A stretch of DNA of 64,000 nucleotides from Salinigranum marinum (lineage in GTDB: Archaea > Halobacteriota > Halobacteria > Halobacteriales > Haloferacaceae). The DNA lies in contig NZ_CP100464.1 of the NCBI RefSeq assembly GCF_024228675.1, forward strand, positions 1 to 64,000, written 5' to 3'. Position numbers and translations under genes: made by a program. The notes under the pieces are model-generated. The model saw only the letters and a list, made by a program, of their open reading frames with translations. It made no database searches and had not been told where the DNA came from. Below are positions 1-64,000 of the stretch, piece after piece (the stretch's first letter is position 1; the number at the start of each line of letters is the position of its first letter).

Positions 1-99
1 GTCCTTTTCGCTCGGATCCGCCTCCTCGTCACGGTCATTAGTACTGGCAAAGAGATCGTTCGGATCGTCGCCAGCGCCAGATTCGAACGAACCACCCAT
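1..99 (-). CDS. ParA-partner small acidic protein, N-terminal part (cut by window edge)
   Basis: An ATG at 99 opens a reading frame that runs off the left edge of the window (33 residues visible, rich in Asp, Glu and Ser). It starts one base after the ParA stop codon, so the two genes are very probably co-transcribed and translationally coupled. By position it is a candidate for the ParB-like or adaptor partner of the partition ATPase, but no domain is visible in the part that can be read. Confidence 0.6.
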   Translation of the reverse strand, partial: MGGSFESGAGDDPNDLFASTNDRDEEADPSEKD

Positions 100-100
100 C

Positions 101-1072
101 TCAGTTCACCCCCGCAGTCTGATCGACTGTTTCGTCAGTAACCACGGCCTCAGCGAACGGAATCTCTACTTCTCCCCAGAAGTCATCGCCGGTGAACAGT
201 TTTTTCCCGTCCCACGCATCCTCCGGAAGTGGATTGCCGAACGTCGCACAGATGGTCGCGACCAGTGTTCGATACTTCGGGAGGATGTTCTGTTCGGACT
301 TTCGGATTCGATCCCGATGTTCGTCGAACAGCCGGAATACGGACACATACTGCTCTTCAGCCGACTCGAAGGCGCTCAGCGATTTGAAATAGACCGGCGC
401 GTCGTACTCGCAACGTAGCTTTTGTGCGTAGTCCTTGTGATCTCCTTTTCGCATATCGACCATCGTTGGGACGACAGCTGTCCGCCCGATGTTGATGTCT
501 TGATTCTCTGCAAAGCCCTGGGCGCTGTCGGCAACTCCGTCTATACTCTCGAATCCCGACCGTGTCGGCACGGCGGGGATGACCACGTTTCGGGTCGCGT
601 ATAGCGCCATGTAATATACCGTGTCGGCCTTCGCGTTCGGATCGATGATGACGACGTCGTACTCACTTGGAACGTCGTTTTCCCGGAGGACAGCTAAGAG
701 ACGTTCGTACCGAGGGTACTCCCAGTCGTCCGGCTTCGTCTGGCCGATATAGTTGGCGTGGGAGTCGAGAAACTCGTCGACCCGGTTGAGCCGTTTGTGT
801 GACGGGAGGACGTCCACATTGGGCTCGGCTGTGCGAATTAAATCTCTAAACTCGCCCTGACCTTGCTCGACTAGATGGAAGGTGAGGTCGTCGACTTCAG
901 GATCGCGTTTGTTCTCGTCGACACCGAGATAGTTGCTGAGACTCCCGTTCTGGGCGTCCATGTCGATGACCAACACGCGCTGACCGATCTCGGCATGTGC
1001 TGCGGCGAGGTCTCGGGCGACAGTCGTTTTTCCTTGTCCCCCTGACTGATTGTAGACCGTGTAGGCCTGCAT
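101..1072 (-). CDS. parA: ParA/Soj-family plasmid partition ATPase
   Basis: A 323-residue P-loop ATPase of the ParA/MinD superfamily, expected to drive segregation of this replicon through DNA-bound, ATP-dependent gradients. The N-terminus holds a deviant Walker A (QSGGQGKTT, about residues 9-17) in which the usual signature lysine is replaced. It is followed by the switch motif LVIDMDAQNG (about 34-43) and a later VVIIDPNAKADT segment in the Walker B position. The gene is first in a pair with the acidic frame that starts at 99. Its upstream region (1146-1215) carries a long inverted repeat that could be an autoregulatory operator or a centromere. Family assignment is firm; the identity of the replicon it partitions is inferred. 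Confidence 0.9.
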   Translation of the reverse strand: MQAYTVYNQSGGQGKTTVARDLAAAHAEIGQRVLVIDMDAQNGSLSNYLGVDENKRDPEVDDLTFHLVEQGQGEFRDLIRTAEPNVDVLPSHKRLNRVDEFLDSHANYIGQTKPDDWEYPRYERLLAVLRENDVPSEYDVVIIDPNAKADTVYYMALYATRNVVIPAVPTRSGFESIDGVADSAQGFAENQDINIGRTAVVPTMVDMRKGDHKDYAQKLRCEYDAPVYFKSLSAFESAEEQYVSVFRLFDEHRDRIRKSEQNILPKYRTLVATICATFGNPLPEDAWDGKKLFTGDDFWGEVEIPFAEAVVTDETVDQTAGVN

Positions 1073-1145
1073 GCCTCATCGTTCAACATAGCTGCTCATA
1101 AAGTTCCGTCAGACAAACCACTCATCTCGAACAATTTGTCTGAGT

Positions 1146-1215
1146 AGTAAGAGTAACGACTAAGAGTGAGTACTTGGACCAAGCAGTTAGTCTTATTAAT
1201 CACTCTTAGTCGTTA
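1146..1215. repeat. Inverted-repeat operator or centromere candidate upstream of parA
   Basis: Perfect 16-base arms, TAACGACTAAGAGTGA (1154-1169) and its reverse complement (1200-1215), flank a central CTTGGACCAAG palindrome (1173-1183). The segment 1146-1173 is nearly the same (24 of 28 positions) as 54241-54268, just upstream of the PCNA-like gene. Its position before parA fits a ParB or ParA operator, or a parS-like site. Confidence 0.65.
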
Positions 1216-1414
1216 GGCCTAGCGTTATGTCTTACTATTCAACCTGGCCACTCAGCTTAATTAATCGGTCAGCATACTAGCTCCTGCCGATTGCCCTGAT
1301 TTATCACTCTGGGCATACGGCGTGACCGAACCGCCTAAGTGATCTAATCGCCATACAGTGGCCGATTATTCGACGACTGGTATCGATCATGGCCTGGAAA
1401 AAACGACTGCTGAT
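1216..1414. other. Non-coding stretch between parA control region and DUF555 gene
   Basis: Together with 1073-1215 this makes a gap of about 340 bases with no credible gene. Beyond the inverted repeat it is AT-rich and contains short TTAAT and TAAGT runs, but I see no further clear repeat, RNA gene or conserved ORF here. Confidence 0.5.
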
Positions 1415-1879
1415 TCAGGCGGCAGGAAATATATTGACTGAGGTCAGGGGCGTATCGTGGAGCTGGGAACCAATCGCTCGACGAGCTACCGTTTCGGCAG
1501 TCTTGGAATCTGGAGCGTCGACCTCAACTTCGAGAAGTAATCCTACGAGAGCAGTTTCCGAAACCAAGAGGAGTGCGTCTGTTCCGGTTTCGCATTGATT
1601 ACATCCGAGCTCTTGAACACTGATGTCGACGTTTCGAGCGCACTCACTGGCCGAGCTGACACGCTTTCCGACTTCACTGACCGCGATATTGATCGCGTCC
1701 TGTCCGGTCTCCGCTCCGCGAACAATCCACGGGATCGAGAATACGACAACGTATTGGCTTGGGCGGGAGTGGTTCCCCGGTACATCCTGGGCAGATACCT
1801 GATCCTCGTTGTACCTGGCGTTGGGTCTGTAGGATTGTCGATTCGTAGCGGGCGGAGAACCTGAACTTCTCTCAGCCAT
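1415..1879 (-). CDS. DUF555 (UPF0212) family protein, copy 1
   Basis: A 154-residue protein whose core (about residues 42-150) matches the archaeal DUF555/UPF0212 pattern: an IPWIVRGAETGQDAINIAVS segment, AVSEVGKRV, a CxxC pair (GCNQCE) and ETALVGLLLEVEV. The cysteine pair suggests a metal or redox site. The first 40 residues are low-complexity and have no counterpart in the second copy at 59549, so a later start is possible. The ATG at 1879 has a TATA-like GCTATACTG about 29 bases upstream and a 6-base inverted repeat between them (1884-1904). Function of the family is unknown. Confidence 0.75.
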   Translation of the reverse strand: MAERSSGSPPATNRQSYRPNARYNEDQVSAQDVPGNHSRPSQYVVVFSIPWIVRGAETGQDAINIAVSEVGKRVSSASECARNVDISVQELGCNQCETGTDALLLVSETALVGLLLEVEVDAPDSKTAETVARRAIGSQLHDTPLTSVNIFPAA

Positions 1880-1883
1880 GAAT

Positions 1884-1904
1884 TACTGTAGGATAATAAC
1901 AGTA
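1884..1904 (-). promoter_or_regulatory. Inverted repeat between TATA box and start of the DUF555 gene
   Basis: TACTGT (1884-1889) and ACAGTA (1899-1904) are perfect 6-base arms with a 9-base spacer. The site lies between the TATA-like element near 1905-1911 and the ATG at 1879, where a repressor would block initiation. Confidence 0.4.
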
Positions 1905-2100
1905 TAGCTATGACTTCCATACCATACCTGACGACCAAACGGGTACAATTCAGGCCATCACTACCAGCGGACTTAACGTCTTATTATACGATTTATCTAA
2001 ATTCTATCAAATCGCACAATTCATCATCGAATTGAGGTGGCGGGCTGTGTTATGATGGCGTTTCAGTTATCCGCTGTTTCGCTCGCGTCGTGCCGTTCGA

Positions 2101-2550
2101 TTAGCTCTCGTAGACCTCCTCGATAGCTTCGACAAGGTCCTCGGCGTGCTGTGATCCCACGAGGACGGACCGGTCGTTAGAGCGCTGGATCCAAACGCCC
2201 CGGTTCCCGCTGACGTTGTATGCGATCTTCCCCGGTGCCCAGCGGATTCCCCACCCGCCGAACTCTCGAAGTGGGCTGTACGTTCTCGATTCGTATCGTT
2301 CGATCTCCGACCACGGAATTCGCCGAAACGACAAGTGAAGTGGCCACATCTTGAGGTAGATTCCGTCAGCTCTCACTTCAGTCTCGAGACGCAGACCGAA
2401 GAGAAACGCGGCGACGGCACCGACGATTGCGAGACCGACTGGTGAGGTGGGCCCGAGTACGATGGTGAGAAGCGTGATTCCACCCAGAAGCGCCCAGAGC
2501 CACCGCTGGCGGAATCGCTGTACTTCGCGGTACCTTGGGTCTGGATTCAT
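2101..2550 (-). CDS. Two-helix membrane protein of unknown function
   Basis: A 149-residue protein using the ATG at 2550 (MNPDPRYREVQ). An upstream extension to 2640 exists, but it has no protein-like character. Two closely spaced hydrophobic segments (about residues 19-37 and 40-56) form a membrane hairpin. They are followed by a soluble domain with alternating strands and the motif RRIPWSEIERYE, which resembles the PH-like C-terminal halves of small membrane proteins such as DUF6141. This is a weak resemblance only. It is a single gene, with the insertion sequence to its right. Confidence 0.6.
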   Translation of the reverse strand: MNPDPRYREVQRFRQRWLWALLGGITLLTIVLGPTSPVGLAIVGAVAAFLFGLRLETEVRADGIYLKMWPLHLSFRRIPWSEIERYESRTYSPLREFGGWGIRWAPGKIAYNVSGNRGVWIQRSNDRSVLVGSQHAEDLVEAIEEVYES

Positions 2551-2877
2551 GATTTTGTCATCTGAAGATGTAGTTACTTGCTGATACGGCCATCGGATCC
2601 AAGGATCGTCTGCTCCCGCCTGGGCGGACAGCGTCTGCATACGCCTCTTGTTCGGCTTTGATGTCTCCGAAAGTGTTGAGCACTCAAAATTCTGGACCTG
2701 AACCTGACTGTTTAGCCATATCTACAAACAAAATTGAGGATTGGTGACCCCTCTGAGACGTGAAAGTTGTCCACGAATTAGATTCGACGCTTGAGCAACA
2801 TCAGCAATCGCCTCATGTCAGAAATACTGCCAAAATACAGACAAAATCTCGTGAATCCAAGAGCGCCGTCGCTCACC

Positions 2878-4712
2878 AGAATCGAAGCAAACTCAGAAAC
2901 TCCGCCTGCCTCAACCGCCCGGGTCGAACAGACAGAACCCGACCAGTTCGACGATTTCGCCAGCACGGAGCGGCGGAGACTCACCGAGATGTACATCAAT
3001 TTCGTCACGCAGCACGAAATTAGCGAGTCGCCACACGTTGTGTAGTATCACGCCAATCACGAAGTACAAGAAGCGAATCCGGTAGTCCTTGGTCGCCGTC
3101 TGTGGGAGGAAATGCGCCTTGATGTCCTTGTACTCGTTCTCAATCGTCCACCGATGCCGATACTGACTGATGAGTGCCTCTGCTCTATGCTCATCAACCC
3201 ACCCGTTTACCGTGAACAGCGAGTACTCACCTCCCGACTTGTATATGATACTCACCTTATGCATCCGCCCCTCATGCCATAACTCGGCGTGTTCGATACG
3301 AGTGTCGTACACCGTATCCTCTTTAATTTCCTTGATATTTATCGCGTCAGAATTCGAACGCTCCTGCTTACCAATCACGTACTGAACGCTCCCCCTGTCA
3401 AGGGCGTCGCGGATACCGTGTACGTCGAACTCACGGTCGCAGAATACCTTGTGGATGTCTACGTGGCGCGTAGCCTGTTCCATTAGACGGTTTACAATGT
3501 CCACGCGCGGTGTCCGCTCCACGTCTACGTTCGCGTCTGCCTTCTCCCACCACCGTTCGTCGCGCACTGGCTCGATAGCGAGGATAATTGGCGTCTCCTC
3601 GGCTACGATAGACAGAGTGGCGAACTTGTACCCGCGTTCCGCCTTCTCCTTGTTCGAGGGCTTGAATCCCGACACCATCTCGGGGTAGTCTTCTTTGGGA
3701 TACACTTCTCGACCGCTCTCACTCACGACGGGTTCTTCGTCCCACGCAACTTCCTTCTCGTTCCTGAACGGTGACGGCCAGAAATTGAACGTCGTGATGT
3801 CGATAGCAGCCATCAGTGGCTCGCGGAGACCCTGCCGGTCGCGACCAGCAATCTCGTCTAACTGTTTCTCAACACCCGCGTGAAACGCTGGCAGAATTGC
3901 ATCGCGAATCCGCTTCCAGTCGAGTGGTCGCTGTCCATCTTCGTAGTCTACCAAAATCGTCTGTGAGTCAGGACTGGCGACCTTCTTCATCGTCCGATTG
4001 TGAGTGGAGCCATGCGGAACTTCCGAGCGGTCACTCAACCGCGCGAACCGCCGCCGAAGCGTCGTTGTACCCGCTTTGGCCATGTTCAAATAGCCCTGTC
4101 GCTCGAAAAACGCTTCTAACGGGTACTTAGCGTTCGATGCGCGGTCGGCAGAGAACTCGGTAAACCCCAGTTCCGTCGCTCGCTCTACAGCGTCCATGAT
4201 TTGCTCTTCTCCGATGCCGTGCTTGGCGTTCACATCGCTTGGTTCGAGCGCGGGCTCGCCAGTATCTATGATGTCGTTGTCGGCACAGACCTTCCGAATC
4301 TGCTCCGCGACTGTCTCGATGGCCTGCCGTTCGGAATGACAGAACCGATTTCGCCAATTGTGGCTGATAATCTGTTGACTGAGTGGGCTCCCGAGACCAA
4401 AACGGATGTAGACGTAGGCCGCTCCTTTCAGTCGGCGCTCTAGTTCGGACTGGTTGAATCCCCGAGCGTGCTGGTAGAGGAACATCTGGACGACGGCATC
4501 GAGGTCGAACTTCGCCCGGTCAGGGTCATCGTAGTCCGAGAACCAGTCGTCATCGATGTCGAGGTTTGCGATGACGCGAGTGATGTGGTCGTGGATATGA
4601 CAGAGGTCCTCCGTCTGCTCACCAATCTCGGTAACGAACTCCGCGAGCCTATCACGTGGCAAACTGCTGTCCTCTGTCATTGATGGATGCTGCAACCGTT
4701 TGATTAGATTCT
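2878..4712 (-). mobile_element. Insertion sequence with DDE transposase (boundaries tentative)
   Basis: The element encloses the transposase at 2911-4680. Two inversely oriented 15-base sequences frame it: AGAATCGAAGCAAAC at 2878-2892, and the reverse complement of AGAATCTAATCAAAC at 4698-4712 (13 of 15 identical). They are the best candidates for terminal inverted repeats. I found no clear target-site duplication, so the exact ends are uncertain. Confidence 0.5.
2911..4680 (-). CDS. IS4-like DDE transposase
   Basis: A 589-residue transposase starting at the ATG at 4680; a TTG 15 bases upstream is possible. It has an RNase H-like catalytic core. The first Asp lies in MAAIDITTFNFW, the second in VFCDREFDVHG, and the Glu in YRHRWTIENEYKDIK, which is the Y-R-E-K signature of the IS4 superfamily. 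The N-terminal 200 residues look helical and DNA-binding. The frame is intact, so the element may be active. It is longer than common ISH transposases (about 400 residues). I do not assign a named IS. Confidence 0.85.
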   Translation of the reverse strand: MTEDSSLPRDRLAEFVTEIGEQTEDLCHIHDHITRVIANLDIDDDWFSDYDDPDRAKFDLDAVVQMFLYQHARGFNQSELERRLKGAAYVYIRFGLGSPLSQQIISHNWRNRFCHSERQAIETVAEQIRKVCADNDIIDTGEPALEPSDVNAKHGIGEEQIMDAVERATELGFTEFSADRASNAKYPLEAFFERQGYLNMAKAGTTTLRRRFARLSDRSEVPHGSTHNRTMKKVASPDSQTILVDYEDGQRPLDWKRIRDAILPAFHAGVEKQLDEIAGRDRQGLREPLMAAIDITTFNFWPSPFRNEKEVAWDEEPVVSESGREVYPKEDYPEMVSGFKPSNKEKAERGYKFATLSIVAEETPIILAIEPVRDERWWEKADANVDVERTPRVDIVNRLMEQATRHVDIHKVFCDREFDVHGIRDALDRGSVQYVIGKQERSNSDAINIKEIKEDTVYDTRIEHAELWHEGRMHKVSIIYKSGGEYSLFTVNGWVDEHRAEALISQYRHRWTIENEYKDIKAHFLPQTATKDYRIRFLYFVIGVILHNVWRLANFVLRDEIDVHLGESPPLRAGEIVELVGFCLFDPGG

Positions 4713-4813
4713 AACTATACTTCGGCGTGTCATTTCCACTTCTTCCAGCTACGATACGGGGTTCTCATTAGGGTATCTCGGGGTCAATCGAAGGAAAAGA
4801 AAACGCGAATACT

Positions 4814-4832
4814 CAAGTTAAATTCTAACTTG
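4814..4832 (+). promoter_or_regulatory. Perfect 19-bp palindrome before the HTH gene
   Basis: CAAGTTA (4814-4820), AATTC, TAACTTG (4826-4832). It sits 20 to 40 bases before the HTH gene and overlaps a TTAAAT sequence that could serve as TATA box. This is the expected arrangement of an autorepressor operator. Confidence 0.5.
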
Positions 4833-4851
4833 GGTTAAGAAATAATGGTGT

Positions 4852-5310
4852 GTGGAGTTCACGATTGGAGTGATGACTCTCTCGCCTAGTGCGTATCTCT
4901 CTAGAAAGGGCACTATCGAGCTACTCTGCGAGCTTAGCCCTGAAGGGTCCCGGTTCGAAGAGCTACTGGATGAACTCCCGATTAGCCGACCGACACTTGC
5001 AAACCGGCTGGCTGAGGGTCAAGAGGTCTCGCTCTTAGAGCCCAGACCGATTGCTGGTGAACGAGGGACCACTCACGAATACGTATTCACACCGAGAGGG
5101 GCAACCATTCGCGTGCTACTATTCCAACAGGGGCTCGTTTTGGAATACCAGCAGTACAAGATGGCACTCAAACAGTTCGAGGCTGGTTGTGACAAGTTCA
5201 AAGAGACAATCGAGACAAACCCACCAAACTTAGGAAACTCAAAACTCAATGAAGAGAACCTTCGCACCATTATCCAACGGAGTGCCCTTTCAGAGATGGC
5301 CGAAGAGTGA
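4852..5310 (+). CDS. Winged-helix transcriptional regulator
   Basis: A 152-residue protein if the GTG at 4852 is used, or 145 residues from the ATG at 4873. Residues about 15-75 form a winged-helix domain of the haloarchaeal HxlR/ArsR-like type: SRFEELLDELPISRPTLANR is the helix-turn-helix, followed by a wing with HEYVFTPRG. The C-terminal part is a helix rich in Gln, Lys and Glu that could dimerise. The TATA-like TTAAAT near 4819 is about 32 bases before the GTG, which favours that start. The palindrome at 4814-4832 suggests autoregulation. It may control the minus-strand genes next to it. Confidence 0.7.
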   Translation: MEFTIGVMTLSPSAYLSRKGTIELLCELSPEGSRFEELLDELPISRPTLANRLAEGQEVSLLEPRPIAGERGTTHEYVFTPRGATIRVLLFQQGLVLEYQQYKMALKQFEAGCDKFKETIETNPPNLGNSKLNEENLRTIIQRSALSEMAEE

Positions 5311-5317
5311 AGACAAG

Positions 5318-5965
5318 TCAGGCGTCTGGCGGGCTGAGATTCTTCATCTTGAAGCCTGATTTCGGGATGTAACGACCAGCCAGCACCGCGAGTTCTCTCG
5401 TACGCTGAGTGTCTGCAAGGTTGTGACATAAGAGTGGCACCCAGTTGCCGTTCTCGTGAGTCGTCACGGCGCTCGCACTGTCGTCGAACGGGTCACAGTC
5501 GTCGCCACCTATCAAGTCATCGTAGACTCCCACAAGGTCGCTCGCGTCACCCGTGTCGAACCCCTCTACCATGTCCATCGTGTCCGAGTACGCTACATCG
5601 GGGAACGGCCACGGTGCGTCTTGACGGACGCACGCCCGACGCAGGAACGGCAGGTCGAATCCACCACGCCACCGCTCGCCGTTGTACGCGGTCAGGTAGT
5701 GCCGGTCGCCGTCGATGGTACTAGTCGCGAAGTCTTCTAACCCCGCAAGTAGCCGCTGCTCACTCTGATACACCGACACTCGCACGTTTGAGTCCGACTC
5801 GTGTTCCACGTCGGTCGCGAGTCGGCCCGCATCGGCCTCGCGACCTGTGGTGTTTAGCGCCAGCCACGAACCCATGTCAGTGGTGAGACCTGCAACGGTG
5901 ATTACTGACCCCGGTTCTAACCCCGAGGTCTCGATGTCGAACGCGATTGGACTGAGATTGCCCAT
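5318..5965 (-). CDS. DEDD-family 3'-5' exonuclease domain protein
   Basis: A 215-residue RNase H-fold exonuclease. The three Exo motifs are readable: FDIETSG (Asp10, Glu12), YNGERWRGGFDLPFLRR (Asp104) and HNLADTQRTREL (Asp185). They match the two-metal 3'-5' exonuclease domain of family B DNA polymerases, here standing alone without a polymerase. It would remove nucleotides from DNA or RNA 3' ends. It converges with the HTH gene and lies upstream of nothing obvious in replication except the Cdc6 gene at 7393. Such solo exonucleases occur on haloarchaeal viruses and plasmids. Confidence 0.7.
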   Translation of the reverse strand: MGNLSPIAFDIETSGLEPGSVITVAGLTTDMGSWLALNTTGREADAGRLATDVEHESDSNVRVSVYQSEQRLLAGLEDFATSTIDGDRHYLTAYNGERWRGGFDLPFLRRACVRQDAPWPFPDVAYSDTMDMVEGFDTGDASDLVGVYDDLIGGDDCDPFDDSASAVTTHENGNWVPLLCHNLADTQRTRELAVLAGRYIPKSGFKMKNLSPPDA

Positions 5966-6063
5966 GTATGAATGGGAATGCTCGTGCTTAGTAAGCGAGA
6001 GTGTGGAGTTTCTGTTTTTCCAACTGGCTCTTCCAAGATAGCACTACACACACGGTCAACGCA

Positions 6064-6726
6064 CTACCCTCTCTGAGTCAGCCAACTGAGACAATCACTG
6101 TAGAACTTGCTCAATTGCGTCTCGTGGAACGTTCCGACGTATTCTAAAGGTCGCTTTCGCCGCTGTTCGCTTGTGTATCTTAGATATTTTCCAGCTCGTT
6201 CAATAGTTTCTGCTTCGCAGAACTCTGTTTCATCGAATTCAAGTCGATACTTAGGCTCAGTTCTGTCCCACTGTCGGACTGGGAGAACATCATTGAAGGC
6301 ACCGTGCTGCGCCGCGATTCGTAACCCTCGTATAAACATCAATTTCCGTGTATATTCGACACCAGTATGTTTATCTGGGTGATAGCTCTGTTTCGTGAAC
6401 TCAAAGCCCTCCGATAGATAGTTTGTAATAGTAGCTCGAACTGCTTCATTAAACGAATAGATTCCCGCGAGATAGTTGTGGGTTAGCCGATACACTTCGA
6501 TTGTGTCTCTCTGGACAGCTTCGTCAGAATCATCACTGACGATGAAATATGCGTCTTCACGTAGATGACCATCAACGAACTCCTCCAGTTCTGCGAAATT
6601 AATCTCAGCCGTTGTGAGAGCCAACTGTAACCGTGTCCGGTCTATCTGTCGAAGACGCCGAGAAGGGGTGACAGCCTCACCTACGAGTTTTTCAATGGTC
6701 TCAGGAGTTCCCTTGCCATCTGTCAC
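6064..6726 (-). CDS. Conserved-type hypothetical protein, 220 residues
   Basis: I do not recognise this protein. It is soluble, acidic and mostly helical, with no transmembrane segment or signal peptide. A central stretch (about residues 75-110, RLTHNYLAGIYSFNEAVRAT) is helix-rich and is followed by a basic, tyrosine-containing region. It follows the 43-residue gene at 6739-6870 on the same strand with a 12-base gap, so the two are probably co-transcribed. Confidence 0.55.
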   Translation of the reverse strand: MTDGKGTPETIEKLVGEAVTPSRRLRQIDRTRLQLALTTAEINFAELEEFVDGHLREDAYFIVSDDSDEAVQRDTIEVYRLTHNYLAGIYSFNEAVRATITNYLSEGFEFTKQSYHPDKHTGVEYTRKLMFIRGLRIAAQHGAFNDVLPVRQWDRTEPKYRLEFDETEFCEAETIERAGKYLRYTSEQRRKRPLEYVGTFHETQLSKFYSDCLSWLTQRG

Positions 6727-6738
6727 AACAAAGCCCGC

Positions 6739-6870
6739 TCACTCGTCAGTATCGTCATCGTCGCGAATAATACGAACAGCACTGAAGGCGGCAGCTATCT
6801 CACTGACATTGCCACCTGTGATTTCGGCCACTTCCTCAGGGGTCTTGGCCTTCCGCTTCTGTTCGGGCAT
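6739..6870 (-). CDS. 43-residue acidic small protein
   Basis: The ATG at 6870 gives a 43-residue protein beginning MPEQKRKAKTPEEVAEITGG and ending in a run of Asp and Glu. A longer frame upstream is basic and unlike a haloarchaeal protein, so it is discarded. The basic N-terminus followed by a helix (VAEITGGNVSEIAAAFSAV) could be a small DNA-binding or antitoxin-like protein, but no family is recognised. It precedes the 220-residue gene at 6064-6726 by 12 bases. Confidence 0.5.
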   Translation of the reverse strand: MPEQKRKAKTPEEVAEITGGNVSEIAAAFSAVRIIRDDDDTDE

Positions 6871-6916
6871 AGATGCATGTTTGTGATACAAGTATAAATC
6901 TCTTCGCTCAGCGCAT

Positions 6917-7249
6917 TCAACCACCCAAAACAACCATCGCCCCAAACCCAAGGGTCGCAAGGCCCAAACCGTAGAAGAACAGCTTCTGGTCCGCACTCAC
7001 GTACTGATGATGGTCAATATGAGCGTCTGCGAGTTGATTATTGACGTTTTGCTCCCATCCCACCGTTGAAATTTCTCCAGTTCGCACGTTCCCGACTCCA
7101 AACACGAACAGTAGAAGCAATAACCCGACTATAAATAACGCAGCAACCGCCAGTTCGCTTTGAGTGGCTAATCCTACCACCAAGACCGTCGCTCCCGCGT
7201 AAACCAGCCCATATCGAGACACACCAGCAATGACCGTTTTCCAGTTCAT
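6917..7249 (-). CDS. Small membrane protein, three helices
   Basis: A 110-residue protein with hydrophobic segments at about residues 12-30, 33-52 and 89-108, and a polar loop between the second and third (NVRTGEISTVGWEQNVNNQL). There is no signal peptide cleavage site. It reads away from the Cdc6 gene. Small membrane proteins of this kind are common beside replication genes of haloarchaeal plasmids and viruses. Function unknown. Confidence 0.55.
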   Translation of the reverse strand: MNWKTVIAGVSRYGLVYAGATVLVVGLATQSELAVAALFIVGLLLLLFVFGVGNVRTGEISTVGWEQNVNNQLADAHIDHHQYVSADQKLFFYGLGLATLGFGAMVVLGG

Positions 7250-7339
7250 GATATATAACTGACTGCTAACAGCATAAATTCCCGAGTCATCCGAAACGGA
7301 CTCGTTCTGATTGTTTTGACGACTTAATAGAAATTGGAA

Positions 7340-7389
7340 AAGTGGAAATTACCCACTTCCACTTAATATCATAGGACAAGAAACTGTCC
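7340..7389 (+). promoter_or_regulatory. Repeat cluster before the Orc1/Cdc6 gene; origin candidate
   Basis: AAGTGGAA (7340-7347) and TTCCACTT (7357-7364) form an inverted repeat with a second GTGGG/CCCAC pairing inside it. GGACA (7374-7378) and TGTCC (7385-7389) form another, four bases before the ATG. The TTCCA/TGGAA core resembles haloarchaeal origin recognition boxes, which usually lie next to the cognate orc1/cdc6 gene. The region 7250-7392 is AT-rich. Confidence 0.45.
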
Positions 7390-7392
7390 GTC

Positions 7393-8397
7393 ATGATACA
7401 AAATGCGCGGGTGTTGCAACCCGAATTCGTCCCTCGGGACGTGGTACACCGTACTCACGAAGTAACCACACTCTCTGCTGCACTGGACCCTGTTACCGAC
7501 GGGCAAAAAGGCGAGGTTTCGTTCCTTCACGGACCCTCGGGAGCAGGCAAAACCTGCATCGCTCGGTACATCACCGAACAACTCCAAGAGAGCGTCCTCG
7601 ACCTCAACACCCAGTACGTCAACTGCTGGGAAGACTACTCTCGGTTCAAAACGCTCTATCGGGTGTTAGAAGGCATCGACCGCACACTCGACATCCATCG
7701 TCAATCAACCCCGAGAGACGAGCTTCTTGACCGGCTCCGCGACTACGACGGCCCTCCGTACGTCGTCATCCTTGACGAGGTGGACCAGTTAGAAGACAAG
7801 CGCGTGTTGTACGAGTTGCACCGAACGCGGAAGCTGACGCTGGTCCTCATCGCCAATCAGGAAGCGGGTCTGTTCGAACCGCTGAACGAGCGACTGACGA
7901 GTCGGCTTCGCACGGCCACCCGCATTCAGTTCGACCGCTACACTGTAGACGAACTCGTGTCGATACTGGAGCCACGTGTCCGGTGGGGACTGCAAGAGGA
8001 CGTGGTGACCACAGAGCAGTTGGAGTGGATTGCCGACGCAGCAGCCGGGGACGCACGCGTGGGTATCGAAGTCTTGCGTGTAGCTGCTCGACGGACCACT
8101 CAACGCGGTCTCGATACAATTCCTGACGAGGTACTCCGAGAGGCGGTTTCGGAAGCGAAGTCGGAAATCAGACAACGTAACGTAGGCAAGCTCACCGCAG
8201 ACCAGCGTATCCTCTACGAGATAGTTACAGAACTCGGTGAGGTTCCCCCAAGCACACTGTACGAGGAGTACCGAGCGCGAGCGGACGACCCAAAGTCAGA
8301 CCGCATGGTGCGGAACTACTTGCAGAAGATGGAACGTTACAATCTAGTCCGAGCCGAGGGAGAAAATCGTGGTCGGACGTACTGTTCAGTAGTCTAA
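7393..8397 (+). CDS. Orc1/Cdc6-family replication initiator
   Basis: A 334-residue AAA+ ATPase with a C-terminal winged helix. Walker A is GPSGAGKT (47-54), Walker B is VVILDEVDQ (124-132), and a sensor-1-like LVLIANQ follows. The lid contains DARVGIEVLRVAAR. The C-terminal about 80 residues hold the winged helix with MVRNYLQKMERYNLVRAEGEN. Such proteins bind origin recognition boxes and load the MCM helicase. The sequence upstream contains inverted repeats that could be its binding sites. It is shorter than chromosomal Orc1/Cdc6 (about 400), as is usual for plasmid or viral versions. Confidence 0.88.
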   Translation: MIQNARVLQPEFVPRDVVHRTHEVTTLSAALDPVTDGQKGEVSFLHGPSGAGKTCIARYITEQLQESVLDLNTQYVNCWEDYSRFKTLYRVLEGIDRTLDIHRQSTPRDELLDRLRDYDGPPYVVILDEVDQLEDKRVLYELHRTRKLTLVLIANQEAGLFEPLNERLTSRLRTATRIQFDRYTVDELVSILEPRVRWGLQEDVVTTEQLEWIADAAAGDARVGIEVLRVAARRTTQRGLDTIPDEVLREAVSEAKSEIRQRNVGKLTADQRILYEIVTELGEVPPSTLYEEYRARADDPKSDRMVRNYLQKMERYNLVRAEGENRGRTYCSVV

Positions 8398-8418
8398 TCC
8401 ATACAATCTGTGTATCCG

Positions 8419-9006
8419 TCAAGCGGGACGGGTCACCGTTAAGAGAGTGAATCTATTGTCACATTCAATGTAGACTCGATGAAAATCATCACTCGAAATT
8501 GCCTTTCGTAGTTGTCCGACCTCACTATCCGGTACTCTGGTTGGACGTTCCGGCTTCTCTTTCATTATTTTTTGTATATTTGGCATATTCTCAAATCGTG
8601 GGTTATCGCAATGCAACAGAGGGTCGCTGGACTCACGAACGATACGGAACTGTGACGAATCAGTCATCGGCCTGACCGACAATTCCGTAACTTCTTCACT
8701 AAATGCAACAAATATCGTGGTATGATTTCCCCCAGTTTCAACCGAGGTATTTGTTCGCTCCGATAACAACTGGGCTTCCTTTTCGTCCAGTAGCGCACTC
8801 TCACTTGTTCCGTTCGACACCCTTCGGATAGTTGGAATTTCCTCCAAAATTGACGAATTGCTGTTAATTACTGGTTCTTCCACAGCGTAAGCCCAACCAC
8901 TATATGGTGGGGGGCGGGACGAATTACCTGCAGACGAGCAACCCGTGAGCCACGCTATTGAAACGATTCCGAGACCGCGTGCGAAGTCCCGTCGAGAGGA
9001 GGGCAT
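8419..9006 (-). CDS. Predicted Tat-exported lipoprotein
   Basis: A 195-residue protein with an N-terminal SSRRDFARGLGI twin-arginine motif, a short hydrophobic stretch and a lipobox ending LTGC at about residue 23. It should be exported folded by Tat and anchored to the outside of the membrane through lipid-modified cysteine. The mature part is rich in Ser, Thr and Glu with no domain I recognise. It converges with the Cdc6 gene with a 21-base gap. Confidence 0.7.
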   Translation of the reverse strand: MPSSRRDFARGLGIVSIAWLTGCSSAGNSSRPPPYSGWAYAVEEPVINSNSSILEEIPTIRRVSNGTSESALLDEKEAQLLSERTNTSVETGGNHTTIFVAFSEEVTELSVRPMTDSSQFRIVRESSDPLLHCDNPRFENMPNIQKIMKEKPERPTRVPDSEVGQLRKAISSDDFHRVYIECDNRFTLLTVTRPA

Positions 9007-9071
9007 GGTTGTTACATTGTACTACTACACTTTTTGATAAGTGCTTTCTGGGGGGGGGCAGTCAAGGGTGT

Positions 9072-9284
9072 TTACCTGCGAACAACCAGATGTACGAGCC
9101 TCCAATTTCTACCTCGTTTTGTATAGATGAGCAGGATGAAGAGATATACTACGACGGTCGCAGCCAGAAGAAACGGCGAGATTCCAAATAGTAGTACGCT
9201 GTCAATTACCCAAATCAGCACAGCGAGTATCACAGTAACAACAATCACTCCCCCGAACTGGTCAATTGTCGATAAATCATCCAT
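9072..9284 (-). CDS. Small two-helix membrane protein
   Basis: A 70-residue protein with two long hydrophobic segments (about residues 12-33 and 36-54) and a basic C-terminal tail (YTKRGRNWRLVHLVVRR). It lies upstream of the lipoprotein gene on the same strand; the gap between them contains a run of nine Gs. No family recognised. Confidence 0.5.
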   Translation of the reverse strand: MDDLSTIDQFGGVIVVTVILAVLIWVIDSVLLFGISPFLLAATVVVYLFILLIYTKRGRNWRLVHLVVRR

Positions 9285-9411
9285 ACATCGGCCTATACAG
9301 CATGAAGCAAACGTTTTCTCCTATTACACAACCCTCAGCTGAGTGTACGAATCGGTCAACCAAGTCTGGCAGAACCAGAGATATTTCTTGGTTCCTCTGC
9401 TACCTACTTCT

Positions 9412-9948
9412 ATGAACCGTCGTACATTTCTTATTGCAGGTGGTGGGACTGCCGTCGCGTTAGGAGGTGGGACGGCAGTCGCAAGCGCAACGAGGGCAGA
9501 CGTTCTCGCCAATAGCGAACTGACTCGGGGAAAAGGGGAAGCTGAGACAGTAGAGAAAACGATTACCCGTGAATCAGTTGAGTATCTAGAATCGACAACT
9601 CAGGTCAGAGAGGACGGTCACACCGAATCATTCAGTAGGTGGGCACGACGGGAGAGCGCGACAATCGGGGCACGTGAAGTCATCTTGGTTGTTGAGAACC
9701 GGCTCAATAACTCGATAGAAGGTGTTGGGTCAGGAGTACGGTCTCTGATTTTCGGCCCAGTGATTACCGTTGACCATACTGTTACCCACGATAGAGATAG
9801 CTCGATAGCAAGCGAACCCAACGTAACACCTGAACAACTGATTTCAGTAGCCCCCGGTACAATAACCGTCACTGTCATCCTCGATGAACACACGTTCACA
9901 AAGGAATTTCCCGTCGGTGTAGGGCATAGTCAATTGTATATGAACTAA
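9412..9948 (+). CDS. Predicted Tat-exported protein
   Basis: The ATG at 9412 gives 178 residues starting MNRRTFLIAGGGTAVALGGG, a textbook twin-arginine signal with a Gly/Ala-rich hydrophobic core and a likely cleavage after AVASA. The upstream extension lacks a signal and is rejected. The mature part is rich in beta-forming residues and ends with a compact Val/Thr-rich region. It is probably a surface protein of unknown function. It stands alone, followed by a gap of almost 400 bases before the integrase. Confidence 0.65.
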   Translation: MNRRTFLIAGGGTAVALGGGTAVASATRADVLANSELTRGKGEAETVEKTITRESVEYLESTTQVREDGHTESFSRWARRESATIGAREVILVVENRLNNSIEGVGSGVRSLIFGPVITVDHTVTHDRDSSIASEPNVTPEQLISVAPGTITVTVILDEHTFTKEFPVGVGHSQLYMN

Positions 9949-10278
9949 CTATGAGTAGTTCGGTGTCTCTTCTCTATCTAACGTTCAGAGTGTCTAGTCG
10001 ATGTTGTAGGGTCCTTTGTATGAGCTGAGATGTCGTAACCTGAATAGTCCCAATTTCGACACGAGTATCTCTAAAGAATTGCCACTCTAAATCGAGTCAC
10101 GAGTCGTATAGGTGAACAAGTTAACGAATTGGTGGTTTGTAGAAATCCAAACTGCCAACCTCTGTCTGGACGACGGCCGCGAATCGGTATAGCATTATAC
10201 GATATATAATACACAATTCCGGGACTATGAACCCTCTACCATGCGAAATCGGTGGATCGGAACAGTATCAAGTTTACT
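9949..10278. other. Non-coding stretch before the integrase
   Basis: About 330 bases with no credible gene. It is AT-rich, with GTATAGCATTATACG and a following ATATATAATAC sequence near 10190-10210 that could be a promoter or part of an attachment site. No tRNA fragment or direct repeat of an attachment site was recognised. Confidence 0.4.
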
Positions 10279-10300
10279 GTGTCTTTGACTTAAAAGACAC
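10279..10300 (+). promoter_or_regulatory. 22-bp perfect palindrome in the integrase promoter
   Basis: GTGTCTTT (10279-10286), a 6-base spacer, then AAAGACAC (10293-10300). A CTTAAAA sequence inside it sits where a TATA box would serve a start at 10343. It is either an operator for the integrase gene or a recombination core. Confidence 0.5.
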
Positions 10301-10342
10301 ACTACTTTGAAGTGGGTGCCCGCCGTCTGCGACTCCAACCCG

Positions 10343-11476
10343 ATGACAGCCGCCGAATCAGGGGGTTCGACCGCCGAGACTGACCTCGAAGCCACCATCG
10401 AGGCGCGACTGGTCAGTCTCGACTCCGGCAACTACCGGGCGAACAACCGTCTCGTCCTCGACGCGTTCAAGAAGTATCTGGAGGACCAGCGCGGAGTCAC
10501 GACCCTCGAGGACCTGGAGGTCATCGACTGTCGTCGATACGCACAGCACCTCCGCGAGCGCGTCCACGACGACGATGATCCCCTTTCGGCGGCCTCAGCC
10601 CACGCGAACGGCCCGTACTTCACCATCGTCCGGGCGTTCCTCGGCTGGTGCGTCGACGACGAGCGAATTGACTCGAACCCGGCTCGACCGAACCGCGTCA
10701 AGGAGCCACTTCCGGAGCACCACGGGGACCACGACAGACAATTCTGGTCGGCCGAGGCTCGAGAGGCGCTGCTGGAGTTCGTCGGCGAACGGGCGCACGA
10801 CGCACTTGACGAGTCGGCAGACGACCGCGAGCGGACCTTCCGGGATCGAGCTCTCGTGACGATGCTCGCCCTCACAGGTGCCCGTGGAGCGGAGCTGTTC
10901 GCCGACCCTCGAGACGAGTATCGCAACGGCCTCCGGTGGAGCGATGTCGACCTCGAAAAGGGGATCGCCACCGTCTTCGGTAAGACACGGGAACGCCAGC
11001 CGATCCCTCTTACTGATCGCGTTGTCGAGACCCTTGAGCGGTACCGGACGGTGCTCGACCCAGCGACCGGTGACTGGCCGGTGTTTCCGACTCGTCACCA
11101 TGCTTCGCTCGCGAAGGCCGCCAAAGAGGGTCTCGAAGCCCAGGGGTGGAGCGCGGAGGACATTGAGGCGGCGCTAGCGGTCTCCACGTCGATGGAGATC
11201 CTCCGAGACCACGGGATCGCGCCGCCGGCGCTCTCGAAGAACGGAACGCGATCTCTGATGAAGCGTCTTTGTGACGCTGCTGATGTCGATATCGACGGCG
11301 AGTATCTCAAGCCACACGGTGGCCGACGGGGACTGGGGAGTGACCTCTACGCACGGGACGCCGAACTCGCCCAAGAACTCCTCCGCCACGAGTCGATCGA
11401 GACCACCCACCAGTCCTACCGCGAGCAGAACGTCGTCGAGCGACGGAAACGACTCGAAGATATTCTCGGAGAATAG
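10343..11476 (+). CDS. Tyrosine recombinase (XerC/D-like integrase)
   Basis: A 377-residue site-specific recombinase using the ATG at 10343. An upstream ATG at 10307 lies before the transcription start expected from the TATA sequence in the palindrome, so it is less likely. The N-terminal SAM-like DNA-binding domain (about residues 20-110) is followed by the catalytic domain with Arg in TGARGAE, HGGRRG, His in LLRHESIETTHQ and the Tyr nucleophile in SYRE. It would catalyse integration or resolve replicon dimers. The first GTTACCCCAC inverted repeat follows 30 bases after its stop. Confidence 0.88.
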   Translation: MTAAESGGSTAETDLEATIEARLVSLDSGNYRANNRLVLDAFKKYLEDQRGVTTLEDLEVIDCRRYAQHLRERVHDDDDPLSAASAHANGPYFTIVRAFLGWCVDDERIDSNPARPNRVKEPLPEHHGDHDRQFWSAEAREALLEFVGERAHDALDESADDRERTFRDRALVTMLALTGARGAELFADPRDEYRNGLRWSDVDLEKGIATVFGKTRERQPIPLTDRVVETLERYRTVLDPATGDWPVFPTRHHASLAKAAKEGLEAQGWSAEDIEAALAVSTSMEILRDHGIAPPALSKNGTRSLMKRLCDAADVDIDGEYLKPHGGRRGLGSDLYARDAELAQELLRHESIETTHQSYREQNVVERRKRLEDILGE

Positions 11477-11505
11477 TCGAACTCGAGTCTGAGGTTCTGA
11501 AGTCC

Positions 11506-11548
11506 GTTACCCCACGATGTCTGGAAATAGTTGCGTCTGTGGGGTAAC
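11506..11548. repeat. Dispersed inverted repeat GTTACCCCAC/GTGGGGTAAC, copy 1
   Basis: Perfect 10-base arms at 11506-11515 and 11539-11548 with a 23-base spacer. It is intergenic, 30 bases after the integrase and 50 bases before the zinc-ribbon gene. Three further copies occur at 18767, 28114 and 58794 with the same arms and almost the same total length. Confidence 0.8.
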
Positions 11549-11597
11549 ATGGGCCCGACTCGCAAAGACTTCTATCTACAACTCTCAGTAGAAGCTA

Positions 11598-12113
11598 ATG
11601 CCGTACTGCTCGAATTGTGGAAGCAGCGTCGGTGAGACTCACCACTACTGCAGCTCTTGCGGGAACGCTCTTTCGAAAACAGCGAGGTCTGAAGATGATC
11701 CACCGATGGCGATTGATCGGGATGGGTTCCTCTCGCCACGCTCACTCTCGTACGTCTCGGCGCTACTGAGCGGCGATCAGACCATCGACAGAGAGTCAGT
11801 CTCTCACAAGCAGCTCCAGCGAGACGTGAACGCCGCATTTTCAGACTTCGCTCGGATCGCGATGGTCGAGGATCTCAATCTCCTTCTCCTCTGGGCGTCA
11901 GGGTCTGGATCCACCTCGATGGATACCCCGGTTGAAGATATGAACAGCCAGCAATTCCAAGACTGGTTAGCCTCGTTGGGTCTCATACGCACCCTTCAGC
12001 TGTATGATGACGCCCTCGGGACGGATTTCAGGTCCGAATTCAACGAGAAGTTACAGGAGCTGATTGAGATCGCAAGAGAAGAGATTGATGACAGCGATGG
12101 GTCTCCCCCATAG
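11598..12113 (+). CDS. Zinc-ribbon protein
   Basis: A 171-residue protein that begins with a treble-clef-like zinc ribbon, MPYCSNCGSSVGETHHYCSS with a second CxxC (CSSCGN), four cysteines in all. The remaining part is acidic and helical with no recognised domain. Such N-terminal ribbons are common in haloarchaeal proteins and often bind nucleic acid or partner proteins. It converges with the SWIM gene on the other strand with a 4-base gap. Confidence 0.65.
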   Translation: MPYCSNCGSSVGETHHYCSSCGNALSKTARSEDDPPMAIDRDGFLSPRSLSYVSALLSGDQTIDRESVSHKQLQRDVNAAFSDFARIAMVEDLNLLLLWASGSGSTSMDTPVEDMNSQQFQDWLASLGLIRTLQLYDDALGTDFRSEFNEKLQELIEIAREEIDDSDGSPP

Positions 12114-12117
12114 AGAA

Positions 12118-12639
12118 CTAGCGCTGACTCGCTGGACCGTACTCATCGGACAAGATTTGTTTGAGTTCGAACTCCTCACCATCCTCAATCGCATCGGCGA
12201 CATCACAGACGAACTGGAGCGCCTGAATCTCCGCTTGGAGCGTGGCGATTCGCTCTTCTCGCTCTCGAATCCTTGTTCTGAGCGTTGCCACGAGGCGGCT
12301 ATCTGTCGCGCTCGATGGAGGATGCGTCGATAGTGCTGTCTCCGGCAGCCGTCCGTCGGGGCGGGGAATCCGTCCTGCGTCGAGTTCGAACTGGATCCGC
12401 TGAATGTGTTTGCATAGCGTAGGACTGTCGGGGTCCTGGTAGTCGGGACAAGTACACGTCTCATCCAGTAGATCCACCTCGTAGATGTTTCCCGAGGCTG
12501 AGTCGACCTCGTAACACCCGCCTCGGTGAAGCAGTGCTACGTCCATGTCGTCCTCTCGTGCTCGCTTGGCGCGAGCATCACCCTGAGACTGGCGCTCGTC
12601 CTCGCTATCCGTAGTCGTCGATGAATCGGTCACGGCCAT
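12118..12639 (-). CDS. SWIM zinc-finger protein with coiled-coil tail
   Basis: A 173-residue protein. Residues 62-78 hold the SWIM signature CxCx(n)CxH (Cys62, Cys64, Cys76, His78), a zinc finger expected to bind DNA or protein. The C-terminal half (about 115-155, LVATLRTRIREREERIATLQ) is a coiled coil. It is one of two SWIM proteins in the window; the other ends at 23226. Its promoter at 12686-12704 shares the TATA-palindrome arrangement of several plasmid genes, with a leader of about 35 bases. Confidence 0.75.
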   Translation of the reverse strand: MAVTDSSTTTDSEDERQSQGDARAKRAREDDMDVALLHRGGCYEVDSASGNIYEVDLLDETCTCPDYQDPDSPTLCKHIQRIQFELDAGRIPRPDGRLPETALSTHPPSSATDSRLVATLRTRIREREERIATLQAEIQALQFVCDVADAIEDGEEFELKQILSDEYGPASQR

Positions 12640-12685
12640 CCTTAGACACCCACGTGGAGAGACGGATCTACTGATCCGCCTTCCA

Positions 12686-12704
12686 TCCGATTGGAGATGA
12701 TAAA
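12686..12704 (-). promoter_or_regulatory. TATA box with adjacent palindrome, SWIM gene
   Basis: On the minus strand a TTTATC box (12699-12704) is followed by a TCCAATCGGA palindrome (12686-12695 in plus coordinates). The arrangement recurs at 19268, 22721, 29808, 32139, 55790 and 56470. Confidence 0.5.
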
Positions 12705-12873
12705 TTCGTGCGGGCGATGGGGTCCGGAGTTGCGGATTATCGGCTCTACGATTTCGACCTCATCTGTGATTAGAGTCGTTTCACAACACGACACTCAATA
12801 CCCGAGATAGACGATCATCAGACCGTGGTCGTCTTCCACATCGACTGTTCGGCCGGTCGCCGCTATGAGTAGG

Positions 12874-15800
12874 TTATGTCTGTGCCTCAGGACTGTCCAC
12901 CATCGTCTCTACGCCCTCGTCGAGTCGGCTCATCAGCTGTGTTGCTCTCTGCTTCGCAGTACTTTCCGAAACTCCTTCGGCTACCAGTCGATTCACCACT
13001 CGAACTCGGACCTCAGCTGGCTCTAGAGGGTCAACTGGGTCGATGTACCCGCTTTCCGTGAGGTATGTCTCAAACTCGTCGGCTTTGTTTCGCCTGAATC
13101 TCGATACCTCGCCAGCTCGAAGTGCTTCCACCAGCTCCTCACCATCCCCGTTGAGTTCCTTAGCGAGGTCTGCTACTTCATCTACGAAATTCTCCGTGAC
13201 TGCATCCGTCGACTCAATCACTTGACGATCGACGTACGCTCCACGGCCCACCTGCCAGGCCTCGACGAACGTCTCAAGCGCCCGTCCGAGTGCTAACGCA
13301 TCGTTTAGTGCATCCTGTGCTGCCACGGCCTCGAGAGTCGTTTCGGTGGCCAGTGTTCGAAGCTGCCCCCACCTCTCGACACCCAGCTCCATTAGTTCAT
13401 ACAGTAGCTCGACGTCGTCGACGATGTACCAGAGGTGTGCCCCGCCAGCCCCCTTCCGGGGGTTGAACTGCGGCACGTCCAGTGCCGTACCGTAAGCACC
13501 ATGATCCCGTCCTTCCGGAGCTGGTGGTCCCTCGGGCCCCCTCTGGTAGGCCTCAAGTGAGGGGACATCGACGGATTGTTCCAGGTCGCGCTGCTCGGCT
13601 AGGTCCACCGTTTCGTAGTCTACCTCACTTGCCGCTTCTAGCGCCTCGCGCCACTTCGCCACTTCATCACCCTGTGCTGTGAAATAGAACACCTGTCGCC
13701 CAGCGCGGGCCAACTCAATCACCGCGTCGATGATAACCTCAGCACGGCGGTCATCAGAGTTCGCCAATGTCTCGTCCATCAGTAACGGCAGTGCGACTCC
13801 CTGCTCTTGCTGGTCGACAAACGCTAGCCGTACAGCTAGGAGGACTTGTAGTTGCGTTCCACTCGAGAGTTCGTCTAAGGCGTACCCCCTCTCGTCGACG
13901 CTGTCGTATGCACGGAAGCGCCCCGAATCCTCGGCTATGTCGAGGCGGTACCGGCCTTGGGTGATTTCAGCGAGGAGTTCTCGGGCACGCTCAAACACGG
14001 GCGGGCGGCTGGCCTCTCGGGTTACCTCCCGAACATGCTCAAGAAGTGTATGACCCACCATCGACGCGGCATCCGACTCATATAGGTCTTCTAAATCCTC
14101 TAGCGCCGCATCACGCTTTTTGAGGGCCTCCTCGACGTTTGTTCGCTCCTTCGCTCCCTGAACCCGCTCTTCGATGCGGCTGATCTGATCGCTGAGTTCC
14201 TCTGGGTCCTCGGCCGTCTCACGGAGACGCTGTGCCCGCTGTTTCAGTGTTCCAAGTTTCTCGGTCTTCAGCGAGGGATCATACCCTTCGTATTCCGCCA
14301 TCTCTCGAGACTGCATTCGAGCACGCGTTTGTGCACCATCGATGTCGGCCTTGATGTCCTCATATTCGTCAACCTGCTCGCAGAGATCCCGCAGTCGGTC
14401 ATCGTCTCCTGGGTCGACACCGAGTTCTTTGTATACCCCATCACGACGCTCGATTCGCTCGTTCAGTTCCTCTTTCGCCTCCTGGATTTCTCCTCTCGCC
14501 GATTCCAGTTGCTCCTGGGCAGATTCATACTGCTCTTGCCGATCTTCGAGAGCCGAAACATGCCCTTCAGCTGTCTCCGCAGAGGTCACTTGGACATCGT
14601 CAAAGTACGGTGAGAGGAGTTCAGTGAGTTCCTGACGCTTGGTTGTTGCTTCTGATTCGAGTTGCTTGACCCGCCCTTCGTACTTTTTCACCTCGGCGTG
14701 GGCCCGCTGCCACCGAACGATTCCTTTGACCATCGGCATTAGCTCTACGCCTGGGCCCTCGGGAGCAGCACCGAGGCTCTCTCTGAGCTTCGTCCGCCGT
14801 TCTTCAAGGGTGGCTTCTTTCTGTTCCAGATCACTGTCGGGAGACAACGTAGCAGCCTGCTGTTCCTGCTGGTCGGCAAGGATGTGTGACGCCTCGTCGG
14901 AGTAGAGCGAGCGAAGTTGTTCTCGGACCGCCGATGGTTCCCAAGAAGCAGGCGGATCGAGAACGAGATCTTCGTATGTCTGTCGATGCGTAGCCCGCTG
15001 GCCGTCCTCGGACCTATCGGACCCCGACTGCACGAACACGTAGACGGCCAATATACCGCCGACAATCGCAAGGCCGTATCCCAGCGGTGAGACCAGCGCT
15101 CCGAGAGCGATACCGGCGATGACAAGCAGCACAGACGACACCAGCGCGACTCTACGGACCGTCTGTAGGCGATTGTCGGACTCTTTAGCGCCTTCCTCCG
15201 GTGTTTCTAGCCACTGTTCGAGCGCTTGCTGACCGCGACCCAGCGTGTCTGGGTCGGCATCGGGACGCTGCGGATTGCCAAGCCGCTCTTCGATTGCTCT
15301 CTTGAGTTGTCGTTCTGCACGTACCTCAGCAGCAGTAGTAACGAAGTCCTCAACGTCCGGCCACATTTCTGGATTGAGGCCGGCGAGATCCTCGCGTTCG
15401 AGGTCAAGCGGAATCTCAGTTCTCTCCTGCTTCCTTCGTTCCTTTACACCCTCAAGCTCGCTCTTTTGTCGGCGGATATCCTCTTCGAGCGAACCGATCG
15501 TCTGCTGCAGCGTCTTGGCCTGCTCCAGCAATCCGTCGGGAAGGCCGCTCTCCGGAAGATCAGCGTCGTCGAGTGAGTCCGTCGCCTCCTCTTTTTTGCC
15601 TTCAGCGTCCTCCTTGCGACCTTTCCAGGTCTCGATCTCGTTGTCCAGCCTTTCAACCGTCTCGATCTCGTCGCCGTCTACTTGCTCTAGAACGGACGGA
15701 TAGCTCCTGAGTTCGGCGCAGTACTCACGTATCTCGTTACGGGTCTGAGTGAACTCGATCGCCCTCTCAACTAAGTCGAGATGTGCGTGGTCCTCCCGCG

Positions 15801-16392
15801 CTTGCTCTCGGCGTCGTCTCAGTTCGTCAAGGCGCTGTTGATCCTCACGAATCTCTTCAACTTCGCTCTTCGCCTCGCGCGCCGCCTCAAGAGCCTCGCT
15901 GGCAGCCCGTACCTCTCCTTTGCGTCGTGTACTGGGAGTATCGTTGAATCCAAGGGCCTCACCAGCAGCGTCGAGATCGTATCCACCAGCAGACTCACGC
16001 CGGATTCGGTCTGCAAAGGATTCGTTGTCCGTGTCCGACTGGAGTAACTCGTGCAGCGCCAATTGGTAACGAGAGCGGTACTCAGTCGCTGGGAGGCTCG
16101 GCTGGTTGGCTGGCCCGCCGTTACGTTGGAACGATGCCCGCGTCCCGTCTATATCGACCCGCCAGTCGTCGTTGTTAGCACGGAAGTGTGCCGTCAGCCG
16201 TGCCTCCGGCGGAGCCGTCTCGGGCCACAACGCCCAGTGAAGCCCCTTCGCAAGAGTGGTCTTTCCAGCCCCATTAGGGCCGTGGACGATCGTCACATCC
16301 TGCGAGATTGTATCTAGAAGGGGCCCGTCACGGGCAAACCCAGGCGCCCGGCGGATATCCAGCGTCTCGAACTCGAGTGGATTGTTGCTCAT
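12874..16392 (-). CDS. YhaN/Rad50-like SMC-type ATPase with membrane hairpin
   Basis: A 1172-residue ABC-type ATPase partner of the Mre11-like protein encoded just upstream. Walker A GPNGAGKTT lies near residue 40, the signature SSGTQLQVLLAV near residue 830 and Walker B LPLLMDETLANSDD about 30 residues later, separated by long coiled coils (rich in Glu, Arg, Leu). Two hydrophobic segments at about residues 410-455 sit within the coiled-coil region. This resembles bacterial YhaN rather than Rad50, and I see no zinc-hook CxxC. A C-terminal extension of about 230 residues after the ATPase has no recognised family. The start overlaps the upstream gene's stop by 4 bases. Confidence 0.82.
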   Translation of the reverse strand: MSNNPLEFETLDIRRAPGFARDGPLLDTISQDVTIVHGPNGAGKTTLAKGLHWALWPETAPPEARLTAHFRANNDDWRVDIDGTRASFQRNGGPANQPSLPATEYRSRYQLALHELLQSDTDNESFADRIRRESAGGYDLDAAGEALGFNDTPSTRRKGEVRAASEALEAAREAKSEVEEIREDQQRLDELRRRREQAREDHAHLDLVERAIEFTQTRNEIREYCAELRSYPSVLEQVDGDEIETVERLDNEIETWKGRKEDAEGKKEEATDSLDDADLPESGLPDGLLEQAKTLQQTIGSLEEDIRRQKSELEGVKERRKQERTEIPLDLEREDLAGLNPEMWPDVEDFVTTAAEVRAERQLKRAIEERLGNPQRPDADPDTLGRGQQALEQWLETPEEGAKESDNRLQTVRRVALVSSVLLVIAGIALGALVSPLGYGLAIVGGILAVYVFVQSGSDRSEDGQRATHRQTYEDLVLDPPASWEPSAVREQLRSLYSDEASHILADQQEQQAATLSPDSDLEQKEATLEERRTKLRESLGAAPEGPGVELMPMVKGIVRWQRAHAEVKKYEGRVKQLESEATTKRQELTELLSPYFDDVQVTSAETAEGHVSALEDRQEQYESAQEQLESARGEIQEAKEELNERIERRDGVYKELGVDPGDDDRLRDLCEQVDEYEDIKADIDGAQTRARMQSREMAEYEGYDPSLKTEKLGTLKQRAQRLRETAEDPEELSDQISRIEERVQGAKERTNVEEALKKRDAALEDLEDLYESDAASMVGHTLLEHVREVTREASRPPVFERARELLAEITQGRYRLDIAEDSGRFRAYDSVDERGYALDELSSGTQLQVLLAVRLAFVDQQEQGVALPLLMDETLANSDDRRAEVIIDAVIELARAGRQVFYFTAQGDEVAKWREALEAASEVDYETVDLAEQRDLEQSVDVPSLEAYQRGPEGPPAPEGRDHGAYGTALDVPQFNPRKGAGGAHLWYIVDDVELLYELMELGVERWGQLRTLATETTLEAVAAQDALNDALALGRALETFVEAWQVGRGAYVDRQVIESTDAVTENFVDEVADLAKELNGDGEELVEALRAGEVSRFRRNKADEFETYLTESGYIDPVDPLEPAEVRVRVVNRLVAEGVSESTAKQRATQLMSRLDEGVETMVDSPEAQT

Positions 16393-17696
16393 ACATCACC
16401 CTCCACCTGCTGGACAAGTTTGTCGAGAACGAGCTGTGCTTGTTGTTCAAGATGGTTGACGGCATCCTCCTCGTCCGGTCTGGTGAACTGGTCCCTCTCT
16501 CTCCTGAGCTCACGGTAAGCGTCAGCTCCGTATACCGCCTCGAGCGTGTCCGCGGCGTCGTCGACGAGATCGGAATGGTTGTCTCGGACGGCGTCCTCTT
16601 GGATCGACAGTAGCAGTTCCGCTAAGTATCCCGCTGGCCCATCACTATCCGCAAGGTTTTCCAGATCGATATCAGGTCGTGTGTCGAGGGTGAGGTCACC
16701 GATGGTGACCTGGACACCTGCCTCTCGTCGTTCGATATTTAGAATATCCTCGCGATAGTCACGGAGCGCCGTATGCGCTGAGGTCCGACCGGTGAGGGTG
16801 AGCTTCATCACAACATGGTCGACCGTCTCGACATCAACGTCAGTCTGGACGTGGTCACGCGCCCGCTCAGAGATGAGAGCAGGGAGGTCAGTCGGTTCGT
16901 CGACACCAGACACATCGACCGATAGTGTATCGTATCGGAGTTTGGCTAACGGTTGCTGTCTCGCGGTGACCGTGGCTGAGGAGTCAGTATCGACTGTGAC
17001 TTCCCAGGGGCCGTGACACCCCGGCTCGCCGGGGTCTAATCCCTGTGGGGACCCAGGATATAGAATCAGCGGGTCGCTGTCGACTCGTATTCCGGGGACG
17101 TGTATGTGACCAAGCAACCAAGCGTCGGCTCCTGTTCCTCGAAGCTCTGCGGTTCTGACCGGAGCGTATCGGCTTTCTGTAGCGTCCAGATCAATATGAG
17201 CAACTCCAATAACCGGATCATCGGTATCGGTATCGAACTCATACGCGCTGAGTGGCGACCGGGTGACCTGCTTGGCTGGGAACGACCACCCGTCGATGTG
17301 TGCGCGGGCCCCATTATGTCCGTCGAGCGTGTGCCGTTCCCAGTTTCCGTCGCGACCGAGCAGGCGGACATTACCTATCCCCAAATCATCTACCATGTCC
17401 GGTGCCAGATCCCAGTCATGATTCCCGCTCACTATGAGGATTGGAATTCCGGCATCATCGAGCCGGATCACTTCTCGCTCAAAGACACCATAAGCCTCGA
17501 TATACTCGTTCTCCTCGTCGACGATGTCGCCAGTCACGACGACTGCATCCGCTTCTCGGTCGACTGCTAGATCGACTGTTCGTGTCCAGACGCCACGAGG
17601 AGAACAGGCACTGTCGTCGGCCTCAGCTGGCGCTCTGGAGGGCGAGCGCCCTAGATGTAGATCACCAGTACACACCAGCCTTAGCTCACTGCCCAC
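16389..17696 (-). CDS. Mre11/SbcD/YhaO-like metallophosphoesterase (DNA nuclease)
   Basis: A 435-residue protein with the calcineurin-like phosphoesterase motifs of Mre11: GDLHLG (Asp12, His14), VVVTGDIVDEEN, VSGNHDWD and LLGHIHVPG. These coordinate two manganese ions for DNA end processing. The C-terminal third is acidic and helical, suited to binding the coiled-coil base of the ATPase. It is first of a two-gene operon with a 4-base ATGA overlap. The pair probably acts on DNA ends or hairpins. A TATA-like TTTATAACT lies about 35 bases upstream of the ATG at 17696. Confidence 0.87.
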   Translation of the reverse strand: MGSELRLVCTGDLHLGRSPSRAPAEADDSACSPRGVWTRTVDLAVDREADAVVVTGDIVDEENEYIEAYGVFEREVIRLDDAGIPILIVSGNHDWDLAPDMVDDLGIGNVRLLGRDGNWERHTLDGHNGARAHIDGWSFPAKQVTRSPLSAYEFDTDTDDPVIGVAHIDLDATESRYAPVRTAELRGTGADAWLLGHIHVPGIRVDSDPLILYPGSPQGLDPGEPGCHGPWEVTVDTDSSATVTARQQPLAKLRYDTLSVDVSGVDEPTDLPALISERARDHVQTDVDVETVDHVVMKLTLTGRTSAHTALRDYREDILNIERREAGVQVTIGDLTLDTRPDIDLENLADSDGPAGYLAELLLSIQEDAVRDNHSDLVDDAADTLEAVYGADAYRELRRERDQFTRPDEEDAVNHLEQQAQLVLDKLVQQVEGDV

Positions 17697-17880
17697 GGCT
17701 CGTATCAGACCACTATTGCGATGAGACAGTTATAAATTTACAGCATCATCACTCGACGGACAATACCAGACTTCGACAACTGCTAAACCTATACAGTAAA
17801 CCGGGTAGCTCACACGGTCGCCGATTATCCAAGCCGATGATGTGTATGATGTCGCTACCGAGATATCGACGAAACGAATA

Positions 17881-18444
17881 TTATTTCGATTCCCGATCTT
17901 CCTCAGCGAGCAGTTTTTCCCGGGCCGAATTAACGTTCGAGCGGACGGCATCCTCGGTAACTCCTCTGATGTCAGCCCACTGCGCACCCGTGTAGCGCTC
18001 GGCCTCCTCGACGACAGTCCAGTCGACTGCCTCGTGGAGCGAGCAATCGCCCGCCACCAGCTCGGCGATCCGCTCGAGGAAGTCTTGCTCCTCCCAGGCA
18101 AGGGCGACTTCTTCGAACTGATGTTGGTCCCGATCGTAAACGGCGAACATCTGGACGGCGCCGTCGCGCTCCAGGTCGGCTCGAACGTGAGCCGGTAGCG
18201 ACTCCAGCGCGGCCTCCGGGAGCGGATACGCGGGAACGTCGTGGAGCGACGCCACATCGAACGGGGTCAGGCCACGGTGTGAGACGTCACCGAATTTCAT
18301 CAAGTACCCCGTCTCCGAGGCGAGTTGCGTCCGCCCTTCAAGCAGGTGCTCAGCGAGGTCGGGGTAGTCGTCTCGGTCGACCGAGCCGGTCTTGAAGATC
18401 GTCACGAAGTCACGGTCACCGCCACTGGGGGGATGTTCTGCCAT
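17881..18444 (-). CDS. Helix-turn-helix domain protein
   Basis: A 187-residue acidic protein. Residues about 145-180 (VVEEAERYTGAQWADIRGVT followed by DAVRSNVNSAREKL) look like a sigma-70 region 4 or phage-type helix-turn-helix seen in haloarchaeal plasmid proteins. The N-terminal half has short strands and a YDRDQHQFEEVAL region. It could be a regulator of plasmid genes. It is alone on the strand, 34 bases upstream of the 85-residue gene. Confidence 0.55.
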   Translation of the reverse strand: MAEHPPSGGDRDFVTIFKTGSVDRDDYPDLAEHLLEGRTQLASETGYLMKFGDVSHRGLTPFDVASLHDVPAYPLPEAALESLPAHVRADLERDGAVQMFAVYDRDQHQFEEVALAWEEQDFLERIAELVAGDCSLHEAVDWTVVEEAERYTGAQWADIRGVTEDAVRSNVNSAREKLLAEEDRESK

Positions 18445-18478
18445 CCGTCATCATCCTCCGGTATCTGATAGCAATTCG

Positions 18479-18736
18479 TTAGTACAGACCATGAGTCTGG
18501 CTCCCAGCTGAGCCATCTTCGGAGGCGGATTCCCGAAGCGTCGCAGCACGATCGGCGAGCATCCGGAGCACCCAGCGCCGGCTTTGGTGCTGGTTCTCGT
18601 AGCCCACGTACTCTCGGACTGTCTCGACGTCGTGCATACAGGCGACGCCGCCACGGATGAGCCGTCGGTTGTCTGTCTCGAGGAGCGTCGCAGGAGGGAG
18701 CGCCTCCAAAATCGACCGGGAGGGACGTTCGGACAT
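18479..18736 (-). CDS. Small hypothetical protein, 85 residues
   Basis: It starts MSERPSRSILEALPPATLLE, with a hydrophilic helical middle (TVREYVGYENQHQSRRWVL). I do not recognise the family, but the composition is that of a real haloarchaeal protein. The second inverted repeat copy (18767-18808) lies 30 to 72 bases upstream, so its near arm overlaps the expected TATA position. Confidence 0.5.
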   Translation of the reverse strand: MSERPSRSILEALPPATLLETDNRRLIRGGVACMHDVETVREYVGYENQHQSRRWVLRMLADRAATLRESASEDGSAGSQTHGLY

Positions 18737-18766
18737 GCGTGGCTACTGGTCCGCTGCGAAACAGTA

Positions 18767-18808
18767 GTTACCCCACAGATGAGATTCAGATACCAATAGT
18801 GGGGTAAC
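18767..18808. repeat. Dispersed inverted repeat GTTACCCCAC/GTGGGGTAAC, copy 2
   Basis: Perfect 10-base arms at 18767-18776 and 18799-18808, total 42 bases. It lies 43 bases after the end of the gene at 18851-19228 and 31 bases before the start of the gene at 18736. Confidence 0.8.
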
Positions 18809-18850
18809 TCGGTCGACTGGAGCCGCCGTGGATTGGAATCCCATCGGTAC

Positions 18851-19228
18851 TCACTCCTCGGCAGTATCCGATGATTGACGGTCGGACCAATCACCAAAAA
18901 GTGGGACCGTCGACGCATCACGGTCGTCGAGTGTCCGCTGGCCGGGGGTCGACGAGGCAAACAGGGGCTCCTGCTTACCGGCATCCACACCGCTGGCACT
19001 CGTTTGCGGCCGGTCGTCGACGAAGCTCTCGCTCGTGGGAACATCGAGTCGGGTCGATCGCTGATGGCCGACCTCGATGCCGTGATCGGTGAGCGTGGTC
19101 TCGACCGCACCCGTCTCGACCTCCAGTCCCTCCGTCCCGAAGACTGCCTGGCGGTGGATAGAGAGATCGAGTCGTGAATGGTCGTCTGTCGGTTCGTGAT
19201 CGGACGGCTGTGAATCGTCGGTAGGCAT
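18851..19228 (-). CDS. Acidic low-complexity protein, 125 residues
   Basis: The ATG at 19228 gives an acidic protein rich in Asp, Ser, Thr and Gln with no predicted domain. An in-frame TTG at 19267 would add 13 basic residues and is less likely, since the TATA box at 19286-19291 is only about 22 bases from it. Its promoter has the shared TATA-palindrome design. The middle part (LDLSIHRQAVFGTEGLEVET) may be the only ordered segment. Confidence 0.5.
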   Translation of the reverse strand: MPTDDSQPSDHEPTDDHSRLDLSIHRQAVFGTEGLEVETGAVETTLTDHGIEVGHQRSTRLDVPTSESFVDDRPQTSASGVDAGKQEPLFASSTPGQRTLDDRDASTVPLFGDWSDRQSSDTAEE

Positions 19229-19267
19229 GAGGTACCGAGGAAACTGGCGTTGCAGAATCGCCAGCAA

Positions 19268-19291
19268 CCTCGCCCCATTCGAGGCGTTAAA
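19268..19291 (-). promoter_or_regulatory. TATA box with adjacent palindrome, gene at 19228
   Basis: In plus coordinates CCTCG (19268-19272) and CGAGG (19280-19284) flank CCCCATT, followed at once by GTTAAA (19286-19291), which on the minus strand reads TTTAAC. Same layout as at 29808 and 55790. Confidence 0.5.
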
Positions 19292-19355
19292 TTTCGTCTG
19301 TCAGCAGTGATCTTGTGGAGTCGTTCCTCGATGTCGACTCGCCTTTGGCTGGCGG

Positions 19356-20117
19356 TCACAGGTCGGCCCGCGCGAACGCGCCTCCTCGCGGACCGTCCCC
19401 ATCGATGTACTGCCCCTCGAGGTGAACCTCCAGCACGTCCGGTCTTCCACCGACGAAGTGCCCGGTCACGGTGAACGGGCTGATCCACGGCCCTCGTCCC
19501 TCGTCGTTGTCACTGGTTCGGCACGCGTCGTTGGGAGCGGCTTCGACGTACATCTCGGCCGTTCGGTCGTCAACGAGGGCAAACCCGTCATAGTCCCACT
19601 CGAGGTGGCTTCGTCCGTTGACGGTGAATCGGCCGTCGTCGACGCTAATCGAGAACTCGTCGGGCTCTATCCCGAGGAAATCCCGAGTCCGGTCCGTACC
19701 AATCGAGAGGGTCACCTCAGTCAATCCCAGCCCGTCAGCAGGATCGTCGACCCAGGGATGTTCGTTGGTTGGAGGACTGTCGACGGGGCCATCGATAACC
19801 TCGCCGCTACGTTCTGACGGCTCTCGGCTGGTTTCACCCTGCTCCACATCACCAGAGGTCGTCGCTGGTTCTGCCGTGTCGGTCGGGCCTCCCGAATTCG
19901 AGTCACTGGGATCATTCCCCTCCCTGTCGCCAGCGCTGACAGCCGGGGTATCCCCGTCCGAATCTGGCTGCCCGAGAATACTGGCACAGCCCGCCAGCGA
20001 TACCACCGCGGCTGACGAAACCGCCGCAAGAACGCCTCGCCGCTGCCATCCCCGTCGCTCGGAACGACTCAGGAGCTGGTGTGGGTGGTCTGGACGGAGC
20101 CGACGACGCGAGGACAT
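19356..20117 (-). CDS. Predicted lipoprotein with acidic linker
   Basis: A 253-residue exported protein. The N-terminus is rich in Arg, then RRGVLAAVSSAAVVSLAGC gives a signal with lipobox LAGC at about residue 43. It is followed by a long Ser/Asp/Gly/Thr-rich linker (about 45-120) and a compact C-terminal domain (about 120-250) with beta-rich segments such as EFSISVDDGRFTVNG. The N-terminal Arg pairs fit Tat export. The mature domain is unknown. Confidence 0.65.
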   Translation of the reverse strand: MSSRRRLRPDHPHQLLSRSERRGWQRRGVLAAVSSAAVVSLAGCASILGQPDSDGDTPAVSAGDREGNDPSDSNSGGPTDTAEPATTSGDVEQGETSREPSERSGEVIDGPVDSPPTNEHPWVDDPADGLGLTEVTLSIGTDRTRDFLGIEPDEFSISVDDGRFTVNGRSHLEWDYDGFALVDDRTAEMYVEAAPNDACRTSDNDEGRGPWISPFTVTGHFVGGRPDVLEVHLEGQYIDGDGPRGGAFARADL

Positions 20118-20240
20118 ATATCGTCTATATTCACTTCACTCGTCGGTAAACAAGTCAGTTTAGAGGATGCGCGAGACGCAACTGTGCGTCACCTCCTTCA
20201 TTACCTTCGACAATCCACACTACAATCGAATAGATTCCTT

Positions 20241-21167
20241 ATGTTTGACCAGCAAGCCCGGACCCGTCTCAGAGACAAGCTGGACTACGAACAGTGGGTA
20301 CTCAATGAACTGGAAGAGGAGCACGAGGTGTTTCCTGATCGGCTAGGAGATACAGTCATAGAGAGTGAGAGCATATCGGCACAGGAGGTCGCTGTATCGA
20401 CCGCAGTCATCTCTCAACCCCGCGTAAACGAGGTCATCCAACGATTGTATCCGCTGGTATTCGTAGCGAGCTACAAATGCCTCGACATGATTATCGAGTG
20501 GATTCTGGAAGAGAACACTGGAACGCTGAACCACCAGTGGGGTTACAGCTACAAGAACTCAGAAGTGAACAAAATGTTCCGTACTGGGAACCTCCAGCTA
20601 CCGCCTCCGTTAATCAATCATACCGATATCTTTGATCGGCTCTTGCGCCTCTATAGTGAGTTGATGGATCACCGCCACGCAGTCATTCACAGAGACCAGT
20701 TTGAACTGAACAACGATGTGTTCAGCGTGGAAGATGAAAGCGGCGTTCAGTACGGCTTTGACGCGACTCAGCTATTTTCTCTTGCGAAGATTGGAACGGT
20801 CTTGGCTGAGGTGCTTCTCAATAACAGCATTACCGATGATCGAGAACGGGCACTAAAACGATATCTCGACAATCTAGAATTCGTCCACGGGCAGGGAACC
20901 TTCGATATTGCTCCTCCCTGGGCCGGCACAATCGAATATCGTCTCGAGGCACAAGAGCACGATCCCTATCGTTGGGTGATTGATCTAGACCTAGTTCGGA
21001 CGGCCGACGAATCCACCCCCTCGACCCAAGGATATATACTAAGAATTGTAGGGCTCCATAATGACGAGACAGTTTGCGAATGGGAGATTCCGAGCGAGGT
21101 AGTACCCGACGAGGATACACTTGAACTAACCGAACACGAACCCGATTTTGACGAGTATCAGATATAG
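20241..21167 (+). CDS. HEPN-like domain protein (tentative)
   Basis: A 308-residue protein using the ATG at 20241; an in-frame GTG at 20187 is possible. A central helical region (about residues 45-185) ends in LMDHRHAVIHRDQFELN, which contains the Arg-x4-His pattern (RHAVIH) typical of HEPN ribonuclease domains. The C-terminal part is beta-rich and acidic. HEPN proteins are commonly RNases in toxin-antitoxin and abortive infection systems. No antitoxin (MNT or similar) is adjacent. The gene has lower GC than its neighbours, suggesting recent acquisition. Confidence 0.5.
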   Translation: MFDQQARTRLRDKLDYEQWVLNELEEEHEVFPDRLGDTVIESESISAQEVAVSTAVISQPRVNEVIQRLYPLVFVASYKCLDMIIEWILEENTGTLNHQWGYSYKNSEVNKMFRTGNLQLPPPLINHTDIFDRLLRLYSELMDHRHAVIHRDQFELNNDVFSVEDESGVQYGFDATQLFSLAKIGTVLAEVLLNNSITDDRERALKRYLDNLEFVHGQGTFDIAPPWAGTIEYRLEAQEHDPYRWVIDLDLVRTADESTPSTQGYILRIVGLHNDETVCEWEIPSEVVPDEDTLELTEHEPDFDEYQI

Positions 21168-21310
21168 ACACAGCAACTGCTCAAGTCAACCTCAGAAGTG
21201 CTCTAAACAAGAAAACTAGACCATGTTGGTCTTGTACAGCGTTACTCTACTAATTGGCACCCTCCTCGCCATGTTGCAAGGATTCCCGACCGTGTTTGGG
21301 ATATTGTGGT

Positions 21311-22591
21311 TTACAACGTGATTTGTTCTCGCGGTGCGAAGCATCCGCTCTGCGAATCGAACAGATACGTCGATGGCTGTGCCAACCAGCCGTTACTCCT
21401 ATCCACCGCGCGATTCGGTGGACTTGGAGATACTTTCCTTCGAATGTTTTCAGCACCGTTTACGTCTGCGTTTGCCACTGCTCCACACCCATCGCACACG
21501 TACAATCCCCGTTCGACACGGTTCGCATCCCGCTTACGACTGCAGCTCGAACATGATCTCGACGTGTCTCGCTCGGAGACTCTTTTGGTCGTAATCCCCT
21601 CTGCTTCGGCCTTGTAGCCCAGCATCCTCGTGAAGCGGTCGAACGCCCATGAATGCAAGTCGAGATTACCGTGCTTCCCCCAGTCCTTCGGCTCGCCATT
21701 CTCCTCGTCCTCACGAATCCCAGAGAGGTCACCAACTGCAAGAGTCTCAACGTCCTCCTCTACGCACCGTTGGACGATATGTTTCGATAGGGTGTGGAAG
21801 TAGTAGGTACGGCGAGTCGACTTCTTCTGATTCAGGCGAGTTGACTGTGCTGAGTCGGCGTCATCACAGCGAGCGATGCGCTTGCTGAAGTAGTAGTCAT
21901 CCTGCTTCAAACAGTTCAACGGATACAACTCGCCGTGGCCGCCTTCATAAGCGAGCGCGGCAAAGTTGTTGATGCCGAGATCAATCCCTGCAGTTTTGTC
22001 GCCTGACGTCCCTGAAATCCTGATCTCGATTTTGCAGACGAAGTGAAGTTCCCAGACCTCCCCAGTCCAAACTGCCCGAACTTGTTGGATATCCTCTACT
22101 GTAGAGAGGTCAACATCGGGTCGCGTATGGAACTCACAGAGAATGAAGTCCGACCAATACTCCTTGAGATTAGAACCCTTGCTGAGTCGAACTCGGTTGT
22201 ACTTCGTATCAAGCTTGAAGCCTGCCTGTTTGAATGTAACCGTTGAACGAGGATGTTCGTCTCCGCGTTTGCGATACTTCGGCGGGTTCGCTCGCGTGTC
22301 TCCGTTGCGTCGATTACCGTACCAGCTATTGAACGCTTCAGCGAGTTCCTGAAGAACACGCTGACTTGACTGTGAATGCAGGTCATCGTAGCGTTCGTGC
22401 GACTTGAGGTAAGCGGTGAGTTCGGCGTGGCTGGGAATATGCCCAATCTCCGACCAGACGCGGTCACAGATCCACCGACCGACGTTCCAGAGTTTCGAGG
22501 CTGCGAATCCCGAGGCGTCGAGATCGCCCTTCACCTGTTCTTGGTTCTGAATTGACGCAGTATAGGTTCGGGTAACGATCTCGTGCGCCAT
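21311..22591 (-). CDS. tnpB: TnpB (IS200/IS605-type) RNA-guided nuclease
   Basis: A 426-residue TnpB starting at the ATG at 22591 (MAHEIVTRTYTASIQ). The RuvC-like parts are visible: AGIDLGINNFAAL carries the first Asp and NADVNGAENI the last. The zinc ribbon CSSCSRKRDANRVERGLYVC with a following CDGC lies between. The middle motif, usually IxEDL with a catalytic Glu, reads LAVGDLSGI here. TnpB proteins are RNA-guided DNA nucleases whose guide RNA normally comes from the 3' end of the gene, here toward 21240-21330. No tnpA is present, so the element resembles the TnpB-only IS1341 group. Confidence 0.88.
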   Translation of the reverse strand: MAHEIVTRTYTASIQNQEQVKGDLDASGFAASKLWNVGRWICDRVWSEIGHIPSHAELTAYLKSHERYDDLHSQSSQRVLQELAEAFNSWYGNRRNGDTRANPPKYRKRGDEHPRSTVTFKQAGFKLDTKYNRVRLSKGSNLKEYWSDFILCEFHTRPDVDLSTVEDIQQVRAVWTGEVWELHFVCKIEIRISGTSGDKTAGIDLGINNFAALAYEGGHGELYPLNCLKQDDYYFSKRIARCDDADSAQSTRLNQKKSTRRTYYFHTLSKHIVQRCVEEDVETLAVGDLSGIREDEENGEPKDWGKHGNLDLHSWAFDRFTRMLGYKAEAEGITTKRVSERDTSRSCSSCSRKRDANRVERGLYVCDGCGAVANADVNGAENIRRKVSPSPPNRAVDRSNGWLAQPSTYLFDSQSGCFAPREQITL

Positions 22592-22623
22592 AGGTGATGT
22601 ATGTGGTATGATTATTTGAGATT

Positions 22624-22704
22624 TCAGAGGGTGCGTAACTCGCACTTGTGCGTGACATCCTCCGCAGACCAAGGCATGACCACGAACGTATTCGTTCGTC
22701 TCAT
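22624..22704 (-). other. Short ORF behind a strong plasmid-type promoter; possible remnant
   Basis: An ATG at 22704, exactly 30 bases after a TATA box with palindrome (22721-22739), opens a 26-codon frame ending at 22624, close to the start of tnpB. A full promoter driving so short a frame suggests that the 5' end of a gene was separated from its body, possibly by insertion of the TnpB element. I found no matching remainder on the other side. Confidence 0.3.
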
Positions 22705-22720
22705 AGCTCAGACACCCGCT

Positions 22721-22739
22721 CCCGATTCGGGGCGATAAA
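22721..22739 (-). promoter_or_regulatory. TATA box with perfect palindrome
   Basis: CCCGATTCGGG (22721-22731), a perfect odd palindrome, is followed by GATAAA (22734-22739), on the minus strand TTTATC. It is the clearest copy of the shared promoter design. Confidence 0.55.
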
Positions 22740-22795
22740 TCGGGGGAGAGGACAGCTCAAAAAATGGCCGTCCCGTGTGGATCCTGGTTGTAAGG

Positions 22796-23005
22796 TCACG
22801 GTCCAACCCTCCGAGTCCAGCAGTCGTGATTCGCGATTCGTTCGGGGAGCCCGATCCGCCCACAGACGGGACATTCGACTAGTGGGGTCGGCGTGAGATC
22901 CTCCCACTCGCGAAGGGCGGCACGAAGGTGCTCGCGAACTTCTGATGAGTCTGATCGCGTGAGCGCCTGCACGAGATGCATCCGGAGTCGTTCACGGGCA
23001 GTCAT
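22796..23005 (-). CDS. Small zinc-finger protein
   Basis: A 69-residue protein from the ATG at 23005 (MTARERLRMHLVQALTRS). A helical N-terminal half is followed by CPVCGRIGLPERIANHDC, a C2HC-type zinc finger. Small proteins of this type are frequent on haloarchaeal replicons and may bind DNA or RNA. It ends upstream of the promoter at 22739 and is likely a single gene. Confidence 0.6.
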   Translation of the reverse strand: MTARERLRMHLVQALTRSDSSEVREHLRAALREWEDLTPTPLVECPVCGRIGLPERIANHDCWTRRVGP

Positions 23006-23225
23006 CCAGCCTCCACAGTATTCTCCCACAGAGAGTGCCAAGGTCCTCGAGGGAACTGCTGATAGTGTCTCGACGTTGAACCGGCTGGGAACGTGGCTGT
23101 TCGCCTCATCGCGGAACGGTCTGAAGCGGTATCATATTTAAACTCACAGAAGTAGGACCTGACCCAATTTTCAGCAGACATTGCGTATCGGTTCGTAGTA
23201 CCACTCTACGTCCCCCGGTCGCGAA

Positions 23226-24236
23226 TCACGGCCATTCATCGTCCGGGAGTTGCGGCGTATGAGTGCTCGCTACGGTTGGACTGACGAACCGGCGAGCGCG
23301 ATACGGGATATCAAGTCCGTCGGTCACCGGTAGAAAGATCGACTCCTGGGCACCGAGGACGGTCGACGCGAGCAACTCGTGTTTACACATCACCCGCCAC
23401 GGAGCGCCGGTCTTGAATGGGCACGAACAGACCAACCCATCGGTCCACGGAAACAACGGATATCGGCTTCCACTCGCGTACTCACCGACGAGCAGTGGAG
23501 CCGGCAGGTGGAGGCCGTACTCGCTCGAAAGCGCTCCTTCCTCGGCTTTCCCACTGGAGAGATCTTGCTCGCGAACGACATATCGGGACGGGAGGTTTCG
23601 CTCTCGGGCGTATGTCTCGGGATCGTGATCTTGATCAAGGATGATCACCCCGACGAATCCGTTGTACCTGAGGAGATCGCGGTCCTCTGGCAACTCGCCG
23701 GAACCGTCGTCGATGAGCGTGCCGTATGAGGAGCGTTTCAGCACCGAACAGAGGTTGAGGCGGGGAATCAGTGTCCGGTACCACGTCTCCCGGCGGTCGC
23801 GCTCCGACCGGAGAGCAGCCTCCGGATCCGCAGCTGAGCGAGCCTGCCGAAGGCGATGGGCGAGAAACGCCGGAGCATCGACGAGTGCATCCTCGTCGTC
23901 ATAGCTCTCGTAGTACCGCGCCTCTTCGGTGAGACGGCGCTGGCAGGTTCCCTCGGCATACTGCATCCCGAGTGGCTTCGCTCGCCCTGCATGATGCCAA
24001 GGATCGGTCTCGATCGCGTCGCGGTCTCGGGAATCGTAGTTCGTCAGGAGGTGGTCGTACCGAATCGCCCCACCTGCCATGAAATCGAGGCGAATACGAT
24101 GTTCGACAGGCTCGATGGCCGGCGGGTCGGTTTCGACATTGTAGTCGTAGGCTGCGTCGATATCGGCTAGCGACCCCGGTGACAGTCCCAGCGACGGTAG
24201 CATCGACGAGGAGGCGCGGATGTGTCTTCGTGGCAT
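23226..24236 (-). CDS. SWIM zinc-finger protein, large
   Basis: A 336-residue protein from the ATG at 24236. Near the C-terminus LVCSCPFKTGAPWRVMCKHE shows the SWIM CxCx(n)CxH zinc-binding pattern. The N-terminal region (about 30-120) has the sequence EHRIRLDFMAGGAIRYDHLL and is acidic. It is a second SWIM protein of this plasmid, larger than the one at 12118 and without its coiled-coil tail. The TATA box GATAAA at 24283-24288 lies about 49 bases upstream. A DNA-binding or plasmid maintenance role is inferred. Confidence 0.65.
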   Translation of the reverse strand: MPRRHIRASSSMLPSLGLSPGSLADIDAAYDYNVETDPPAIEPVEHRIRLDFMAGGAIRYDHLLTNYDSRDRDAIETDPWHHAGRAKPLGMQYAEGTCQRRLTEEARYYESYDDEDALVDAPAFLAHRLRQARSAADPEAALRSERDRRETWYRTLIPRLNLCSVLKRSSYGTLIDDGSGELPEDRDLLRYNGFVGVIILDQDHDPETYARERNLPSRYVVREQDLSSGKAEEGALSSEYGLHLPAPLLVGEYASGSRYPLFPWTDGLVCSCPFKTGAPWRVMCKHELLASTVLGAQESIFLPVTDGLDIPYRARRFVSPTVASTHTPQLPDDEWP

Positions 24237-24282
24237 CTGAATCAATCACTGTTTCTGGCTCTGTCCGCATCTAATTCGGCTC

Positions 24283-24288
24283 GATAAA
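24283..24288 (-). promoter_or_regulatory. TATA box of the large SWIM gene
   Basis: GATAAA on the plus strand (TTTATC on the minus) lies next to a TAATTCGG sequence related to, but weaker than, the palindromes at the other promoters of this type. Confidence 0.4.
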
Positions 24289-24415
24289 GTAAACAGCGGA
24301 GCAGTTACTCACTGGTAATGAACAAAAACTGTTTTCATCCCAGCATCTCTTCTGTGTCATTTATACTTCCACTTCGGCGAAACACCTAATGAGGCGAAAT
24401 ATCAACTCCTATGTG

Positions 24416-24766
24416 ATGCCTGAGCCTCCAGCGGACCTCGTAGTCTATTATTACGGTGGCGAGGAGCGTTCACAGATTGCCGACAAAATCGTTAGTGAGT
24501 GTGGTTTTCATCCGAGCGACACAAGTGATTCTGTGGTAGTAACAGATGACTATACTGCCTATCACTACCAACCCTTCGAGGTACGGGACGAGAATCTCGA
24601 TCTTCTTGAGAAATCCGTTGAGCAGTTGCAACAACGATTTCCAGAGATGGACGTCTGGACCGAGAATAACTACCAGAAAGATCATGGGACACCAGTAGGG
24701 GAACACTATCAGATTTACATTGCGGCCACTCGGGGTGAAGTTGAGGATAACCAATGGGAAGTATAA
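24416..24766 (+). CDS. Small protein of a tandem paralogous pair, copy A
   Basis: A 116-residue acidic protein from the ATG at 24416 (MPEPPADLVVYYYGG). It is related to the protein at 25053: both begin MPEP, have an FE-x(5)-ENL-x-L motif in the middle, then FP, an alternating strand, and G-x(3)-GEH near the end. The layout suggests one alpha-beta domain. No cysteine cluster, signal or membrane segment. Function unknown. Confidence 0.55.
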   Translation: MPEPPADLVVYYYGGEERSQIADKIVSECGFHPSDTSDSVVVTDDYTAYHYQPFEVRDENLDLLEKSVEQLQQRFPEMDVWTENNYQKDHGTPVGEHYQIYIAATRGEVEDNQWEV

Positions 24767-25052
24767 GGGCTGTATATCCAGCACGTTCTTTTTGGATTAC
24801 TCAATGTTGTCGATAAGGGCATGACCGATATGGAGAATGGGTCTTGTTTAGATACGGTGCAAGTCGTCCGGGACGGTCTGTTCCCGCAGAACGAAATCGG
24901 ATAGGGGAAACATTCATTGATGGATCCTGTTCACCCAATAGCGCCACTAACCGACCCCTTTGGAAGCGTCTAAACAAGGCTCAGGGGGTATGTTTTCAGT
25001 ACACCGTACTTTTGACCAATAGATTATAGAAGCGCGGTTCGGTAAACAACCT

Positions 25053-25355
25053 ATGCCCGAACCAACGACCCGGCTTCATGTGTGGATTACAGGTAGCGCT
25101 GAAGAGGATGAGGAGAAAATAAAAAGGCTAATGCAAGAGAACGATTTCCCGATTCAGTATTCACACAAACCCTCCGATGAGGGTATAGAATTTCAATCTC
25201 ACGGGTTTGAATATAGTGAGGAAAACTTGGCGCTGGTACAGGACATGAAACAAAAATTCGAAGCGGAATTCCCGTCCAGAAACGTGGAGCTTGAAGATGG
25301 AACACTTGGTGAGCACGTTGCTATAGATTTCTTCGAATGTATTCGAATCAAGTGA
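25053..25355 (+). CDS. Small protein of a tandem paralogous pair, copy B
   Basis: A 100-residue protein (MPEPTTRLHVWITGSAEEDE) sharing with copy A the FEYSEENLALVQ region, a following FPSRNVELEDGTLGEH region and similar length. The 286-base gap between the two contains no ORF I trust. Both are lower in GC than the flanking genes. They appear to be a duplicated gene; function unknown. Confidence 0.55.
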   Translation: MPEPTTRLHVWITGSAEEDEEKIKRLMQENDFPIQYSHKPSDEGIEFQSHGFEYSEENLALVQDMKQKFEAEFPSRNVELEDGTLGEHVAIDFFECIRIK

Positions 25356-25464
25356 ATCTTTGGTACTGTTCCCACAAGCGATACGCCCAGTGTATTCAGC
25401 AAGCTGTATATATTAACTAGTGGACAAGAATCACGTTAACCCTTGGATAGCCTGACAAACCCTG

Positions 25465-28050
25465 TTAGAATCCGACGAGGAGACTGGCGAACTGATCGAG
25501 CCGGTCGTCTAGCCGCCCCCCGTCGTACACGGTGGCTTCACGCTCATAATATTCGGCGAGTTTCGAGGCGTCAGTCGAGAGACGTCCCGGCTGGGTATCG
25601 GTGGCGATGGTGAGCGAACAGATGGGGGCATGGGCGGCCCGAATCTGATCGATGACGTCGTCGACGCTACTCGGCTCGCCGTCGGTCACGGCGACGATGA
25701 GTGGCTCGTCGCGGTGATCCTCGACGAGTTGGCGTGCGAGTTCGAGAGCATCCGCCAGCGGCGTTCCCCCACCACAGTCCGTGTCAAGTAGCGCCGCGTG
25801 GACGTGGCGAGTCTCGACAGAGAAGGGTTTCACGAGCCGAGCGTGACCGTCGACGAAATCGACGATCGCCACCTCGATCCCGAGCCCCTCTGCAGCGACG
25901 GCGAACCGCGCCAGCGCCTTCGTCGCGACCTCGATCTTCGGGGGCTCGCCGTTTCGCATCGAGCCCGAGCGGTCGAGGACCAGCACCAGTGCGTAGCGTT
26001 TCTCGCGGCCCGGCGTGTCAACCTTGCAGACTCGGGGATCGCCGATCAGAAGCCGATGGCCCGCGGTGGTGTCGTATCCACCGGCGGTCAATCCTCGCCG
26101 AACATCACGCTGCCGGTCGAGCCGGAGCTGTTTCTCGAGCGTGCCAGCAACCCGGGCAGCGCCGTCTTCGATGTCGGCCCACATCCCCGGTGGTGCATGG
26201 TCATCAGCGATGGGAACGAGCTCTAGTTCGTCCAGCTGGCCCGGGCCCCCAGTCGTCCTGCCGGCCGCCTGGTCGTCGTCCGAACTACCCCGATCGAGCC
26301 GGTGGCTGAGGTCCTCCAACTCACGCTCCAGCGCGTCGGTGTCGATGCTCTCCCGGTCTGCCTCGTCGTGAGCCGCAGTTCGGTCGGCAGTGAGTGCTTC
26401 CTCGTAGGTGTCTATCTCATTAGCAGGATCTCGATCGAGGACCTCAGCGTGTGCCGGCTCGGGGGCGGCTGTGGATTCTGATCCGTCCTCAGAGGGGGTA
26501 CTCGTGGTTGGGGCCTTGCTTTCGACTTGCTCGTAGCCGTAGTCGCGCTCATCGCGAGAGTCAGTCGTCTCTCCAGATGAGCAGTCGTTAAGAGGAGCGC
26601 AGCCGTCGTCAAAATCCCCGATGGTCGACTGTTGTGCGGTATCAGAGCTGTCATCCACCTCGTCACCGCTGGAGGGACGTTCATCGTACGAGGACTCGGG
26701 TTCTGTGTTCGGGCGCTCGATGGAGCGAGCGAGTGCCCGCGCTCTGGAGTCGAGAGGCTTCGAGGCCGGCAAGGGCTGGGAGGGCTGGTCTTCATCGCTG
26801 CCCACCGATTGGGATGAATCATCAGAGTCTGAGCCGGGGGTATCGGCAGTGTGGGCGTTCGGATCGTCAAGGCCAGGTGTCTCGTCAAGGTCTCCATCAA
26901 GCCGATCCGGCGTGATTGTAGGCTGGTCGAGGACGTCCTGGAACGGATTGACCGTTGCGCTCCGTTCGACTTGCGGACGCTCGTCGCCCTGTCCGTCGGT
27001 TCCCTCGTCGCTCGATGGGTCAGTTTCAGTCTCAGAACCAGCTGTTTCCGAGCCGTCCGAGTCCGACGATGAGACGGAGTCCACAGCAGTCTCTTGATCA
27101 TCGCCCTCCGTTGGCGACTCGGCGGTTGCTTCGGAACGGTCCTCGAGGAGCGGGAGGATCGCCGACTGCCAGGTCTCGACGACGAGCCGAGCTCGCCGTA
27201 CAGATGCGGTCTTATCGTGGCTGTGGGTGATGTCATCGCGCTCGGCGCTCCGGATCGAAAGGGCATCCCGCGCTAACCGCTGGAGTGCCTCCCGAACAGC
27301 ATCGAAGCCCGTGGCATCCGCCTCCGACGCGAAGACGATCCGCTCGTCGTCTTCGTCCAGAAGTACCTCCGTGATGCCCGTCGGATAGATCGTCCATTCG
27401 TAGAGCGCACTCGTCACGGCGTCCCAGAAGGAGAACCAAACCTGCTCACCGTCGGGAATATCGTCGGGTACTTGCGAATGGATCCGGCGGGTGAGTTCGA
27501 GGCGGATTTCGGCGTTGTCACTGAAGTTCGCTCCTTCAACGGCTTCCTGTTCGATGGCTCCATCCTCGATGATGTTGACGAGATCGTGGACCTGCTGGCG
27601 ATAGTCGGGATCGATCTCGGTTTCGAGGAGTTCTGCGATGGGGCCGATAGCCGTCTTGAGGATATGGAGCAGTTCGTGAAAGGCGAGCCCGAACTGGTGG
27701 GCGTGATCGGCGGTCAGTTGATCGTTCACCGGGATTCGGTCCAACTGCGCCGGTTGGGTCGTCACGAGGACGAGAAATTCGGCGTCAACGTTCTCGAGGA
27801 GCTGTTCGGCCTGCTGCCGCTCGAATTCAGTTGCGTCGCTGGCCACGAGCGCATCGAGATTGGCAGGAAGGACCGCAGCGGTTTCGACGGCTGGCGTGAG
27901 AACGACCTCGACATCGGTCTCCGTTGGCAGATGACCACGAATGAATGCACGAAGTCGCTCTGTTCGTCCAGATGACGTCCGCACTTGAGCAGCCACGTCA
28001 GGGACGAATCTCTGTGCTGTAGGCCCGGTGGATGAGGTGGTGTCGAACAT
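25465..28050 (-). CDS. VWA-domain protein with HExxH metallopeptidase-like N-terminus
   Basis: An 861-residue protein from the ATG at 28050; a GTG at 28059 is possible. The N-terminal domain contains HELLH (about residues 125-129) and NIIEDGAIE about 30 residues later, the ligands of a gluzincin-type zinc site. A long acidic, Ser-rich linker (about 310-600) follows. The C-terminal VWA domain has the metal-ion-dependent adhesion motif DRSGS, a Thr in CGGGTPLADAL and VTDGEPSS. With the MoxR ATPase just upstream, this resembles MoxR/VWA pairs (RavA-ViaA, CobS-CobT) that remodel partner proteins or insert metal. It has its own TATA box at 28094-28099. Confidence 0.8.
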   Translation of the reverse strand: MFDTTSSTGPTAQRFVPDVAAQVRTSSGRTERLRAFIRGHLPTETDVEVVLTPAVETAAVLPANLDALVASDATEFERQQAEQLLENVDAEFLVLVTTQPAQLDRIPVNDQLTADHAHQFGLAFHELLHILKTAIGPIAELLETEIDPDYRQQVHDLVNIIEDGAIEQEAVEGANFSDNAEIRLELTRRIHSQVPDDIPDGEQVWFSFWDAVTSALYEWTIYPTGITEVLLDEDDERIVFASEADATGFDAVREALQRLARDALSIRSAERDDITHSHDKTASVRRARLVVETWQSAILPLLEDRSEATAESPTEGDDQETAVDSVSSSDSDGSETAGSETETDPSSDEGTDGQGDERPQVERSATVNPFQDVLDQPTITPDRLDGDLDETPGLDDPNAHTADTPGSDSDDSSQSVGSDEDQPSQPLPASKPLDSRARALARSIERPNTEPESSYDERPSSGDEVDDSSDTAQQSTIGDFDDGCAPLNDCSSGETTDSRDERDYGYEQVESKAPTTSTPSEDGSESTAAPEPAHAEVLDRDPANEIDTYEEALTADRTAAHDEADRESIDTDALERELEDLSHRLDRGSSDDDQAAGRTTGGPGQLDELELVPIADDHAPPGMWADIEDGAARVAGTLEKQLRLDRQRDVRRGLTAGGYDTTAGHRLLIGDPRVCKVDTPGREKRYALVLVLDRSGSMRNGEPPKIEVATKALARFAVAAEGLGIEVAIVDFVDGHARLVKPFSVETRHVHAALLDTDCGGGTPLADALELARQLVEDHRDEPLIVAVTDGEPSSVDDVIDQIRAAHAPICSLTIATDTQPGRLSTDASKLAEYYEREATVYDGGRLDDRLDQFASLLVGF

Positions 28051-28093
28051 GGTGATCACGAGAAGCGCGTAGCCTCCTCGTTCATTTCCAAGT

Positions 28094-28099
28094 GATAAA
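28094..28099 (-). promoter_or_regulatory. TATA box of the VWA gene
   Basis: GATAAA (minus TTTATC), 46 bases before the ATG at 28050. The neighbouring TTCATTTCCAAGTGA is a poor match to the shared palindrome. The third dispersed inverted repeat lies 15 bases further upstream. Confidence 0.4.
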
Positions 28100-28113
28100 C
28101 GCCTGTAGAGGGA

Positions 28114-28154
28114 GTTACCCCACGAGCGATAGAATATCTAATTCGTGGGGTAAC
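28114..28154. repeat. Dispersed inverted repeat GTTACCCCAC/GTGGGGTAAC, copy 3
   Basis: Arms extend to 12 bases, GTTACCCCACGA (28114-28125) and TCGTGGGGTAAC (28143-28154), total 41 bases. It begins 8 bases after the MoxR stop codon and lies upstream of the VWA promoter. Confidence 0.8.
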
Positions 28155-28162
28155 TCAAACGA

Positions 28163-29773
28163 CTATAGATAGTCGTTGAGCGTCTCGTAGGTGTCGTCGG
28201 GATACTGATTCGGCTCGGCGACTGCCCACACCTCGTTCTTGACCGCTGCCTTCGGAGAAGCGCCGTCCTCGATGTGCTCGCAGAGAATCGTCAGATTTCG
28301 CGTCGAGAGCGTCGGCCAGTTCTCGTTCTGCCGGGTCTGGTGGGCGAACTGGACGATTTTCCGGAGCGTCCCCCGATCCACAACCTCGTGACTGGCGTTC
28401 ACCTGTGCATCCAGCGTCGCGACCTCCTCGTCGACGTCCTGAATGTAGGGCTGTTCGAGCGCCCGGAACCGGCCACGAGTGGCCGAGTTCATCGGCTCGG
28501 AATCCCGGTACTCACGGGTCGGCGGATTCATCGTAATCACAATTCGTGCTGATGGATGGGGCTCAACCAACTCGCCATGCGCTTTCACGAGGAGCTTTCC
28601 TTCGTTGAGCAGGCGATGGAGCGACATCGCGGCGCCAGCACGCATCACGGGGAATTCGTTGAGCACCAGCACCGACCCATTCAGTAGCGCTTGTTTGGCC
28701 GGCCCGTTCCGAGGAGCGATCAGCCCGTCCTCGGTGGGCGTGAGCGGTCCGAACAGGTCCTCCGTGTGGGTAGCCTCGTCACAGTCTACCGAGACGTAGC
28801 CACGGTTCGTTCGGTGACACAGGTACTTGACGAGGTAGTTCTTCCCGGAGCCCCGTGGGCCAACCAGACGGATCGGAACTAGCCCACGGGCCAGTTTCTT
28901 CGCGAGCAGCTCGTCTAGTGGAAGCTGGAGACGCGGCTCCGTCGGAACCGCCGGCGGAACCACTTTCCCTGACGCATCGACTGGCAGGGCGTCGTCCCCC
29001 GCCTCGGGATGCGTCGCGGCCTTCGGGACGTCGGGATGGTCAGGACCGTCGAGGACGTGTAGACCTGTCGGCACCGGGTCCTGTTCGTTCCGGCCGATAT
29101 CGGAGACGTACTGGGCCTCGACAGCGTCCGGCTCGAGCCCCTCGGATCGATAGCGGGGTTCACCGACAGGCTCGGTGGCGGCGGTGATATCGACCACCTG
29201 AGCCGTCCCTCGACCCGTCGTCTCCTCCACGCGTCGACCGTATCGGATGTCGGCACTCCGGGCGAGCCACACGCCAACCGGGACGTGCCGGGGCGCTGCC
29301 TGGATGATCGCCTCCGCACGACTCTCGGTTAGCGTCCCGGTTAATCCGGCGAGATCACCGACATCAGCGTCCGCGAGATCGGTGAAGGTCGCGTAGCCGT
29401 CATCACGGAGTGCGGTCGCAATGCTCTCGGTGACGACTTCGAGGGCTTGAAAATCGACAGTCCCAGTAGCGCCAGCAGGGCCACCGAAGGCCTCCGTGAT
29501 CACGGCCGGCTCCTCACCCTGCGGCGAGACCCCGACGATGGTCGTACTTCCACCGGACCCCCGGTCGAGAGTGAAAACCCCCTCGGCAGCACCAGCATCG
29601 ATGAGGTCCGCGGCCTCCTGATCGCCGATATCGACGTAGTCGCTGACCCGGAGGGTCACGCGTTCGAGCGGGACACTCCCTCCCTCGCGCGTGAGCAGAC
29701 GATGGACGAGGTGTGAGAGGACGACGAGCGGTTCGGGTCGATCGACAGCTGAATCTGACTCGGATGAGGACAT
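28163..29773 (-). CDS. MoxR-type AAA+ ATPase with helix-hairpin-helix region
   Basis: A 536-residue protein from the ATG at 29773; an in-frame start at 29809 is only about 17 bases from the TATA box and is rejected. The C-terminal AAA+ domain has Walker A GPRGSGKN, with Asn in place of Thr or Ser, and a Walker B-like VLVLNEFPVM with Asn in place of Asp, followed by a sensor IVITMNPPTREY. About residues 120-165 carry an HhH-like segment (TDLADADVGDLAGLTGTLTE). It is likely the ATPase partner of the VWA protein. Both departures from consensus affect residues that bind magnesium, so ATPase activity may be modified. Confidence 0.78.
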   Translation of the reverse strand: MSSSESDSAVDRPEPLVVLSHLVHRLLTREGGSVPLERVTLRVSDYVDIGDQEAADLIDAGAAEGVFTLDRGSGGSTTIVGVSPQGEEPAVITEAFGGPAGATGTVDFQALEVVTESIATALRDDGYATFTDLADADVGDLAGLTGTLTESRAEAIIQAAPRHVPVGVWLARSADIRYGRRVEETTGRGTAQVVDITAATEPVGEPRYRSEGLEPDAVEAQYVSDIGRNEQDPVPTGLHVLDGPDHPDVPKAATHPEAGDDALPVDASGKVVPPAVPTEPRLQLPLDELLAKKLARGLVPIRLVGPRGSGKNYLVKYLCHRTNRGYVSVDCDEATHTEDLFGPLTPTEDGLIAPRNGPAKQALLNGSVLVLNEFPVMRAGAAMSLHRLLNEGKLLVKAHGELVEPHPSARIVITMNPPTREYRDSEPMNSATRGRFRALEQPYIQDVDEEVATLDAQVNASHEVVDRGTLRKIVQFAHQTRQNENWPTLSTRNLTILCEHIEDGASPKAAVKNEVWAVAEPNQYPDDTYETLNDYL

Positions 29774-29807
29774 AGGTGGGAGACGGAACCCACGCGGGAA
29801 TCCCGCC

Positions 29808-29828
29808 ACCCAATTGAGGGTCGGTAAA
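29808..29828 (-). promoter_or_regulatory. TATA box with adjacent palindrome, MoxR gene
   Basis: ACCCAATTGAGGGT (29808-29821) is followed by GGTAAA (29823-29828), on the minus strand TTTACC. The start codon is 53 bases downstream, leaving a leader of about 25 bases. Confidence 0.5.
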
Positions 29829-29937
29829 TCAGGGGCGGATCGAGACTCGGACAGAACACTCGGTTAGGACCGCCTCATCGACCCTGGTGGTTATTACGCG
29901 AGACGCGTTAGTAGCGCATAGAGGACACCAACGGATC

Positions 29938-30252
29938 ATGGCTGGAACTGGGTCACAATCGAGCTCGGACGGGACGATGCCGGAGATCGTGACGACGGAC
30001 GATGTCCTCGGCGGGAATCCCCGGATAGAGGGACATCGTATCGGCGTGTATCACGTCTACCAGCGCTACGTCGAAGGGGACGACACGCCCGAGGACATCG
30101 CCACGAGCTACGACATCTCTGTCGCCGAGGTCCACGCCGCGCTCGCGTACGCCTTCAGCCATCCCGAGGAGATGCGTACCATCGAGGCACAGAACCAGTC
30201 GATGTACGAGGAGAACGCGCCGAATCGCCTCGTTCCTGACGAGACCACGTAG
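29938..30252 (+). CDS. DUF433-family antitoxin
   Basis: A 104-residue protein from the ATG at 29938; an internal ATG at 29977 (MPEIVTTDDVLGGNPRIEG) is also possible and starts right at the conserved domain. DUF433 signatures are present: GGNPRIEGHRIGVYHV, then a helix-turn-helix with DIATSYDISVAEVHAALAYA. Such proteins bind DNA and neutralise the downstream DUF5615 toxin. The gap to the toxin gene is 10 bases. Confidence 0.8.
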   Translation: MAGTGSQSSSDGTMPEIVTTDDVLGGNPRIEGHRIGVYHVYQRYVEGDDTPEDIATSYDISVAEVHAALAYAFSHPEEMRTIEAQNQSMYEENAPNRLVPDETT

Positions 30253-30262
30253 AGGACGTTCG

Positions 30263-30595
30263 ATGGAGCTTCTCGCGGACGAAAACGTCGAGACAGAGTG
30301 GATACAGGCCCTCCGCGACGACGGCCATGATGTCGTCCGTGTCGTCGACGTCGAGGATCTCGGGGTGAGCGCGACTGATCCAGACGTTCTAGCCGTTGCA
30401 ACCCGGCAGAATCGAGTTCTGCTGACAGCTGATCAGTCGGATTTCAGTAATCCACCGGCAGACGAGCATCCAGGTATCATCATTATCGCGGACGTGACCC
30501 GGACGGGCGGCGAAGTGAGACGTGCGGTTCGCCGAATTGAACGGTCAGTCTCCGACCTCTCTGATCACGTCGCGTACGTCAGTGACTGGCTTTGA
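30263..30595 (+). CDS. DUF5615 PIN-like toxin
   Basis: A 110-residue protein of the PIN-like DUF5615 family: MELLADENVETEWIQALRDD at the start, then DPDVLAVATRQNRVLLTADQ with the acidic residues expected of the nuclease site (Asp6, Glu7, Asp38-42 region, Asp57). It is presumed to be an RNase toxin held by the DUF433 protein encoded immediately upstream. The pair separates the MoxR and DUF932-like genes and may stabilise the plasmid. Confidence 0.8.
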   Translation: MELLADENVETEWIQALRDDGHDVVRVVDVEDLGVSATDPDVLAVATRQNRVLLTADQSDFSNPPADEHPGIIIIADVTRTGGEVRRAVRRIERSVSDLSDHVAYVSDWL

Positions 30596-30615
30596 CCGCC
30601 TGCGGAGAAGACTCG

Positions 30616-32079
30616 TTATTCTGGAGACTGTAACTCTGTGAGTTTGTGTTGAATCCGGTCGTTGAGTTTCTGGGCCTCCTGATCCGACAAGGCGCCTTCA
30701 TCACCGACCTCAATCCCTGGAATATCGACGATGTCTTCGAGTGCATCGGACAGCGTCTGTTGGCCATCCGGGAGGACGCGGTCACACTCATCGTCGGTCT
30801 GACGGTCGTGCTCTCTTAGCGCCAACTGGATCATCATCGCTGGTTTTCGAAGTAGCTCCCCGGCGGTCTCAATATACTCCTGGTAGGTATCCGACGCCAG
30901 CGAGCCCTCGTACGAATCGAGGAGCGCGATCAGCAGCGACAGCTGGAGATTATACACTGTCGGTCGAGATGACGGGGAAGCAAGGGCGGTCGCCCGGTCG
31001 GCAGCGGCTTCGGCGTACGTCGCAGCGACCCCCCAGTACTGGTAGCACGTGGCCGCGTCGAACGGGAGTGTCTCGAAGTCGTAGGCAATCGCCCGGGTGC
31101 GGCGGATGGCGCGGTCGACGTTGACGAGTCGGTCCGCAACGTCGTCGTAGATTGCCGTCCACCACTCGTTGATCGGCACGCGGTCGTTCGCCCGCTCGTG
31201 AGTGGCGTCAGTCGCCCGGCCGTAGTGCCGGCGCGTGTAGCGCTTCCCCGTATCGGGAACGACGGTACTAGTCTCGGGGAAGTAGAGGATGGGCTTCGCC
31301 CACAGCGTCTGCGTCCCGCGGAAGTCGTACCCGGTCTCGAACCCGCCGTAGACGACCAAATCCGTCTCACCCGAGCCACCAACGCTCGTCACGCCGTCAG
31401 GAGCGTCATCGAATTCCGCGTCCTCCCACCCGGAGACGGTGTGTTCGAGGCCCGGACACACGACGAACATCTTGAGGAGGCCACCCCAGTCTCGGTAGCT
31501 CGCCCAACCGAACGCCGCGGTCTCACCGCGCTGCTGGAGCGCACCGATGATGGGGAGATACGCCTCCTGTGGGTTGATGATCGAATACCGGTCCGAGGCG
31601 ATTTGCCAGCGGAACGTGACGTCGTAGCCGAGGGCGCACAGCGCCTTCCGGCGCTCGTCGACGATGTCCTGGTGGTCGCGGATGCGAACCAACGGGTCCG
31701 ACGACGCTCTCGTCGCAAGCTCGTCGAGTGAACACCCCGCAGCGTCCTCGAGTGCATCGACATTCAAGCCGTGAACGTCGCGAATTGCCTCGGTATCGAC
31801 GGCTCCATCCACTCCGACGAACTCGTTGGTCGCCCAGAGCTCTCCGGAACTCGCCTGCGGGAGGGTCGCTATGACATCCTTCATCGACCGGGGATCGGGC
31901 CCGAGACACCGAGCTTCCGATGAAACCGCATCAGGGTAGTCGCACTGGTCGGCAGGAGTGAGACCAGCAAACGAAAGGGTCGTCTCGCGGGCGAGCAGGT
32001 CTGCGATCGGAACTGCCGTTGTCATCGAGCGTGGTGCATCGTCAGCGCTGTCTGGGTCTGGTTGTGTTGGCGTGGACAT
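30616..32079 (-). CDS. DUF932-like plasmid protein (tentative)
   Basis: A 487-residue protein. The middle part contains TFRWQIASDRYSIINPQEAY followed by LPIIGALQQRG, which resembles the DUF932 family of phage and plasmid proteins (Y-x-IVN-x-E-x-pattern), and LLKMFVVCPGL with TDLVVYGGFETGYDF further on. The C-terminal third is helical. DUF932 proteins are common on mobile replicons; their function is not established. It has its own promoter with the shared palindrome and a leader of about 50 bases. It converges with the toxin gene. Confidence 0.55.
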   Translation of the reverse strand: MSTPTQPDPDSADDAPRSMTTAVPIADLLARETTLSFAGLTPADQCDYPDAVSSEARCLGPDPRSMKDVIATLPQASSGELWATNEFVGVDGAVDTEAIRDVHGLNVDALEDAAGCSLDELATRASSDPLVRIRDHQDIVDERRKALCALGYDVTFRWQIASDRYSIINPQEAYLPIIGALQQRGETAAFGWASYRDWGGLLKMFVVCPGLEHTVSGWEDAEFDDAPDGVTSVGGSGETDLVVYGGFETGYDFRGTQTLWAKPILYFPETSTVVPDTGKRYTRRHYGRATDATHERANDRVPINEWWTAIYDDVADRLVNVDRAIRRTRAIAYDFETLPFDAATCYQYWGVAATYAEAAADRATALASPSSRPTVYNLQLSLLIALLDSYEGSLASDTYQEYIETAGELLRKPAMMIQLALREHDRQTDDECDRVLPDGQQTLSDALEDIVDIPGIEVGDEGALSDQEAQKLNDRIQHKLTELQSPE

Positions 32080-32138
32080 CGTGATCGAAGGCGAACCGTG
32101 CTTCTCAGTGGATGGAGAACGTAGCTAGTCCGCCCCTC

Positions 32139-32158
32139 ACCCGATTCGAGAGGGTAAA
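32139..32158 (-). promoter_or_regulatory. TATA box with adjacent imperfect palindrome
   Basis: ACCCGATTCGAGAGGG followed by GGTAAA (32153-32158), minus strand TTTACC. It is an imperfect version of the CCCGATTCGGG palindrome at 22721. Confidence 0.45.
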
Positions 32159-32448
32159 TTTCCGGGGACGACCAAGCCACGGCTATGCAGAGGCGGTGAT
32201 AGAAGGATCATCCACGGCTGCTTTCTCGGACCAGCCGTCTCTGCCAGAAATTTGTTGACTGACTCGAAGGCGACGATGCGAACAAACGCCCACTGGCATT
32301 CGGTTATCTGCCTGCGGAGGACGCCAAAATATAAATCGAAGACCGGCCGGCCGACGAGCCTTACCCACTAATTCACGCGAGAGCAACGTGGGTGGTGAAT
32401 CGAATCCCCGGTGCCAGTGTTAGAGTCACCTGTTGGGACCACGGGAAC
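32159..32448. other. Non-coding stretch between DUF932-like and CARF genes
   Basis: With the leader of the minus-strand gene this is a 400-base divergent region. Short frames here lack haloarchaeal composition. An inverted repeat-like CCACTAATTCACGC / GTGGGTGGTGAATCG area near 32365-32402 could be regulatory, but it is imperfect. Confidence 0.4.
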
Positions 32449-32454
32449 AATTAA
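32449..32454 (+). promoter_or_regulatory. TATA-like box of the CARF-PIN operon
   Basis: ATTAAC centred about 28 bases before the ATG at 32480, consistent with a leaderless transcript and supporting that start codon. Confidence 0.4.
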
Positions 32455-32479
32455 CACAGAGTCGTGGATAATACTCTTC

Positions 32480-32956
32480 ATGACTCGGTACTGGGTGACG
32501 TCGATGAGCACCCATCCAGAGTCCGTGGTCAATTCGCTCATCGCGGCGTGTGAAGACGGGTACATCCCTTCAACTGTACGCCTTCTATCGAATCCGACGG
32601 TCGACTCACAGCTCGACACGATCACGGAGTTACTGTCGATGGTGCTCACTGCGTACGGCACGAGTGCGGTCTCAGTCGATGTGACCGAGTTGCCTCACGA
32701 GACAGATTTCGACGGCATCGTCGAACACTTCTACGCACCGATCCGCGACTCGACAGCTACCGACGAGGTGGCGATTGACGTCACACCGGGGCGCAAGTTC
32801 ATGTCGGCCATCGCGTTCCAAGTGGGCATGAAGCACGAGGCCACGCATGTCTACTACAACCACGTCGCCTCGGAGGACTACTTCGGAAAGGTCCACTCGA
32901 CGATTCCCCGCACCGCAACCGACCTAATCGACTTTAGAGCGCTGTTTCCAGACTAA
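32480..32956 (+). CDS. CARF-like (Rossmann) nucleotide-sensor protein
   Basis: A 158-residue protein from the ATG at 32480 consisting of a single CARF-like domain. The first strand and ligand loop read RYWVTSMSTHPESVVNSLIA, and the hallmark DVTPGRKFMSA follows strand 4 (residues 100-110), as in CARF domains that bind cyclic oligoadenylates in CRISPR type III systems. It has no fused effector. Its stop overlaps the start of the PIN gene (TAATG), so the two are translationally coupled and probably form a complex. The likely role is ligand sensing that switches the nuclease. No CRISPR array or Cas10 is in the window. Fold assignment rests on motif reading. Confidence 0.68.
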   Translation: MTRYWVTSMSTHPESVVNSLIAACEDGYIPSTVRLLSNPTVDSQLDTITELLSMVLTAYGTSAVSVDVTELPHETDFDGIVEHFYAPIRDSTATDEVAIDVTPGRKFMSAIAFQVGMKHEATHVYYNHVASEDYFGKVHSTIPRTATDLIDFRALFPD

Positions 32957-34017
32957 TGGAACTCGAACGAACCCATCTGATGGTCCTATTGAACGGCCTG
33001 TACGATCTCGACCAGACGTCGATTACAGTCGCACATCCGAACCCCGACATCGGCACGCTCCTTGACATTCGGTTAGAGGATAACGACACGGCCACGGTCC
33101 GATTCGACGTAGACCTCGACGAGTTCCGCGACGCCCGTGACGAGATTCGGCTGCAGTACGGTGACACACCATATCACGACCTGCCGAGCACCACGACGCT
33201 CGTGAAGGCACTCACCGCAAGTGGCGTGATCGAATTCGCCAACCAGTCCGGTATCGAATCCACTGTCGACAGGATCTGCTACCCAGCCGTCGACGCTGGT
33301 GAAAGCCCAGTCATGGTGGGTATAGACGCGAACATCTTCCCGTGGGGTTTCCCTGAGGTACTCGGCATCGACCACGAAACCGGCGCGACCGACAGCAAGT
33401 ACCGCCGACCAACGAACGGCTACGCACTATCGAGTGGTGTAGTTGACGAACTTCACTGGAAGTTCTCGTACTCCAGTGCACAGGCCGCCTCGCTCGTCGA
33501 GGCATTCGGCGGTGAGTTCCATAGGTTTGAGGGCCAACCCGGCGGGTCGAAGCGCGAGGGGAGACTCGGGATTCAGGAATATCAGAACCTCATCGCCAAC
33601 CGGAACGTCGACTTCGTCGACAGCGACCCGGGCGACGACGCCATCGTCGACGGCTACGTCCGCTACGACGAGAACCATCGGAAGACACCGTTCCTCCTCA
33701 GCAACGATTACGGGTTCATCGAGAAAGCCGACGACGCTGGCATCGCAGCCCAACATCTCCGTTTTCAGTCTACACTCCCTCGACGCGTCACGACGTCATG
33801 GGACGTCGTCGCCGACACGCTGTACTACCTCTCGATCCTGTTCGGCGTGCTCGTGTTGCCGAAGACGACACTATTCGGTGTCTGGTCGGAGAAAGCGGAT
33901 CTCAACTGGCAGCGCGAGGAGATAGACATCAACTGCCGAGGCACCGGGTCAAATCTTCAGACGATCCTCGCTCGACAGCGCCGCATTGCGAGTGAATTCG
34001 AGCGAATCACCGGATAA
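32956..34017 (+). CDS. PIN-domain nuclease coupled to the CARF-like protein
   Basis: A 353-residue protein. The N-terminal about 115 residues are a separate domain with strands and helices. The C-terminal PIN domain shows its acidic residues in order: GIDANIFPWG (Asp124), SGVVDELHWKF (Glu165), PGDDAIVDGYV (Asp228) and LLSNDYGFIEKAD (Asp251). A hydrophobic stretch LYYLSILFGVLVLP lies near residues 295-308. PIN domains are metal-dependent RNases. The one-base overlap with the CARF gene argues that the pair is one sensor-effector module split over two chains. It ends 160 bases before a small zinc-ribbon gene on the other strand. Confidence 0.7.
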   Translation: MELERTHLMVLLNGLYDLDQTSITVAHPNPDIGTLLDIRLEDNDTATVRFDVDLDEFRDARDEIRLQYGDTPYHDLPSTTTLVKALTASGVIEFANQSGIESTVDRICYPAVDAGESPVMVGIDANIFPWGFPEVLGIDHETGATDSKYRRPTNGYALSSGVVDELHWKFSYSSAQAASLVEAFGGEFHRFEGQPGGSKREGRLGIQEYQNLIANRNVDFVDSDPGDDAIVDGYVRYDENHRKTPFLLSNDYGFIEKADDAGIAAQHLRFQSTLPRRVTTSWDVVADTLYYLSILFGVLVLPKTTLFGVWSEKADLNWQREEIDINCRGTGSNLQTILARQRRIASEFERITG

Positions 34018-34175
34018 AGGGTCATCCGAGAGAAACCAGCTTTGGGATTCCACGCTCGACAACTACCAATAACCGCTGTCGGATCAAGAATCAATCTACC
34101 AGACGAACTGGCGGATATATAGTTTCAATGACATTTTCTTACAATAATGGCAACTGCACATTGCGCATATGTCAC

Positions 34176-34421
34176 TCATTCTTGCAGTACTTTTCCACAC
34201 TCTGCACATTCTATGTGAGAATGTGGGTCCGCATCTTCTCCCCCGTAGCTCCCATCTTCAGACGCGTACACGAGGAACGTCTCAGATTGTTCTAATGTTG
34301 TTGACCCGCACTCAGGGCAGGGATACCAAGGTTCCCACCCATCTAAATCACTCTCAAGTCCATCAGATCCAATCTGATCAGTTGGAGGATCGTCTCCTCT
34401 CTGCTCACTTGGCCGTTTCAT
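34176..34421 (-). CDS. Small zinc-ribbon protein
   Basis: An 81-residue protein with two CxxC pairs, CPECG at about residue 35 and CAECG near the C-terminus, forming a zinc ribbon. The N-terminal 30 residues are acidic and disordered. It is lower in GC than the neighbouring defence genes, and upstream of it on the same strand lies a 58-residue acidic gene. Confidence 0.6.
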   Translation of the reverse strand: MKRPSEQRGDDPPTDQIGSDGLESDLDGWEPWYPCPECGSTTLEQSETFLVYASEDGSYGGEDADPHSHIECAECGKVLQE

Positions 34422-34491
34422 ACTTAATCACAAAGAGATCTTTTACAATCTATTGGTTCTGGAGGGATTGTATAGCGCTTCAGTATACTTA

Positions 34492-34668
34492 TCATTCAAG
34501 AGTTACGTCAGCAATAGTTGCATTTTCATATACTTCCACTCGTCCGTCTGGAAATACCACTTCCACATCGGTGCCACCGCCCTCGTTTTCCTCTGCCCGG
34601 ATTTGCTCAAATCCATATGCCCCTTCATATTCGCCATCTTCGAGTTTAATCGACGCATCAAATACCAT
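34492..34668 (-). CDS. 58-residue acidic small protein
   Basis: The ATG at 34668 opens a 58-residue frame (MVFDASIKLEDGEYEGAYGF and so on) ending VTLE at 34492. It is highly acidic (about one third Asp or Glu) with alternating strands, typical of a folded haloarchaeal protein, whereas overlapping frames are basic and unlikely. It ends about 70 bases before the start of the zinc-ribbon gene, so the two may be co-transcribed. Function unknown. Confidence 0.55.
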   Translation of the reverse strand: MVFDASIKLEDGEYEGAYGFEQIRAEENEGGGTDVEVVFPDGRVEVYENATIADVTLE

Positions 34669-34918
34669 GCCGAAAGATAACCTCTAATACCCTTAATACC
34701 TGTGTGGATTACCATCAGACTCCATGCTGCATTATCGGAGCAGTATATCACTACGGAAGGGGCCTATCCACCCAATTATATCGTACGAGACAGAAGATGG
34801 TGGGGTCGCTGCAGGTATACTGTCAGCGCTGGTAGTGGAATCACTCACCTCCAAGAATGAGCACAGAGCCGAGTTGTGAAGACCAGACCAGTGTCGTCAT
34901 GATGATTGTCTCTTCAAT
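34669..34918. other. Non-coding stretch at the 3' end of the Argonaute operon
   Basis: About 250 bases of lower GC than the operon. It would hold the operon's terminator; a T-rich run is present on the minus strand near 34850-34910, but no clean hairpin was found. Confidence 0.35.
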
Positions 34919-37900
34919 CTATTCGTGAGAACCTGAGAAGGTCTTGGCAGCACACGGGAGCTGATTGTGTTGACACCACCGACAGTGGTCGCCATCGAGG
35001 AATCTTCCGAAAGAGAAGTCATCGATTTGGTCCATCGTCGTCGTCACGTCTACTTCGACGGTATCGATGTCGCTCTCCGTGTAGGCTCGTGTCTCGATTT
35101 TGGGTCCGATCGCGCCCACGTACGCGTATCCTGCGCGTTGAATCGGCTCGTCGTAGAGGTCGCGGCAGGCGAGCAGGTAGATGGGGAGCTGTTTATCCTG
35201 CTCGATGTCTCGGTGTCGCTCGGTCGCCTTGTAGTCGATGACGATGAGCTCGTTGTCTGGTGTTCGATAGACAGCGTCGATGTACCCGACGAGTTCGTGG
35301 CCGTTGACGTCGAGTTCGAACTCCCGCTCGGCATCGAGGAGTTCGTACCTACTCACATCCAGTTCGAAGTAACGGTCGATACACTGTTTCGCTGCTGGGA
35401 GCGCGTCCTCGACACGGCGTTTGCTGGCGAGGCGTTCACAGATGTCGTACCAGTCCGAACGGGTGCGCATCTCCTGTTTCGCCGCTTGTTCGGCAGTGTC
35501 ATGAAAGAGCACCCCGATGTCGCGCTGTGAGACGCCATCGGTCGAATCGTCTCGGTTCGCTCGGTAGTCCGGGAACGCGTTGACGACGTACTCTAGGTAG
35601 TGCTTCCGCGGGCACTCCTCGTAGGTCGACAGTGACGTGTAGCTGTGTGAGACCGCTGGCTGCGGGGTCGACGGGCCCGCGAGCACCTCGGTTTTGATGC
35701 GCTCGCGGGCGCCCGGGTGTGTGAGACGGCTCTCTACGGACGCAGTGGCGAGCTCGACCACTCGCTCACGAGCCGTCTCCACAGACAGCTCCTCGTCGCC
35801 GTGTCGTACTGTTCCCCCAGTCTGACCGACCGTGTCGCTGGCGAGCGTCTCGGTCCAGTTCCTCGCGTCCACCGGCAACGACTCCTGTACGTCGGACCAG
35901 ATCGGGAGCGTCCCCCGTTCGGGTTGCCACGGAATCCGCTCGGGCAAGAGATCCTCGGTCAAATCCAAGACGGGGTGTGTGTCTATCTCATCGTCCCCGT
36001 CGTCACTCCGACCCTGCAGCACGAGGATATCTTCGGCGCGAGTGATAGCGACGTGGAACACGCGCCGTGTCTCCCTGGCGTCACGGACGAGGAAGTCCTC
36101 GCCGAACGCCGCGGTGGGCCCGTCCGAGAGGCCCGTTTCGAGCGCGTCGTACGTCCGCGACCGTGGTGCCCACTCGTCTGCTGTGACCTGTGGGATGAGT
36201 ACCACCGGGAAGTCCAGTCCCTTGCTCTTGTGGATGGTCATCACGTTGACCGCGTCGCCGGCGACGTCGGGCTGACTCGTGGGCGCCGATCCGCTCTCGT
36301 CGAACAACGAGTCGTAGTGTTCCAGCGAGTCGATGAACTCAGGCGTGAGCGGCGGCTGGACGGCGCTGTCGCCGTACTGCTCAACGACACCGTCGAGTTG
36401 GGCGAGGTCGCGGCGTTCCTGCTCGCTCAGATACCACTCGATGTTCGTCACGTCCTTGAACCGGCGGTACAGCCGTCCGAGAGAATCCGTTTCTCGTGTG
36501 GTGAGCAGTTCAACCGCGTGTTCGCGGGCGTCTGCCACGCGGTCTGGCTCCTCGAACTCGTCGAGTGGTGTCTCTCGGAGCATGTCGACGAGTGGGTCGT
36601 CACCGGTGTTCAGCGTTCGCAGGTCGGCATCACACAGCCGATAGCGCATCGTGAGTACCCGGTTCCAACTCACCTCGTCGTCGGTGCGGGCGAGCGCCTT
36701 CAGGTACGCGGTCACGGTGCCGACGCCGACCGACTCCGTAGCGAGGTCGCCCGCGACCTGATACGGAATCCCAGCGTCTTCGAACGCCTCGATGACGGGC
36801 GTGGCGTGTGCATTCTTCCGCACGAGAAGTGCGATATCACCCGGTTCGTACGAGTCGTCCAGACAGCCTGCCTCGCCACTCAGCAGGTTCTGGACGACCG
36901 TTCTGAGTTGCTCGGCGCTGTCCATCTCAGCTTCCTCGTCCGGCTGTTCGACGACGGCAATCGTGTCGCCATCGTAGTCGGGTTCGTTCACGCGAGTAAG
37001 TGACTTGTGGCGTTGACGCTGCTCGAGTTTCGTGATCGCTTCGTTCGCCAGGTTCAGAATCGGTTGACGTGAGCGAAAGTTCTCTTCCAGCGGTTTGTCG
37101 GTGAGGGCCTCGAACACACGGTCCAGTTCGTCCGTGATGTTGGCGACGTGCGCGCCGCGCCACTCGTAGATTGCCTGGTCGTCGTCACCCACGACGAACA
37201 GGTTATCCTCGGTGACGAGCGACGTCACGAGGTTGAACTGGAGCCGGTCGGTGTCCTGGAACTCGTCGCAGAACACGTAGTCCCACCGGTCGGCGATCTC
37301 CGCACCGACCGGCGAGTCCATGAGAGCAGCCGTCTCGACGACCAGTCCATCGAAGTCGAGCAGGTCTCGTTCGTCCAGTTCACGCTCGTAGGCGGCGTAC
37401 CCGTCTGTCAGGTCCCGCGCAGTCAGACAATCCGAGAGAAACGACTCGAGGTGCGCTGTGAGTTCGAGGTTCAGTGTCTTCGGAATCCCCTTGGGAGCGC
37501 CGCTACTGTACCCGCCGAGCAGGTACTTAGGCAGTTTGTGAACGTTGTCCGGAAGCGGCGACCGGTCGCCGGCCTCGTGAGCCCGGAACGCCGCTTCGAG
37601 TGCGTCACACAGGTCGACGAGGCGGTCGAGGAAGTCACGAACGCTCGCTTCCAAGCCGTCGTCTTCGAGAGCGTCACGTTCTGCGACGAGGTCGGCCCGG
37701 GCATCCGGTAGCGAGTCGAGAACACTCGAGACGGACCGTCCACCGAGATGATTGCTGGCGATGGTTTCGACGCGTTCGGGGGTGTCTGCGACGTCGTAGA
37801 CGCGCTCGGCCGGGCCGAGGTAGGCGTCGATGTCCACGGGCTCGATGCCGCTTCGTTTCATCGACCCGATGAAATCCAGTAGCTTCGAGGCGGCACCCGA

Positions 37901-38359
37901 TGCGTAGCTAGCACCGTCGTAGACGTTCGGCTTGACTGAACGGTACTCGATCTCGTCGAGCACGTCGAGCACGATGGCGTACTTCTCGGGGTCGGTCGCC
38001 ACCTCGAAGTCGGGGTCGAGGCCGGCCTCGTAGGCGTAGTCAGTGAGGATCTCGTTACAGATGGAGTGGTAGGTGTACGCGTCAATATCGTACCCTGCCG
38101 CACCGAGCTTCGCGTTGAGCTTTTCCCGCATCGAGTCCGCAGCGTTGTTGGTGAACGTCAGCGCCAGGATGCGGTCGGGTGAGACGCCCTGTTCGTCGAT
38201 GAGGTGTTCGACTTTCCGGACCATCGTGAACGTCTTGCCCGTGCCTGCGCCGGCAAGAACACGCATCGGGTACGCCTCCGAGTCGATGATCGCTTCCTGT
38301 TGTGGCTCCGGCGAGAGGATGTCGTCAGCGACGGGCAGCCAGGACGGCTGGTCGCTCAT
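34919..38359 (-). CDS. UvrD/AddA-type helicase with C-terminal RecB-like nuclease
   Basis: A 1146-residue protein, last gene of the Argonaute operon. Superfamily 1 helicase motifs are complete: Q-motif SPEPQQEAI, Walker A LAGAGTGKT, motif II YVFCDEFQDTDR, motif III VVGDDDQAIYEWRG and motif VI HVAITRAED. The C-terminal about 250 residues form a PD-(D/E)xK nuclease: CPRKHYLEYVV, VGYIDAVYRT with the Asp, VIDYKATE with the Asp-x-Lys, and CRWCQHNQLPC for a 4Fe-4S cluster, as in AddAB. It overlaps the upstream nuclease gene by 4 bases (ATGA). With the AddB-like protein it should process DNA ends. Confidence 0.9.
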   Translation of the reverse strand: MSDQPSWLPVADDILSPEPQQEAIIDSEAYPMRVLAGAGTGKTFTMVRKVEHLIDEQGVSPDRILALTFTNNAADSMREKLNAKLGAAGYDIDAYTYHSICNEILTDYAYEAGLDPDFEVATDPEKYAIVLDVLDEIEYRSVKPNVYDGASYASGAASKLLDFIGSMKRSGIEPVDIDAYLGPAERVYDVADTPERVETIASNHLGGRSVSSVLDSLPDARADLVAERDALEDDGLEASVRDFLDRLVDLCDALEAAFRAHEAGDRSPLPDNVHKLPKYLLGGYSSGAPKGIPKTLNLELTAHLESFLSDCLTARDLTDGYAAYERELDERDLLDFDGLVVETAALMDSPVGAEIADRWDYVFCDEFQDTDRLQFNLVTSLVTEDNLFVVGDDDQAIYEWRGAHVANITDELDRVFEALTDKPLEENFRSRQPILNLANEAITKLEQRQRHKSLTRVNEPDYDGDTIAVVEQPDEEAEMDSAEQLRTVVQNLLSGEAGCLDDSYEPGDIALLVRKNAHATPVIEAFEDAGIPYQVAGDLATESVGVGTVTAYLKALARTDDEVSWNRVLTMRYRLCDADLRTLNTGDDPLVDMLRETPLDEFEEPDRVADAREHAVELLTTRETDSLGRLYRRFKDVTNIEWYLSEQERRDLAQLDGVVEQYGDSAVQPPLTPEFIDSLEHYDSLFDESGSAPTSQPDVAGDAVNVMTIHKSKGLDFPVVLIPQVTADEWAPRSRTYDALETGLSDGPTAAFGEDFLVRDARETRRVFHVAITRAEDILVLQGRSDDGDDEIDTHPVLDLTEDLLPERIPWQPERGTLPIWSDVQESLPVDARNWTETLASDTVGQTGGTVRHGDEELSVETARERVVELATASVESRLTHPGARERIKTEVLAGPSTPQPAVSHSYTSLSTYEECPRKHYLEYVVNAFPDYRANRDDSTDGVSQRDIGVLFHDTAEQAAKQEMRTRSDWYDICERLASKRRVEDALPAAKQCIDRYFELDVSRYELLDAEREFELDVNGHELVGYIDAVYRTPDNELIVIDYKATERHRDIEQDKQLPIYLLACRDLYDEPIQRAGYAYVGAIGPKIETRAYTESDIDTVEVDVTTTMDQIDDFSFGRFLDGDHCRWCQHNQLPCAAKTFSGSHE

Positions 38360-39261
38360 CGCCGCACCTCCGTAGCGAGGCGGTCCGCACACATCTCCCG
38401 GTACTCACAGTCCGGACACGCTTCGTCTGAGATGAGGCCGAACGGTTCGGGGGTGTATGCTCTCCCTGTGATACCGTCGTGTGCCTCACGGATGAGCGTC
38501 CAAATCGTGTCGTGGTACTCCTCGTAGATCTCTGTCGTCTCCCGTGGATAGCCACGCGCTGATATCGAGTACCCAGTCGGTGTGCTCTCGAACGACGTGT
38601 GATTCAGGAGGCCGTAGAAACTGAACCGCACCGCCATCCCGGGCTCGTAGAACGGCTCATTCTTGACGCCCTCGATGTATGTCGCGGTCTGGAAAGCGTT
38701 CCTGACGCGCTTTGGTTCGTGCGCGTCCCCGGCGAGATGGTCGGCCAGATAGTCCGCGGTGCCCGACGAAAGGACGCCACGAGTGTTCCGCTTGTAGTCG
38801 ATGACGTGCAGGCCGTCTGCCGTCCGAAGAACGTTGTCGACCTTCCCGTGAAGGCCACGGCCGTCGCGTTCGCACTCGACCCAGCACTCGGTCGCAATCG
38901 AGCGGCGAGCATGGTCGATGCCGTCTCCGCCATCAGGATCGAAGAACGCCTCGAGGGCGGCCCGGTTCTCGGCGCGCTGGTAGCGCTGGTGTGCCTCGGA
39001 AGCGTAGTCATCGCGGTTGCTCTGTTGCTCCCACTTCACCTCGAACGTCTCCATCGCCCGTTCGTGAATCGTCTCCGCATCGTCGTCGGAGTCCGTGGCG
39101 TCGCAGACGTCCTCGATCGTCTCGTGATAGATAATCCCCTGATTGAGGTACAGTTCGGTTCGGTCTGGGGCGGTGATATCCTGGTCGTAGCTGTAGTCGT
39201 ACAGTCGTGGACACGTAGCGTACGTCGCAAGCCGCGAGGGCGACAGCGCTCGCTCGCTCAT
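38356..39261 (-). CDS. RecB/Cas4-like PD-(D/E)xK nuclease with Fe-S cysteines
   Basis: A 301-residue single-domain nuclease of the PDDEXK_1 (AddB C-terminal, Cas4-like) type. Cys17 in ATCPRLYDYSY, then GIIYHETIEDV, HGKVDNVLRTADGLHVIDYK with the metal-binding Asp and Asp-x-Lys, and CPDCEYREMC at the C-terminus (three cysteines) complete the 4Fe-4S pattern. It could act as an exonuclease or produce DNA ends. It overlaps its upstream neighbour by 4 bases and its downstream neighbour by 4 bases, so expression is tightly coupled. In AddB this domain is fused to the helicase-like part; here it is separate. Confidence 0.88.
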   Translation of the reverse strand: MSERALSPSRLATYATCPRLYDYSYDQDITAPDRTELYLNQGIIYHETIEDVCDATDSDDDAETIHERAMETFEVKWEQQSNRDDYASEAHQRYQRAENRAALEAFFDPDGGDGIDHARRSIATECWVECERDGRGLHGKVDNVLRTADGLHVIDYKRNTRGVLSSGTADYLADHLAGDAHEPKRVRNAFQTATYIEGVKNEPFYEPGMAVRFSFYGLLNHTSFESTPTGYSISARGYPRETTEIYEEYHDTIWTLIREAHDGITGRAYTPEPFGLISDEACPDCEYREMCADRLATEVRR

Positions 39262-41339
39262 CGCCGCACCTCCCCGTTGGCGAACTCAATACGCGCACGC
39301 AGCGCTTTCCGGAGCTCTTCGCCACGCACACCGCTCTTGTCGAGTACGTCCTGTATCTCGCCGAGGTCTGCCTCAACGTCGTCGAGGGTGATCGCCACGT
39401 CTTGACTGGTCGCTCGCCGGACATCGGCGATAGCGGCATCGACCCGCGAGAGGAGAAACTCCTCGGCTGCTTTCTCGCTCGTAATCTGTGGCTGATCGGC
39501 CTCCGTCATCCACGACAGCTCCCGGTAGGCAGCAGCCAGGAACCGGGATGCCTGCGCTTGCTCTTTGAGCGCCGTGTCCTCGTACTCGTAGAGACAACAG
39601 TACAGACGGTCGGTCGCCGCGGCAGCACCGACAGCAAGCCGCCGCCGGGCGTGTTCCGCATGATACCGGGCGAACGGACGACTGGACGCTGTCGACACGG
39701 TCGGAAACGTCGCGTCGACAGCATCGTCGTCGAGCTGCGTCACAGCCGGGTAATCAGGCATCGACGCCGCTCGTTCGTTGGGGAACAGTCGCGTGAGCCA
39801 CGGGTCGCCGGGGTACTCGCTGTCGACGAGGTTCACGAGAAACACCGCTCGGAACGACTCGTTTTTGAGTGCCTGCAAGTGGTCGACTCGGACACCACCG
39901 TCGAGATCGGTCGCGCTCGTCTGGTTGTGCTTTGGAGCGTACTTGTGAGCGCGTTCGAGCGTCTCTCTAAGCGCTGGCCACGTGGCTTCGACGAACGCCG
40001 TGTCTTCGAGGAACGCGGCCATGCGGAACGCCCGACGGACGTTCCCGAACTGCGCTCGCGCGTCGAGCGGTGGGGCGCGGTCAGCGATCCGCTCTTTCAA
40101 CCCGGACTCGGTCGCCCACCGGCGGAGCGCCGCTTCGAGACCGTCCATGTCGGCGAGCGCCGTGAGGTACTCCGGATCGGACGTCGGGCCGTGCTCGCTT
40201 GTCTCAGGGGTTTCGGCAGCTGCCTCGTCTGTGGACCCCGCGGCGAGCGCGCGCACGACAGCCAGGAGCTCACGGATGGCAGGGTCGTCTCCGAAGCCCG
40301 TGACGCTCGTCGATTCGGCCGGGATGCCCGACCGCTCTAACGACTGGATCGCGTCGGTTACGCTCGACCCACCCTGCTTGGTGGCGACCGCGATGTCGTC
40401 GTACGTCCAATCCGCCCGCCCACAGAGGTCTTCAATCTCGTTTGCCACGTCTGCCAGTTGCTCCTCACTGGAGTCCGCGGCGAGGACCGATACGACACCT
40501 GCCTCAGGGTCCGTAGGGACGGACTCCGTTGCGAAGTATTCGGCCGTTGCCGCGGGTCGTGTCGACGGGCCTGTCCCCACGGTGTGGCGTTCCTCGCTGA
40601 ACGTGACGTGGTCGGTAACCGGTCCGCTCTCGACCCATGTGCGACGGATACTTGCGTTCGCTTCGGCGATACAGACAAGGTCGCAGTCACGGGCCAGCGC
40701 ATCGAGGTACGCCCGGTCGAGTGGGAAGAACTCCTCGAACTCGACGGCGAGAACGGCGTCGACGTCAACGACGTCGCTTCCGGAGTCACTCTTGAGGACA
40801 CTGAGTGCCTCGGAGATGAGCTGGCCTCGTTCCATGTGGTCGTGCTCAGCGAGCCACCCGTGGAACGCGTCGAGTCCGGCTGCAATATCACGAATTTCCG
40901 GTGTCTCGTCGGGGGTACTGGCCTGCCATGAGATCGTGTCCATCACATCCCCGACATCCTCAATGAACGAGGACTGTTCGGCGGCCCGCTGGAGATAGTC
41001 GGTCTCCCACTCGTACTCCGCGAGGAACCGATGAAGGAGTTCTCGTCGGAGTGCGTCAGAGAGGATGACACGGTCGTCGGTCTGGTTCAGGACGTCGGTT
41101 GCATGTACGACGAGCGATTTGACATATGGGATGACTGCTCCGGGGAGTTCCTTATCGAGCGTCTCACGGAACGTGTCCATACTCGTCGGTGCACCCGTAA
41201 TGACGAGCACATCCTCAGAATCGTGCTCGTCGAGCAACCGTCGGTATTCGTCCCGTACTGCCCGCTCGATGTTCTCGGCCCCGAACGGTACTGTGATTAA
41301 CGCCCCGTCGAACTGCTGGGGAGAAGAGTGGTGAGACAT
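39258..41339 (-). CDS. AddB/RecC-like protein with degenerate helicase core
   Basis: A 693-residue protein with the overall order of AddB: a strand and loop LITVPFGAENIERAV where Walker A would be but without GKT, a degenerate motif II AVEFEEFFPLDRAYLDALA, and a motif V/VI-like VDHLQALKNESFRAVFLVNL with VDSEYPGD after it. This indicates an inactivated superfamily 1 helicase scaffold. Its C-terminus lacks a nuclease domain, which is instead supplied by the next gene. It starts 5 bases after the PLD gene. It probably forms a complex with the UvrD-type protein, as AddB does with AddA. Confidence 0.75.
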   Translation of the reverse strand: MSHHSSPQQFDGALITVPFGAENIERAVRDEYRRLLDEHDSEDVLVITGAPTSMDTFRETLDKELPGAVIPYVKSLVVHATDVLNQTDDRVILSDALRRELLHRFLAEYEWETDYLQRAAEQSSFIEDVGDVMDTISWQASTPDETPEIRDIAAGLDAFHGWLAEHDHMERGQLISEALSVLKSDSGSDVVDVDAVLAVEFEEFFPLDRAYLDALARDCDLVCIAEANASIRRTWVESGPVTDHVTFSEERHTVGTGPSTRPAATAEYFATESVPTDPEAGVVSVLAADSSEEQLADVANEIEDLCGRADWTYDDIAVATKQGGSSVTDAIQSLERSGIPAESTSVTGFGDDPAIRELLAVVRALAAGSTDEAAAETPETSEHGPTSDPEYLTALADMDGLEAALRRWATESGLKERIADRAPPLDARAQFGNVRRAFRMAAFLEDTAFVEATWPALRETLERAHKYAPKHNQTSATDLDGGVRVDHLQALKNESFRAVFLVNLVDSEYPGDPWLTRLFPNERAASMPDYPAVTQLDDDAVDATFPTVSTASSRPFARYHAEHARRRLAVGAAAATDRLYCCLYEYEDTALKEQAQASRFLAAAYRELSWMTEADQPQITSEKAAEEFLLSRVDAAIADVRRATSQDVAITLDDVEADLGEIQDVLDKSGVRGEELRKALRARIEFANGEVRR

Positions 41340-41344
41340 ACTGT

Positions 41345-43465
41345 TTATCCTCGGACGAGTTTTGTGACTCGAGACAGGACACCGGTGTTGTCGGCGGCTG
41401 TGTCAGTGTCGCGTCGCGCGTCCTCGATGATATCTGGCTCGTCAATCCAATCCTCGAATCTAGTTACACTTTCAAACTGGACTGCTGGCCCGTAAATACT
41501 CGCCCGGATATGGGCTGGCGTTGCTTTCTGGAACTCCCAGCACTGCTGCTTATCCAGAGTCGAAGAGAAATCAGCGACAATACGCCCGTCATCCTTGAAG
41601 TCGAGTTCGCACAGCCCGTCAGACAGCGCACTGATCCACTTCCGTCGCCCCGGGTCGTGTTCTTGTTCGGCCGGTTTCTCCAGCGGGACGTACTCCGGTG
41701 GTTCCCTCTCGGCGTACGCATACAGCTGCGCGAACACGTCCCGAGCATCCGCGAGTCGGTCTGATTGATTCGGGAGCGAGATGTTCTTCTGCAAGAACAG
41801 GTGAGCGAACCACGGGAACAGGTTACAACTGTCTGCCTGTGCCGCTATTTGTGCGGCTGCTTCTCGTTCGTCCTTCTTCAATTCGGAGAAGTTGACGTTG
41901 AAATCCAGCGTCTTCATGCGGGTCCGAAGTTCGGATTTAGGTTTCGTGGAGTCGTTCGAGGAGAAGATGAACGTCGGCATCTGGATAGTGCCGTCCCACT
42001 TCCCTTCCCAGTACGACTTGATGATGTCTCGGTCGATCTTCGACTTCGCCACGTCGTCAACGATGTACGGGAAAACCGTGTCCGACGCTTGAGCGCGCTC
42101 GATGTTGTTTTTGATGAAGTCGTCGCCGGTCGTGACCTCCTGCACGTACCCGTTCGAGATGAGTCGCGCCCCGAACCGGAGGAACATTCCCTTACCGCTG
42201 TCGTTGTCACCGTGAAGGAACAGGAACGGTAAGTCCTTGTCCAGCTCGGCGGATTCGTATTCGGCGTAGTGATGGGCGCAGTAGTTAGCGAACGGAGCCC
42301 AGCAGAAGTAAATAACTCCCTCATAGAAGTGCGCACGCGTTTCCTTCTCGGTTCGCGTCTCTCCGAACTCGCCGACCGTTTCGACGTACTGCTCGATTAG
42401 GCTGAGCGCGTCAGCGACTTTCTGCGGATCGTCCGGGAGAGGAGCGGTTAGTTCGAGGACAGAGTCGTCAACGCGCAACCCGACCGTCTTCTCTTCGTTG
42501 TCGACGTTGATGTCAGGGTATCCGGTGAACGTCTCTTTGTATCGTGCGATGCCGGCCGGCGTCGCTACAATTTCGCCGTCGTTGATACGGATGTTATTAG
42601 CGGACAGCGTGTCGTCCAGATTTGAGATAGCGTCTTCGAGACCCTGCGGAGAGAGGCGCACACGCTTGTCCGGACTGATCTCTGTCGGGTCGGTATCCGT
42701 CTCTTCGGCGGCGAACACTACCTTCTCTGCTTCTTCGGCGTCCGTGACGGCGTTGTACGTGTTGACTTGGTCGTCGTCAACTGCTTCGTCGAGCCGGGCG
42801 TTCAGTTCGGCGACCGGATCATCACTGAACTCGTCCCCACCCAACCAGATGTCGTAGACCTTCGCCTCCTCTTCCGCCGATTCGGCGTCCTCTATCTCCT
42901 CGGTGAGATCTTCCATGAACGGCGTTGCGTAGTCCTTATGGAACGCGTAGAGTCGCTCAAACCACTCGTCGACCGGCGTATCCCCGTCGGTACGCCATGC
43001 GATATTGACGTTGGTTTGCTTGCTTCCCTGCCAGGCCTGCTTGGAGAGATTCGCCGATCCACAGATGAGTGTGCGAGATCCGTCCTGGTTCTCGATGATG
43101 TAAAGCTTCGTGTGGAGGAGGACGCGTGCGGAATCAACAGTATGAATGAGGAGGTCACCGTCTCGTCGCAATGATTCCAGTTGCGCGGCGATCTTCTTTG
43201 CATTGTTTGTGTTTTTCAACGACCGCCGGTAGTCGTCGTGCTGGTTGTCCCCGACGATGACCTCCAGTGAATCCACCGCGAGGTCCCGGTTCTGAAACAT
43301 CTTGTAGATGAACGCGGGCGACTGACTGTACGTGACGCAGTAGACATGCTGGGCGTCACCGAAGTAGTTCAGGAAACTGTTCCACGACTTGTCGGCAGCC
43401 ATCTCCAGGTCGGCGGTGCTGCCGTCATCGAACTCGACTGTTGCTTCGAATGCTGTCTTGGTCAT
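41345..43465 (-). CDS. Phospholipase D-like nuclease fused to P-loop ATPase
   Basis: A 706-residue protein. The N-terminal domain has one HKD motif: His118-x-Lys120 in LLHTKLYIIENQDGSRTLIC followed by GSANLS (136-141), typical of PLD nucleases that work as dimers. The C-terminal domain has Walker A GDNDSGKG (419-426), Walker B VFPYIVDD (464-471) and a sensor-1-like TFIFSSND (498-505), resembling superfamily 3 or D5-like helicases. It lies between Argonaute (36-base gap) and the AddB-like gene (5-base gap). The domain union suggests ATP-driven translocation on DNA coupled to cleavage. Confidence 0.8.
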   Translation of the reverse strand: MTKTAFEATVEFDDGSTADLEMAADKSWNSFLNYFGDAQHVYCVTYSQSPAFIYKMFQNRDLAVDSLEVIVGDNQHDDYRRSLKNTNNAKKIAAQLESLRRDGDLLIHTVDSARVLLHTKLYIIENQDGSRTLICGSANLSKQAWQGSKQTNVNIAWRTDGDTPVDEWFERLYAFHKDYATPFMEDLTEEIEDAESAEEEAKVYDIWLGGDEFSDDPVAELNARLDEAVDDDQVNTYNAVTDAEEAEKVVFAAEETDTDPTEISPDKRVRLSPQGLEDAISNLDDTLSANNIRINDGEIVATPAGIARYKETFTGYPDINVDNEEKTVGLRVDDSVLELTAPLPDDPQKVADALSLIEQYVETVGEFGETRTEKETRAHFYEGVIYFCWAPFANYCAHHYAEYESAELDKDLPFLFLHGDNDSGKGMFLRFGARLISNGYVQEVTTGDDFIKNNIERAQASDTVFPYIVDDVAKSKIDRDIIKSYWEGKWDGTIQMPTFIFSSNDSTKPKSELRTRMKTLDFNVNFSELKKDEREAAAQIAAQADSCNLFPWFAHLFLQKNISLPNQSDRLADARDVFAQLYAYAEREPPEYVPLEKPAEQEHDPGRRKWISALSDGLCELDFKDDGRIVADFSSTLDKQQCWEFQKATPAHIRASIYGPAVQFESVTRFEDWIDEPDIIEDARRDTDTAADNTGVLSRVTKLVRG

Positions 43466-43501
43466 GTGAGAGCTACCGGTGTGTCGATGGGTACATGATA
43501 G

Positions 43502-46189
43502 TCAGATGTACGGGACACCGCGGATGACGCTCCCCTTGGTGAGGTAGCCTTTCATGGCAAAGTCGGCGCACTTGTCGGCGTAGTACGTGGTGATGGGGAG
43601 TCGGGTGGAGCGGCTCAGCGATCCGATGTGCGCTTCCGACAGCCAGTAGGCTTGCTCCGCAAGCGTGTCGAGGTCTGTCGATCCGTGGCGTTTCACGATC
43701 TGCAGCGGCCGCGGGGTGCCAGGAATGCGCTCTCGTCCACCGGTAGTGGTGAGGTACGAGTGGTTCCCGTTGTGAACGTGGAAGGCGACACCCTTGTCTG
43801 CGACTTCGAACCGTGATTTTGACTCGTTGTACTCGGCGATACGGGGGTTTCCTGATTTCCGGATTTCGACGAGGTCGAATCGCTGAATGAGATCCCGGGC
43901 TTTGTCGAGACGTTTGATGAGGCTCTCGACATCGAGATAGAACTTCCCGTCCCGATGGATGACTACGTGCCGCGGTGGCCGGCCTTCCTCTTCAGCAAAG
44001 ATCTCTAAGACGTGCTTTATCACGTTCGCTACGTCGTCCTCGTCGAACGTTTCGCCAGCCTGCTTCGTGACGGCCTCAGACGCGAGGATGGTTCCGTCGG
44101 CCATGATGACGTTCGCGGCCGCACCGAGATGTTGCTTGGTCGCGTGGTCGTACGTCACGTCAAGCCCGACGAACGCGTCGACATCCCCCGGGACATCGTC
44201 GATACGCCACGGAACTCCCCCCGCCTTCCCGATGAGAGACGAGCAGATGTTCCCACGGTAGCTGTCGTTGCCGAGATTGTCGACGGAGATCATCTGACTC
44301 GGCACGCCGAGCTGGCCGAGCCGCCGCTTGAACTCGGGATACGGGTCATCGTAGTCCGCTGCCGCAGCCTCGTCTGCATCCGGCACGATGATCAGCGCCG
44401 CATCGTAGTCACTCGCTTTCTGCGCGTGCTGCGAGTAGTGGAACTCCGAGCCGAGTTCGTAGGTGTCGCGGTCGAAGTCTGTCGGACTCGCATCGTAGTC
44501 CGCGAGCTTGTTGAGCAGCGAGAGCACGTACGGCCGCGCATCCTTCTCTTCGTCTGCAGGATACAGTGCGATGATGTCGAACGAGTCAGGTGTCTTGTAC
44601 ACCCCGTAGCCCTTCCGCTCCAGCCCACCAGCACCGTAATACCCGGTTTTCCCGTCTCCGAACCGGAGGTTGGGACGGTTCCGAATCACGTGCTCTCGGT
44701 ACCCGATGTTTGTGGGCTGTGGGAGCGGATCGAAGCCGAAGTACGGCGTCGGGCCAAGTAGGTCGACGAACGACGTGACGACGTTGAACCGTTCTTCGGG
44801 TTTCATCCGGCTCTCGTTGTGAATGACGTTCAGGAACGTCTCATCGACGCGACCCAACTGTTCGAACGTCGGGATGACCTTGCAGTACTCTAGGACCTGC
44901 GGGAAGATTGAATCCTCGCCGCTTCCGTACTGCAGATCAGCGATGGTCGGGTCGCCGGCTCGCACCGAGTCGATGACGTCCTGTTCGACGTGCCTCTGAT
45001 GGTACTCCGACATCGGGACACCCGGCCCGTCCAGTACATCATCGTAGTCCATGTCGATGAGTTCCTTGACCGTCGCCGTGCGCGCACTGTCGTACAGGTC
45101 CGTGTCGTGCTCGACAGTCACCTCGGCAATATCGAGTCCACGTTGCACCCACTCCGCAGCGGAGAAGGTCGATTCCAGATGGTATGCGACGTTCACACCG
45201 CAAATCACAGTCCCGTCAGCATCAACGCGAATACGGCACTTGTACTTCCGATAGGCCTCAAACAACCCACTGTTCGCGGTTCGCTGTGGGGTCGGCTCAA
45301 TGATTGAATCGATACCCGACACCTCAAAGCGACCTGCAACCGCTCGTTTCACGTCCTGCTTGACGAACTCTTGGAGCGGGCCGTCGTCCGTGTACGACCG
45401 TGCTTCAAGTATCGTCTCGCCCTGATGGACCGGCTTGACCGTGTACCCGTGAATCGAGATCGTGCCGTGGAGTTCCTCAGTCGCGTAGATACGTCGCCGG
45501 GACGCATCAGCCGTCGTCACGGGACTCCTGGTCCGTGATTTGTAGTAGTTCGCCGCTTTCGCCGTGAATCCCTCAATACCGTTCGTGAAATCATCCGGGT
45601 CGATCCCGCCACTCCCGGTCGCCCGGAGTTCGTACTCATGGACAGATAGCTCCGGCAACTCCCCGAGTTCGAACTGCAGCAGGTAATTCCCGTCCGAGAG
45701 CGGCTGTTGGTGCAGGAGTTCACCACCACCATCAGCTGTCGGCCGCGAACTACCAGCGACTTCACTTCCGCGAAGAAACTCTTCACCGTCAGATGAACCC
45801 GATATCGCCGCGGTAGGACCACTCGAACCCTTCTCCCCCGACTGCTCTCCCCGTTCCTCCGAGGATTCACTTTCTGCTGACTCGTTGTTCTCGGCAGCAG
45901 CTGGAGGTTCGTCTAATTGTGTGACAGTGAGGTCATACCCTGGATTGAGTTGCATCTCGCCACGGAATTCGTTCCCTACGGCGTTCTCTAGGAGATACCA
46001 CTCCTCAGTTTGCCACTCGAAGCCCGCAACCTCGTTTTTATGAAACACTGTCATCTCTACCGTCGCATCATCGACGTCCTCGAATTGGATTTTCCGAGCG
46101 ATGGCATCGTGCTCCCACTCGTCAATCCCTGTGACGCGCAGTTCGATGTCGATCTCTGCCCCATCCTCGATATCGCCCTTATCGGCCAT
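43502..46189 (-). CDS. ago: Full-length prokaryotic Argonaute (NgAgo-like)
   Basis: An 895-residue protein, first gene of the defence operon. The N-terminal about 90 residues resemble the OB-fold domain found before the N domain in Natronobacterium gregoryi Ago, followed by an acidic Ser-rich linker (about 95-150). PAZ and MID regions follow, and the PIWI domain has an intact DEDD tetrad: Asp677 (VGLDVTYD), Glu713 (KQAGETF), Asp747 (IHRDGKF) and Asp872 (YYADKCA). The architecture predicts guide-directed DNA cleavage at high salt. The start is supported by a TATA-like TAAATAAT (46216-46223) about 30 bases upstream, so the whole operon probably initiates here. Confidence 0.9.
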   Translation of the reverse strand: MADKGDIEDGAEIDIELRVTGIDEWEHDAIARKIQFEDVDDATVEMTVFHKNEVAGFEWQTEEWYLLENAVGNEFRGEMQLNPGYDLTVTQLDEPPAAAENNESAESESSEERGEQSGEKGSSGPTAAISGSSDGEEFLRGSEVAGSSRPTADGGGELLHQQPLSDGNYLLQFELGELPELSVHEYELRATGSGGIDPDDFTNGIEGFTAKAANYYKSRTRSPVTTADASRRRIYATEELHGTISIHGYTVKPVHQGETILEARSYTDDGPLQEFVKQDVKRAVAGRFEVSGIDSIIEPTPQRTANSGLFEAYRKYKCRIRVDADGTVICGVNVAYHLESTFSAAEWVQRGLDIAEVTVEHDTDLYDSARTATVKELIDMDYDDVLDGPGVPMSEYHQRHVEQDVIDSVRAGDPTIADLQYGSGEDSIFPQVLEYCKVIPTFEQLGRVDETFLNVIHNESRMKPEERFNVVTSFVDLLGPTPYFGFDPLPQPTNIGYREHVIRNRPNLRFGDGKTGYYGAGGLERKGYGVYKTPDSFDIIALYPADEEKDARPYVLSLLNKLADYDASPTDFDRDTYELGSEFHYSQHAQKASDYDAALIIVPDADEAAAADYDDPYPEFKRRLGQLGVPSQMISVDNLGNDSYRGNICSSLIGKAGGVPWRIDDVPGDVDAFVGLDVTYDHATKQHLGAAANVIMADGTILASEAVTKQAGETFDEDDVANVIKHVLEIFAEEEGRPPRHVVIHRDGKFYLDVESLIKRLDKARDLIQRFDLVEIRKSGNPRIAEYNESKSRFEVADKGVAFHVHNGNHSYLTTTGGRERIPGTPRPLQIVKRHGSTDLDTLAEQAYWLSEAHIGSLSRSTRLPITTYYADKCADFAMKGYLTKGSVIRGVPYI

Positions 46190-46215
46190 CTACGCCGACC
46201 AACGGACGCCCCCGG

Positions 46216-46223
46216 TAAATAAT
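46216..46223 (-). promoter_or_regulatory. TATA-like box of the Argonaute operon
   Basis: TAAATAAT on the plus strand (ATTATTTA on the minus) is centred about 30 bases before the ATG at 46189, fitting a leaderless mRNA. It is in a 257-base divergent region shared with the ATPase at 46447. Confidence 0.45.
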
Positions 46224-46446
46224 TTTTCATTAGATGAATCTCAAACACGCTAAATTTTACTTAGGCTCAAATAGCTCCAAGAAGACGTCAGTACCTTGCG
46301 GCAGAGGCCCTTCGGAGACGGTATCAAGCGACACTGAGAGTCAAAATCCACACATCAAGGCTGAACAACAGCAGGGCTATCAGTCGAACCCGAATAAGGA
46401 CATCGAGATGCGTGAATACTTGTACTAGCCAATAATAATCGTCTCT

Positions 46447-48126
46447 ATGCTTGGGACAGGGAGCGCAGAAGAGTTCATCGACGACGCCGAACACCACAAC
46501 CAGTGGTGGAGCGACGGTACCTCCCCAGAAATATCGCAAGCCGTACACCTCACCCCTCGATCTGATTTCCACCGCGTCCTCAAAACAACGAACACGTACT
46601 ACACTGACGACGTCGAGAGCCTCGTCTATGCGATTTACGGGCAGACCGGTATCGGCAAAACTACTCTTCTCCACCAACTCGTCGCAGCACTCCTCAACAC
46701 GACCGACTTCCTAAACCAAAACCAAGCAGTTGAACTCACCTCCGCAATCGAACCACGGCAAATCCTCTACATCCCCTTAGAAGACTCCTTATACCAACTC
46801 GAACGCACAGGCGACGATATTAAACGCCTCAACCAAGTCATCGACTACTTCAAAACGCACGTCGCACCCCGTCGAGGACAGAAATTCATCCTCCTCGACG
46901 ATGTCCAAGCCCTTGACCTCGACGAGGACCGGAAAGCAGAGCTACTCGAACTCGTCGACGCGGATACGTATCTATTCCTGACCGGCACCGTTGCATCCCA
47001 GGTCAACTATTCCAACGTCAAAACAGCCAGCACCGTCGACAAATTCGAGGGTCCGTGGCCGATCCTCCCGATGAAATTCATCGACGCCATTCAAACCGGT
47101 AAAGGACTCAACGCCGATTTCAACGAAGAATTCCGAAGCCGGCTCGAACAATACCAGTCAACTACTTTAGACGGCCCATCGCCCATCAAGATGATTCGAG
47201 CCGGGCTGTCCGGGAATAATTCAGAGGTCAGTCTCGATACTGCTGTTGAGACACTCTCTGAGCTCTGCTTCGGCACGTTCAATGCGGACGACCGAGACAA
47301 TTTTCATGACGCCGCCCGCGCATACCTACGAACAGGCGGCATCCTTCATCACACAGACGAACCATCGATCCGGAACGACCTCTCCAAATCCCACTTTCTC
47401 CTCTTCCTCTACAAAGAGCTCGCAAAGTACCGATCCATCCAACAACCCGAAAACCTCCACCGCCTCAGTTCCATCGCAGCTACTAACGCCGGTAGGGAAC
47501 TCCAGTACACAGCACTCAGCGATCAAATCGGCGTCGACAGACGAACCGTCGATAGCTACCTCGACGTTCTTGATGAGGGAATCGCAGTCACCGAATCCCA
47601 CGACTACTCCCTGCGACGCTACCGTCGGACCCGCTTGTATCTCCGCAACCCACGTCACCTCGTTCTCCTTTCCCAACGACAGGAACACCATGGTTTCGAG
47701 GATTACGAACGACAAGACATCCTCAACCCCGAATTCGAATACAAACTGGCGCGTACCGTCGCCTTCGATCACGCCAAACGCCTCGCCTTCACCCTCGGGG
47801 CACACGACGTCGAATACACAGAAACCGAATCTGGCCTGGTCGACTACATCCTCCACCGCGATGGATACGTCCTCCCTTTCATCCTCTCTTACCATCCACA
47901 CACTGGGAACGCCGAAACAATCGCTGCAGAGTTCGACCCCGACTCCGGCCAGCACACCCAACCCGACAGTGAGGATCTCCGGGACTTGGACTACCAGGCA
48001 CGGTACCGGTACATCATCACCGACAGTCTACCAAAGAGCGTCGTCGAGAGTGAGTCACTCGTTGTTCAGAAGAACGAAGAACGAATTTGTTATCTTCCTT
48101 TTTGGCTATTCCTCTTGATTTGCTGA
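46447..48126 (+). CDS. AAA-family ATPase (archaeal ATPase/DUF4143 type)
   Basis: A 559-residue P-loop ATPase. Walker A GQTGIGKTTLLHQ lies at about residues 65-77, Walker B KFILLDDVQALDLD near 143-156, and a sensor-like YLFLTGTVASQ later. A winged-helix-like segment (TALSDQIGVDRRTVDSYLDV, with the T written here for YTALSD) follows, and the C-terminus YILHRDGYVLPFIL resembles the nuclease-like DUF4143 tail. Such STAND-type ATPases appear in defence islands and mobile elements. It is divergent from the Argonaute operon and 120 bases before the GHKL ATPase gene, which has its own promoter. Confidence 0.7.
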   Translation: MLGTGSAEEFIDDAEHHNQWWSDGTSPEISQAVHLTPRSDFHRVLKTTNTYYTDDVESLVYAIYGQTGIGKTTLLHQLVAALLNTTDFLNQNQAVELTSAIEPRQILYIPLEDSLYQLERTGDDIKRLNQVIDYFKTHVAPRRGQKFILLDDVQALDLDEDRKAELLELVDADTYLFLTGTVASQVNYSNVKTASTVDKFEGPWPILPMKFIDAIQTGKGLNADFNEEFRSRLEQYQSTTLDGPSPIKMIRAGLSGNNSEVSLDTAVETLSELCFGTFNADDRDNFHDAARAYLRTGGILHHTDEPSIRNDLSKSHFLLFLYKELAKYRSIQQPENLHRLSSIAATNAGRELQYTALSDQIGVDRRTVDSYLDVLDEGIAVTESHDYSLRRYRRTRLYLRNPRHLVLLSQRQEHHGFEDYERQDILNPEFEYKLARTVAFDHAKRLAFTLGAHDVEYTETESGLVDYILHRDGYVLPFILSYHPHTGNAETIAAEFDPDSGQHTQPDSEDLRDLDYQARYRYIITDSLPKSVVESESLVVQKNEERICYLPFWLFLLIC

Positions 48127-48212
48127 GCAGAAAACCCTGCTCTCCCCCACGTCAGCCACCTTTATTCGGCCGAGAAACTCGCCAGGGTTATCAGAATCCA
48201 ATATCACACCCA

Positions 48213-48224
48213 GAGATATATACC
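48213..48224 (+). promoter_or_regulatory. TATA box of the giant ATPase gene
   Basis: GAGATATATACC centred about 27 bases before the ATG at 48246, which fixes the start codon and indicates a leaderless transcript independent of the upstream ATPase gene. Confidence 0.5.
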
Positions 48225-48245
48225 GCTAATTGGGCACCAAAGGAT

Positions 48246-51200
48246 ATGAAAAATTCCGAGCTGGCCTCGATCTCGGATATTCAATTCCGGCACGTGGATA
48301 CATACGAGAGTAATCCGGATCGAATCGAGGCTGACGCAGGTACCGAACGTCAGGACCGCGCTGATTACGAGGGCCGGTTCGTTTTCGAGTTGCTGCAGAA
48401 CGCCGTGGACGAAATGGGTAGCATTGACGAACCACAGGTGCGGTTTGAACTCACAGAAGATCGACTCCTCGTTGCGAACAACGGCACGGTGTTCTCGTAC
48501 AACGATCTCTACGCGCTGACGCTCACAACGCGGACGACGAAAGCTGGCGAGACTACTATCGGCCACAAGGGCCGCGGATTCACGTCCGTTCTCGGAGTCA
48601 CAGACAACCCGCGTGTATTTTCAGATGAAGTGCAGGCGCAGTTCAGCCGAGAAATGACAGCAGAGTTACTAAATAACAACGATCATCTCTCTGCTGAGCA
48701 GGACGACGACCTCGCCGCAGATAAGGTGCCCTTGCTTTGTATTCCGCACGAGACAACGACCCCATCGAGAGTCCGGGAGCTCCTGAACGATGGGTTCACG
48801 ACTGTGTTCGAACTCCCGCTTAGGGAACCTGCACGGCACCGTGAATCGATCCATACGAAACTCAACGGACTTGACGCGAACACGGTCGCGCTGCTACCAG
48901 AACTTAAGAAAATCAAGATCAGTTGTCTGGAGCAGGACTGGGAATGGAAAATTTCCCGACATGACATGGCCGGCTGTGACGCGACGCTTATCAGGCTCAC
49001 CACAGACACAGCGGATGTCCTGGAGGAGACACGCACCGATTGGTTCTGCCTATTCGAACGCACTGATCTTAATCAAGAGCAGATATCGGAACGTGCGGAT
49101 CTAACCCGACCAGAGGTCGAGGCGATGGGCGAATTGAGCGTTGGCATCGCCTTCACCGCAACACCCATAGGTACCCCACCCTCCCTTCGACCCAAGGATT
49201 GGAAACTAACGCCCGTGTATGGCGATACTAACGACCAACCACCGTATCTTCACGTCTTTCTCCCGACGAAAGAACGTAGTCCAATTCCCGCGCTCGTGAC
49301 TGGGACCTTCCAGTCAGACACCTCTCGCCGAAATCTCACACTCAACTATGATGACGCACGCGAGTACGACGGTCAGTTCAACGCTCTCCTGTTCACGGCT
49401 GTCGGCCAACTCCTCGCAGATCGCGTCATCCCGTTCTTTGAACAGTCTGCAACGTCGGCGGCGGGCCTGCTTGACACCTTAGACCCGTCGTTAGGGCAAC
49501 GTCGTGACTGGTCGTTCACCCAGGGGACTGTCGAGGACTGTCTCTTCGAGGCGATCAGGACAGGGCTCACATCCGTCGAATTCCTGCCGAGCGCGCGCTC
49601 TGACCGGCGCGTTGCCATCGATGACATTACACTACCCCCCACGTCCGCACAACTCTCGGACTTGGGTGCAGACTTCGTGTCACTCCTCCAATCAGGTGAC
49701 CGTCAGATAAACGATCAGTCACGAGTCCCAGCAGCAGAACTCTCGACCCACCAGCATGCGCAGACGTTAGTCGCCTACGGTGCGTCACAGTACGATGCAC
49801 CATCGATACCAGAGGCCCTCGATGCTGTTTCTGTAGATCCTTCCCTCCGCGTCGTCGACGAGCGTGAATTCGGACGAACCCCACCGGATGACGACGAATC
49901 GTGCCATCTCACGATTGATCCAGTACTTGAATACCTCGTTCGTCTGCGCAAGACGCTGGAGAGCGACGAGGACCGATCGGCTTTCGACGAGGCGTGCCGC
50001 CAACACGCCGTCTTCCCTATCGAGATCATTACCGACCAAGATGGGATGAAGTACGCTAGACGCGGTTCGAACGAAACTGGCACGATTTTCATGCCACCAG
50101 AGGGCGACATTACAACGGACGCCCTACCGACGCTCGAATTTCTCCCACGTGAACTGTATCACGGCACGAACGCCGACCGCGCGGCGCCACTTCGAGAAGA
50201 CGTACTCCCGGCGAATTTCGACGCCGACGTTCAGGCGATCTGGGACATCAACGACTATCTGTTCTCACAAGTTTTCGACACCGCAATCAGCCCACATCTT
50301 CCTGGACCAAACTCACCGAATGCGGACTCATCCATCCTTGCGTCCGATGACGTGCTACGAACGATCCGGGAGATGACGGACGTCCAATCGCCCGAAAACG
50401 AACGCAGTCCAGAGTCCCCTCTTCTCTACCAGTCCGCAAAAAAACCGTTTTCAGCGCTCGCACAGCTCCCCGTTCCGACGCAGACAACAGATGGAGATGT
50501 CGAGTGGAATCCTGCACACCGCGTGTACTTCAACTCGACTTGGCAATCCGCACTCGGCCGCCCCGAAGACGCTCACATCGAACCGTTCCTCGACGCCGTT
50601 GCCGCGCAAACCGATTCCGAACGGTTCGATCCAAAGTTCCTGGCTTCACCTGCATGGTTCACTCCTGACGAGGACGAACCGCACTCGAAGACGCTTGAAG
50701 CGTGGGCAGCGTTCTTCTCGTGGCTCGGCGTTTCCGAACACATTCGTCCACTACCACTGTTCGCACCAGGTGAACGGCAGAGCTATCGTCAGACACAAGG
50801 CCTCAACCGACCGCCGAAATCGACGATCACAGCTTCCGATGACCTCCGATCTGACGGCGCGAAGTCTGCCGACAATCGGTACACAGGACTTACCGAAGCG
50901 GAATGGCAAGCGTATCGTGACCACCTCGTGGGCGCGGTAACCCCGGAGATTCCCGATCCGGATGAGCAGTACCTGTTCCAGGTAAACTCCTTAGAGTACG
51001 CGTCAGAAACCCTCTCGGCCGCGAAACAATCTGACGCGGTTGGCAGCCGCCTCCTGACGCACCTCATGCACTGGTGGGACCACGGTCTCTCCGCACGGCG
51101 ACACGCGACAGTCGCGGAGTTCACCAACGAACGATGGCGTGGGAGTAACGTCAGTTACGTGTTCAACCCCGACGAACAACGGTCGCTTGGCTGGAACCTG

Positions 51201-53255
51201 TGGGTGTGGCAAATTCGGCAAGCTCGCTGGGTCCCGACAGCGTTCGACGCCGTGCGCCCCACGGCCGCGTGGAGCCTTCCACGCAGAGATCGTGACCGCT
51301 TCAGCCTCGAAGTGAACGGGATGCAGCCCTTGCTGCCGTTCGTGCACGGGGACTTCCCAACCAGAAAAACCGAGACGACTATCAATTTCGAAGAACTCAC
51401 CGACACACTCGGCATTGGGGTGCGACTGGAGCAAGACACGTTCTCGCCACAGGACGCCGAGCGCGTGATCAGTCGTATCGGGGAGTTACTCGATTGGACC
51501 GATAACGACCTCGCCCAGTACAGCAGTGCCGTCGAACTACTCTACACACGTGTCGCAGAGCTTCTCCCAAGACTGAAGCGCGGTGATCCTATCACCGGAG
51601 ACTGGGCCCCCGAACAAAGTGAACTCGCGGACGCCCTCGTACTCTGTAGGGTTGACGACGAATACGCCCTCAGACGCGCGAGCGACACCTACTTCATCCG
51701 GTCACGCAGCAGCCGCGACCGCTATGGGAGCCTCGGTCTTCCGCTCCTCGCTATGTTCAAACCGGAAGCCGTCAGTCTCGGAGAGTACTGCGGCGCGACT
51801 GACTTGCGAACTGCCGTTGAGGAACAACCCGGATACGGCGATGAACGCCCCCTCCCGACAGCCATCTCAGGCTTCGAGATCGACGCCAAGTGGCTTCAGA
51901 CAGTCCTCGCAGCACTCGTCCTACGGCTCCGGACGAGTCGCCCGTCATCCGCACTCGTCGACCAAGACACTGCCCGAACACAATCATTTCTCGAGAACAT
52001 CGTGTTCGTTACCGACCTCGATCTCAACATCTCGCTCACCGACGGCAGCTGGAACCGAAACCTCGACCCGAAACCGCAGCCATACCACATTGAACGCGAC
52101 GGTGACACGATTGAAACGATCCTCATCGACGCGACACTTGACCGAGAGGAGTTCGTTGAAGCACTCACCGGCGCGTACACCGACCGGCTCGATGTTCCCC
52201 AGTACTACGAGGCCGTAAACAACCTCGTAGACCACGCGTTCGGGAACCCAACGCCAGCCATCGCGTTACGTGAGCGACTCCGTACCGTGGGGAGCGAAGT
52301 CCCGACCGGCCAAGTTGAGGCAACCCGTGTCACCCTCTTCGAAGGTACCGAGGCCTCGCCAACTGGAGAGGCTGACGTAGGTCACCCACCCGAACCAGAG
52401 ATAGATCATAACGGTGCGTTCAATCCCGACCGAAGCACACACGCCGACCCAAGCAATGGCGAATCAATAGCATCCACTGGCACAGGTGGAACCAGCGCAC
52501 ACTCTTCGCGCGTCCCAAGTATCGAAACAGTCACTCGAATCGGAGACCGTCGAATCGCCGAATCATTCCGGAATGCCGACGTGTCTATAGACCAAGCCAA
52601 CAACGGCAGTCGCCAGCCCTCAGGGAACAGGCGTTCTACATCCGGTAGTCATAGCGGCGGTGGACCCGCATCACAGGAGTACCGTGACAAGATTGACGCG
52701 TTCGGCATGGCAGTTACACTCGATGCAGAGCGAATCCGACTAACTGACGAGAACGAATCAGATCCGGAATCGAAGGTATTCGACGTCCATACGCCAGAAG
52801 AATACGAGAAGCACCGTGAGACCTCAAAACTCCTCGAACAAGCGATCCATCGATTCGCAGAAACACGCGGTCTTTCCGCCACAGAAAACCCTCTTGACCG
52901 CAACTGGCCTGGATTTGATATCTTGACCATCCGAACCGACGACAGCGGCAGCCCAATTATTGACCGCTGCATCGAGCTCAAAACATCTGGGCGAAACACT
53001 CAAAAACCGTCCCTCTCGTGGAACGAATGGAAAGCCGCGGGTGGGCCGCTCAGCGAACACTACTACCTCTATGTCGCCCGAAACATCCGGCTCGGCAACA
53101 GTGGCGACGCAGAACTCCTCGAAATACCACAACCGTTCGACCGGTTACGTAACAGACGACGCGACACACGCGAACGGAACGTACAGGTGGATCTCCGCAG
53201 CTTCGACTTCAGCGAGGACCCAATCGTCGAACGTCCAATCGAGTGGGAGGAATAA
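48246..53255 (+). CDS. Sacsin/NO VEIN-like GHKL ATPase with C-terminal DUF3883
   Basis: A 1669-residue protein. The N-terminal HATPase domain shows the N box FELLQNAVD (47-55), the G1 box ANNGTVF (77-83) and the G2 loop IGHKGRGF (105-112), as in Hsp90, sacsin and the plant protein NO VEIN. The middle about 1200 residues have no recognised domain. After a Ser/Asn/Gly-rich linker (about 1430-1520) a DUF3883 domain closes the protein, with NWPGFDILTI and CIELKTSGR in a PD-(D/E)xK-like arrangement and NEWKAAGGPLSEHYYLYVAR. This domain set is found in large prokaryotic defence proteins. The start is set by the TATA box at 48213-48224. Confidence 0.78.
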   Translation: MKNSELASISDIQFRHVDTYESNPDRIEADAGTERQDRADYEGRFVFELLQNAVDEMGSIDEPQVRFELTEDRLLVANNGTVFSYNDLYALTLTTRTTKAGETTIGHKGRGFTSVLGVTDNPRVFSDEVQAQFSREMTAELLNNNDHLSAEQDDDLAADKVPLLCIPHETTTPSRVRELLNDGFTTVFELPLREPARHRESIHTKLNGLDANTVALLPELKKIKISCLEQDWEWKISRHDMAGCDATLIRLTTDTADVLEETRTDWFCLFERTDLNQEQISERADLTRPEVEAMGELSVGIAFTATPIGTPPSLRPKDWKLTPVYGDTNDQPPYLHVFLPTKERSPIPALVTGTFQSDTSRRNLTLNYDDAREYDGQFNALLFTAVGQLLADRVIPFFEQSATSAAGLLDTLDPSLGQRRDWSFTQGTVEDCLFEAIRTGLTSVEFLPSARSDRRVAIDDITLPPTSAQLSDLGADFVSLLQSGDRQINDQSRVPAAELSTHQHAQTLVAYGASQYDAPSIPEALDAVSVDPSLRVVDEREFGRTPPDDDESCHLTIDPVLEYLVRLRKTLESDEDRSAFDEACRQHAVFPIEIITDQDGMKYARRGSNETGTIFMPPEGDITTDALPTLEFLPRELYHGTNADRAAPLREDVLPANFDADVQAIWDINDYLFSQVFDTAISPHLPGPNSPNADSSILASDDVLRTIREMTDVQSPENERSPESPLLYQSAKKPFSALAQLPVPTQTTDGDVEWNPAHRVYFNSTWQSALGRPEDAHIEPFLDAVAAQTDSERFDPKFLASPAWFTPDEDEPHSKTLEAWAAFFSWLGVSEHIRPLPLFAPGERQSYRQTQGLNRPPKSTITASDDLRSDGAKSADNRYTGLTEAEWQAYRDHLVGAVTPEIPDPDEQYLFQVNSLEYASETLSAAKQSDAVGSRLLTHLMHWWDHGLSARRHATVAEFTNERWRGSNVSYVFNPDEQRSLGWNLWVWQIRQARWVPTAFDAVRPTAAWSLPRRDRDRFSLEVNGMQPLLPFVHGDFPTRKTETTINFEELTDTLGIGVRLEQDTFSPQDAERVISRIGELLDWTDNDLAQYSSAVELLYTRVAELLPRLKRGDPITGDWAPEQSELADALVLCRVDDEYALRRASDTYFIRSRSSRDRYGSLGLPLLAMFKPEAVSLGEYCGATDLRTAVEEQPGYGDERPLPTAISGFEIDAKWLQTVLAALVLRLRTSRPSSALVDQDTARTQSFLENIVFVTDLDLNISLTDGSWNRNLDPKPQPYHIERDGDTIETILIDATLDREEFVEALTGAYTDRLDVPQYYEAVNNLVDHAFGNPTPAIALRERLRTVGSEVPTGQVEATRVTLFEGTEASPTGEADVGHPPEPEIDHNGAFNPDRSTHADPSNGESIASTGTGGTSAHSSRVPSIETVTRIGDRRIAESFRNADVSIDQANNGSRQPSGNRRSTSGSHSGGGPASQEYRDKIDAFGMAVTLDAERIRLTDENESDPESKVFDVHTPEEYEKHRETSKLLEQAIHRFAETRGLSATENPLDRNWPGFDILTIRTDDSGSPIIDRCIELKTSGRNTQKPSLSWNEWKAAGGPLSEHYYLYVARNIRLGNSGDAELLEIPQPFDRLRNRRRDTRERNVQVDLRSFDFSEDPIVERPIEWEE

Positions 53256-53519
53256 ACGACTACGGCTGCTGTAGGGTGTCTTCGCTGGGATGGCAGATCG
53301 TTGACTTAGTTGATTCGGAGACGTGAAGCAAGAGAATCGATGTTTGGTAGCCTTGTCGAACCCGCCGGGTGAAACCGGATGTACCGGTAGATGCTTATCA
53401 AGGAGGTCATTACCAGCATGGACCAGACAGCCGCCGATGGTTCGCCTCCCGTGATAGTGGCGGGCCCAGTGCTTTCCTCGGGAGTAGCTAGTTCTCATGC
53501 TTCCAGACCGAGAGGATAA
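53256..53519. other. Non-coding stretch between the giant ATPase and PCNA-like genes
   Basis: 264 bases, convergent genes on both sides. No credible ORF, repeat or RNA gene was recognised. It is the right boundary of the defence island. Confidence 0.4.
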
Positions 53520-54233
53520 TCAGGTCTCGATTCGCGGCGCGAGCATTCGAGTCATCGATCCATCCCCGTCTCCGAAGTCGTACGAGAGGACCGCAGGAAG
53601 CTCGGTCCCAAGGTCGATTGTTATCGAGGCCCCTGAGGGAATCGTCCGAACGATGCCTTTCATGTAGTCCAAGCTGAACAGCGACAACGCTTCGGCGATG
53701 GTAATGTCAACCACATCATCAGCCCTGAGCTGGAAATCAACGCTGTCCGTATCACCCTCGGCATCGATCCGGAACACTTCCTGGTTGGGATTCATCCGAA
53801 GTCCGACCTTGTTTGCGAGCGAGAACGCATTCCAGAACCGGTCGAGGTCGACTCGAATGACCCCAGCGATCGCGTCGTATGACTCGAAAGCACTCGCCGA
53901 GAGGTTGAGGTCGTCCATTGCGACATTCGCGGGGGCGACCGCTCGGACGTGGATGCCCGTCTCGTCGATTTTTACGCGGCCCTCATCGACGGTCGCCCTG
54001 AGTGCCCGCAGAATGTTCTTCAGTGGCTCCAACTGGATTGTCGCTCGGAACGTCGACGGCGGACCGGTAGCGTCAGGCGTGTCAGATTCGCCTTTTTCAG
54101 ATTCGGGAGGCGCCCCCTCATTCGGTGACTGGTCAGGTCTGGGTTCGTCTTGCCGACTGGTCGACGACGGCTCGACAGAGAATTCTTCGTGCTCGTCGTT
54201 ATCAGCGCTCTCTGTGGTTGATTCTGTACTCAT
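53520..54233 (-). CDS. Internally shortened PCNA-like sliding clamp
   Basis: A 237-residue protein. The first 60 residues are an acidic, Ser-rich extension. Residues 61-237 are clearly PCNA: FRATIQLEPLKNILRAL, RAVAPANVAMDDLNLSASAF, AEGDTDSVDFQLRADDV, LFSLDYMKGIVRTIP and the C-terminal MLAPRIE. But the core has only about 177 residues instead of about 247. The segment between GVIRVDLDRF and VGLRMNPNQEVFRIDAEGDT joins what is normally domain 1 to late domain 2, so one repeat unit and the interdomain connecting loop, where partners bind, are absent. The frame is open, so this looks like a real variant rather than a pseudogene. A parA-like element precedes it. Confidence 0.75.
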   Translation of the reverse strand: MSTESTTESADNDEHEEFSVEPSSTSRQDEPRPDQSPNEGAPPESEKGESDTPDATGPPSTFRATIQLEPLKNILRALRATVDEGRVKIDETGIHVRAVAPANVAMDDLNLSASAFESYDAIAGVIRVDLDRFWNAFSLANKVGLRMNPNQEVFRIDAEGDTDSVDFQLRADDVVDITIAEALSLFSLDYMKGIVRTIPSGASITIDLGTELPAVLSYDFGDGDGSMTRMLAPRIET

Positions 54234-54240
54234 AGTTTGT

Positions 54241-54268
54241 AGTAAGAGTAATCACTAGGAGTGAGTAA
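54241..54268 (-). promoter_or_regulatory. Element shared with the parA upstream region
   Basis: 28 bases of which 24 match 1146-1173. It starts AGTAAGAGTAATCACT and contains the small palindrome TCACTAGGAGTGA (54252-54264). It lies 8 bases upstream of the PCNA-like ATG, where parA has its copy 74 bases upstream. Confidence 0.6.
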
Positions 54269-54529
54269 TAAGAGTCGAACTGTATCGGGTTGGGATCGAC
54301 TCTATCTCTCACTCAGCCTCTTACAGAACGATAAATCTCGACCTCATCAGCCAATCACCAAGCCGTCGCCGAAGACCGTTTTGAACTATTGCGGAAGTGG
54401 AGCTGACGTCATCCAGTCGTGACGAAGTGAGCAAGTAGGTCAGACCCTCTCTACCGCTCGCTTCGTTCGCGCTTGAGGAAGGGGGCTCCGCGCTACTGCA
54501 TCAGTTGGAATTCACATGTCCAGGTACTC

Positions 54530-54754
54530 TCATAACGAGCCAACTGGTGGGAGCCAGTCGCACATCGGGCAGAACGCGTCGTAGATGCTGAGCGTCTCGT
54601 CCAGCGTCCACGAACCATTTACGTCGAATCGCATGCCAGCTCGAACGATTGCATAGACAGTCGAGTTCCCACAGGCAGGACAGCAGTCACCTGGTCGCCA
54701 GCCAGTAGCGGCCAAATCGATGGCCGCTTCAGTGTAGTCGTCTTTACCGTTCAT
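54530..54754 (-). CDS. Small zinc-binding protein downstream of TFB
   Basis: A 74-residue protein from the ATG at 54754 (MNGKDDYTEAAIDLAATGWR). CCPACGN and FCPMCDWLPP form two cysteine pairs of a zinc ribbon. It overlaps the end of the TFB gene by 11 bases, so the two are coupled. Function unknown; a link to transcription is possible from the coupling. Confidence 0.6.
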   Translation of the reverse strand: MNGKDDYTEAAIDLAATGWRPGDCCPACGNSTVYAIVRAGMRFDVNGSWTLDETLSIYDAFCPMCDWLPPVGSL

Positions 54755-55775
54755 TTGATCGGGTCTCACGACACACCTCGCTGCGTGTCCTCAATCGATT
54801 AGAGCTACGCACCGAACCCTCTGGTAAATCGAGTTCTTCGAGCGTCTTCCATGCACTCCGAAGACTGACCACGGTAACTCGTGCAGCCGCCGCGAGGTCA
54901 GACTGCCGGACGGAGCCGTAACCATTCAGTTCGCGAGTCGCCTGGTAGAGACAGGCTGCTGCGACACCGGACGGATTCCGCCCACTGGTGTGTGCCACGA
55001 CAGTCGGTGAGGAACACAGTTTGTGTGCCCGTGACTGGATTGGCTCAGAGACCGCGGTCTCACTGGCGATCCGAGGAAGGAAGTCAGTCGGAAGTGGCGG
55101 CGGGATCTGAAGTTTGAGTTCTCTGTTGAGGGCTCGATACGCGAGGCGGACCTTCCCGCGGTCGACGTAGGACACCTCCGCTACTTCGTCGAGAAACCGT
55201 GGGAGTCGTCGTTGCCGACAGGCGGCGAACACCGCCGCGCTCGCCATCGATTCGATGGACCGGCCGACGATGAGATCAGCTGACTGAGCTCGGCGAAACA
55301 GGTGGCTCGCTTCTTCCCGGAGGGATTCCGAGAGTTCGAGTACACTCCCCAAGCGACGAATTTCGCTCAATCCATGGGCGAGATTCTGCGCTGCTTTCCC
55401 GTCGTAGCGGGCCTGTCGATCCCACCGACGGAGCCGACGGAGGTGGTGGCGCTTGGAGGAGGGGAGTTCGTGCCCATAGCCGTCTCGGCCCCAGCCAATT
55501 TCCGCAGAGATTCCTCTGTCGTGCCGGGTCGGCGTTACTGGACTGCCGACACGCCGCTTCTCGTTCGCGTCATACGGCATCCACTCCGGGCCACAATCGA
55601 GATACGCCTCTTCGAGTATGAGTCCGCAGTCGGGACAGTACGTTTCGTGGCCATCGGTGATCGGTTGGCTCTCGTCACAGTCGGGGCACTCGATCTCACA
55701 TCCATCATGGGATGAAGCATCACCGAATAGCGTCCGCTCATCACTCAGTGCGGGGAGAATTGCATCTGTGTTCAT
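54744..55775 (-). CDS. tfb: Transcription initiation factor TFB (TFIIB family)
   Basis: A 343-residue TFB. The N-terminal zinc ribbon has CPDC and CPDCG pairs (about residues 30-52), the B-reader region contains WMPYDANEKRRVGSPVTPTR, and two cyclin-like repeats follow (about 120-210 and 225-320, with SIESMASAAVFAACRQ and SGRNPSGVAAACLYQATREL). TFB recruits RNA polymerase to TBP-bound promoters and reads the BRE. Haloarchaea have several TFBs that direct different promoters, so this plasmid copy may favour its own replicon's genes. Its promoter at 55790-55809 carries the shared palindrome, with the ATG 31 bases from the TATA box. Confidence 0.9.
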   Translation of the reverse strand: MNTDAILPALSDERTLFGDASSHDGCEIECPDCDESQPITDGHETYCPDCGLILEEAYLDCGPEWMPYDANEKRRVGSPVTPTRHDRGISAEIGWGRDGYGHELPSSKRHHLRRLRRWDRQARYDGKAAQNLAHGLSEIRRLGSVLELSESLREEASHLFRRAQSADLIVGRSIESMASAAVFAACRQRRLPRFLDEVAEVSYVDRGKVRLAYRALNRELKLQIPPPLPTDFLPRIASETAVSEPIQSRAHKLCSSPTVVAHTSGRNPSGVAAACLYQATRELNGYGSVRQSDLAAAARVTVVSLRSAWKTLEELDLPEGSVRSSNRLRTRSEVCRETRSNER

Positions 55776-55789
55776 ATTTCCTGAGCCTC

Positions 55790-55809
55790 GCCCCGTTGGG
55801 CCCGATAAA
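55790..55809 (-). promoter_or_regulatory. TATA box with adjacent palindrome, tfb gene
   Basis: GCCCCGTTGGGC (55790-55801) followed by GATAAA (55804-55809), minus strand TTTATC. The palindrome covers the region between TATA and the expected transcription start, the position of a repressor site. Confidence 0.55.
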
Positions 55810-55959
55810 CTGCTTTGAGAAAGAACGGAAATCAGAAGTCACTAACACAAAACTGAGGTGAGGATTCCGAAGGCGTGCTCAAGAGCGCACCCTGGAGTGC
55901 CTCACGCTCGTCGATTTAGGGACAACTGGATGGTCGAAGTGAGACACATCAATGGCTGT

Positions 55960-56455
55960 TCAGTAATTCACATCGGCTGGAATCACCCAGGTCGAATCAC
56001 GCTCACGGTCGCCGAAATATCGATCAATTGCTGCCCGAGAGCGAAGACCGGTGCCGTGTTCGTCGTAGATCCAGACTGACGGTCCTACGAACTGTCCGAG
56101 CCAGTAGCAGTCGTACTGGGCGAGGTCGACGTCGTCCATCACCTCGGCCGGTTCGAGTCTATCGAGTTTCTCACGAAGCGTCGCAGCGGACTCGACGAAC
56201 CACGTCGCTTGTGCCTCGATGGCGTCCTCGAGAAGTTGTTCACCAGTTGCGGATGACAATCTGTGTGCGGGATCGAGCCCCCGTAGCGAGGATAATCGCG
56301 AAATCGAGAGGTCGATTCATCTAACGTTTTGTAGTAGTCGAAGGCAGTACTCACACCCTCATCGATCCCAATCAGCCGATCGAGGGCGAATCGGGCGACG
56401 CCGACCGCCTCGGTCGGTTGGGTACAGGGACGAGTACACGGATGAGCATGTGCAT
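55960..56455 (-). pseudogene. Frameshifted haloarchaeal plasmid gene
   Basis: Three reading frames join into one protein-like sequence. It starts at an ATG at 56455 (MHMLIRVLVPVP), 32 bases after a good TATA-palindrome promoter. It shifts near 56415 into TEAVGVARFALDRLIGIDEG, then shifts again near 56315 into LSISRLSSLRGLDPAHRLSS, and continues to the end at 55960 (YDEHGTGLRSRAAIDRYF). The last part alone can be read from a TTG at 56259 as a 99-residue frame. Two indels in a row point to a decayed gene, unless they are sequencing errors. The ancestral protein would be about 165 residues, function unknown. Confidence 0.5.
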
Positions 56456-56469
56456 GATCGCCGTTCCTC

Positions 56470-56490
56470 GCCCCCTTCGGGGCAGATAAA
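56470..56490 (-). promoter_or_regulatory. TATA box with perfect palindrome, frameshifted gene
   Basis: GCCCCCTTCGGGGC (56470-56483) followed by GATAAA (56485-56490). The spacing to the ATG at 56455 equals that of the tfb promoter. Confidence 0.55.
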
Positions 56491-56499
56491 CCGGAGCCC

Positions 56500-56721
56500 T
56501 CAGGAGAGGCGGTCGATCTGCACGGAGAGATACTCCTTGAGACCAGCCACTGTGGATTCGGAAACTGTCGACGCACCGAAGTCGCTCCGAAATCCATGCC
56601 GAAGCTCGTCGCTCTCGAGGATCTCGACGCCACGTTCGAGTTGTGCGCGGAGTGCATCCGCACCCCCCGTTGCTAACATCTGGGACGATCCACACGATGC
56701 ACCGAGGAGCGGCCACTCCAT
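56500..56721 (-). CDS. Small hypothetical protein, 73 residues
   Basis: It starts at the ATG at 56721, about 29 bases after a GGTTAATCC TATA-like sequence. A second ATG at 56679 (MLATGGADALRAQLERGVEI) begins the part with normal acidic, helical composition, and it may be the true start if the mRNA has a leader. No family recognised. It lies upstream of the frameshifted gene on the same strand. Confidence 0.45.
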   Translation of the reverse strand: MEWPLLGASCGSSQMLATGGADALRAQLERGVEILESDELRHGFRSDFGASTVSESTVAGLKEYLSVQIDRLS

Positions 56722-56864
56722 CCGGGGCAGGTGTGGGGTCGATGTGGGTTAATCCTCGAAAACAGCCGAATTGGAACCTCTAGCGTCGATACAGCTATGC
56801 GTCGCTAGTCGATGTAGAATGTGAGGCTGACTAGAGCCTCACGAATGCAATTGGTTGAATTGCA

Positions 56865-58709
56865 ATGAACAGTAGCAACACCGCAGACAAGAACCTACCG
56901 ACGACGGTAGAGGCGACGACACACAGAATCCCCCATGGGACCGCAGACTCGCGGACTGACGCCCGCCGCTCCCCCTACTTCCGGGACTACCGGGAAGAAC
57001 AGGAGCGCCGCCGCTCGACCGACACGGCCGAAACGACCACGCTGGTCACCAGACTGGCAGGGTTGCTCTGGGCCATCGTCGACCAAGCGGCTGCAGAGAG
57101 TTCCGTCCACGACACCGGCGTCGCGACGTACCCTGATGCAGATCCAGCGCGCTTCACGGAGCGGACGGCATCGAAGACCGACTTCGGAACGCGAGCGGAA
57201 CCCGTCGACGGATTGTACGGCTACACTCCCGACGGTGACCCTGTCGTTCCCGAGCGAGGCCAGCTCATGAGAGCTCGAACCAACGCGAACGGCCAGCCCG
57301 CCGACGCGCTCTTAGAGCCCGATGCGGCCGGTGACCTCGCGACCTGGACGCCCGGCAACGCCAGCGCGAACTTCGTCGATCCGACCGGCGAACAGATCGT
57401 TGGCGTCGCCAGTGGCCTCGACGAATCCGCGACCCGGACGGCTGCACCCGCGTCGACGACCGCTCCCGCGACTGTCGATGACCTGCAGGCGTCCGACCGA
57501 CCGGAGAAGACCGAGGACCGTGATGACATCACGACTGGCATCAAGACCGCCGACCTGGAGGTCCTGACGCCCGGTGGTGAATACGTCCGTCTCGGTGACC
57601 TGCTCGTCGAACCCGAGCAGTTCGCCGGCACGTCACTGGAATCCATCGAGCGCTCGCTCGCACTGAAAGCCGAGAAGCAGCGCGTCACGGACGGAATCTG
57701 CCGCCCGGGCGAACTCAGCGACGAGATCGAACTGGTCGGTCACGCGAAGTGGCTGAACAACCGGTTCGACGAACTTGCCGCGCAGCGCCCGTCGACGAAA
57801 GAAATCGCCGCGGCTCGTGCCGAGGCTGCCGCACAGGCTCGCGAAGAGCGTCTGCGTCCACTCCTCGAGCTGGACTCGGACACGCACGACGAGGTCTGTG
57901 AGATGGCGAATCGGCTCCTGAGTGAGGACTTCGAGACAGTCCACGAGGTGCGCAAGCAACCGCTCACCCTCGCGATCGCGCTTGCAGAGCGTGTCTCCCG
58001 AGGTGTCAAGCCCGCGAGCGCCCTGCTCAGACAGGCCGAGGCCGAAGCGAACGATCCCCGGAACATCCAGACGATCGGCAACGTCCGATACATGTCGACC
58101 CGCCAGACGAAGGGCCGATTCTCGACGCAGGGTCGCGTGGCGATCCTCTTCGAGAACACGCATCCCGGAATCAAGCAGACCGGCGTGCTCCAGGACGACA
58201 CCGGGTCGATCCGCTTTGCAATCTGGCGCAAGTCCGAATGGGACGAGACTCGCCCCACGCCCGACCCGACCGACGTTGGCGGCCGCACGCTCATCCGATC
58301 CCACCGGTTCCCCGAACTGGCGGTCGGAGATCTCGTGCGCGCTGAAAACGTCCTCAAGGGCAGGTATGGAGACGAGGCGACCTTCGAGACCCGTCGAGAC
58401 AGCGAACTCACGATCCTGGAGCGAGCTGCCGACAACTCGGAGGACGATACGGCCACGTCCGAGACTGCGACGACCCACGAACGACGACCCAGACAACGTC
58501 GGCGGACTGGTCCGAAGACGATCGGTACACCCGTCCCGAAGAACCCGATCGCCTACTGGCGAGGGAGCGAACGATGGGTGTTCCCGATCACGGACTGGAC
58601 CCCCGACTGGTGGCTGGCGCAGGAGAACGTCGAGACTGTCGAACAGGATCGGTCTGAAGTGTCATTGATGACTGGTAGGAAGGTAACCCCGAACAGTAGC
58701 GAATCGTAG
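56865..58709 (+). CDS. OB-fold single-stranded DNA-binding protein (plasmid type)
   Basis: A 614-residue protein. The N-terminal 250 residues are acidic and low in order. A helical middle part (about 330-400) precedes an OB fold (about 415-525: RFSTQGRVAILFENTHPGIK, LQDDTGSIRFAIWRKSEWDE, VGDLVRAENVLKGRYGDEAT), similar to RPA-type DNA-binding domains. The C-terminus is aromatic-rich (WRGSERWVFPITDWTPDWWL). Its role is probably in replication or repair of this plasmid. It begins divergently from the 73-residue gene, with no operon partner. Confidence 0.7.
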   Translation: MNSSNTADKNLPTTVEATTHRIPHGTADSRTDARRSPYFRDYREEQERRRSTDTAETTTLVTRLAGLLWAIVDQAAAESSVHDTGVATYPDADPARFTERTASKTDFGTRAEPVDGLYGYTPDGDPVVPERGQLMRARTNANGQPADALLEPDAAGDLATWTPGNASANFVDPTGEQIVGVASGLDESATRTAAPASTTAPATVDDLQASDRPEKTEDRDDITTGIKTADLEVLTPGGEYVRLGDLLVEPEQFAGTSLESIERSLALKAEKQRVTDGICRPGELSDEIELVGHAKWLNNRFDELAAQRPSTKEIAAARAEAAAQAREERLRPLLELDSDTHDEVCEMANRLLSEDFETVHEVRKQPLTLAIALAERVSRGVKPASALLRQAEAEANDPRNIQTIGNVRYMSTRQTKGRFSTQGRVAILFENTHPGIKQTGVLQDDTGSIRFAIWRKSEWDETRPTPDPTDVGGRTLIRSHRFPELAVGDLVRAENVLKGRYGDEATFETRRDSELTILERAADNSEDDTATSETATTHERRPRQRRRTGPKTIGTPVPKNPIAYWRGSERWVFPITDWTPDWWLAQENVETVEQDRSEVSLMTGRKVTPNSSES

Positions 58710-58793
58710 CACAGCGAGTCTCCATCCGAGACTCAGACTCCTAGAACCCCTCTTTCCGACGCAACCCGACACATTGGGTCAACAGACCGTAAA

Positions 58794-58835
58794 GTTACCC
58801 CACGAAGTGTAATTCTAACGAGTTCGTGGGGTAAC
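58794..58835. repeat. Dispersed inverted repeat GTTACCCCAC/GTGGGGTAAC, copy 4
   Basis: The longest arms of the four, 13 bases: GTTACCCCACGAA (58794-58806) and TTCGTGGGGTAAC (58823-58835), total 42 bases. It lies between convergent genes, so it is not a promoter element for either. Confidence 0.8.
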
Positions 58836-58873
58836 GATTCTGGTAACGAAGCCTTCGCGAGCAATAGAGACAG

Positions 58874-59371
58874 TTACTCGGAGGGTAAGTGAGGGAGGAT
58901 TTCCTGAATGAAGACAAGTAGACCGTCTCGCTCGTCTGTTGGCGTAATCCGGACTACCTCGTAGACATCCTCGTCGTAGTTGAGCAGCCAGAGTAGATAA
59001 TGAGTCCGAGAGTGCCGTGTCCATTCCTCACCTGCTTTGCGCCCAGCTCCACCGTCTTCATCGGCGGTTACGACGAGGTTGACTCGGAACGGTTTTCCTG
59101 TGCTATCAGGAACCGGGTCCTGATCATACTCGAACTCGACCGATTTGACCCGGTGACGTTCGACTGCGTCCGGAAAGAGCTCGCGGTTCTCCAAGTAGAA
59201 CTCGTAGGTGTCGAGATTGTACGAGGGATCCGTTGCGGTGAGCCAGTTAACGGGAATACGGTGGATATAGCGTTGCGTGTTGAACGTAGTCGATTCAACA
59301 TCGACAGGCTCTGTGAAGTGGTGTCCTCTTGTCTGGTTAGAAGCCAGGTCATCACAGTATCCCTCCACCAT
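58874..59371 (-). CDS. Hypothetical protein, 165 residues
   Basis: From the ATG at 59371 (MVEGYCDDLASNQTRG); a TTG 12 bases upstream is less likely. It is a soluble, acidic protein with strands in the middle (KSVEFEYDQDPVPDSTGKPF, RVNLVVTADE) and helices at the end (THYLLWLLNYDED). No domain recognised. It converges with the OB-fold gene across the fourth inverted repeat. Confidence 0.5.
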   Translation of the reverse strand: MVEGYCDDLASNQTRGHHFTEPVDVESTTFNTQRYIHRIPVNWLTATDPSYNLDTYEFYLENRELFPDAVERHRVKSVEFEYDQDPVPDSTGKPFRVNLVVTADEDGGAGRKAGEEWTRHSRTHYLLWLLNYDEDVYEVVRITPTDERDGLLVFIQEILPHLPSE

Positions 59372-59548
59372 ACGAGATGACAAAGGAAGTAACCAGATAG
59401 CGTTGACGGGCAGCTACCACTGTCCAGAGATATCGTTGAGGCTCAATCGACCACCGATTTCTAAGCCCTATATACGACCGAGCCAGACCGGCCCGATGAG
59501 GCGGACGACAACGCCGATCGACCGGCAGTCAGCAGCGCGGGGCAGACG

Positions 59549-59926
59549 ATGAGCCGTTCCAAGCAGTACTGGGTGACGCTGTCGGTCCCGTGGCTCGTTC
59601 GAGGAGCCCACGCGGTACAGGACGCGATCAACATCGCCGTCAGTGAAGCTGGAAAGCGAGTGAGCGAGGCAGATCACCCACACGTCCATCGTTGCGACAT
59701 CACTGTCCAGACGCTCTCCTGTACGACCTGTGGGACACCGATGGAGGCGGTGCTCGTCATCGCCGAGGCAGCACTCGTTGGCCTGACGCTCGAGTGTGCC
59801 GTCTCAGTGCGATCACCTGAGGACGCCGAGCAGAGGACCCGGCGTGAATTCGGGACAGAGTTCGACGGGACGCCACTCCTCCCGGTTGGGACTGTCAGGG
59901 CAGATCAGTCGCCTGACAAAGAGTGA
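59549..59926 (+). CDS. DUF555 (UPF0212) family protein, copy 2
   Basis: A 125-residue protein parallel to the one at 1415: YWVTLSVPWLVRGAHAVQDA, INIAVSEAGKRVSEAD, a CxxC pair (LSCTTCGTP) and EAALVGLTLEC. It lacks the N-terminal extension of copy 1, so it looks like the standard family form. A TATA-like CCTATATACG at 59467-59476 is about 80 bases upstream. An 18-codon leader frame from 59496 ends in a TGA overlapping this ATG. Confidence 0.8.
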   Translation: MSRSKQYWVTLSVPWLVRGAHAVQDAINIAVSEAGKRVSEADHPHVHRCDITVQTLSCTTCGTPMEAVLVIAEAALVGLTLECAVSVRSPEDAEQRTRREFGTEFDGTPLLPVGTVRADQSPDKE

Positions 59927-60039
59927 ACCCCATAGCGCTTCCCGAGAATTGTCGCTATGCTAGTACTGATCAGTTACGTGTTCAGCGCTTCGAGCAGGTT
60001 TTCCCGTGGCGATTCCACGACGTAACGGCTGCGTCTGGA

Positions 60040-60900
60040 CTACTGATTCGCGGGGTCAACTCGAATGCGAATCTCGATCTCATCGGGGTCGTGGACGACG
60101 AGACTGTCATCCGTCTCGGTGAGTGGAACCTCGCGAGCCGCGAGCCGCTCTTGGACCGCATCGAGTGACTCCCGTTCCGGGACGAACACCTCGAACCACG
60201 ACAGTCCCCGCCCGCTGACTGGGCTCGTCCGGTGGTGCCATGTATTCGCCCCGATGTGGTGGTGATATCCACCCGCGGACACGAATGACGCGGCAGACAC
60301 TGTTGTTTGCACCTCGAACCCGAGGGCGTCCACGTAGAAGTCCCCGAACGCGTCCAGCGAGGAGACTTCGAGATGGACGTGGCCGATGTCCGTCCCGTGA
60401 GGGACCTGACTGTCACCTGTGGCCGCCGCTTCGATGCTGTCGAGGTCGAGCGGCTCTGTGCTGATCCGAACCGTCCCGTCATCGGCGATGGGCCACTCCT
60501 CGCGGGGGTAGTCGCGGTAGATTTCGATCCCGTTTCCTTCCGGATCCGTGAGGTACAGCGCCTCGCTGACCCAGTGGTCCGAGGCGCCACCGAGTTGCCA
60601 CTGGTCCCGGATCCGAGCCAGCGCGTCACCGAGCGCCGCTCGCGAGGGAACTCGGAAGGCGATGTGGTAGAGCCCGGTGCCAGATCGGTGCCGGGTGGGT
60701 GCGTCTGCATCCTCCTCCAGGACGAGCAGGGGGGTGTCCGCAACACCGAGCACCGAACGGGTGTCGGACTCGTCTAGCACGTTGAGGCCAACGACGGTTC
60801 GGTAGAACCGGGTCAGCTCGTCGAGATCATTGACGCGGAGTGCCGTTCGACCGATTCGCGTTCCCCGTGAGAGTACATCTGAATTCGATGATGTGGTCAT
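60040..60900 (-). CDS. VOC-family ring-cleaving dioxygenase (CatE-like)
   Basis: A 286-residue protein from the ATG at 60900; an ATG at 60909 is also possible. It has two tandem glyoxalase/bleomycin-resistance (VOC) modules. The first has RTALRVNDLDELTRFYRTVV, His in LYHIAFRVPS and Glu in DPEGNGIEIYRDYP. The second has IGHVHLEVSSLDAFGDFYVD and YHHHIGANTWHHRTSP. This layout fits extradiol catechol dioxygenases and related quinone-detoxifying enzymes. It is third in an operon after SDR and DoxX, with a 10-base gap. Confidence 0.82.
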   Translation of the reverse strand: MTTSSNSDVLSRGTRIGRTALRVNDLDELTRFYRTVVGLNVLDESDTRSVLGVADTPLLVLEEDADAPTRHRSGTGLYHIAFRVPSRAALGDALARIRDQWQLGGASDHWVSEALYLTDPEGNGIEIYRDYPREEWPIADDGTVRISTEPLDLDSIEAAATGDSQVPHGTDIGHVHLEVSSLDAFGDFYVDALGFEVQTTVSAASFVSAGGYHHHIGANTWHHRTSPVSGRGLSWFEVFVPERESLDAVQERLAAREVPLTETDDSLVVHDPDEIEIRIRVDPANQ

Positions 60901-60910
60901 GGTGAACATT

Positions 60911-61330
60911 TTAGAGGCCGATATTGAACGCGTACGGCCAGGCGGTGCCACTGAGTGCGACGAGGACGAGGGCCGCGCCGAAGAGCGTGGCGTTCTTCAG
61001 GAAGTTCGTCATCTCGGCCTGGCGCTGTTCGGGGTCATCGACCGTCCAGAAGTCGTGCATGACCGGCGTCACCCCGAGGAAGAACAGGGCGATTACCGCC
61101 GCGCCGACCAGTGGGTAGACGCCGAGCGCGATGGCGAGCCCGCCCACGATGAGCATGAGGCCGGATAGGATGACGGCGAACCGGGGGGCTGGAACGCCCT
61201 TGGCCTTGGCGTAGCCACTCATTCCGTCGAGGCCCGTGAAGTGACCGATACCCATGAACCCGAGGAGGGCGCCGAAGACGAGCCGACCCATCAGGAAAGC
61301 GAGGCCACCGGCTGCGGTCTCCAGCGCCAT
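60911..61330 (-). CDS. DoxX-family membrane protein
   Basis: A 139-residue protein from the ATG at 61330 with four hydrophobic segments, typical of DoxX: FLMGRLVFGALLGFMGIGHF, then FAVILSGLMLIVGGLAIALG, VIALFFLGVTPVMHDFW and ATLFGAALVLVALSGTAW. It is probably linked to thiol or quinone stress. Its start codon overlaps the SDR stop (TGATG), so the genes are translationally coupled. Confidence 0.82.
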   Translation of the reverse strand: MALETAAGGLAFLMGRLVFGALLGFMGIGHFTGLDGMSGYAKAKGVPAPRFAVILSGLMLIVGGLAIALGVYPLVGAAVIALFFLGVTPVMHDFWTVDDPEQRQAEMTNFLKNATLFGAALVLVALSGTAWPYAFNIGL

Positions 61331-62031
61331 CAGTTCTCCACCTCCGGCTGGCCGCCGGTCATCTGGACGATCTGGCCCCTCACGCCTTCGTTCCTCAGCA
61401 GATGGAGTATTTCGTCGACGACGGCATCCGGAGCCGTCCACGTCGAGAAGTCGGCGTCTGGCATCGCCTCACGGTTCCCCGGCACGTCGATGAGGAACGG
61501 GGCGACTGCATTGACGCGGGCATCGAGTTCGCTGTCCAACGACTCGGCCAGCGTGCGAACCGCACCCTTCCCAACGTTGTACGCGAGCGTTCCCGGGACC
61601 GGATCGATTGCACGGTCAGAGCTGAACAGGACAACGCCGCTCTGGTCATCCAGGTAGTCCACGAAGGCCCGGACGGTCAGGAACGCCGTCGTCGCGTGAC
61701 GATCCAGTGCGGCCCTGAACGCAGCACCGTCGGTATCGCCGATGCCCCCCATCGAGAAGCCGCCAGCGAGGCCGACGATGTGATCGACCGACCCGTGTTC
61801 GTCGACGACCGTCTCGGCGAAGGATTCGACCGCCGCCTGGTCGGTCAGATCGACCTGGTAGTACGATACCTCGTCGGCGTGCTCGGCGCGGCTCTCGACG
61901 TCATCTCTCGCCGTGGCGGTGACGTAGGTACCGATGACGTTGGCCCCGTGGTCGACGAGCGAATCCGTCACGTACGGCCCCATGTTACCGGTCGCACCGG
62001 TCACGAGCACCGTCGAGTGTTGTAGTTCCAT
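61330..62031 (-). CDS. Short-chain dehydrogenase/reductase
   Basis: A 233-residue Rossmann-fold oxidoreductase. TGATGNMGPY near the N-terminus is the NAD(P)-binding loop, VLFSSDRA the Ser strand and YNVGK the catalytic Tyr-x3-Lys. Length is normal for a classical SDR. It leads an operon with DoxX and the VOC dioxygenase, and is divergent from the HxlR regulator with an operator-like repeat between them. The substrate is unknown; the group suggests reduction and detoxification of quinones or similar electrophiles. Confidence 0.85.
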   Translation of the reverse strand: MELQHSTVLVTGATGNMGPYVTDSLVDHGANVIGTYVTATARDDVESRAEHADEVSYYQVDLTDQAAVESFAETVVDEHGSVDHIVGLAGGFSMGGIGDTDGAAFRAALDRHATTAFLTVRAFVDYLDDQSGVVLFSSDRAIDPVPGTLAYNVGKGAVRTLAESLDSELDARVNAVAPFLIDVPGNREAMPDADFSTWTAPDAVVDEILHLLRNEGVRGQIVQMTGGQPEVEN

Positions 62032-62040
62032 TACATTACC

Positions 62041-62059
62041 TAGTTTGCTTCCAAACCTA
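62041..62059. promoter_or_regulatory. Imperfect palindrome between SDR and HxlR genes
   Basis: TAGTTTGCTTCCAAACCTA, two inverted halves (TAGTTTG and CAAACCTA) around CTTC. It lies in the 62-base divergent region next to a CTATATATAG TATA-like sequence and is the likely HxlR operator. Confidence 0.45.
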
Positions 62060-62093
62060 TATATAGCTCAGGCAACAAGAGTGTGACCAGGTA

Positions 62094-62447
62094 ATGGCCA
62101 CCCAACCACCATCGTCTGAGACTGGCGAAGAGACCGAGGTCGAACGGCGGAATGCAGACGTCTGCAACGTCGTGGGCTCGATCGAGGAGATCGGGTCGAA
62201 GTGGAAACTCATCGTCCTCAACGACCTGCGTGACGGCGAAAAGCGGTTCAACGAACTCAAGCGCTCGACGGGCGCGAGCTCCTACACGCTCTCTCGTGTG
62301 CTTGATGACCTGGAGGAGGACGGGTTCATCAAGAACCGCAAGGAGTTCGAATCGCCGGTCGCGAGTTATTACACGCTGAGCGAGAAGGGGAATGCCCTCT
62401 GTCCCGTATTCGAGACGCTCGATGCCTGGGGCGAGGACTGGTTGTAG
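62094..62447 (+). CDS. HxlR-family transcriptional regulator
   Basis: A 117-residue winged-helix protein. The HxlR pattern is clear: CNVVGSIEEIGSKWKLIVLN, then DGEKRFNELKRSTGASSYTL and SRVLDDLEEDGFIKNRKEFE, ending with YYTLSEKGNALCPVFETLDA. Cys in the N-terminal helix (Cys23) is often the redox or electrophile sensor in this family. It is divergent from the SDR operon and likely represses it until quinones or related compounds modify it. Confidence 0.85.
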   Translation: MATQPPSSETGEETEVERRNADVCNVVGSIEEIGSKWKLIVLNDLRDGEKRFNELKRSTGASSYTLSRVLDDLEEDGFIKNRKEFESPVASYYTLSEKGNALCPVFETLDAWGEDWL

Positions 62448-62558
62448 GACGTGTGTAACCGACGGTGACCAGTCGAGGACGAAAGAACGACTCCGGCGAT
62501 GTGAACGACGAGCGACCCACGTTTCATCTGTCTCTCCCTCTCGGAGCCGTCGAGCCTC

Positions 62559-63215
62559 TTACTTCCGTGTGAGCCCCAGTATCTGTGCTGTCGGGAGTGA
62601 CCACCCGAAAATGAGTGCCGCGATTCGTGTTCCAACGACCATCGCTGCACACACCACTGCAGCGATTCCGTTCGAGCCGCCGGCAGTGACGACGACCCAG
62701 TATGTGCTGCCACCCAGCACGGCACAGCTGGCGTAGAAATCGTCGAGCAGGATGAACGGCGAGCGATCCAGCAGAATATCCGCAACGGCACCACCCCCGA
62801 CCGCGTTGATCGTCGCGATTGCGACGACACCGAAGGCGGGGATGCCGGCCTGCGTTGCAACGATGGCGCCGGTCGTGGTGAACGCTGCGAGCCCGATCGC
62901 GTCCGAGAGCTGTGTCAGTGGATGCGTGTCGGCTGATTCGAGTGCAGCACTCACTCCAAGAGCCAGTCCGACACCGAGCAATCCGAGGCCGATTTCGACG
63001 GGTGAGCTGAGTGCGAGCGGAACTCGATTGACGAGGATATCGCGGGTCATCCCGCCGGCGAACGCCGTGGCGAGGCCGACCACTGTGACGCCGAACATAT
63101 CGAACTCTTCGCGTATTGCCTTGGTTGCGCCAACCAGCGCGAAGGCGACGAGCCCGATCGTGTTCATCACGGCGAATGGATCAACGAACAGTGCGTCGAC
63201 GAACTCCTGCGTCAC
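62559..63215 (-). CDS. TRIC-type channel protein (UPF0126)
   Basis: A 218-residue membrane protein with seven hydrophobic segments and the repeated pattern of the trimeric intracellular cation channel family: LVAFALVGATKAIREEFDMF, GLATAFAGGMTRDILVNRVP, then LAAFTTTGAIVATQAGIPAF and INAVGGGAVADILLDRSPF. The two GGG-x-(T/A)D motifs mark the internal duplication. It ends 16 bases after the RPA-type gene's stop codon on the same strand, so it is probably in that transcription unit or just after it. Confidence 0.85.
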   Translation of the reverse strand: MTQEFVDALFVDPFAVMNTIGLVAFALVGATKAIREEFDMFGVTVVGLATAFAGGMTRDILVNRVPLALSSPVEIGLGLLGVGLALGVSAALESADTHPLTQLSDAIGLAAFTTTGAIVATQAGIPAFGVVAIATINAVGGGAVADILLDRSPFILLDDFYASCAVLGGSTYWVVVTAGGSNGIAAVVCAAMVVGTRIAALIFGWSLPTAQILGLTRK

Positions 63216-63230
63216 TGGTTCAAGACTGGA

Positions 63231-64000
63231 TCACAGGTCTGATGAGCGCTTCGCCTCCATCGCTTCGACAGCCTCGACAAGTCCGCGGACGTCATCGCCG
63301 TACGCCACCGTCGCCTCCTCAACGAACGGGGCTGTCCCTTCTTCGAATACCTCGAGACGCTCGCGGGTCTGGCTGGCCGTCTCGGCGACCCACGCGTCTC
63401 GGGTCGCCTCATTGACCTCGGTGATCGACTCGGGTTCGATGGCCACGTTCGTCCGGTCGCCCCGCTCGTAGGTCCGCAGCTTCCCGACGACCGCGACGTA
63501 CAATGGTGGCTCAGCTGCTCGCAATACTCCCATCGCTTCGGGCTGGTACTGGCCTGCATACACGTACACAGGCGAGTTGGCAGCGAACACCTTACCCTGC
63601 CAGTACTCGGCGTCAGAGCCGACGTCGGCGGTCTCTGCGAGCGTCCCCACGACGAACACGCGGTTGACGCCCACCCCGGTCGGGGTCAGACCGAAGACGG
63701 GGGCTCGCTCCTCATCGGATTCCTGGAACGTCTCCGTCGTCCCGTTGAGTTCCTCGGCGAACAGCCGCCGTGCCGGCTGGCGGGCCGTGAGCGCCGGCTC
63801 GACCGCGTCGGCGTCGAATCCGGGGACGTCAGTCGTCTCTTCGGAGTCGTTCACCAAGAAGTACGTGCCCACGACGCTCCCACTTAGCCGGTACCGCCGG
63901 CCGAGCAGCTGCGCGGTGATCTCCTCGGCGACCACGTCCGTCGAGAGCGCGTCCATGGCCATGTCGGTCGCGTCCTCCAGTGAGATGCCGGTCACCGCCT
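63231..64000 (-). CDS. RPA C-terminal region fused to RPA-associated protein (cut by window edge)
   Basis: The frame is open to the right edge of the window; the first possible start inside is a GTG at 63995. Residues about 1-50 (LEDATDMAMDALSTDVVAEE, YRLSGSVVGTYFLVND) resemble the last part of haloarchaeal RPA proteins. From about residue 68 on, RQPARRLFAEELNGTTETFQ, SDEERAPVFGLTPTGVGVNR, YVYAGQYQPEAMGVLRAAEP and RDAWVAETASQTRERL follow the COG3390 RPA-associated (Rpap) family. In haloarchaea these are usually separate adjacent genes, so a fusion is likely. It acts with RPA in single-stranded DNA protection and repair. Confidence 0.7.
   Translation of the reverse strand, partial: AVTGISLEDATDMAMDALSTDVVAEEITAQLLGRRYRLSGSVVGTYFLVNDSEETTDVPGFDADAVEPALTARQPARRLFAEELNGTTETFQESDEERAPVFGLTPTGVGVNRVFVVGTLAETADVGSDAEYWQGKVFAANSPVYVYAGQYQPEAMGVLRAAEPPLYVAVVGKLRTYERGDRTNVAIEPESITEVNEATRDAWVAETASQTRERLEVFEEGTAPFVEEATVAYGDDVRGLVEAVEAMEAKRSSDL

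Follow-up and report, generated by a model that had tools for sequence, protein, structure and literature searches.

An Argonaute-PLD operon of haloarchaea that carries a putative split AddAB-like helicase-nuclease

On balance, the operon described here appears to join an Argonaute-PLD cassette of the published APAP type to a portable, split AddAB-like helicase-nuclease, with Argonaute (Ago) and its PLD partner cutting DNA and the three AddAB-like proteins (the trio) degrading it. It lies in a window of 64,000 nucleotides, the whole stretch of DNA that was analysed, in a 145-kb contig within a 4.9-Mb haloarchaeal genome. The guide source and the finishing-off of targets in native hosts are the questions at stake for long Argonautes: the link to RecBCD comes from work on an Argonaute put into E. 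coli, and here both halves occur naturally in one operon. The original prediction of an Argonaute defence operon with its own RecBCD/AddAB-like helicase-nuclease holds as to conserved gene order, and gains from a wider tie between Agos and DNA-end processing, but the proposed dedication of the machine to Ago does not hold. The sequences document the parts, their intact motifs, the conservation of the operon, the independence of the trio, recombination at its join and the recurrent pairing of Ago with end-processing genes; we infer every biochemical step, the contacts between modules and the role of a divergently transcribed ATPase.

Layout and parts of the operon

The minus-strand operon encodes, from first gene to last, Ago, a PLD-ATPase, an AddB-like protein, an Fe-S nuclease and a UvrD-RecB helicase-nuclease (Table 1). 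The close packing originally predicted for these five genes is confirmed by the ORF coordinates: gaps of 36 bases between the Ago and PLD genes and 5 bases between the PLD and AddB-like genes, then two ATGA overlaps of 4 bases, one joining the AddB-like gene to the small nuclease gene and the other the small nuclease gene to the helicase gene. The second overlap takes the helicase to start at ATG 38359; its open frame (34919-38392) opens at GTG 38392, but the gene is best read from the ATG, because the overlap then results and the start agrees with that of relatives. The TmtA-like giant gene is an optional neighbour outside the conserved unit. No Rfam match to a structured RNA was found across positions 30000-54000.

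Table 1. Features of the operon and of its surroundings (window coordinates)
Feature	Positions	Strand
Rad50-like AAA protein and Mre11-like phosphoesterase, 4-base overlap; same contig, about 26 kb from Ago	12874-17696	
IS605 OrfB/TnpB-type gene	21311-22672	
AAA_5 (MoxR-like) ATPase adjoining VWA-domain protein	25465-29809	-
AddA-like UvrD helicase with PD-(D/E)XK nuclease, four conserved Cys	34919-38359	-
Fe-S PD-(D/E)XK nuclease, 301 aa; AddB C-terminal domain as a gene of its own	38356-39261	-
AddB-like scaffold, 693 aa; SF1 helicase fold lacking Walker motifs and nuclease domain	39258-41339	-
AgaP-type protein, 706 aa; PLD nuclease at N terminus (HxK...GSxN), P-loop ATPase at C terminus	41345-43465	-
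Long Argonaute, 895 aa; intact DEDD tetrad D677/E713/D747/D872	43502-46189	-
Shared divergent promoter region, 257 bases; conserved TATTTA box about 36 bases before Ago ATG	46190-46446	.
Divergent AAA ATPase (P0006), 559 aa; DUF4143-like part, PDC-S01-like	46447-48126	+
TmtA-like giant protein with sacsin-type N part; uncertain start (TTG opens the frame)	48087-53255	+
PCNA-like clamp gene, then TFB gene, on the plasmid-sized contig	53520-55775	

Catalytic motifs had been predicted to be intact everywhere except in the AddB-like core, and this is borne out in the Ago, PLD, small nuclease and helicase sequences. The Ago has a Piwi domain, and its tetrad is invariant among 13 haloarchaeal Agos; in the PLD protein, H118-x-K120 and G136-S137-x-N139 are invariant in 12 proteins and the P-loop spans G419-K425. 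The ATPase part gave weak fold matches only (RavA, SaPI5 primase-helicase), and the C-terminal part is classed no more closely than as a P-loop ATPase. The model of the PLD domain has the piRNA nuclease Zucchini among its matches, at the level of a generic PLD fold; a PDB profile search with the PLD protein as query gave no match. The N-terminal domain of the Ago (residues 1-113) recurs as separate haloarchaeal proteins of about 340-370 aa (L090, L091, L115-L121), and in one trio group the gene for such a protein sits convergent just beyond the trio helicase.

The profile of the AddB-like protein finds Bacillus subtilis AddB at 6.5e-9, and its structure model has its best TM-scores (0.66-0.67) with AddB chains; a Walker A/B motif was found in none of 21 relatives. 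The small nuclease matches PDDEXK_1 at 8e-23 and has a DYK motif and invariant cysteines (C17/C282/C285/C291), and as query in a PDB profile search it gave no match. Together these two proteins correspond to one AddB split into two genes. The helicase combines UvrD domains and PDDEXK_1, with DEFQD and DYK motifs and invariant C927/C1137/C1140/C1147, and by these domains and motifs it is predicted to be of AddA type, a UvrD-type helicase fused to a RecB-type nuclease. An AddB proper has the helicase-like fold and the C-terminal Fe-S nuclease in one polypeptide; the window has them in separate genes, and the trio is therefore classed as AddAB-like rather than AddAB. Enzymes of the AddAB kind also unwind and degrade double-stranded DNA processively from its ends and respond to Chi. 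Two other assignments were rejected. In Gabija a GajA nuclease adjoins the UvrD helicase GajB; the helicase here scores with models of GajB, yet no neighbour scores as GajA. For a Cas4 of CRISPR adaptation there are weak Cas4 scores only and no Cas1 or Cas2 among seven scanned proteins, and the overlap of the small nuclease gene with the AddB-like gene also bears against it. A distant trio family is common in family f4 genomes (L129, L130, L132), where the small nuclease keeps its cysteines and the DYK motif is lost.

Conservation of the unit and independence of the trio

The main survey covered 391 Halobacteria genomes and was extended by a GenBank scan. Full-length Agos 83-100% identical to that of the window occur in 14 of the 391, with the trio following on the same contig in 13 of these; in Haloferax profundi the Ago contig stops inside the PLD gene and a close copy of the trio lies on another contig. 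The GenBank scan adds the operon in Halosimplex salinum, Halosimplex pelagicum and Natronomonas gomsonensis, and an Ago alone in Halobacteriales archaeon YIM A00013. The predicted linkage of the five families, in this order, is thus found across Halobacteria: the unit is kept in about 17 loci in many haloarchaeal genera with nearly invariant gaps, the one between PLD and AddB-like genes departing from 5 bases at two loci only and the 4-base overlaps being present in nearly all (the Ago-PLD gap, 36 bases in the window, is 63 in most relatives). Other genera show this gene order, with almost identical gaps, at 71-95% protein identity, which excludes a chance arrangement. The Agos of this operon form one clade at full support, and in every locus of the clade with a full-length Ago and the operon, the divergent ATPase gene lies 255-260 bases from Ago; it is absent beside a lone Ago (L197). 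The conserved unit therefore has six genes, the ATPase, which was not in the originally predicted set, being the sixth.

Partial or damaged versions were also seen. The lone Ago (L197:10001-13557; 80% identical) has no PLD, trio or ATPase gene nearby, and the gene after it has a serine-recombinase-like start. A second copy on the main contig of the window's own genome (L033, G000:C1:1510000-1529999) has an Ago cut to residues 337-895 and no ATPase, with PLD and trio intact; in Halocatena pleomorpha (L036:7665-8627) the PLD protein lacks residues 79-317, including the catalytic part, and Ago and trio are intact.

Two parts of the original prediction are contradicted by the wider distribution: that a RecBCD/AddAB substitute would be rare in archaea (of the 391 Halobacteria genomes, 139 have AddB-like relatives and 86 whole AddB), and that the machine would be dedicated to Ago. 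Among 37 places with close trio copies (at least 70% identity), 17 show a link to Ago, which is full length in 14 and truncated or broken in 3, and these include Haloferax profundi, where the link spans a contig break; the other 20 are unlinked, and trio frames stay open where Ago or PLD has decayed. The unlinked trios usually form a transcription unit of their own and neighbour McrBC, type III restriction or TmtA-like genes; PLD scraps remain just upstream of AddB in five of them (L095, L097, L098, L099, L102), suggesting that there Ago-PLD was probably lost and the trio retained. On the trio tree, linked copies are intermingled with unlinked ones, with at least 8 changes on well-supported branches, and forcing the linked trios into one clade is rejected (AU test, p-AU 5.5e-5). 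Together with the Ago-free copies, this rules out the trio as an Ago-only partner. A viral origin found no match in one IMG/VR scan with the AddB-like protein, able to find close relatives only.

The window itself most likely records an exchange of the trio. Identity to relatives is about 0.90 through Ago-PLD and declines to roughly 0.65-0.80 as PLD ends; the window Ago is nested inside its clade and the window trio is outermost of the close set; and imposing the Ago grouping on the trio data is rejected (p-AU 4e-48). These observations point to a trio derived from another lineage and swapped in by recombination where PLD ends, leaving the 5-base join intact.

End processing beside other Argonautes and the role of the trio

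Other haloarchaeal Agos have different machines as neighbours. Around 51 Ago loci, which represent 14 lineages at 60% identity (near-identical loci being non-independent), an end-processing machine is found in the same operon as Ago in 33 and anywhere in the fetched locus in 41, compared with 1 of 40 random 20-kb regions and, once trio genes were masked, 3 of 39 Ago-free islands, a contrast that is inflated by the choice of families after the Ago loci had been viewed; genes in this survey were called by a simple script, and the trees were quick ones. The machines include whole AddAB (L059, L063, L064; convergent in L065 and L071), Mre11-Rad50-NurA (L055, L062), Rad50 with HerA (L069, L073-L075; nearby in L076, L079, L084), MrfB-MrfA (L083, L085-L087), a UPF1-like helicase with a phosphoesterase (L047, L049) and a phosphoesterase with a Rad50-like protein (L058). 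The association of Ago with DNA-end processing is real rather than noise, and the recurrence of different machines suggests that shredding of broken DNA is a built-in step of haloarchaeal Ago immunity. A more tentative generalization, which we consider possible but would not yet lean on, is a two-step design: a guide-directed break-maker and an interchangeable engine (split AddAB, whole AddAB, Mre11-Rad50-NurA, Rad50-HerA, MrfAB, UPF1-like), which separate Ago lineages would have recruited over and over and which would both destroy the target and renew the guides. Such recurrence makes a general rule testable, and offers candidate partner sets for Ago tools.

For the operon in the window, the following sequence of events is proposed. 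Guide-loaded Ago and its PLD-ATPase partner would introduce nicks or breaks into plasmid or virus DNA; carried by a motor-less AddB-like scaffold with the Fe-S nuclease, the AddA-like helicase-nuclease would load on the DNA end and degrade the molecule; and some of the fragments may load as new guides, perhaps as a by-product. The trio would be a general module, kept by haloarchaea beside several DNA-cutting defences and captured here by Argonaute. Observations against this proposal are the frequency of trios without Ago, which may mean that the link is loose, the 80% identical Ago at L197, with none of the partner genes nearby, and the published NpAgo-AgaP pair, which works without any trio (PMC11442185).

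How much of the trio's work might instead be guide supply? It is possible that it mainly makes short DNA fragments for loading into Ago, with target degradation secondary: a review names the degradation of invader DNA by RecBCD or AddAB as the source of pAgo guides (PMC12948488), the trio shares its operon with Ago, and the Zucchini match could be read the same way, although the PLD fold is a generic one. Trios without Ago, or beside guide-free restriction systems, argue that guide supply is not their general job, and most other haloarchaeal Ago-PLD loci lack the trio; we consider this reading unlikely. Destruction of cut DNA is favoured as the putative role, because trios are found, too, with cutting systems that work without guides, the McrBC, type III restriction and TmtA-like neighbours of Ago-free trios being consistent with it; both activities may occur.

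Another possibility is that an independent defence or repair trio came to lie behind Ago-PLD within a defence island and then travelled with it, with no joint work. The conflict between trio and Ago phylogenies, the decay of Ago or PLD beside intact trios and the 20 Ago-free copies among 37 all fit such simple neighbourhood, but it remains doubtful: replacement of the trio has left the operon and its 5-base join in place at almost all loci, and unrelated Ago lineages have gained functionally similar machines far more often than controls. The trio might also clear or repair chromosomal damage caused by Ago and a toxic PLD protein, rather than attack invaders. AddAB-type enzymes prepare broken DNA ends for recombination. 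AgaP alone is toxic in Haloarcula hispanica (PMC11442185). Self-protection of this sort seems very improbable, however: the Natrinema pellirubrum Ago-AgaP pair is tolerated in that host with no trio added (PMC11442185), and trios are also present without Ago or PLD. Cutting by Ago-PLD followed by degradation by the trio is therefore retained as the preferred reading.

Comparison with known systems

The Ago-PLD half is already known as APAP, a long-A pAgo with the PLD protein AgaP, from Natrinema pellirubrum, whose authors noted a nearby helicase gene; NpAgo and its partner restrict plasmids and a virus, PLD catalysis acting on plasmids and Ago catalysis on a single-stranded DNA virus, and Ago keeps the toxicity of the PLD protein in check (PMC11442185). 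The window pair, with its long pAgo bearing a DEDX tetrad, an adjacent PLD gene in the same operon after a short gap, and HxK and GSxN residues, appears to be a divergent member of this system. Both have a catalytically intact long Ago and an adjacent PLD gene with the same C-terminal P-loop domain; the window PLD protein is homologous over its length to NpAgaP (L057) at 32-33% identity, the Ago-PLD gap is 36 bases as against a published 31-64, and an ATPase homologue (61%) is also present near the NpAgo locus. The window Ago is only about 34% identical to NpAgo, however, and the H-to-G spacing of the PLD site is 18 residues rather than about 52. The wide HxK/GSxN spacing described as peculiar to AgaP comes from an insertion that the NpAgaP group has and the window protein lacks. 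The additions over APAP are the split AddAB-like trio, a three-gene module absent from the NpAgo locus, and the divergent ATPase.

A partial search of the open literature found neither the split AddAB trio described, nor the six-gene unit or its recombination exchange, nor different end-processing machines recurring by Ago lineage. The closest functional parallel is CbAgo, which makes breaks in DNA that is then degraded with RecBCD (PMC10164581): in both cases a catalytic DNA-targeting pAgo would have its breaks handled by a RecBCD-class enzyme (as proposed here), but for CbAgo this was the unlinked enzyme of a heterologous host, whereas here it lies inside the operon. Nucleases and UvrD/DEAD helicases, including Cas4 and PLD orthogroups, were likewise reported in a survey of pAgo operons (PMC6299218), with no defined composition; the present loci conserve a single composition of six genes, and complete machines for end processing turn up repeatedly according to Ago lineage. 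With bacterial AddAB (B. subtilis; 3u44, 4cej) the trio shares an AddA-like UvrD helicase-nuclease, an inactive AddB-like helicase fold and a nuclease of Fe-S type, but AddB is in two genes with a scaffold lacking the P-loop, the helicase's own nuclease domain also has four conserved cysteines, and the trio is encoded within a defence operon.
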